Virus record (IMG/VR): IMGVR_UViG_3300006802_000655
Location: 1 to 22,267 of that record
Reading direction: 5' to 3' (one strand)
Source of the DNA: a virus
Length of the DNA stretch: 22,267 bases
The notes under the pieces are model-generated. The model was not told where the DNA came from. It searched no databases and was given only the letters and a program-made list of their open reading frames with translations. Below are positions 1 to 22,267 of this stretch, piece by piece. Both the position numbers and the translations under genes were made by a program. Within the stretch, counting starts at the first letter, position 1; every line of letters starts with the position of its first letter.

Positions 1-232
1 CGCCGAAGCCGCCTCGGACGCCGCCGAAGCCGCCGCCTATTCCGCCGCCCGTGCCGCCGTCATGGTCGCTGTTAGGGACGCCGCCTTTGGCGTCGCCGAT
101 GTCGTCGTTTGGTCCGCCGCCGATGCCGTCAGGGACGCCGCCACTAAAGACGCGCAATCTGCTGCGTTTCGTCAGTTGGTAACGACCGGTACGCTGCCGC
201 CAGTTCAACCTATTCAGGAGGCCATGCAATGA
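1..232 (+). CDS. Ala-rich small protein, 3' end only (hypothetical)
   Basis: Only the C-terminal 76 codons or so are present; the frame is open to the left edge and stops with TGA at 230-232. The visible part is a run of Ala-Ala pairs spaced by charged or aromatic residues (DAAEAAAYSAARAA, then SAADAVRDAA), followed by a less regular tail ending in QEAMQ. The spacing suggests a long amphipathic helix or imperfect heptad-like repeats. The DNA is a matching imperfect GCCGCC-rich repeat. Similar Ala-rich proteins are common in phage accessory regions, but I recognise no family or function. The stop overlaps the next start as ATGA (229-232), so the two genes are probably translationally coupled. 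Frame choice rests on this overlap and on the absence of stops. Confidence 0.6.
   Translation, partial: AEAASDAAEAAAYSAARAAVMVAVRDAAFGVADVVVWSAADAVRDAATKDAQSAAFRQLVTTGTLPPVQPIQEAMQ
216..221 (+). promoter_or_regulatory. Shine-Dalgarno site AGGAGG for the 54-aa gene
   Basis: A perfect AGGAGG sits 7 bases before the ATG at 229. It selects that ATG rather than the one at 224, which is too close. The site lies inside the end of the upstream coding frame. Confidence 0.7.
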
Positions 233-393
233 ATGAAACCGAACTCACCCTATTATTTCAATCGTGGTGGCGCCAGAGCTACCCGCATTCCCCACCAGGT
301 CAGCACGCATTGGCCACGCATGTGGGCTGGGGGCAATACTTGCTGCAGCATGTGCAGCGCCAGCAGCAGCAGCAGCAGGAGGTGGGGGAATGA
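229..393 (+). CDS. hypothetical protein, 54 aa, poly-Gln C terminus
   Basis: ATG at 229 overlaps the previous stop (ATGA) and is preceded by AGGAGG. The product begins MNETELTLLFQSWWRQSYP, is rich in Trp, His and Gln, and ends in RQQQQQQEVGE. It has no signal peptide or membrane segment. I do not recognise the family. The strong ribosome-binding site, and the next gene starting in its stop codon (390-393), argue that this short frame is real. The six-Gln run is encoded by a pure CAG repeat, which could slip in length. Confidence 0.65.
   Translation: MNETELTLLFQSWWRQSYPHSPPGQHALATHVGWGQYLLQHVQRQQQQQQEVGE
361..378 (+). repeat. (CAG)6 simple repeat
   Basis: Six consecutive CAG triplets encode Gln6 near the C terminus of the 54-aa gene. 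They lie directly upstream of the Shine-Dalgarno sequence of the next gene, so slippage in multiples of three would alter only the Gln run. Confidence 0.9.
377..383 (+). promoter_or_regulatory. Shine-Dalgarno site AGGAGGT for the 118-aa gene
   Basis: A perfect 7-base Shine-Dalgarno match lies 6 bases before ATG 390. It decides the start of the next gene, whose open frame extends further upstream to an ATG at 264. Confidence 0.75.
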
Positions 394-746
394 CTGAGCA
401 GCCGATACATCCGATGCAGCCATCGGCGGAACAGTTCGGCGAGTGGTTAGCCGAGGCGCGCCGGCAGTGGCCAGGCGGCCAACCCGGTGACATTGCCGGC
501 ATCGTTGCTCGCTTGGCCTACGCCGCTGGCGCTGATGCAGAGCTGGAGGCGTGCATCCGCCATTTAGATAGCAAAGGGCACCATCCCACCACGCTTGATT
601 GTCTCCGCGCCGCCCGCCGCCCCAAGCCGCCGAGCCTGAAGCAGCAGGCACTCAAGGCGCTGGATGCCATTGAGGGCGACTTCAACACTGTCGGCGATCG
701 TGCCGAAACCATCCGCCGCGCTTTGGAGCTTCTCCCCGATGATTGA
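390..746 (+). CDS. hypothetical protein, 118 aa
   Basis: I start this gene at ATG 390, not at the upstream in-frame ATG 264. The 390 start has AGGAGGT at ideal spacing and overlaps the previous stop as ATGA. The product (MTEQPIHPMQPSAEQFGEW...) is mostly charged and helical, with a basic middle (RAARRPKPPSLKQQ) and an acidic end (LELLPDD). It has no recognisable domain, signal or membrane segment. It is one of a chain of small, GC-rich, overlapping genes typical of phage accessory or early regions. Function unknown. Confidence 0.7.
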   Translation: MTEQPIHPMQPSAEQFGEWLAEARRQWPGGQPGDIAGIVARLAYAAGADAELEACIRHLDSKGHHPTTLDCLRAARRPKPPSLKQQALKALDAIEGDFNTVGDRAETIRRALELLPDD

Positions 747-1017
747 CCACTCACTCCGCGCCGCCATTTGCCGCAGCATGACCGCCCGCGCCCACTTGTT
801 GGGTGCCGAGGCGGCAGAGCTGGAACGCCAGGCCGATGAACTGGCAGGAGATCCGCCGGCCAGGTTCGATGATGCCACCGCCAGTCAGCGCATCGCGTTC
901 GGCCTGGCCTGCGCTGCTCAGTCAATCCGCCGCCGGTACTGGCGCGAGCTGGCCGCCTGCCAGCGGCTGATGGGTCATCCGTGGCCCGAGGCTGAGGAGC
1001 TGGGGGTGGAGCCGTGA
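739..1017 (+). CDS. hypothetical protein, 92 aa
   Basis: ATG 739 lies just inside the end of the previous gene (stop 744-746), with GGAG about 10 bases upstream. The in-frame ATG at 664 would overlap far more and has no such site. The product is predicted to be largely helical and Ala/Arg-rich (for example GAEAAELERQADELAG), ending in PWPEAEELGVEP. No known family was recognised. Its stop overlaps the GTG start of the next gene (GTGA at 1014-1017), so it belongs to the same coupled transcript. Confidence 0.65.
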   Translation: MIDHSLRAAICRSMTARAHLLGAEAAELERQADELAGDPPARFDDATASQRIAFGLACAAQSIRRRYWRELAACQRLMGHPWPEAEELGVEP

Positions 1018-1406
1018 GTCATCGAGACTTCGCCAACATCGCCGTGGGCGACACGGTGATCATCAACAGCAGCAGGGGCCGAACCCTGGCGCACGTTGCC
1101 AAGGTGACAAAGACTCAGATCACCGTCGCCAATATGCGTTTCATGCGGTCCGATGGCGGCGAGTACGGGGGAGATCAGTGGCACCGTAAGTGGGTCACGA
1201 TCCCCAGCGCCGACGACATCGCAGCCGTCAAGGCTGAACAGCGCCAAAAGTTTGCCGTCTCGGAAGCCTTCAGATTGCGCAAGCAGATCGAGACCGCATT
1301 AAACATGCTCACCGGCCGCCGCGCAGAAGGCTGGGGTCCATCGATCGAGGAGTCAAACAACCATCTGCGACGTGCCCTAGAGGCGCTGCAGACCAAGCAA
1401 GGATGA
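1014..1406 (+). CDS. hypothetical protein, 130 aa, beta-rich N half plus helical C half
   Basis: Starts at GTG 1014, which overlaps the preceding TGA and follows a purine-rich stretch (GGGGGTGGAG). Residues 8-65 look like a small beta barrel: VGDTVIINSSRGRTLAHVAK, then VTKTQITVANMRF, then a WHRKW basic patch. The KOW/SH3-like look is only an impression. Residues 70-130 are charged and helical. This architecture would suit nucleic-acid binding, but that is inference. It sits fourth in the overlapping chain of small genes. No family name can be given. Confidence 0.7.
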   Translation: MSHRDFANIAVGDTVIINSSRGRTLAHVAKVTKTQITVANMRFMRSDGGEYGGDQWHRKWVTIPSADDIAAVKAEQRQKFAVSEAFRLRKQIETALNMLTGRRAEGWGPSIEESNNHLRRALEALQTKQG

Positions 1407-1416
1407 TGATCTAACC

Positions 1417-1752
1417 ATGCTCAAGCCCCTTTCCCCCTCCGCCGATGCCATCTGGGCGGCCTTCAACGGCGTAGCCGAACGGGTCGGCGTGTTCGAGGAC
1501 TACGGCGACGCCCTCGCCGCTGCCTTTCGCGCCGTCGCGGATCAGGTGGCGCCGGAAGACCCATGCGGCGACGACTGCTGTATCACCCAATGCGAGCAGA
1601 TCCGCGCCGATATCCTCGCCATCGCCGCCGAACTGAGCCCCTGCCCCACCAATCCGTTACCCGCGACTAAACCATGCAGTTGGAAAACTTCCGCATTACT
1701 GCGAACTTCTACGTCGAAGTACGCCATGACCGCCAGGGCCTCTACTTCCTAG
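1417..1752 (+). CDS. hypothetical protein, 111 aa as read; C-terminal third may be out of frame
   Basis: ATG 1417 follows AAGGATGATGA and lies 10 bases after the previous stop. The first 75 residues look genuine: helical AIWAAFNGVAERVGVFEDYG and AAAFRAVADQVAP, the latter recalling an (A/L)RAAADQV motif I associate with small proteins of cyanobacteria and their phages. A Cys cluster (DPCGDDCCITQC, C50/C54/C55/C59) could bind metal. From about residue 86 the frame runs through the first 26 codons of the next gene, giving a low-complexity Ser/Thr/Lys tail. A shift of one base near 1640-1650 would instead end at TAA 1668-1670, three bases before the next ATG. Function unknown. Confidence 0.6.
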   Translation: MLKPLSPSADAIWAAFNGVAERVGVFEDYGDALAAAFRAVADQVAPEDPCGDDCCITQCEQIRADILAIAAELSPCPTNPLPATKPCSWKTSALLRTSTSKYAMTARASTS

Positions 1753-1907
1753 CTTACTTCGGTAAGATCACGGTATTTGTGCGTACACAAGCTGACTTAG
1801 TACGACTTATCATGGCACCTAAGGGATCGCGTATGTACCACCGCTTAGGTGCGTGGCTTGATCGTGTTGACGCTGTTTCTACGCTCCCGAGAGGCAAAGC
1901 CGCCTAG
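1674..1907 (+). CDS. hypothetical protein, 77 aa
   Basis: ATG 1674 follows an in-frame TAA at 1668-1670; no clear Shine-Dalgarno sequence is visible. The product alternates hydrophobic and polar residues in a beta-like pattern (FRITANFYVEVRHDRQGLYF), then has a helix and a basic C terminus (AWLDRVDAVSTLPRGKAA). No family recognised. Codon and base composition shift toward lower GC around its start, suggesting that a different module begins here. Its first 79 bases overlap the preceding frame as annotated. It lies directly upstream of the sigma factor gene in the same direction. Confidence 0.55.
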   Translation: MQLENFRITANFYVEVRHDRQGLYFLAYFGKITVFVRTQADLVRLIMAPKGSRMYHRLGAWLDRVDAVSTLPRGKAA

Positions 1908-1957
1908 CGTCCTACCGCCTACTTGTGCTACCGTACCACCCTGCTCCCATTCCCTTT

Positions 1958-2839
1958 ATGCCTGATTCACTGCGCGACTACTTTAACGAAGTAGGTAGGT
2001 ATCCTCTACTTACTGTTACGCAAGAGATACAGCTGGCGCGTCAGATAGAAGCAGGCGCCGCCCTAAGCGGTAAAACGGAACTGACTGCGTACGAAAAGCG
2101 CGTGCTTAGGCTGGCAGAGCGAGCCAAGCGTAAGTTGATTAACTGCAATTTGCGGTTGGTCGTGAATGTAGCTAAGCAGTACACGCGCCGGCTTACAGGT
2201 AGCGGTATGGAGCTTATGGATCTTATACAGGAAGGCGGATTAGGTTTGGTGCGTGCCGTTGAGCTGTTTGACAGCAGTAGAGGTTACAAGTTTTCAACCT
2301 ACGCCTATTGGTGGATAAAGCAAGCGATCAGCCGCGCTATCGACAGTAAAGAGCGCCTGGTGCGTGTACCTATCTACCAATTAAATAAAGTCTATAAGGC
2401 TGTGCGTTACCAAAGAACGCACATGCAGCAAGAAGGAAAAATGCCTACATTAGCGCAAATGGCAGCAGAAGTAGAGACAGATGCGGAAGATATGCAGCTG
2501 CTACTTAAGTGCAATATGAACCACTTTAGCTTAGATGCTTTGGTTATGGACAACGGCAGTTCTGCGCTTGAGCGTATGCCTGACGAAGCGGCCTTAGAGG
2601 CGCATCAGGATGGAATCGAAAGTAACGAGAAGGCTGTGTTATACAAGGCCGCGATCGAGTGCCTTACTCCTACAGAACTGCAGCTTGTGCAGCGTAGGTA
2701 CGGACTGACAGGCGCAGAGCCTATGTCTATGTATGCCATAGCAGCAGAGGAAGGAGTAAGTAGAGAGCGTGTAAGGCAGCGGCTTAAACACGCTCACATG
2801 AAGATGCGCGAGCGCCTGCACGCTATGAGGTTGGTATGA
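1958..2839 (+). CDS. phage-encoded sigma-70 family RNA polymerase sigma factor (group-2-like)
   Basis: This would redirect host RNA polymerase to particular promoters. Residue numbers follow the ATG 1958 start. Region 1.2 is at about 2-35 (DSLRDYFNEVGRYPLLT). Region 2 spans about 62-131: NCNLRLVVNVAKQY, DLIQEGGLGLVRAVE, then the -10-recognition and melting segment YKFSTYAYWWIKQAISRAI. Region 3 follows with RVPIYQLNKV. Region 4 lies at about 235-290, with LTPTELQLVQRRYGL and the -35 helix-turn-helix EEGVSRERVRQRLK. Length (293 aa) suits a group-2 or group-3 sigma without region 1.1. A GTG at 1925 would add 11 residues; neither start has a Shine-Dalgarno site. The stop overlaps the next start (ATGA, 2836-2839). 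The family call is firm; which promoters it serves is unknown. Confidence 0.93.
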   Translation: MPDSLRDYFNEVGRYPLLTVTQEIQLARQIEAGAALSGKTELTAYEKRVLRLAERAKRKLINCNLRLVVNVAKQYTRRLTGSGMELMDLIQEGGLGLVRAVELFDSSRGYKFSTYAYWWIKQAISRAIDSKERLVRVPIYQLNKVYKAVRYQRTHMQQEGKMPTLAQMAAEVETDAEDMQLLLKCNMNHFSLDALVMDNGSSALERMPDEAALEAHQDGIESNEKAVLYKAAIECLTPTELQLVQRRYGLTGAEPMSMYAIAAEEGVSRERVRQRLKHAHMKMRERLHAMRLV

Positions 2840-3423
2840 TGCACATCATAGGACTGTATTCGACTGTGCCGCAAAGCGGGAAGACGACTGTAAGTCGTGC
2901 GTTAACGAATCGTGGATATGAGCGTGTTTCTTTTGCGGCGACGTTAAAGGGAATGCTGATAGCTATGCTTACCGACATGGGTTACACAAAAGCGCAGGCG
3001 GCAAAACTTGCGTACGTGGACAAGGAAACGGTGTTGCCAGCCTTGGGGGTGACTCCTCGCTACTTGTTGCAAACCTTAGGAACAGAGTGGGGCAGAACGT
3101 GCATATCGTCAGACTTGTGGTTGCGCGTTTGGCAAATTAAAATACAGCACAAAGTCACCGTAGAGCGCCGCGATAGATTTGTTGTCGACGATGTGCGTTT
3201 TGCTAATGAGGCTGAGCTGGTGCGTTCGCTGGGCGGAGAAGTGTGGAAGGTGGTGCGTACCAGCGCCGGAGCGTGTGATGGAGCGACGCATGTCTCAGAG
3301 GGGGGCTTAGAGTCTTGGCCGCATTTCACACGCTATATTGAGAACGATGGATCCTTAGAGGAGCTACTTCGTGCCGTCGCTAAGATACCACTCGGGAAAG
3401 ATGGTACTGATTCCTCAGAATGA
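2836..3423 (+). CDS. deoxynucleoside monophosphate kinase (phage dNMP kinase)
   Basis: This enzyme family phosphorylates dNMPs to dNDPs with ATP, supplying precursors for phage DNA synthesis. The P-loop is at the N terminus (GLYSTVPQSGKTTVSRAL, Lys16/Thr17 from ATG 2836). The family signature LLQTLGTEWGR followed by SDLWLRVW lies near residues 77-97. A Walker-B-like VVDDVRFANEAELVRSLGG lies near 115-133. This is the arrangement of T4 gp1-type kinases and their shorter phage relatives. At 195 aa it is compact. ATG 2836 overlaps the sigma factor stop; an alternative ATG lies one codon later. Function in the nucleotide pool fits the dCTP deaminase gene 900 bases downstream. Confidence 0.85.
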   Translation: MMHIIGLYSTVPQSGKTTVSRALTNRGYERVSFAATLKGMLIAMLTDMGYTKAQAAKLAYVDKETVLPALGVTPRYLLQTLGTEWGRTCISSDLWLRVWQIKIQHKVTVERRDRFVVDDVRFANEAELVRSLGGEVWKVVRTSAGACDGATHVSEGGLESWPHFTRYIENDGSLEELLRAVAKIPLGKDGTDSSE

Positions 3424-3700
3424 GGGGTGGCTACTGCGATTAAAGACAAAGCAAGGTACGCTTGAGTTTCCTTTGCAGGAAATGAAGCTAGAAGCGGCTC
3501 TAGTTGAAGCCGAGCAGCTGTACGAAGATGTTATGGTAGCGACTAATGGGAAGCCTAGATGTCAGCAGTGTGTGCATTGGCATTTTATGCAAGGCGCTTG
3601 TGACTTAGGTTTCCCAGAGGGAAAGCGCAGTGGAGGTACGCACGCTCAAGATTGTGTGATATTTTGGCCTAACAAGCAGCTGCGACGTAAGACTGATTAG
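3401..3700 (+). CDS. small four-cysteine protein (putative zinc-binding), 99 aa
   Basis: I prefer ATG 3401, preceded by GGGAAAG, over the upstream GTG 3371. It overlaps the end of the kinase gene by 23 bases. Residues 1-48 form an unrecognised mixed region (GWLLRLKTKQGTLEFPLQ). Residues 51-88 carry C54-x2-C57-x9-C67-x17-C85 with His59/His61 between (CQQCVHWH, then CDLGFPEG, then AQDCVIF). The CDLGFPEG...DC element recalls small Cys-rich proteins of cyanobacteria and their phages, and suggests one zinc site. Function is unknown; a nucleic-acid-binding or regulatory role is only a guess. The stop overlaps the convergent HNH gene by 4 bases. Confidence 0.7.
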   Translation: MVLIPQNEGWLLRLKTKQGTLEFPLQEMKLEAALVEAEQLYEDVMVATNGKPRCQQCVHWHFMQGACDLGFPEGKRSGGTHAQDCVIFWPNKQLRRKTD

Positions 3701-3996
3701 GAGTTTAGCCAGGTTTGTATGTGTGCCTCCCTTGCGGCAGACCATGTAGCTTGCTCAGAAAACCAGGATCGCCAATCGTTACTGCCCTTACTGCGGTTAC
3801 ATTCGCGGCACGCTGGAACGAGATTATTTACTACGGTGTTGCCGCCTTTGTGTCTAGGTTTTACGTGGTCTAGGGTGTCTGCCGGTTTGCCGCAATAGGC
3901 GCAAGTGTGTGCCCAAGCGTCGAATATGCGCTGTCTGAACTGTTGCTTTGCGGAGCGCTTAGGGACAAGCGATGTGCCGTCAATTTGATGCTTCAC
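3697..3996 (-). CDS. HNH endonuclease, 99 aa
   Basis: A single compact HNH (beta-beta-alpha-metal) nuclease domain. The zinc-type cysteines are C32-x2-C35 (CAYCG) and C63-x2-C66 (ACRECNRSKG). The catalytic core is LDHVKPRHKGG with Asp43-His44, followed by NTVVNNLVPACRECN. The N terminus is basic (VPKRSAKQQFRQR), as expected for DNA contact. The gene runs opposite to its neighbours, ends 4 bases inside the convergent gene, and overlaps its own upstream partner by 17 bases. Free-standing HNH proteins of this size are either homing-type mobile nucleases or packaging-associated nicking enzymes. No terminase is nearby, so the role stays open. Confidence 0.88.
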   Translation of the reverse strand: MKHQIDGTSLVPKRSAKQQFRQRIFDAWAHTCAYCGKPADTLDHVKPRHKGGNTVVNNLVPACRECNRSKGSNDWRSWFSEQATWSAAREAHIQTWLNS

Positions 3997-4162
3997 GCAA
4001 CTCAGGGATGGGAAGGACGGTAACAGACATTGACAATATGTGCGAATCGGTGGGTGCTAGTTCTCCTAGCCGTGCTACAAAATTACTGCTTACCGTCTCT
4101 GCGTCTGTCTCCTCGCTGTCTACGACGACCGTGTATTCAATTTCTAGGATGTACTGTCTCAT
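3980..4162 (-). CDS. hypothetical protein, 60 aa
   Basis: ATG 4162 (MRQYILEIEYTVVVDSEET) is favoured. The longer reading from a GTG near 4279 adds 39 residues that look non-coding and has no ribosome-binding site. The product has a beta-like start, a helical acidic middle and a second strand-like segment (HILSMSVTVLPIPEL), so a small ferredoxin-like or ACT-like fold is conceivable. No family was recognised. It overlaps the HNH gene by 17 bases and is probably co-transcribed with it from the divergent intergenic region. Confidence 0.5.
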   Translation of the reverse strand: MRQYILEIEYTVVVDSEETDAETVSSNFVARLGELAPTDSHILSMSVTVLPIPELREASN

Positions 4163-4332
4163 AGCGCTTAGAGTCGGTTGAGTACAGCACTCCGATGGTG
4201 CGTATGTAGAGTGTAAACCATCGCTGCCTAGGCGGAGAGGCTGGTAGAGTTGGCCATGGGACACCGAGAACCGCCCCACTGGGATCGGCTAATGCCGAAC
4301 GTGCCAAGTCAGCCCTACTTCGCTACGACTAC
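4163..4332. other. divergent intergenic region (170 bases)
   Basis: This is the only sizeable non-coding stretch. It separates the leftward HNH pair from the rightward dCTP deaminase gene, so it should hold promoters for both. I could not find a convincing TTGACA/TATAAT pair on either strand. It contains one 7-base inverted repeat (4193-4223). No tRNA cloverleaf could be built from it. Confidence 0.5.
4193..4223. repeat. inverted repeat CGATGGT / ACCATCG, possible operator or hairpin
   Basis: CGATGGT (4193-4199) and its exact reverse complement ACCATCG (4217-4223) are separated by 17 bases. The position between divergent genes fits a repressor half-site pair about two helical turns apart centre to centre, or an RNA hairpin. 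A 7-base match can occur by chance. Confidence 0.3.
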
Positions 4333-4842
4333 ATGAACATTCCTGACCACGAGATTCGTACTCTCTGTGAGCATGGCTTAGTGACGCCTTACGAACCATC
4401 GTTGATCAATCCGGCTAGCCTGGATGTACGCCTTGGGGCTTCGATGCTTATTGAATCGGCTGAGAGTCCTGAGATGGTGCCGTATCCGTTCGGCGATCAC
4501 AGCGAAAATGCTCCTTATCTGCTGGCACCCGGCGAGTTCGTACTACTGCCAACGCTGGAATTTGTGCAGATCCCCGAGCATCTGGATGCACAATTCGTGC
4601 TGAAATCTAGCCGCGCACGCGAAGGCATTCAGCACATGCTGGCTGGGTACTTGGATCCGGGGTTTTGCGGCGTAATTACCTTGGAGCTGCAGAATAGTCG
4701 CCAGCTACATTCGATTCCGATTTGGCCTGATATGAAGATCGGCCAGCTGAAGCTCAGTCCGCTGCGATCTCGGCCCGAGCGCAGTTATGCGCAGACAGGC
4801 CGATACCATCAGGCGCAAACGGTGGAGGCGAGTAAAGGCTAG
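4333..4842 (+). CDS. dcd: dCTP deaminase / dUTPase-superfamily enzyme
   Basis: Enzymes of this family deaminate dCTP to dUTP, and some also hydrolyse dUTP, feeding dTMP synthesis. The product is 169 aa, somewhat shorter than the roughly 190 aa of bacterial Dcd. Motifs run in family order: INPASLDVRLG (25-35), the PGEFVLLPTLEFVQIPEHL beta segment (66-84), KSSRAREGIQ (91-100) and LDPGFCGVITLELQN (107-121). Glu118 corresponds to the catalytic Glu. The C-terminal cap is QLKLSPL...RSYAQTGRYHQ. The SSRAR form and the DPGF motif favour Dcd over a plain dUTPase. The frame ends 20 bases before the convergent endolysin stop. Together with the dNMP kinase it points to phage control of nucleotide pools. 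Confidence 0.9.
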   Translation: MNIPDHEIRTLCEHGLVTPYEPSLINPASLDVRLGASMLIESAESPEMVPYPFGDHSENAPYLLAPGEFVLLPTLEFVQIPEHLDAQFVLKSSRAREGIQHMLAGYLDPGFCGVITLELQNSRQLHSIPIWPDMKIGQLKLSPLRSRPERSYAQTGRYHQAQTVEASKG

Positions 4843-4862
4843 GGCGCCGCGAGCCGCCGCCT

Positions 4863-6035
4863 TCAGCTGCGAATGTCCAGGAACCAGCCGGAGCCGCGGC
4901 CGTCAGCCTCCCATCGCCTTAGCCAGTTCTGCCGGCTGTAGCGCACGCCGCGGCCGGCGGTGCCGTTGGTGGCGATGTAGCCGCCGTTGACGAGATCCGC
5001 CTCGCCGTTCGGGTCGTTGTGGATGAACGACAGAGCATCGCAGCCGATCACCACGGACCAGTGGCCACCGCCAGTCGGGCGATCGACCGGACCTTTGTGG
5101 AGCCAACCGACGGGCACCGGCCGGCCCTCCCTCAGGATCCGCTCCAGCGTCTCAGCGCTGCCGTTCTGCCTGAACTGCGCCTGTAGGCCGAGGCTACCGA
5201 GCGCCCGCAGCTGTGCGCTGCTGCTGGTGCTGTCGCCAAACCGTCCGCGGATGGCGTTGTAGGCGTCGTCGTTGCGAACTTTGCCGTAGAATCGCGCAAC
5301 CATTGCGCAGCTGCTGGAGAAACATTCGCGGTAGCCGGTGCCCGAAGCGTTGTCGTTTTGGAACTCATACGGCACCTTGAGCAATATCGAATTAGCTGCT
5401 GGTGTGCCGATGAACAGTGCCACTTCTGCAGCGCGTCGCCGCACCAGGCCCGCCATGACACCGGCGCCGCCTTTGTTCCATCGCGGCAGCTCTTCCTGCA
5501 CCACCGTCGCCGGATCCTGGCCACTGAGCAGTCGCTTGCGCAGGGTTGAGCCCTGCAATGCGCTGATGCCGACGTTGTAGGTGAACGATACGATCGCTGC
5601 CTGGCGATGGGCGTTCCAGCCTGCCGCCATCGGCAGCAGCTCGACCATGGCGCGGTGGAACCGGCGCAGATCGGCCAGCAGTGCGGAGTCGGCCTGCTGC
5701 TGGCTCCAGACGGTGCCGGGGCCGATGGATGCGCCGGTCGAGCCCCATCCGATGGTCCACGGCTCGCCACCGGTGCCAGGGTCTGGGTACGCCTCCAACC
5801 GGCAGCCCTCGAACTCCTTCACCAGCCGCAGGCACGGGGTTAGCCAGTCGATGCCGGGCGATGGCGACGACTCCGGCTTGGCTGCAGGCGCAGCACGGAA
5901 CAGTTCCGCGAACTCTTTCAGCGCGGCCGGGTCATTGGCGCTGAGCCGTAGCTGCAGCTGCCGCCATGCGGCGATCTGATGGCTGAGGTTCTTGTGTGCT
6001 TGGACGGCATTGAGCAGTTCGATTGGATCCGCCAT
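4863..6035 (-). CDS. modular endolysin: GH24 lysozyme + C39-like peptidase, 390 aa
   Basis: This should degrade peptidoglycan at the end of infection. Residues 1-60 are a helical leader and a Ser/Pro linker without signal peptide. Residues 62-210 are a GH24 (T4/P22-type) lysozyme: catalytic Glu76 in KEFEGCRLEAYPD, Asp85, Thr94 in EPWTIGWGST, then NAHRQAAIVSFTYNVG and LPRWNKGGAGVMAGLVRRR. Residues 220-390 resemble a papain-like C39_2 peptidase: VPYEFQNDN, Cys238 at the position of the family's catalytic Cys (ECFSSSCAMVARFYG), His325 in GGHWSVVIGCD, and Asp341 in HNDPNG. The pair implies glycan and peptide cleavage, or substrate binding by the second domain. The gene is clearly more GC-rich than the tail genes (38 of 60 bases in one hand-counted slice, 4981-5040). 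It ends the late operon. Confidence 0.88.
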   Translation of the reverse strand: MADPIELLNAVQAHKNLSHQIAAWRQLQLRLSANDPAALKEFAELFRAAPAAKPESSPSPGIDWLTPCLRLVKEFEGCRLEAYPDPGTGGEPWTIGWGSTGASIGPGTVWSQQQADSALLADLRRFHRAMVELLPMAAGWNAHRQAAIVSFTYNVGISALQGSTLRKRLLSGQDPATVVQEELPRWNKGGAGVMAGLVRRRAAEVALFIGTPAANSILLKVPYEFQNDNASGTGYRECFSSSCAMVARFYGKVRNDDAYNAIRGRFGDSTSSSAQLRALGSLGLQAQFRQNGSAETLERILREGRPVPVGWLHKGPVDRPTGGGHWSVVIGCDALSFIHNDPNGEADLVNGGYIATNGTAGRGVRYSRQNWLRRWEADGRGSGWFLDIRS

Positions 6036-6038
6036 GAC

Positions 6039-6227
6039 TCAGCGTTTGGCAAGTGGAGTAACGATTCCGGCTGCAATTTCAATCAGCTTGTAGAGCTTAA
6101 CGCCGAGTCGAGCGGCGTTATCCAACGCTTCGTTGTCCTTAGGCGTCGGCGTCATGTTGACGATGATTACGGCGAGCGCATGGGCTGCCATGGCCAGGGA
6201 CACGATTTCTGGGAGGTTGTCGGGCAC
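6039..6227 (-). CDS. small hydrophobic phage protein, 62 aa (lysis-cassette candidate)
   Basis: Starts at GTG 6227 (an internal ATG at 6191 is an alternative) and ends 3 bases before the endolysin ATG. Residues 5-25 (LPEIVSLAMAAHALAVIIVN) are hydrophobic enough for one membrane segment. NMTPTPKDNEALD follows, then an amphipathic stretch ending LYKLIEIAAGIVTPLAKR. This looks like a family of small proteins often found next to phage lysins, usually unnamed. A holin or holin-helper role is inferred from size, hydrophobicity and position only. Confidence 0.6.
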   Translation of the reverse strand: MPDNLPEIVSLAMAAHALAVIIVNMTPTPKDNEALDNAARLGVKLYKLIEIAAGIVTPLAKR

Positions 6228-6253
6228 GGTAGGGGTTGCGGCGTGCTTTGATC

Positions 6254-6514
6254 CTACCGAGTCCGCCCTGCATGGGCTGGCGCCGAATGACTAGGCGGCC
6301 CGAAGATACGCCCTGCCACGATAGGCATTACAAGGCCCGCCACCACTGCGACAATCACAACTTGTGCCATTCGATTCTCCAACTTACCGAGTCGGTCGAA
6401 TATAGTACCTTGGTCTCTCTCGGATCGCGTAATTTGCAAGATTAGGGAGTCCATCTTGCCTTGCAGAGCGCCTAATTCTCTGTAAATCTCCGCGTGAGAA
6501 ACTTGGTCCTGCAT
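6254..6514 (-). CDS. coiled-coil plus single-TM protein, 86 aa (XhlA-like, holin candidate)
   Basis: Residues 1-48 are charged and heptad-like (IYRELGALQGKMDSLILQIT ... IFDRLGKLENRM). Residues 49-71 form a single membrane segment (AQVVIVAVVAGLVMPIVAG), and the tail is short and basic (HAGRTR). A cytoplasmic coiled coil followed by one TM near the lysin is the layout of XhlA-type phage proteins that act with a holin. No clear Shine-Dalgarno site precedes ATG 6514. The likely role is membrane permeabilisation or positioning of the lysis machinery, together with the 62-aa gene downstream. Similarity to XhlA is by architecture, not by sequence identity. Confidence 0.6.
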   Translation of the reverse strand: MQDQVSHAEIYRELGALQGKMDSLILQITRSERDQGTIFDRLGKLENRMAQVVIVAVVAGLVMPIVAGRIFGPPSHSAPAHAGRTR

Positions 6515-6545
6515 GGGGGAAAGAGTTGCATTACAGCAGCTTAGT

Positions 6546-6581
6546 CGCCGCTCGGAGCAGTCTCGTCGGTATCGAGCGGCG
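6546..6581 (-). terminator. 9-bp inverted repeat after the fibre-assembly gene (possible hairpin terminator or processing site)
   Basis: CGCCGCTCG (6546-6554) pairs exactly with CGAGCGGCG (6573-6581) across an 18-base loop. In the leftward transcript it lies 5 bases past the stop at 6586, in the longest gap (71 bases) of the late operon. No T-run follows, so it is not a classical intrinsic terminator. It may attenuate or protect transcript between structural and lysis genes. Confidence 0.4.
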
Positions 6582-6585
6582 CGGC

Positions 6586-6819
6586 TCAGGGAAGCCCGAG
6601 AAGCGCTCGAAGCTCGTCCACCGTGATGCCGGCGGCTGCCAGCTTCTCGGCTGCCGTAAGCGCAGAGGCAGGCTCGGGTTCCGGCGCTGGATCGGGAGTG
6701 TTGCCAGCTTCGAGCCAGGCGAGGAACTGCTGGTAGTCGGCGTTGCCGGGATCGGGCGGGATGAACGCTCCATCACTGGTGCGAACCACGGCGCCGGTTT
6801 GGGTGAGTTGGTACGACAT
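6586..6819 (-). CDS. tail-fibre assembly-like small protein, 77 aa
   Basis: The N-terminal part carries a motif common to small proteins encoded just after phage tail fibres: TGAVVRTSDGAFIPPDPGNA followed by DYQQFLAWLEAGNTPDPA. Related proteins are annotated as fibre assembly/chaperone (Tfa-like) or XkdW-like. The C-terminal part is EPEPASALTAAEKLAAAGIT then VDELRALLGLP, a helical hairpin after a Pro/Glu linker, also a recurrent element. It starts 3 bases after the tail fibre stop and is surely co-translated with it. A chaperone role is inferred from family context; it could equally be a minor tip component. Confidence 0.7.
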   Translation of the reverse strand: MSYQLTQTGAVVRTSDGAFIPPDPGNADYQQFLAWLEAGNTPDPAPEPEPASALTAAEKLAAAGITVDELRALLGLP

Positions 6820-6822
6820 GAT

Positions 6823-9039
6823 TTACAGCTCAGCGGATGCGTTAGCGTTTTGGACTTGGCATTCTATATCTTGGTTACCGTCGATTGCGCCGGCAAACAC
6901 AACGCCATGAGTGTAGCCGAGCGCTGTTGGTGTTGTTACATCTGAAATGCCTAGGGCTGTTATCGTTGGAGCGACGCGCATAGGCGTGCCGAACGGCACA
7001 AATAACCGCCGTTGGTTTGTTGCAAATGTCACGGGAGGGTACAACGTGGCGCCATTAGCGAAACCGTGGCGATAGTACCGCTGGCACATCGCTAGTTCTT
7101 GCTGAATGCCTCTTTGTTGGAATGCCGTAGCGGTATTGCCGCTCTCTAGTTGCACATTGGCTATTGTCCAAGTTCCTGACGTTTGCGCTCCGACGGTGAA
7201 TACGAGTTCTAAGCCGCTACTGTATGGAATACTACTTATTACTGCAGTATAGCGAGTAAGTGTACTGGTTACTGTGAATGTTCCTGTTTGTAGCGACAGT
7301 CTAGTCGGGCTGCTGCGCGTACCGAAGGCGTCGTTAGAGTTAGCCGCGTATAATGTCCATGTTACAGTTGAAAGGTATGTATTCGCTAGGTCCACACTCA
7401 GCGCCGCTGCCCCGCCCTGCATTTGATACATATTAAGCCTTTCGATGCGCTGTCCGAACCCTACTGCTGATACAGACCCTCCGATTGGGATTACACGGTA
7501 TGCGTATCTGTCTGATGTAGGCAGCAAGTAGCGTTCCGCTGTTACGTTGGCACCTGAGCAAAAGGCGTACCAGCGATCCAGGGTGTAGGCGTACTCGGCA
7601 CCGGCGATGATTGTATGCACAGCGCCGTTGTTGCGTTGGTCTATCGCCATATTGCCGTTGATTATAGCGTTAAATGTGCCAGAGGGTGCGTTGCCGCCTA
7701 AGTTGCCCCAAGCACTGCCGTTGTAGCCCTCGAACTGTGCAAGCGTACTGTTGTAGCGCACTTGACCGATAGCTGCGGTGGGCCGTTGCCCCGTAGTGCC
7801 TGCCGGGATCTGTAGGGCGCCGGTTGATGTACTGGTTGGGTTACCTGAATAGGCGAATGCAGTTGTAGAAAAGGAGCCTAGGGAGTCCCTTGCAATAGGG
7901 GTGCTAGGCGTGTTAGCGCTTGTAGCTGTACTCGTTACAGTAGGGTTGCCTGCTACGCCGTCTGCGTTGCTTACGGTTAGCCCTACACCAGATACAGCTA
8001 AAGAGCGTGCTACGACTGTGCCGGAAGCTGTGCGGGTAAATAAGCCGTTAGTGCTTAGTAAGCCGAGAGCGGCGACTTGTGCGTTGCTTTGCAGCTGCCA
8101 TGCGATGGCGGTTGTGCCTAAGGTGCCTCCGCGTGCTATTCGACATACCCATGTGGTGTCGTCGTTTACAGCACCTTGTTCGATGGCCACGGTAGCGGCC
8201 ACAAGATCGTTCCAGGTGTCCGCGTCTGATGCTCGCGTCAGTACCCAAGCAGTTGCGCCAGAACCGACTGTGGTAACGGTGTAGATGCCGTTCTGCGCGG
8301 CGCTTGCCTGATCCTTTACAAGTACGCGATCGTCCAGCGATAAGGAGAGTGTGTCGATACTTAGGGCGGCTAGCGTATCGGCGTTTGTGAGCGTTGTTGT
8401 TGTTGCTGTTACTGTGAGTGCGGTAGTGGTGGCTACTCGACAGCTTTGTTTGGGGGTGCGAGATTCTGCCCATCGACGAGTTACGGGATGTAATTCTGCG
8501 GTAGGATCGCCATATAGGGTTACGTCGCCTGTTAATGTGCCGCCGCTTAGCGGCAATGCGTCGAGGATAATCTGTGCCCGGACGTAGGCTGTGGTTGCCA
8601 GTTGCGTGGTGTTGGTGCCTGGAGCCGCGGTGGGTGCTGTCGGGGTGCCGGTCAGTGTGGGACTAGCCAAGCCAGCGTAGGACTGGTTGCGGACCCAAGC
8701 AGTCGTGGCTATCGCCACACTGTTGTCACCTGTGGCAGGTGTCGTTGCGGTGGCTGTGGCTAGGGCAGTTGCTCCCGTCACACTCAAGGTGCCGCCAATA
8801 CTGGCGTTACCAGTGGTACTAAGGCCGGTCAGCGCATAGGTCGTGGTCAGCTCGCTCCAGGTGCTGCCGCTCCACTTCTGCCAACGGTTGATTGAGCTGC
8901 TCCAGCGGATCGCTCCGGTAGGAAGGTTCGAGGCGGTCACGCCGTCGAACTGCAGCGCTAGGTCCGTGTCCCTATTCTTCAGCTCATTCAAGAAGTCTGT
9001 GTAGGTGCTCGTTAAGAGCGGATTTGACCAGTTTGCCAT
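6823..9039 (-). CDS. tail fibre / receptor-binding protein, 738 aa
   Basis: Modular, Thr/Ser/Ala-rich fibre. Residues 1-75: baseplate-proximal part with AIRWSSSINRWQKWSGSTW. Residues 75-155: collagen-like fibre repeats (SPTLTGTPTAPTAAPGTNTT then QLATTAYVRAQ). Residues 195-315: a widespread phage-fibre module with DDRVLVKDQASAAQNGIYTV and WVLTRASDADTW. Residues 320-450: shaft with GQVRYNSTLAQFEGYNGSAW. Residues 455-660: a probable beta-sandwich carbohydrate-binding tip (NAIINGNMAIDQRNNG ... LDRWYAF ... VQLESGNTATAFQQRGIQQE, CQRYYRHG). The final 75 residues may be a trimerisation knob. The start overlaps the J stop (TAATG at 9037-9041, minus strand). The distal half is lower in GC than the N-terminal part, as expected of exchanged receptor-binding modules. 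Receptor unknown. Confidence 0.85.
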   Translation of the reverse strand: MANWSNPLLTSTYTDFLNELKNRDTDLALQFDGVTASNLPTGAIRWSSSINRWQKWSGSTWSELTTTYALTGLSTTGNASIGGTLSVTGATALATATATTPATGDNSVAIATTAWVRNQSYAGLASPTLTGTPTAPTAAPGTNTTQLATTAYVRAQIILDALPLSGGTLTGDVTLYGDPTAELHPVTRRWAESRTPKQSCRVATTTALTVTATTTTLTNADTLAALSIDTLSLSLDDRVLVKDQASAAQNGIYTVTTVGSGATAWVLTRASDADTWNDLVAATVAIEQGAVNDDTTWVCRIARGGTLGTTAIAWQLQSNAQVAALGLLSTNGLFTRTASGTVVARSLAVSGVGLTVSNADGVAGNPTVTSTATSANTPSTPIARDSLGSFSTTAFAYSGNPTSTSTGALQIPAGTTGQRPTAAIGQVRYNSTLAQFEGYNGSAWGNLGGNAPSGTFNAIINGNMAIDQRNNGAVHTIIAGAEYAYTLDRWYAFCSGANVTAERYLLPTSDRYAYRVIPIGGSVSAVGFGQRIERLNMYQMQGGAAALSVDLANTYLSTVTWTLYAANSNDAFGTRSSPTRLSLQTGTFTVTSTLTRYTAVISSIPYSSGLELVFTVGAQTSGTWTIANVQLESGNTATAFQQRGIQQELAMCQRYYRHGFANGATLYPPVTFATNQRRLFVPFGTPMRVAPTITALGISDVTTPTALGYTHGVVFAGAIDGNQDIECQVQNANASAEL

Positions 9040-12000
9040 TAGACTCCTCTAGCGTTCCAGCTAAAACTACCGCTAACCCGCGTTCCCGAAGTGTCGAAGA
9101 GAAGCACCTTGAAGGTCGTGGGGTTTGGGCTATCAACAAAATCATAGACCGCAACAACTCCACTGGTCGCCAGCGGTGTGACTGTGATACTTTGCACATC
9201 CATAAATGCCACATTGAATGTTACGGTAGTTCCTCCGGTATCCCCGCTATTGGCGGTGTCTGTACCGGCATCGTTGCGTATTTTTGCGTCTATGCGTGTG
9301 TTGAGTGCGAGCAGCTGCAGGATGTCATTATTACCACTGGAGGAGAAGTCATAGCGTACTCTGATGTAGCGAAATTGTGTAGCGAATACTTCTGACACCC
9401 CCGAGTAGGTGGTCCATTTTACCCAACTGACATTGCCGCTTGTTGTAGCACTCGTCGAAGACGTTACGGTGAATGTGTTTGTCGCTGCTGTTACAACGAC
9501 ATAAGTGCCGTCTGCGGCAGTGCCACTTGTGAAGTCTAAGTAAACGTAGTCGTCCGCTGCCAGTCCGTGCGCGTTGGATGTAACAGTAATTGTTGTGGTG
9601 GTTTGAGAGTAGGTAGCGGCGGTTGTGGTAGTACCTCTTACTCGTATTGCGGGCGTTATTGTTGTAGACCCGACTACGGCGGTGCTAGTTAGAGCGGCAC
9701 TCACTTTTGTCCCGGCTAACACTGTGCCGTAGTCGATTTCCTCTTCATAAAACGCTGTCGTAGTTGACGGCATAAGGTAGTAAGAGTAGCCGGCGGTTAT
9801 TTGATCTTGCGGGGTCGTGTAGCTGCGGCTTGTGAAATGGGATTCCCAAGTCTCTCCAGTGTCTACGTTGACTAGAGGCAGCCCTGAGGCGTCGATATAG
9901 ATATTGGACGCTGTGCCGTTCCACGTGCTGTTTTGGTTGACCTGCAGCACGTAGTCCGGCGGCTGGCTTACGATCGCTGTAACTGAACCAGGGGCACCGT
10001 AATTTCCCGCCGAATCGATACCAGCCAGCCAATAGGTGTAGGTTCCTGCGGATGTCTCGAATACCGTAGTAAAGCCTCCCAGCTTAGTGCCTATAACTGT
10101 CGCCGACGCCCAAGAGCTGCCACGCCTTAGTTCGTAGCTAGCGATCGGTAGGGTTTGAGTGCAATCGTTCCAGCGGAGTAAGACATTGTTGTCTACAACC
10201 TGCTGCGACAGCGCTGGAACGGATGGAGGCACTACCGATACGTCCAGGTCGGAGGCCGCCCCTTCGTTTCCATTTACGTCTACAGCAGCGATCCAGAACT
10301 TTTGCGAGCCGGACCAATCGACGCGCAGCGTGTAAGCGGTAGCTTTTATGGAGGCGACTACGGCAGCGGAGCCCCATAATGTTCCGCGCTTGAGTAGATA
10401 GAGGCTTGTGTCGAGAGTACCCTTTACGGCTGGCCAGGAGAATACGACATGCTGCCCGGCGAAGGTGGACGAAAGTGCGGTTGCTGCTGCTACGTCGATG
10501 GTTAGTATGGTTGATGCTTCAGTGCCGTAGTTGTTATTCGTGTCTTTTGCTACGACCCAGAATGTCTGGGCACCGCTCCAGTCTGCCGTGGTACGGTAAC
10601 TTGTAGCTGTGACATTAGCTAGCGTTGTGGCTGACGAGAACGTAGATCCACGCCGAATCTCATAGCTCGATGTCGGTAAAGAGCCTTGTACGGCGGTCCA
10701 AGACAGCGTGGCTGTCGTGCCTTCGATCAGAGCTGTTATTGCTACAGCAGGCGGCGCACTAACAGTGACGGTGAGGCTGCTTGGAGGATCCGCGAATCTG
10801 CCAACAAGATCGACAGGCACGACGTAGAAGGTACGCGATCCCGCCCACGTTATAGGTAGCGTAAAGCTAGTTCCTTGCGCTTTTGTGATTTCGGTGCTAG
10901 TTGCGTAACTATTACCGTAGGCGATCAGGTAATATGAAATAGCGTACGTCGTAATGGCGGGCTGCGTCCATGTTAGGATGAGGCTAGTTCCGTCAACTAC
11001 GCTGCTTATTGTGGTGGTGTTAGGGTCAGCGATCGTGATGGCTACAGTTGCAGGGTTGGCGCTGTAGATGCCAGAAGTATCTAGCGCTTTTACTAGGTAA
11101 GTGTATGTACCGTTATCGAAGTAGCCTAGCTTGTACGTGGTTGCTTTTATTTGTGTAATTAAAGTGGCGGTGCCCCAAGATTCGCCTCGGCGGATTTCGT
11201 ACTGAGCTAGATCAATATCGGGTATAGCGTCCCAGGTCAGAAGTACACCAAGATCCTTATCAGCGGTGAAGTTCAGGTTTACAACATCGCTTGGAGGCGC
11301 GATTTTACCGACGACGGAGACACTGCCGGTCAAGGCGTCCGCCGAGAATTTCAGCGCCGGGCTAATTGAATAAACCTGGAAGTCAAATACACCAGGCGTA
11401 GTATCCAATACTTGAAAATCGGGACCGTCAACTGTTACCACTGTCCAGTTATTCTGATCCTTACGCCAACGCACTTGATACTGACTTATGCCCAGTACAG
11501 GTTTCCAGCTTGCCAACACTTTAACCCGTATCTGTCCTTGGTATTCGTATAAGGCTTCACTTAGCGCTAGGTTTGTGGGCGGCGTAGGTTGCTCGTTTAG
11601 GTTAGTTACGTCACGCCCCTGGAGCGCTACGCCGCGTTCGATGTAGGCGTACTTGTCTGCGTCGTAGGCAATAGCTGTCACTCCGTATTGCGCACCTTCC
11701 TGTTCTGTGACGGTAAGTACGCGCCAGGTCGTTGTTCTTATGTCGGCACTTTCGTATATCCAGACGCTATTTACGTTGGGAGCTGTTGTGAAACTTGAGC
11801 TTACCGTTATTACGTTACCTGCGATACTTGCTATGCTGCGTGTTTGTACGGTCCCGTCGGGCATTACGACCGATAATGTGCGCTGTGTGCCGCTGCCTAT
11901 TCCTGCGGTACTATCCACTGTGATGGCAGTGGCCGTGGCTGCTGTGATGCGCCCGCCGCGGCGTTGTCCGGCTTTCACGGGGTCGGCAATGGCGATGACT

Positions 12001-14000
12001 TGACCAGGACGCACCACGACTCCGGCGTCGATGGAGGCGGTGAACGCCACTACTTCATTTTCGTAGTTTTCGGCGTATAGCAGCCATTCTCCTAAGCGAC
12101 GGGCCTGCCCTCGGGATGTGCAAGCAAACGCTGCGATCTCTGTCGTCACAGCGCCGTACTTAGCGATTGCTTCTTGGTCTTCTACGACTTCGTATGCTGT
12201 ATTACGTGAAGGGATGTCTAGGTAGCTAACTACAACTACAGTGGGCCGTGTTTTACGGCTACTGTTTTGGTAACTAAAGCCGTCTTCGGACACATTGGCG
12301 AGTGTGAATAGGTAAGCGGGATCTGCAGGCTTATCTTGGTTGAGTGTGACGGCGCCTGTGCTCCAGTACGCCATGGCTCGGAATACAGAACACAGATCGT
12401 TAATTAGCTTGTAAGCGTCTTCTTGTGTTTGTATGTTTACGTTGCACGCAAAACGTTGCTCAGTCCCGCCGAAGCCGTCTGGAACTAATTCGTTGCAGTA
12501 GATAGATGCGGCGTAGAATGCCCACTTGTCTAAGCGCGAAGCATTGCCTGTAAATGATTGCTTTTCTTGGTCTGTTAGTATGTGCTCTCCAAAGCCGTAA
12601 CGGGTAGATGTAAGTAGATCCCATAAGATCCAGGCGGGATCTCTTGTCCATTGCGCTGCGCCGAACGTACCGTTCCACACGCCTGCGTACTGTAAGCGGC
12701 CTGTGTTCCCGTAAGCGGCGTTGTAGACCGGACTCGCGTTTGTTGGTATCTTCACTTTGATCCCGCGAAGCAAATAACTACGGCTTGGTATCGAATTAAA
12801 CTGCGCAGCGTCTACGCGCAGTTGAATGTATGCACTGTTAGTGTAACGCAACTTAGCGTAGGTTATTTCAGTGTAGGATGTCCATGTGAACGCATCCGTT
12901 AGCTTAGCGCTTGTACTGTCGTCTGTTATGCGCGTAACTTTAATGTCAATAGGGAAAGCGTTTGGGACAGCCGCCGTATTTATATCTACAATATAGTCTC
13001 GCTGGTATTGGTCACCACTTCGGCCTGTGATCGTGTCGTCTATCCGTGTAACATAACCACCGCCGTTAGCTTGTACGGCAATCTGTAGTCTGACGCTGGT
13101 TCCTACAATATCACCTTTATCGGTAAAGCGTTGTAAGGAAGGAATTGTGATGGTGACGCGCACAGCATTAACTACGCCGTTTGTCACAGTTCGCACGACT
13201 GGAGTCAGCTTTGTAACCTCTACTCCTACAGGTACTTCGTTTTCGATGTTATTAAGTGCGGATTTATCTAACGCCGGTACGCTCAGTGGGTTACCTCTAC
13301 TGAAATCAGCAATCGTGACATTGTTAAAGTTGTAGCTAGCGTCTTTGTTTTGTAATGGTGTGTTGTTCAGATATACGGACCCGAAGGACAGGTAATCTTC
13401 TGCGGATGGGTCTTCTACGCTTTTTAGACCTTCTATTTCGCCCTCGCTGAGTAAATCGAGTACGGTGGCATATTGTGCGGAATCGAGGCTATCAGCGGCT
13501 TCGCTGGGGGTGTATCCGCCTCCGCCGCCTTTACCGCCGCCGCCTGCGCCTGCGATCGGACCACGGCCAAGGCCGGCGTTGTGGACGCGGATGCCGCCAG
13601 CGATGAACGTGTGGTGACCCTGTACGGTGAGGTTGTAGACCGTACCACGCTCTAAGGGTGTGCGATCGACTATCGGGCGCAGGTGCCCGTTTTCGTCAAC
13701 TACGCAATCGTCAGGCCCAAGTGTACCAATTTCGACGAATGCGTTGTACTGGTTTAGTACCCAATGGTTTGGGGTAGCATCTAGGGTAACCCCGCCCCAT
13801 ACCTGATACCGGGTTACAGGCTGGTCGGTGTGAACGTGTAGTTTTAGTACCTTAGCCGTATGCAATTCGCCGCGATCGTCGAAACTCAGCACCTCGTCGC
13901 CGGGCTGCAGCGACTCGATGGTGCGCATTCCGTCTGGGGTGCGTACCAAAGTGTGGCCTAAGAAGCAGCCGAGGCCGCCAGCACCAGCGATGTGGATCAT
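9039..14000 (-). CDS. J: tail tip attachment / host-specificity protein J with N-terminal Hint domain, 1653 aa
   Basis: Central tail-tip protein that contacts the receptor and carries fibres. Residues 1-11 (MIHIAGAGGLG) begin the usual Gly-rich J leader. Residues 12-141 are an intein-like Hint domain. The leader then resumes (GLGRGPIAGAGGGGKGGGGG). Residues 165-800 are the conserved J core, starting with DSAQYATVLDLLSEGEIEGL and including WILWDLLTSTRYGFG and the DAYKLINDLCSVFRAMAYW region. About six fibronectin-III-like repeats follow (805-1347). The C terminus (1348-1653) has Thr-rich beta modules, including NAHGLAADDYVYLDFTSGTA. The ATG overlaps the I stop (ATGA, 13997-14000) and the stop overlaps the fibre start. 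The core, position and H-M-L-K-I-J order make the assignment firm. Lambda J is about 1130 aa; the excess is the Hint and the extra FN3/C-terminal modules. Confidence 0.93.
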   Translation of the reverse strand: MIHIAGAGGLGCFLGHTLVRTPDGMRTIESLQPGDEVLSFDDRGELHTAKVLKLHVHTDQPVTRYQVWGGVTLDATPNHWVLNQYNAFVEIGTLGPDDCVVDENGHLRPIVDRTPLERGTVYNLTVQGHHTFIAGGIRVHNAGLGRGPIAGAGGGGKGGGGGYTPSEAADSLDSAQYATVLDLLSEGEIEGLKSVEDPSAEDYLSFGSVYLNNTPLQNKDASYNFNNVTIADFSRGNPLSVPALDKSALNNIENEVPVGVEVTKLTPVVRTVTNGVVNAVRVTITIPSLQRFTDKGDIVGTSVRLQIAVQANGGGYVTRIDDTITGRSGDQYQRDYIVDINTAAVPNAFPIDIKVTRITDDSTSAKLTDAFTWTSYTEITYAKLRYTNSAYIQLRVDAAQFNSIPSRSYLLRGIKVKIPTNASPVYNAAYGNTGRLQYAGVWNGTFGAAQWTRDPAWILWDLLTSTRYGFGEHILTDQEKQSFTGNASRLDKWAFYAASIYCNELVPDGFGGTEQRFACNVNIQTQEDAYKLINDLCSVFRAMAYWSTGAVTLNQDKPADPAYLFTLANVSEDGFSYQNSSRKTRPTVVVVSYLDIPSRNTAYEVVEDQEAIAKYGAVTTEIAAFACTSRGQARRLGEWLLYAENYENEVVAFTASIDAGVVVRPGQVIAIADPVKAGQRRGGRITAATATAITVDSTAGIGSGTQRTLSVVMPDGTVQTRSIASIAGNVITVSSSFTTAPNVNSVWIYESADIRTTTWRVLTVTEQEGAQYGVTAIAYDADKYAYIERGVALQGRDVTNLNEQPTPPTNLALSEALYEYQGQIRVKVLASWKPVLGISQYQVRWRKDQNNWTVVTVDGPDFQVLDTTPGVFDFQVYSISPALKFSADALTGSVSVVGKIAPPSDVVNLNFTADKDLGVLLTWDAIPDIDLAQYEIRRGESWGTATLITQIKATTYKLGYFDNGTYTYLVKALDTSGIYSANPATVAITIADPNTTTISSVVDGTSLILTWTQPAITTYAISYYLIAYGNSYATSTEITKAQGTSFTLPITWAGSRTFYVVPVDLVGRFADPPSSLTVTVSAPPAVAITALIEGTTATLSWTAVQGSLPTSSYEIRRGSTFSSATTLANVTATSYRTTADWSGAQTFWVVAKDTNNNYGTEASTILTIDVAAATALSSTFAGQHVVFSWPAVKGTLDTSLYLLKRGTLWGSAAVVASIKATAYTLRVDWSGSQKFWIAAVDVNGNEGAASDLDVSVVPPSVPALSQQVVDNNVLLRWNDCTQTLPIASYELRRGSSWASATVIGTKLGGFTTVFETSAGTYTYWLAGIDSAGNYGAPGSVTAIVSQPPDYVLQVNQNSTWNGTASNIYIDASGLPLVNVDTGETWESHFTSRSYTTPQDQITAGYSYYLMPSTTTAFYEEEIDYGTVLAGTKVSAALTSTAVVGSTTITPAIRVRGTTTTAATYSQTTTTITVTSNAHGLAADDYVYLDFTSGTAADGTYVVVTAATNTFTVTSSTSATTSGNVSWVKWTTYSGVSEVFATQFRYIRVRYDFSSSGNNDILQLLALNTRIDAKIRNDAGTDTANSGDTGGTTVTFNVAFMDVQSITVTPLATSGVVAVYDFVDSPNPTTFKVLLFDTSGTRVSGSFSWNARGV
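9960..11588 (-). other. array of about six fibronectin-III-like repeats in J
   Basis: Units of roughly 85-95 residues recur over J residues 805-1347. Each carries a related strand: YQVRWRKDQNNW, YEIRRGESWGTAT, YLIAYGNSYATST, YEIRRGSTFSSAT, YLLKRGTLWGSAA and YELRRGSSWASAT. A later aromatic strand also recurs (FWVVAKD, FWIAAVD, YWLAGID). Such Ig-like arrays extend tip proteins and are thought to bind cell-surface carbohydrate. Unit borders are estimated by eye. Confidence 0.75.
13578..13967 (-). other. Hint (intein / BIL-type) domain inserted in J leader
   Basis: J residues 12-141, 130 aa, have all Hint landmarks. Cys12 begins block A (CFLGHTLVRTPDGMRTIESL, then QPGDEVLS). Block B is VTLDATPNHWVL, with the TxxH pattern at Thr76-His79. 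Block F is TVYNLTVQGHHTFIAGGIRV followed by His140-Asn141. There is no room for a homing endonuclease domain. The residue after Asn141 is Ala, not Cys, Ser or Thr, so this fits bacterial intein-like (BIL) domains better than a classical intein. The flanks read AGAGGLG before and AGLGRGPIAGAGG after, so removal would restore a plain Gly-rich J leader. Confidence 0.88.
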
Positions 14001-14575
14001 CCGAGCACCTGCACAGTGTCGATGCCGGCCGAGATTACGACAGAGCCGACAAGCATTTCACCATACACTATAGGTACAGGAGTTCCTTCGCGGCTAGTGT
14101 TTTGGATCCCACTGAAGCTGTAGGATCTACGGGGATCGTTGGGACTATCGACGCCGCTAGGTATGACTGGTACGGGTGTTAGCAGCTGGGCTACACCGCC
14201 TAAGGTGAGGCTAGTACCTAAGCCAAACACCAAACCTTTTAAGGCAGTGCCGAACACTAAAGCGCCAGGAGAAATAAAAACAGAGGCGACAATCAGGGCT
14301 ACGCCTGCGAGGATTCGAGCGACACCACCGGCGCCTGTCAATGTGGGGATGATTTTGATCTCTTGCAAGCCTGAGGGATGCTGCAGTTCTTCCTTATCCA
14401 AGGCGTAATCTCCGACGCACACACGGTAATGACCTTTGGCTAGTTCTGGCTCTAGGTGTGGGAAGTTGGTGAGCAGGAATCGCACGGCTTCGGCAGCGCT
14501 AGAAACGTCAGCACTGAATACACGACGCTTCAGAAACTTAGCCAGACGACCATAAATGCGAATTGTTCGTAGCAT
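13997..14575 (-). CDS. I: tail assembly protein I (lambda gpI-like), 192 aa
   Basis: Needed for tail tip assembly in lambda-type phages. Residues 1-83 are a beta-grasp (ubiquitin/MoaD-like) domain: [48 protein letters not shown], and QEIKIIPTLTGAGG closing on a Gly-Gly motif at 81-84. Then come two hydrophobic stretches (VARILAGVALIVASVFI and ALKGLVFGLGTSLTLGGVAQ). The C-terminal tail has NTSREGTPVPIVYGEMLVGS, characteristic of gpI. I choose ATG 14575, whose A is shared with the previous TAA (TAATG); the longer frame starting at 14641 overlaps K by 67 bases. The stop overlaps the J start. It sits between K and J as in lambda. Confidence 0.88.
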   Translation of the reverse strand: MLRTIRIYGRLAKFLKRRVFSADVSSAAEAVRFLLTNFPHLEPELAKGHYRVCVGDYALDKEELQHPSGLQEIKIIPTLTGAGGVARILAGVALIVASVFISPGALVFGTALKGLVFGLGTSLTLGGVAQLLTPVPVIPSGVDSPNDPRRSYSFSGIQNTSREGTPVPIVYGEMLVGSVVISAGIDTVQVLG

Positions 14576-15297
14576 TACCGGCGCACCAACTTCTCTGAAT
14601 CGTAGTGGCGTAACCTGCGTCCGGTGCATTTCTGTAGCCAACTACCGTACAGGTCACGGCTACTTAGTCTGCCGCGAATGTGGTGCAACACTAGCTGATC
14701 GTCGATGTAAACTGCGACATGATTCAATCCGCGACCGCGTATATTCATAAGAAGAGCGTCGCCATATTGTAAGTTCTCGTCTTCGTTTAGTTCGCGAAAG
14801 CCGGCTTCGTGCCAGTAGGCGTCGAACATCGGGCGGGTCTCGAACTCTTCAGGAGTGACAGGACGCGGCCAGTCGGGCAGTACCAGCTCGTGTTGGGCAT
14901 ACCAGTCGCGGGCCAAGGTCCAGCAGTCGGCGATTGCCCATACCCACGTGCGGCCGATCAGCGGTGCTTGATACCCGGAAGGTCGCAGCTCAGTGCTCCA
15001 GGCTTCTGTCTTGGGGTTGACGATCCACCACGGAATGCCGGCCGCTTCGATCGCCATCAGATCGGCTTGGCTCGGCGATGGAGGCGTGACGGGGTGGCTA
15101 TGAACGACTGCCAGTACCTCGCCCGCATCCTCCGCCGCGGCGTAGTCGATCGGGTCGAGGATGAAATGGGTAGTGTCAGCGGCCAGGTTGCGGCAGGGCC
15201 AATACCGCTCGCGCCCCTTCACAACAACAACTAATCCGCACGACTCACGCGGATCTTCTTGCTTAGCGTGTTGTAGAGCTGCTGTGCGCCAGATCAT
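14575..15297 (-). CDS. K: tail tip protein K: JAMM isopeptidase-like + NlpC/P60 domains, 240 aa
   Basis: In lambda-type phages gpK joins tail tip assembly. Residues 1-105 are a JAB/MPN+ domain with the complete zinc motif: Glu18 in RESCGL, then H66-x-H68-x7-S76-x2-D79 ([14 protein letters not shown]). Residues 115-240 are an NlpC/P60 cysteine peptidase: Cys125 in [11 protein letters not shown], His193 in [10 protein letters not shown], and a third polar residue near LVLHHIRG. All catalytic residues appear intact, so both domains are probably active: one perhaps on the ubiquitin-like part of I, the other on peptidoglycan during DNA entry. ATG 15297 overlaps the L stop (ATGA, 15294-15297); the longer frame to 15345 would overlap L by 52 bases. 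Confidence 0.9.
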
Positions 15298-16286
15298 GCG
15301 AAGTAGGTTCCAATGCCAGGGAAGGCACCGAACGGGATGCCCCAAATGGAATCATACCCGAACCTAGCGACACAACTGCTCAACCGCTTGCCGCACACGT
15401 CTTGCGCTGGATCGACTGTACCTTGGTCATTTTCGTCGAAGTACACAAGCACGCCTAGGTCAGGATAGGTGGTTAGATAATAGGCGGAGTCGAATATGCC
15501 TCCGGCGTTGCCGTCGCGATTTTCTAAAAGGCCGTATGTGCGATAGTGTTCGTTGGCGGTGAGTAGGGTGTAACCTGCAGCGGCTACGTCTGCGTATGCG
15601 GCTAGATACCAGGCGGCATCAAACTGCCCGGAAGCGTTTATGACTCTACCTTCACTGTATCCATGTGTTCTATAATGTACGTGCAGCTGCGTGTATCTTA
15701 AAGGGTCGCCGACGGGATCCCAGCCGCAGTCGGAGCCCTTATAGGTCCAGGGGCACAGGTTTCTTAGGCATTGTCGCCTGGGGGCGCGTACGCCTACCAA
15801 GTCGAAAGCGCTTGCTAGCTCAAACTCAACTACGTCTCGCGTCTCGTTTGATTTGCGGTCTATGTAGTATATCTCTTGGGGAAATTCTGCTGTCGGGTCT
15901 GGGGTGCCGTAAGGATTGACTGCGCCGGGAAAGTTGACGGCATCGAGGTAGCGAGCCAGCGTGCGGATGCGGGTTACCTTTGCGCCCTCTAAACCGTTGG
16001 GGAGTGTTACCAGGATTGCGGTAATCGTGCCTAAGATATTGCTGCAGCGAATGCGCGGGCGAGGGAGCGTACCTTTGCCGTTGTACTCGAAACCGTCAGC
16101 TTCGATGGGGAATCTGATGTAGGTGTTGCCGGCCCACACAAGATCGCTGTTGCTGTTCAGGCTTGTGCCAGCGTGAAAGCGGTAGGTTTCGGTAACGCCG
16201 TGCTGTACTGCGTTTAAGTCTAGCTGGAAGAACTCCAGTATAGCGGAAGGAGCTACCGCTTGCAGCTCTGAGATTGGAATAGCCAT
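15294..16286 (-). CDS. L: minor tail protein L with an inserted repeat region, 330 aa
   Basis: Tail tip protein of the lambda gpL family; lambda gpL binds an iron-sulfur cluster through C-terminal cysteines. The N-terminal 165 residues are canonical ([10 protein letters not shown]-like segment, [54 protein letters not shown]). The Cys region is [15 protein letters not shown] (C173, C178, C187), and the C terminus [15 protein letters not shown] (C298, C305) ends [10 protein letters not shown]. Between C187 and C298, where gpL normally has a short linker, lie about 90 extra residues of repeats (separate entry). It starts 2 bases after the M stop and its own stop overlaps the K start. Family assignment is firm; the insert is unusual. 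Confidence 0.88.
15441..15710 (-). other. FDxxYYLxxYPD / HYRxxG repeat insertion within L
   Basis: L residues 193-282 hold one complete unit, [17 protein letters not shown]...[11 protein letters not shown]. It is flanked by the second half of a unit before it ([11 protein letters not shown]) and the first half of a unit after it ([14 protein letters not shown]). The consensus matches the FDxxYYLxxNPDVxxAGxxxxxHYxxxGxxEGR repeats known from large bacterial surface and secreted proteins and some glycosyltransferases. It sits between the second and third Cys groups of the presumed iron-sulfur site. Confidence 0.75.
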
Positions 16287-16288
16287 GA

Positions 16289-16624
16289 TTAAGGCTCGAA
16301 CACTTGGCGAAAGGTGGCGCGTATAGTGTTAAAGTTACAGGCGCGTAGCGTCACTTGCCAAGTTTCGCACACGAATTTGCCTGCGGAGCCTGCGGGGGGT
16401 GTCCAGTCGAAAGACTCGGAGCCTCCGCGTGCGTCGAGAAACGCTTCGATTGCGTCGCGCTCTGCATCAGTGCGTTCGCTGAACGTCAAGTCCCAGGATT
16501 TTGGGTTGGTGTTCAGTCCGAAGCGTATGCGCTGTTCGTAGCCGTCTCCGGCTTGGAATTTACGCACTTTGGGCTGACTCGTTTCGCTGGCCTCGAAACT
16601 GGGTATCCAGGTAAATTGTGGCAT
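16289..16624 (-). CDS. M: minor tail protein M, 111 aa
   Basis: Tail tip assembly protein of the lambda gpM family. Diagnostic features: the N-terminal FTWIPSFEASETSQPKVRKF segment, then FQAGDGYEQRIRFGLN, WDLTFSERTDAERDAIEAFL, and GGSESFDWTPPAG followed by the C-terminal strand RATFRQVFEP. The length matches lambda gpM (about 109 aa). It lies 11 bases after the tape measure stop and 2 bases before the L start. It probably acts with L at the interface between tail tube and tip. No unusual residues noted. Confidence 0.88.
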   Translation of the reverse strand: MPQFTWIPSFEASETSQPKVRKFQAGDGYEQRIRFGLNTNPKSWDLTFSERTDAERDAIEAFLDARGGSESFDWTPPAGSAGKFVCETWQVTLRACNFNTIRATFRQVFEP

Positions 16625-16635
16625 TGGAGTTTGTG

Positions 16636-19600
16636 CTACTTAGCGAGGAGACCACCTGGACGTTTTTGTTTTATCAGCTCTTCTTGCACGGCTTGGGATA
16701 TGGCACGCCCCAGCTGTTCGCCTTTTGCGGCATTGCCTTGCACTTGGCTGCCTGTTGCGTCAACACTTACGTTGACTGTAATAGGCGTTCCAGTGGCGTT
16801 TGCTGACTCGACACCAAGCCTACCGTTAGGGAGACGGCGCAGCGGCATGATTGCCTCTGGGCCGGCCTCGCCTATCAAGCCGAGGCGCCCAGCGCCGCCG
16901 TTGGCGAAGGCAAACATCGTCGGCTTCTGCACCACACCGCCTGCGGCAAATGGGACGATTCCATTCGAGAAGACGCCGCCGTTGGCCGCTGCGAAGCCTG
17001 GAATCGGGGCGAACGTGGACAGACCTGCGGAGATGCGATCCAGTGCCGGCGTAGGTGAAGGTAGAACGGAGTTGAACATTTGCATGACACTGCGCAACAC
17101 AAGCTGCTGTGTGATCATGCGTGCGGTATCTCTTAGTATAGATGCGGCAAACTCGCGGAAGTTTACGGTGCCTGTAGTAAGCAAGCTCATTATCGCGTCT
17201 TCGACGCCTCTTATTCCGCTTTGGACAAGCTGCGCGGTGGCTTCGCGCATGGATCCGATGGACTGCAGGTAGGCTTGCGCACCGTCGCGCATACCGCCGC
17301 TTACGCTATTGTTGAATTTGTCCTGAGCCGACTGAGCGTCGATTAGTAGTTGTATGTTGCGTTCGTAGGCGGCGTTTACTTCTCGCATCGTCGCCGTTAG
17401 TTTTGTCTTGTCTGCCCTAGGGTCAGCTGAGAGGTCTTTGTATGTGCGTTCGGCGATGGTTTGTTCGCGGCGGATTTCATACAGTCTGGTTTCTAGTTGA
17501 ATGCGCTCGGGGGACACGCCCTCGTCACGAAGCCTGTTTTGCAGTTTTTGTAGATCGTTGTTTTTGCTAAGTTCTTGGTTTTGTTGAGCTAGCGCGTCTG
17601 AGGCTTTTAGTGTAAATTGCTCGTACTGTGCGGCTATTTCCCGTGGCACGAATGCTTCTATGTTTTGCTGCTCTTTCCGGGCTTTCTGCGCTTCTAGGCG
17701 CTCCGCTGTGGCGGAACCGGCGATTGTGATGGCGCGGTTTTGCTGTGTCACAGCCCCGGCAGCGGTAGGCCGCATCGCACCTATTCCTAAGATGCGCTGC
17801 ACGCGAGCGGTTAGCTGACGCTCGGCGCCGACGGGGACTTGAACGGCCGGTACGTCAAAAGCGAGACCGCTGTAATGCGCCGAACCTTCTGTGTGGCGAC
17901 CCACGCGCCCGTACCCTTGGAACTCTGTTACCTTTATACCTGCGGAGATTAACTTCTTATATGCGGCTTCGGCGGCTTGACGACTTGCAAACGCTATGTG
18001 TTCGTGGTAGTTGGTGCCGCCGTGGTCGGCTCTGTAATAAGGACTGCGCGGATCGCCTGTGATGTAACTGGTGATTCCTGCAGGGAGTCCTTTAGTGGGT
18101 TGATTCAGTCTTAGCGTAGCTGCGCCTTGTTCGGCAAAGGCGGCGCGTGCAGCGGCTGTGCGTTGCGCCTGTTCCGCAAGCGCGACCTTTCGCCGCGCCT
18201 CGGCACGGCGCTCTTCGACTTCACGTAGGCTGCGCTGCAAGTCCTCGAAGTTGCTAAGTATATCGCGGGCGGTGCCTGTTTCGCGCATAAGACGATTCTG
18301 GGTTTGGAGATCGTCTAAGCGCTTCTGCAGTTCGTAACGCTGACGATCCAGCTCGATCTGATGCTGGAACACCATGTCGGCGGCACGAAGCTGTTGGTCG
18401 AGTAGGTTGTTAGCTAGGCGTTGTTGCTCGGCGGCGGCTTTGTCTGCGTCGCGTTTGGCGGAGTCGGCTTTGCTGGAACCGCCGGAAGTTGTCGCCGCAG
18501 GTGGAGGCGTTGGGAATCTGAATAGATCCTCTACGTTAAACGCTTGAGGTTTTGTACTGGGCGGTTTGGGCGGCTTGGGCGCAGTGGCAGCGTTACGCGC
18601 TTCAATGGCTTTTACAGTAGCTTCACCAATATCCACAATACCTGTAATTTTTAACGCGGTGAAAAATGGATTAGAGTAGTTTACCATATTGCGCACCGTT
18701 TCTTTCCAGCGCTCTGCAATAAGGCCAAATGCCCAAGACCATGTATCAGCTACAGCACGGGCAGCCGGTTCCATGAAGCTAACCAGTCCTTGTATGTCTA
18801 TACCGATAGCGTTGAATGCGGCGGCGCTTATTTTCGCTAACCCGTCGAAGAACCAAGTTATACGTCCCCACAACGCGCTAAGGTCGTTGGCTATGCTGCC
18901 CCAGAAAGCGGCAGTTGCTTTTGCGTACAAGGATATTTCGGATATAAAGAAGCTCTGTACAGATGCTATAAACTGGGTTACGGCGGTAGTGGCAGTGCCT
19001 ACGGCACGCGCTACCACTACAAAACCTTCAGCAGTAGCTACAAGACTAGGTGTAATGTCCGTAATAAACACGGCAAAAGCGCTTTGGAACTCTGCGCCGA
19101 GCGGTTGTAGGGCGCGGCCCACCTCATACTGCATGTTCTGCACCGCCACGGTCATGCGTGCGCCGGCTTCCTGACTGGACTTGGCAATCTTCAGGGCTGT
19201 TTGGCCGTACTGTGTGCTGACAAGCTGCAAGAATTTGGTTAGGTCGTTTAAGCCTACCTTGCCTTGTTCTAGCGCTTTTGTTAGTTCAGGACCAGTTTTG
19301 CCGGCGGCCTTAGCGAATAGTGTAAACGTGCCAGGTAAACGTTCCGCAATTTGATTTAGTTCTTCGGCGCTTACTTTGCCTTTGGAGAATACTTGAGTGA
19401 GTGCGAGGAGTGCGCCGTCTGCTTGTTCTGCGCCGCCGCCGGTAGCTTTGATCGCTTCGTTGATGGCACGGAAAGCAAAAGCGCTGTAGTTTACGTCGCC
19501 GCCAGCGCCCTTAACTGCGGCACTGAGCCTGGTTAGGCCGCGAAGTGCCGTCTCCTGCGGAACGTTGAGGTCGCGGGTAACGGCTGCAGATGCGGATAAT

Positions 19601-22267
19601 GCACGTTCGTATTCAGCTTGCGTTTTTACAACACCGCGCAATGCAATCTGCAACTTGTCAATGCTGGCGGAATAGGAGGTAAATGTGCCCAGTTGCTGGC
19701 GGAACATTCCAACCTGTGCGCCCGCAGCGGCGCCCGCGAACGCACCACCGACACCGCCAAGGGCGAGGCCGGCGAGGCCGCCGATAAGGCCCTCAGGGCC
19801 ACCGAAAATGCCACCGCTGAGAGAGGCGCCGACACCTTGCGCAAGCTGCATACCGCTGAGCCGAGGCCGCCTAGCAGCTTGCCGCCTCTCCAAAGCACGG
19901 TCAACAATACCGACGTGCCTTTCTATGACATTATTCACCCGCGTAAAGTCAGCAGCAGTAGGATCTAGTATCTCCTGAAAATTGCGCATCTGACCTGCAA
20001 ACTCGCGCAAGTCTGCGGTACTACGTTTATTGGCATTGCCGAAGCGTGCTATGGCTTCTGTCAGTTTGTCGTAGTCAGAAGGCGGAGTAGGTGCGAATCC
20101 CCCTCCCGGTGGAGATTTCGGAGGCAATCCGCCACCAGAACCTGTGGCATTACGTGTAAGCAAAGTCCCTAAGGCAGTCGTGGATTCTGTAACTGTGCGT
20201 TTGATGCTTGCAAACGCTTCGGTCGCTGTAGTTTGCAGTTTTGTAATGGCAGGCGTAAGCGCAGCGGCAGTGTCTTTAGCACTAACTTTAGAAAGGGATT
20301 GGCCTACTACTGTTATATGTGTTTCGATGTCTGAAAGTATGTTTTTATACGCCTGCGCAGTTTTTACTATTGCACGCTCTAGTGTCGAGGGTTGACCTAA
20401 ATTCACCAAAGGCGTAGGTACAGCAAACGCTCCTAAGTTAGTTGTAAAGGGCCTATTAACAGTTGATCCGGCGGGAAAGGCCATCTGACCCATCAGCGGA
20501 CCGGCTAGGGGACCGACAAAAGCCCCAGTGCTACTTACACCGCGTAACGACGCCTTTCTTATCTCTTCTTCAAGTCCAGTTCCAGGCAGAGGGCTGTAGC
20601 CTGGACCGATAAGCGGGGCGACCCCACGCAATCTTATACGTGCTAAACTTTCGGAATATGGGATCGGACCTAGTATATCTTCTGTCGCACCTTCATAAGC
20701 TCTACGTTCTGCGGCCAATCTAACGGCATCCGAATAATCCACCTCGCTACCCATTAAACGTGTAAGTCGTCTATACAGCGTAGGTCTAGCCGAAGTTCGC
20801 GCTAGCAACGCTTGCAGTCTCTCTTGTTGCGTTAGTTGTTGTGTCGTGAGGCTAGCAGGAAGACTGGGACGCTGCACAGAAGCAGTTAGATCGAATAAAC
20901 CTAAACGTGCCGCAGCTCTAAGCTCTGCTAGTACAGACTGTAACGCGGATAGCACTTTAGCTTTATTCTGCTGCAAGCCTTTTACAATTCCATCAGTGAT
21001 TCCTTGTCCAGAAGGTATGCCTACTTCGTCGTGCGTAACGCCGGATGGACTTTGTATGCGCAAAGCTCTTTTTATAGAAGCGACTAAGGTAGCTGTTAAT
21101 GTATTTGCACCGTTTGTGATAGTTTGTTTTTGCGTAGCTCCGGCCATGATACCTTGCACTACACTAGCACCTATGTCTGTACTCATATTGCTTATGTCAA
21201 CTCTACGTCCCCCTTTCTCGAAAGCCGTGAATATATCGGTAAGAGTTTGCGTGGCGGTGCGGCCCATTAGGGCTTGCTCTCTGCGCACGGAAGCAGTAGC
21301 AAGTTCGGCTATGCCTCCATACAGAGGCGATAGCGTAGCGCCGCCCAAGAAACCAAGGGCAGATGCTGCGGCTCTGCGTTGCTGCAGCAGAATGTCTGTT
21401 CTTTCTACTTCTTTTTGGAAGGATCTCTGATTTTCGGCATCTGCATCCTGCCGAGCTTGAAGCTCGGCTCTGTGGTTACTCTCAATTCTTTCTTGTTCCA
21501 GTCTAAATAGTCTATCCGACGCTTCTAGGCGGTCGGCATCCATGCGATCATATACGGATTCAAGCTGCTCTAGGGCCTCTAACATATCGTTTACAGCTTT
21601 TTGCTGATCTGCGGTTAAGGTGCCGCGCTTTTCTCGCGCACGCTCCACGGATTTCGCCACTGCGGCGTCAGCGCCTGCCCGCTGCGTTATGGACTCAGAA
21701 AACTCTCTAAAGCCGCTTGCTGGAGCAGCGGCGAGGTTTCGCTGGGCGGTTTCTAGGGCATTCAGCTGTCGTTCCAGCTGCCTGGCGCGGCGCTCGGCAA
21801 GGGCAAACGCTTGCGCCCCTTCTGCTGTGCCAGTGTTGAGCAACCCTTGCTCAGTGCGTACAGAAGATATGACTTCCCGCAGATTTATTAGGGATGGTGC
21901 AATCTCGCCTGTTCTTAACTGCTGCACAAAGGCCGCCGCTACCCCCTGTGTCGCTTCTCTAAGCTCTCGTTGCGCCGCAGCTGCGCGTATAGCCGCGTCA
22001 GTAAATACAGTTGTACCTATAGTCGTATTGTCAAGCCGGTTGCGCAGCTCAGAAAGACCTTGGTTTATACCCGCAAGGGTGTTAGGTAGATCGCCGAAGC
22101 TACGAGTTAAGCCTTCTGCGGTACGCGAGCCGGTGCCGGTAAATTCTGGCGACATGAAGAGAGCATTTGCGTCTCTTAGCGCTTCCCGTCGTTGTCTTAC
22201 GTTTTCGCTTAGGTCTAGGGCGCCTGCTTGCTGTCTAAATGTCGCAAGTACACGCTCTTGTTCGGCA
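16636..22267 (-). CDS. H: tape measure protein (H), 5' end outside the window, at least 1875 aa
   Basis: Sets tail length and fills the tube. The frame is open to the right edge (about 37 codons before the Met at 22155), so the true start is outside. Residue numbers are from that Met. Residues 1-300: charged coiled coil with repeated QRELREA/RQLERQLNALE-type heptads. Residues 320-410: IGASVVQGIMAGA and LRIQSPSG then GQGITDGIVKGL, a motif usual in tape measures. Residues 670-700: Gly/Pro linker. Residues 780-815: Gly/Ala-rich hydrophobic segment. Residues 820-1030: tape-measure core (FTSYSASIDKLQIALRGV, KGKVSAEELNQIAERLPGTF, AGARMTVAVQNMQYEVGRAL). Hydrophobic helices lie to about 1160, then coiled coil, a peptidase-like domain (1355-1456), more coiled coil, and the typical end FANGGVFSNGI, LGLIGEAGPEAIMPL. 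The stop lies 11 bases before M. Confidence 0.92.
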   Translation of the reverse strand, partial: AEQERVLATFRQQAGALDLSENVRQRREALRDANALFMSPEFTGTGSRTAEGLTRSFGDLPNTLAGINQGLSELRNRLDNTTIGTTVFTDAAIRAAAAQRELREATQGVAAAFVQQLRTGEIAPSLINLREVISSVRTEQGLLNTGTAEGAQAFALAERRARQLERQLNALETAQRNLAAAPASGFREFSESITQRAGADAAVAKSVERAREKRGTLTADQQKAVNDMLEALEQLESVYDRMDADRLEASDRLFRLEQERIESNHRAELQARQDADAENQRSFQKEVERTDILLQQRRAAASALGFLGGATLSPLYGGIAELATASVRREQALMGRTATQTLTDIFTAFEKGGRRVDISNMSTDIGASVVQGIMAGATQKQTITNGANTLTATLVASIKRALRIQSPSGVTHDEVGIPSGQGITDGIVKGLQQNKAKVLSALQSVLAELRAAARLGLFDLTASVQRPSLPASLTTQQLTQQERLQALLARTSARPTLYRRLTRLMGSEVDYSDAVRLAAERRAYEGATEDILGPIPYSESLARIRLRGVAPLIGPGYSPLPGTGLEEEIRKASLRGVSSTGAFVGPLAGPLMGQMAFPAGSTVNRPFTTNLGAFAVPTPLVNLGQPSTLERAIVKTAQAYKNILSDIETHITVVGQSLSKVSAKDTAAALTPAITKLQTTATEAFASIKRTVTESTTALGTLLTRNATGSGGGLPPKSPPGGGFAPTPPSDYDKLTEAIARFGNANKRSTADLREFAGQMRNFQEILDPTAADFTRVNNVIERHVGIVDRALERRQAARRPRLSGMQLAQGVGASLSGGIFGGPEGLIGGLAGLALGGVGGAFAGAAAGAQVGMFRQQLGTFTSYSASIDKLQIALRGVVKTQAEYERALSASAAVTRDLNVPQETALRGLTRLSAAVKGAGGDVNYSAFAFRAINEAIKATGGGAEQADGALLALTQVFSKGKVSAEELNQIAERLPGTFTLFAKAAGKTGPELTKALEQGKVGLNDLTKFLQLVSTQYGQTALKIAKSSQEAGARMTVAVQNMQYEVGRALQPLGAEFQSAFAVFITDITPSLVATAEGFVVVARAVGTATTAVTQFIASVQSFFISEISLYAKATAAFWGSIANDLSALWGRITWFFDGLAKISAAAFNAIGIDIQGLVSFMEPAARAVADTWSWAFGLIAERWKETVRNMVNYSNPFFTALKITGIVDIGEATVKAIEARNAATAPKPPKPPSTKPQAFNVEDLFRFPTPPPAATTSGGSSKADSAKRDADKAAAEQQRLANNLLDQQLRAADMVFQHQIELDRQRYELQKRLDDLQTQNRLMRETGTARDILSNFEDLQRSLREVEERRAEARRKVALAEQAQRTAAARAAFAEQGAATLRLNQPTKGLPAGITSYITGDPRSPYYRADHGGTNYHEHIAFASRQAAEAAYKKLISAGIKVTEFQGYGRVGRHTEGSAHYSGLAFDVPAVQVPVGAERQLTARVQRILGIGAMRPTAAGAVTQQNRAITIAGSATAERLEAQKARKEQQNIEAFVPREIAAQYEQFTLKASDALAQQNQELSKNNDLQKLQNRLRDEGVSPERIQLETRLYEIRREQTIAERTYKDLSADPRADKTKLTATMREVNAAYERNIQLLIDAQSAQDKFNNSVSGGMRDGAQAYLQSIGSMREATAQLVQSGIRGVEDAIMSLLTTGTVNFREFAASILRDTARMITQQLVLRSVMQMFNSVLPSPTPALDRISAGLSTFAPIPGFAAANGGVFSNGIVPFAAGGVVQKPTMFAFANGGAGRLGLIGEAGPEAIMPLRRLPNGRLGVESANATGTPITVNVSVDATGSQVQGNAAKGEQLGRAISQAVQEELIKQKRPGGLLAK
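17788..18093 (-). other. peptidase-like domain (M15-like SxHxxGxAxD) within the tape measure
   Basis: Tape measure residues about 1355-1456 (numbered from the Met at 22155) form a compact domain flanked by coiled coils. The key residues are His1378 in RADHGG, His1384 and His1386 in NYHEHIAF, His1421 in GRH, and S1425-x-H1427-x2-G1430-x2-x-D1434 in SAHYSGLAFDVP. The last matches the SxHxxGxAxD zinc motif of M15-type D-Ala-D-Ala/VanY-like peptidases. The YHEHIAF opening recalls a domain I associate with cyanobacterial and cyanophage proteins. Catalysis is inferred and not all M15 ligands could be placed. Confidence 0.6.

Follow-up and report, generated by a model that had tools for sequence, protein, structure and literature searches.

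A group-2-like sigma factor of a cyanosiphovirus clade and its possible role at late promoters

The window analysed here, a virus contig of 22,267 bases, encodes a primary-like sigma factor of a cyanosiphovirus clade, which we propose, at roughly even odds (about 0.5), to be made early in infection and to steer the host RNA polymerase to late promoters that consist of a -10 element only. The sequences contain the gene with its sigma domains in a gene order shared with relatives; the protein belongs, once the longest branches are removed, to a clade of phage sigmas only, carries an insertion, and keeps core-binding, -10 and -35 residues, and the late arms of relatives are biased toward TANNNT. 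Comparisons with these relatives suggest that the phage sigma switches on the late, particle-building genes. The sigma would be made together with the replication genes, in early or middle infection, and would take the place of the host sigmas on the host RNA polymerase core. The sigma-loaded core would then go to -10-dependent promoters without a -35 element, situated just upstream of terS and of further leftward late-arm genes, and these sites would be read by the phage sigma rather than by a host sigma.

The open reading frame (ATG at 1958, stop at 2837-2839) is exactly the one first noted in the sequence-only reading, and with its domains it is far beyond chance; the coordinates of all features are collected in Table 1. 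Pfam region 2 (E = 6e-20, 71.3 bits) and region 4 (E = 1e-9, 38 bits) exceed their curated cut-offs, which places the protein in the sigma-70 family. Region 1.2 is recognized with E = 3e-12, and region 3 is detected below its threshold (20.5 versus 25.3 bits). Region 1.1 is absent, because just two residues stand before region 1.2. This is the domain composition of a group 2 sigma factor as defined in PMC2758279, with region 3 sub-threshold, and it agrees with the regions 1.2, 2, 3 and 4 without 1.1 that had been read from the letters. The protein is assigned to the phage sigma factors in PHROGs (phrog_351, E = 1e-71), and sigmas of the primary or RpoS/SigB type make up the PDB matches shown. 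Its AlphaFold model contains every sigma2-sigma4 helix (mean pLDDT 82.8; pTM only 0.47, with low-confidence linkers) and matches SigA chains with E = 4e-15. The top NCBIfam model is the cyanobacterial TIGR02997 (RpoD/SigA subfamily), at 241 bits against a cut-off of 384.5. Five pairs of close homologues have dN/dS of about 0.01-0.08, a sign of strong purifying selection, and the gene is therefore in use. The record holds one match to the protein, namely itself. No clear ribosome site was found before either of the two candidate starts, ATG 1958 and GTG 1925.

Table 1. Positions of the sigma gene, its regions and the neighbouring features in the window
Feature	Position	Strand	Evidence or remark
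Possible N-terminal extension, in-frame GTG 1925 as alternative start	1925..1957	+	overlaps -10-like element
TACCGT, candidate -10 element 23 nt before sigma ATG	1929..1934	+	weak: single match, could be chance
Sigma-70 family factor, group-2-like, 293 aa	1958..2839	+	Pfam, PHROGs, PDB, AlphaFold matches
Region 1.2, residues 3-33	1964..2056	+	PF00140
Region 2, residues 60-133	2135..2356	+	PF04542, residue map
LTGS, phage-sigma-typical insertion of 4 residues (turn 2.1-2.2)	2192..2203	+	
Region 3.0, extended -10 positions (H455 = Y140, E458 = N143)	2375..2386	+	residue map
Region 3, residues 146-211, weak match	2393..2590	+	PF04539 below cut-off
Region 4, residues 232-285	2651..2812	+	PF04545, residue map
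Deoxynucleoside monophosphate (dNMP) kinase	2836..3423	+	PF21448, phrog_139; 4-nt overlap with sigma stop
Conserved small ORF after kinase, 61-75% identical in relatives	3371..3700	+	
HNH endonuclease, conserved neighbour in convergent region	3697..3996	-	PF01844
Conserved small ORF adjoining HNH gene	3980..4279	-	
dCTP deaminase	4333..4842	+	PF22769, TIGR02274
Endolysin, promoter-distal end of leftward late arm within the window	4863..6035	-	PF00959, phrog_10051
Tail tip protein J, late arm	9039..14000	-	PF24801, NF049904
Minor tail proteins I, K, L, M, late arm	13997..16624	-	M by position and homology
Tape measure protein, late arm	16636..22155	-	length, position, homology

Residue roles were mapped with the numbering of E. 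coli sigma-70. The core-binding residues D88, Q91 and E92 of region 2 are kept, as are W118, W119, Q122 and R126 for melting and -10 recognition, with S125 at the position of T440. In region 4 the -35 residues are represented by R269, E270, R273 and Q274 (R584, E585, R588 and Q589 in E. coli). The recognition residues for -10 and -35 elements are thus of the primary type, except for the serine at T440, and both extended -10 residues are lost (H455 to Y140 and E458 to N143). A phage-borne, group-2-like sigma, as first proposed, is consistent with these residues, with the domains, and with the phage genes on either side. In a sister phage sigma clade (L016, L013, L015, L018, L036 and L028) the -10 residues are kept and the -35 contact residues are mostly lost.

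Of 64 viral sigmas, 58 have an insertion of 2-4 residues (longer in one case) where the chain turns from region 2.1 to region 2.2; none of the cyanobacterial cellular sigmas examined has it, and its presence agrees with the sigma tree. The six viral sigmas that lack it constitute another phage sigma group (L049-L058). Five cellular-labelled sigmas possess it, four from other phyla and one on a contig that looks phage-derived. That contig (L064 of the genome_contigs set, labelled as a Sphingomonadales MAG) has the sigma, HNH and lysin genes of the phages, arranged as in phages, and is probably a cyanophage contaminant of the bacterial MAG. The insertion and the late-arm sites described below were not met in the literature searched, which does not in itself establish that they are novel.

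The window is colinear with siphovirus contigs of ~55 kb, G026 (55.9 kb), G031 and G006 (53.3 kb), whose sigmas are 65%, 65% and 59% identical to the window protein, respectively. The large terminase of G006 is located at the far end of the genome and is read leftward; the window therefore represents the middle of a genome that has one rightward arm, ending near the sigma gene, and one long leftward arm. The late arm that had been expected to enter from the right is indeed present, in the form of leftward tail and lysis genes. In 46 viral loci the sigma gene likewise closes the rightward replication arm and faces the leftward tail and lysis arm, with an opposite-strand lysin 0.25-2.7 kb beyond it. 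One sigma copy was counted in 20 of 21 genomes and two in the remaining one. The terminase family was dropped as a synteny anchor, since only four of 19 records matched. As anticipated, the sigma gene precedes nucleotide genes, the overlapping dNMP kinase and then the dCTP deaminase, and no host genes surround it; phage genes flank it in an order common to the relatives. The best sigma and lysin matches belong to Synechococcus phages, and the assignment to a cyanobacterial host is drawn from these relatives rather than from a spacer or prophage match.

Other features of the window were also observed. GC content is 65% over the leftmost positions (1-1000) and drops to 50% at 2001-3000, where the sigma and kinase genes lie. 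In the endolysin, a phage lysozyme domain is fused to a C39/C70-like cysteine peptidase domain. The gpJ frame starts with a HINT/intein-like domain of ~145 residues (13560-14000, minus strand; PF07591 E = 8e-8, Intein_splicing E = 4e-4) that ends in HN-A; it may be common to relatives, since the alignments with J of G006, G031 and G032 likewise start at residue 1. In the gpL frame (15294-16286, minus strand), an insert with YLAAYADV...HYRTYG-type repeats separates the conserved N-terminal ~190 residues from the C-terminus.

The signal that points to late promoters comes from the relatives. Among relatives of the G006 terminase with 37 distinct upstream variants, TANNNT is found exactly 6-7 nt before the terS ATG in 29 variants (shuffles: mean 1.6, maximum 7) and in 11 of 17 divergent clusters, with T, A and T fixed and the three middle bases free. 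Such a spacing is consistent with a -10 element whose transcript has no leader or almost none. The sigma gene is present in three of the 20 terS contigs that are long enough to test. Many related contigs share an end point ~156 nt before terS (GACCGCG followed by AGGGGTTTCG; compare L156, L164 and L172), and this point resembles a lambda-type cos end.

The comparison of the two arms covered 37 genomes or contigs of relatives, nearly all of which have a sigma gene. TANNNT at 6, 7, 20 or 21 nt precedes 54 of 275 late-arm intergenic starts versus 7 of 209 early-arm starts (Fisher p = 2e-8), with spacings picked post hoc from the profile, mechanical gene starts and homologues partly removed. The two arms are alike at positions 10-19 (p = 0.41), the early arm has no TANNNT excess (observed/expected 1.1), and in the same set no TTG was seen at -35 spacing before the late-arm sites. 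Contigs outside the discovery set repeat the pattern (25 sites at 151 late starts, 5 at 219 early starts), and host-genome loci give a flat profile. After family reduction the late intergenic 21-nt peak amounts to 8 of 141, and the peak recurs inside overlapping genes, for example where the conserved end of M precedes L; part of it is thus coding, which weakens the case for a clean promoter signal. Lambdoid control phages display a weaker excess (10/86, observed/expected 2.6) that does not differ significantly from that of the sigma phages (p = 0.11), so that a signal unique to sigma phages is not upheld. TANNNT is also readable by host sigmas. No late-arm sites at these spacings were found in S-CBS1 and S-CBS3, nor in the window itself.

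Sigma-70-type sites are not in excess in positions 1-6600 of the window (1 found versus 2.8 expected from shuffles). Extended -10 counts in ten genomes gave one nominal excess (G006, p = 0.02) and one borderline case, which is not a general trend, and the de novo motif search yielded GCTGC alone, probably a coding bias.

The conserved arm-end position, the mostly single sigma per genome, the kept binding residues and the TANNNT sites at terS and in the late arm support a late sigma. The kept -35 residues and the loss of both extended -10 residues in the window protein count against it, as do the lambdoid excess, S-CBS1 and S-CBS3 without the signal, and the window without a late site. Promoters with a -10 element only ("type 2") are known in cyanobacteria, and the group 2 sigma SigD reads one in vitro while SigA cannot (PMC2758279). 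With this precedent, a group-2-like phage sigma and -10-only late promoters make a coherent, if unproven, model of an early-to-late switch. More tentatively, it is possible that in many aquatic siphoviruses, whose hosts are most likely picocyanobacteria, the primary-like, insertion-marked sigma serves as a late-specific sigma at -10-only promoters that lie at set, short spacings from the start codons, the late mRNAs often being leaderless, and that the -35-reading helix of the sister clade has decayed accordingly.

The retained -35 residues (R269, E270, R273 and Q274) and -10 residues would also serve a sigma that reads ordinary host-type -35/-10 promoters and brings more polymerase to phage DNA, at early genes too and without any switch to late ones. 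The authors who described P-SS2 expected canonical sigma-70 sites for its group 2 sigma (PMC2784084). We consider such a general takeover rather unlikely, as it is opposed by the lack of excess of sigma-70-type sites in positions 1-6600, by the early arm without TANNNT excess, and by the sister clade, which is mostly without -35 residues.

It is also improbable that the sigma is directed at the host, turning on a group 2 (stress or carbon) regulon that keeps the cell productive during infection. In the account of Sawa 2019 given in PMC10452541, S-CBS3 RpsD4 or S-CBS2 RpoD expressed in S. elongatus PCC 7942 led to better growth and more acetyl-CoA; however, overexpression in a foreign host is no proof of a role in infection, the gene holds one genome position, and the phage clade is old and apart from any one host group 2 sigma.

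The trees bear on this last point. The window sigma groups with L002, L004, L005, L007, S-CBS1 and KBS-S-2A (support 100/96), inside a cyanosiphovirus clade of S-CBS1, KBS-S-2A and relatives (100/96 and 98-99/94). When the longest branches are omitted, a split with support 100/99 sets 16 phage sigmas apart from every cyanobacterial SigA and group 2 sigma sampled, and it holds (100/98) after addition of E. coli RpoD and RpoS and acidobacterial sigmas; the comparison with cyanobacterial and phage sigmas called for at the outset hence yields a phage-only clade once those branches are removed. The phage branches are long, and support for where the clade attaches is weak (88/59). AU tests reject union with SigA (p = 0.017) and with three other host groups but leave union with either of two picocyanobacterial group 2 lineages unrejected, for which reason an old origin near such sigmas is possible. 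As the window sigma lies outside all sampled cyanobacterial clades, it is no recent host copy, and trees, insertion and identity all reject a recent transfer; nesting in a single host clade with host flanks, named beforehand as the outcome that would overturn the phage reading, did not occur in trees, AU tests or flanks. A recent host gene or a misbinned bacterial chromosomal gene is therefore extremely improbable, even though sigma factors are typical host genes and the top NCBIfam model is cyanobacterial at a sub-threshold score, given the flanking phage genes and colinear phage relatives, the phage-only clade, the insertion missing from cyanobacterial cellular sigmas, and an identity of ~38-39% to the best sampled cellular sigmas versus 65% to a phage sigma.

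Sigmas of this kind are already known in cyanobacterial viruses, namely S-CBS1, S-CBS3, KBS-S-2A (PMC3751600), S-LBS1 (PMC6157547) and P-SS2, whose "group 2" sigma was described in 2009 (PMC2784084). The initial view that a principal-like sigma is less common in phages does not hold among cyanophages, of which 65 of 153 genomes have RpoD/RpoS-type genes (PMC10452541); about 13% of phages in general have any sigma (PMC9429907). RpsD4 of the Synechococcus siphovirus S-CBS3 and its counterpart in S-CBS1, annotated in their records as group 2 RNA polymerase sigma factors, and RpoD of KBS-S-2A are 42-44% identical to the window sigma over 91-97%. They share the insertion in the same turn and the position late in the rightward replication arm, facing a leftward endolysin arm. 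In contrast to these phages, the window has dNMP kinase and dCTP deaminase genes adjoining the sigma gene, and its region 3.0 residues differ; S-CBS1 and S-CBS3 depart from the proposed late-arm pattern. In the Prochlorococcus siphovirus P-SS2 (ORF 113) and in S-CBS2 (RpoD) the sigma gene also adjoins replication genes, dcd and ssb in the former and ssb in the latter, although these sigmas form long branches with weak similarity to the window protein. The cyanobacterial SigB-SigE type likewise has regions 1.2-4 without 1.1 and the -10 and -35 residues; the window sigma differs in lying outside those clades and in its insertion. The T4 gp55-type late sigma resembles it in the proposed late-transcription role with the host core, whereas the window sigma has full regions 1.2 and 4 and a primary-sigma sequence.

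No mapping of gene timing in cyanosiphoviruses was found in the literature searched. With the conserved sigma position, the diagnostic insertion and the candidate late promoters, foremost that of terS, gene timing can be addressed directly in named phages such as KBS-S-2A, which has both the sigma gene and late-arm sites. If true, the proposed role would add to the T4 type a second way in which cyanophages transcribe their late genes.
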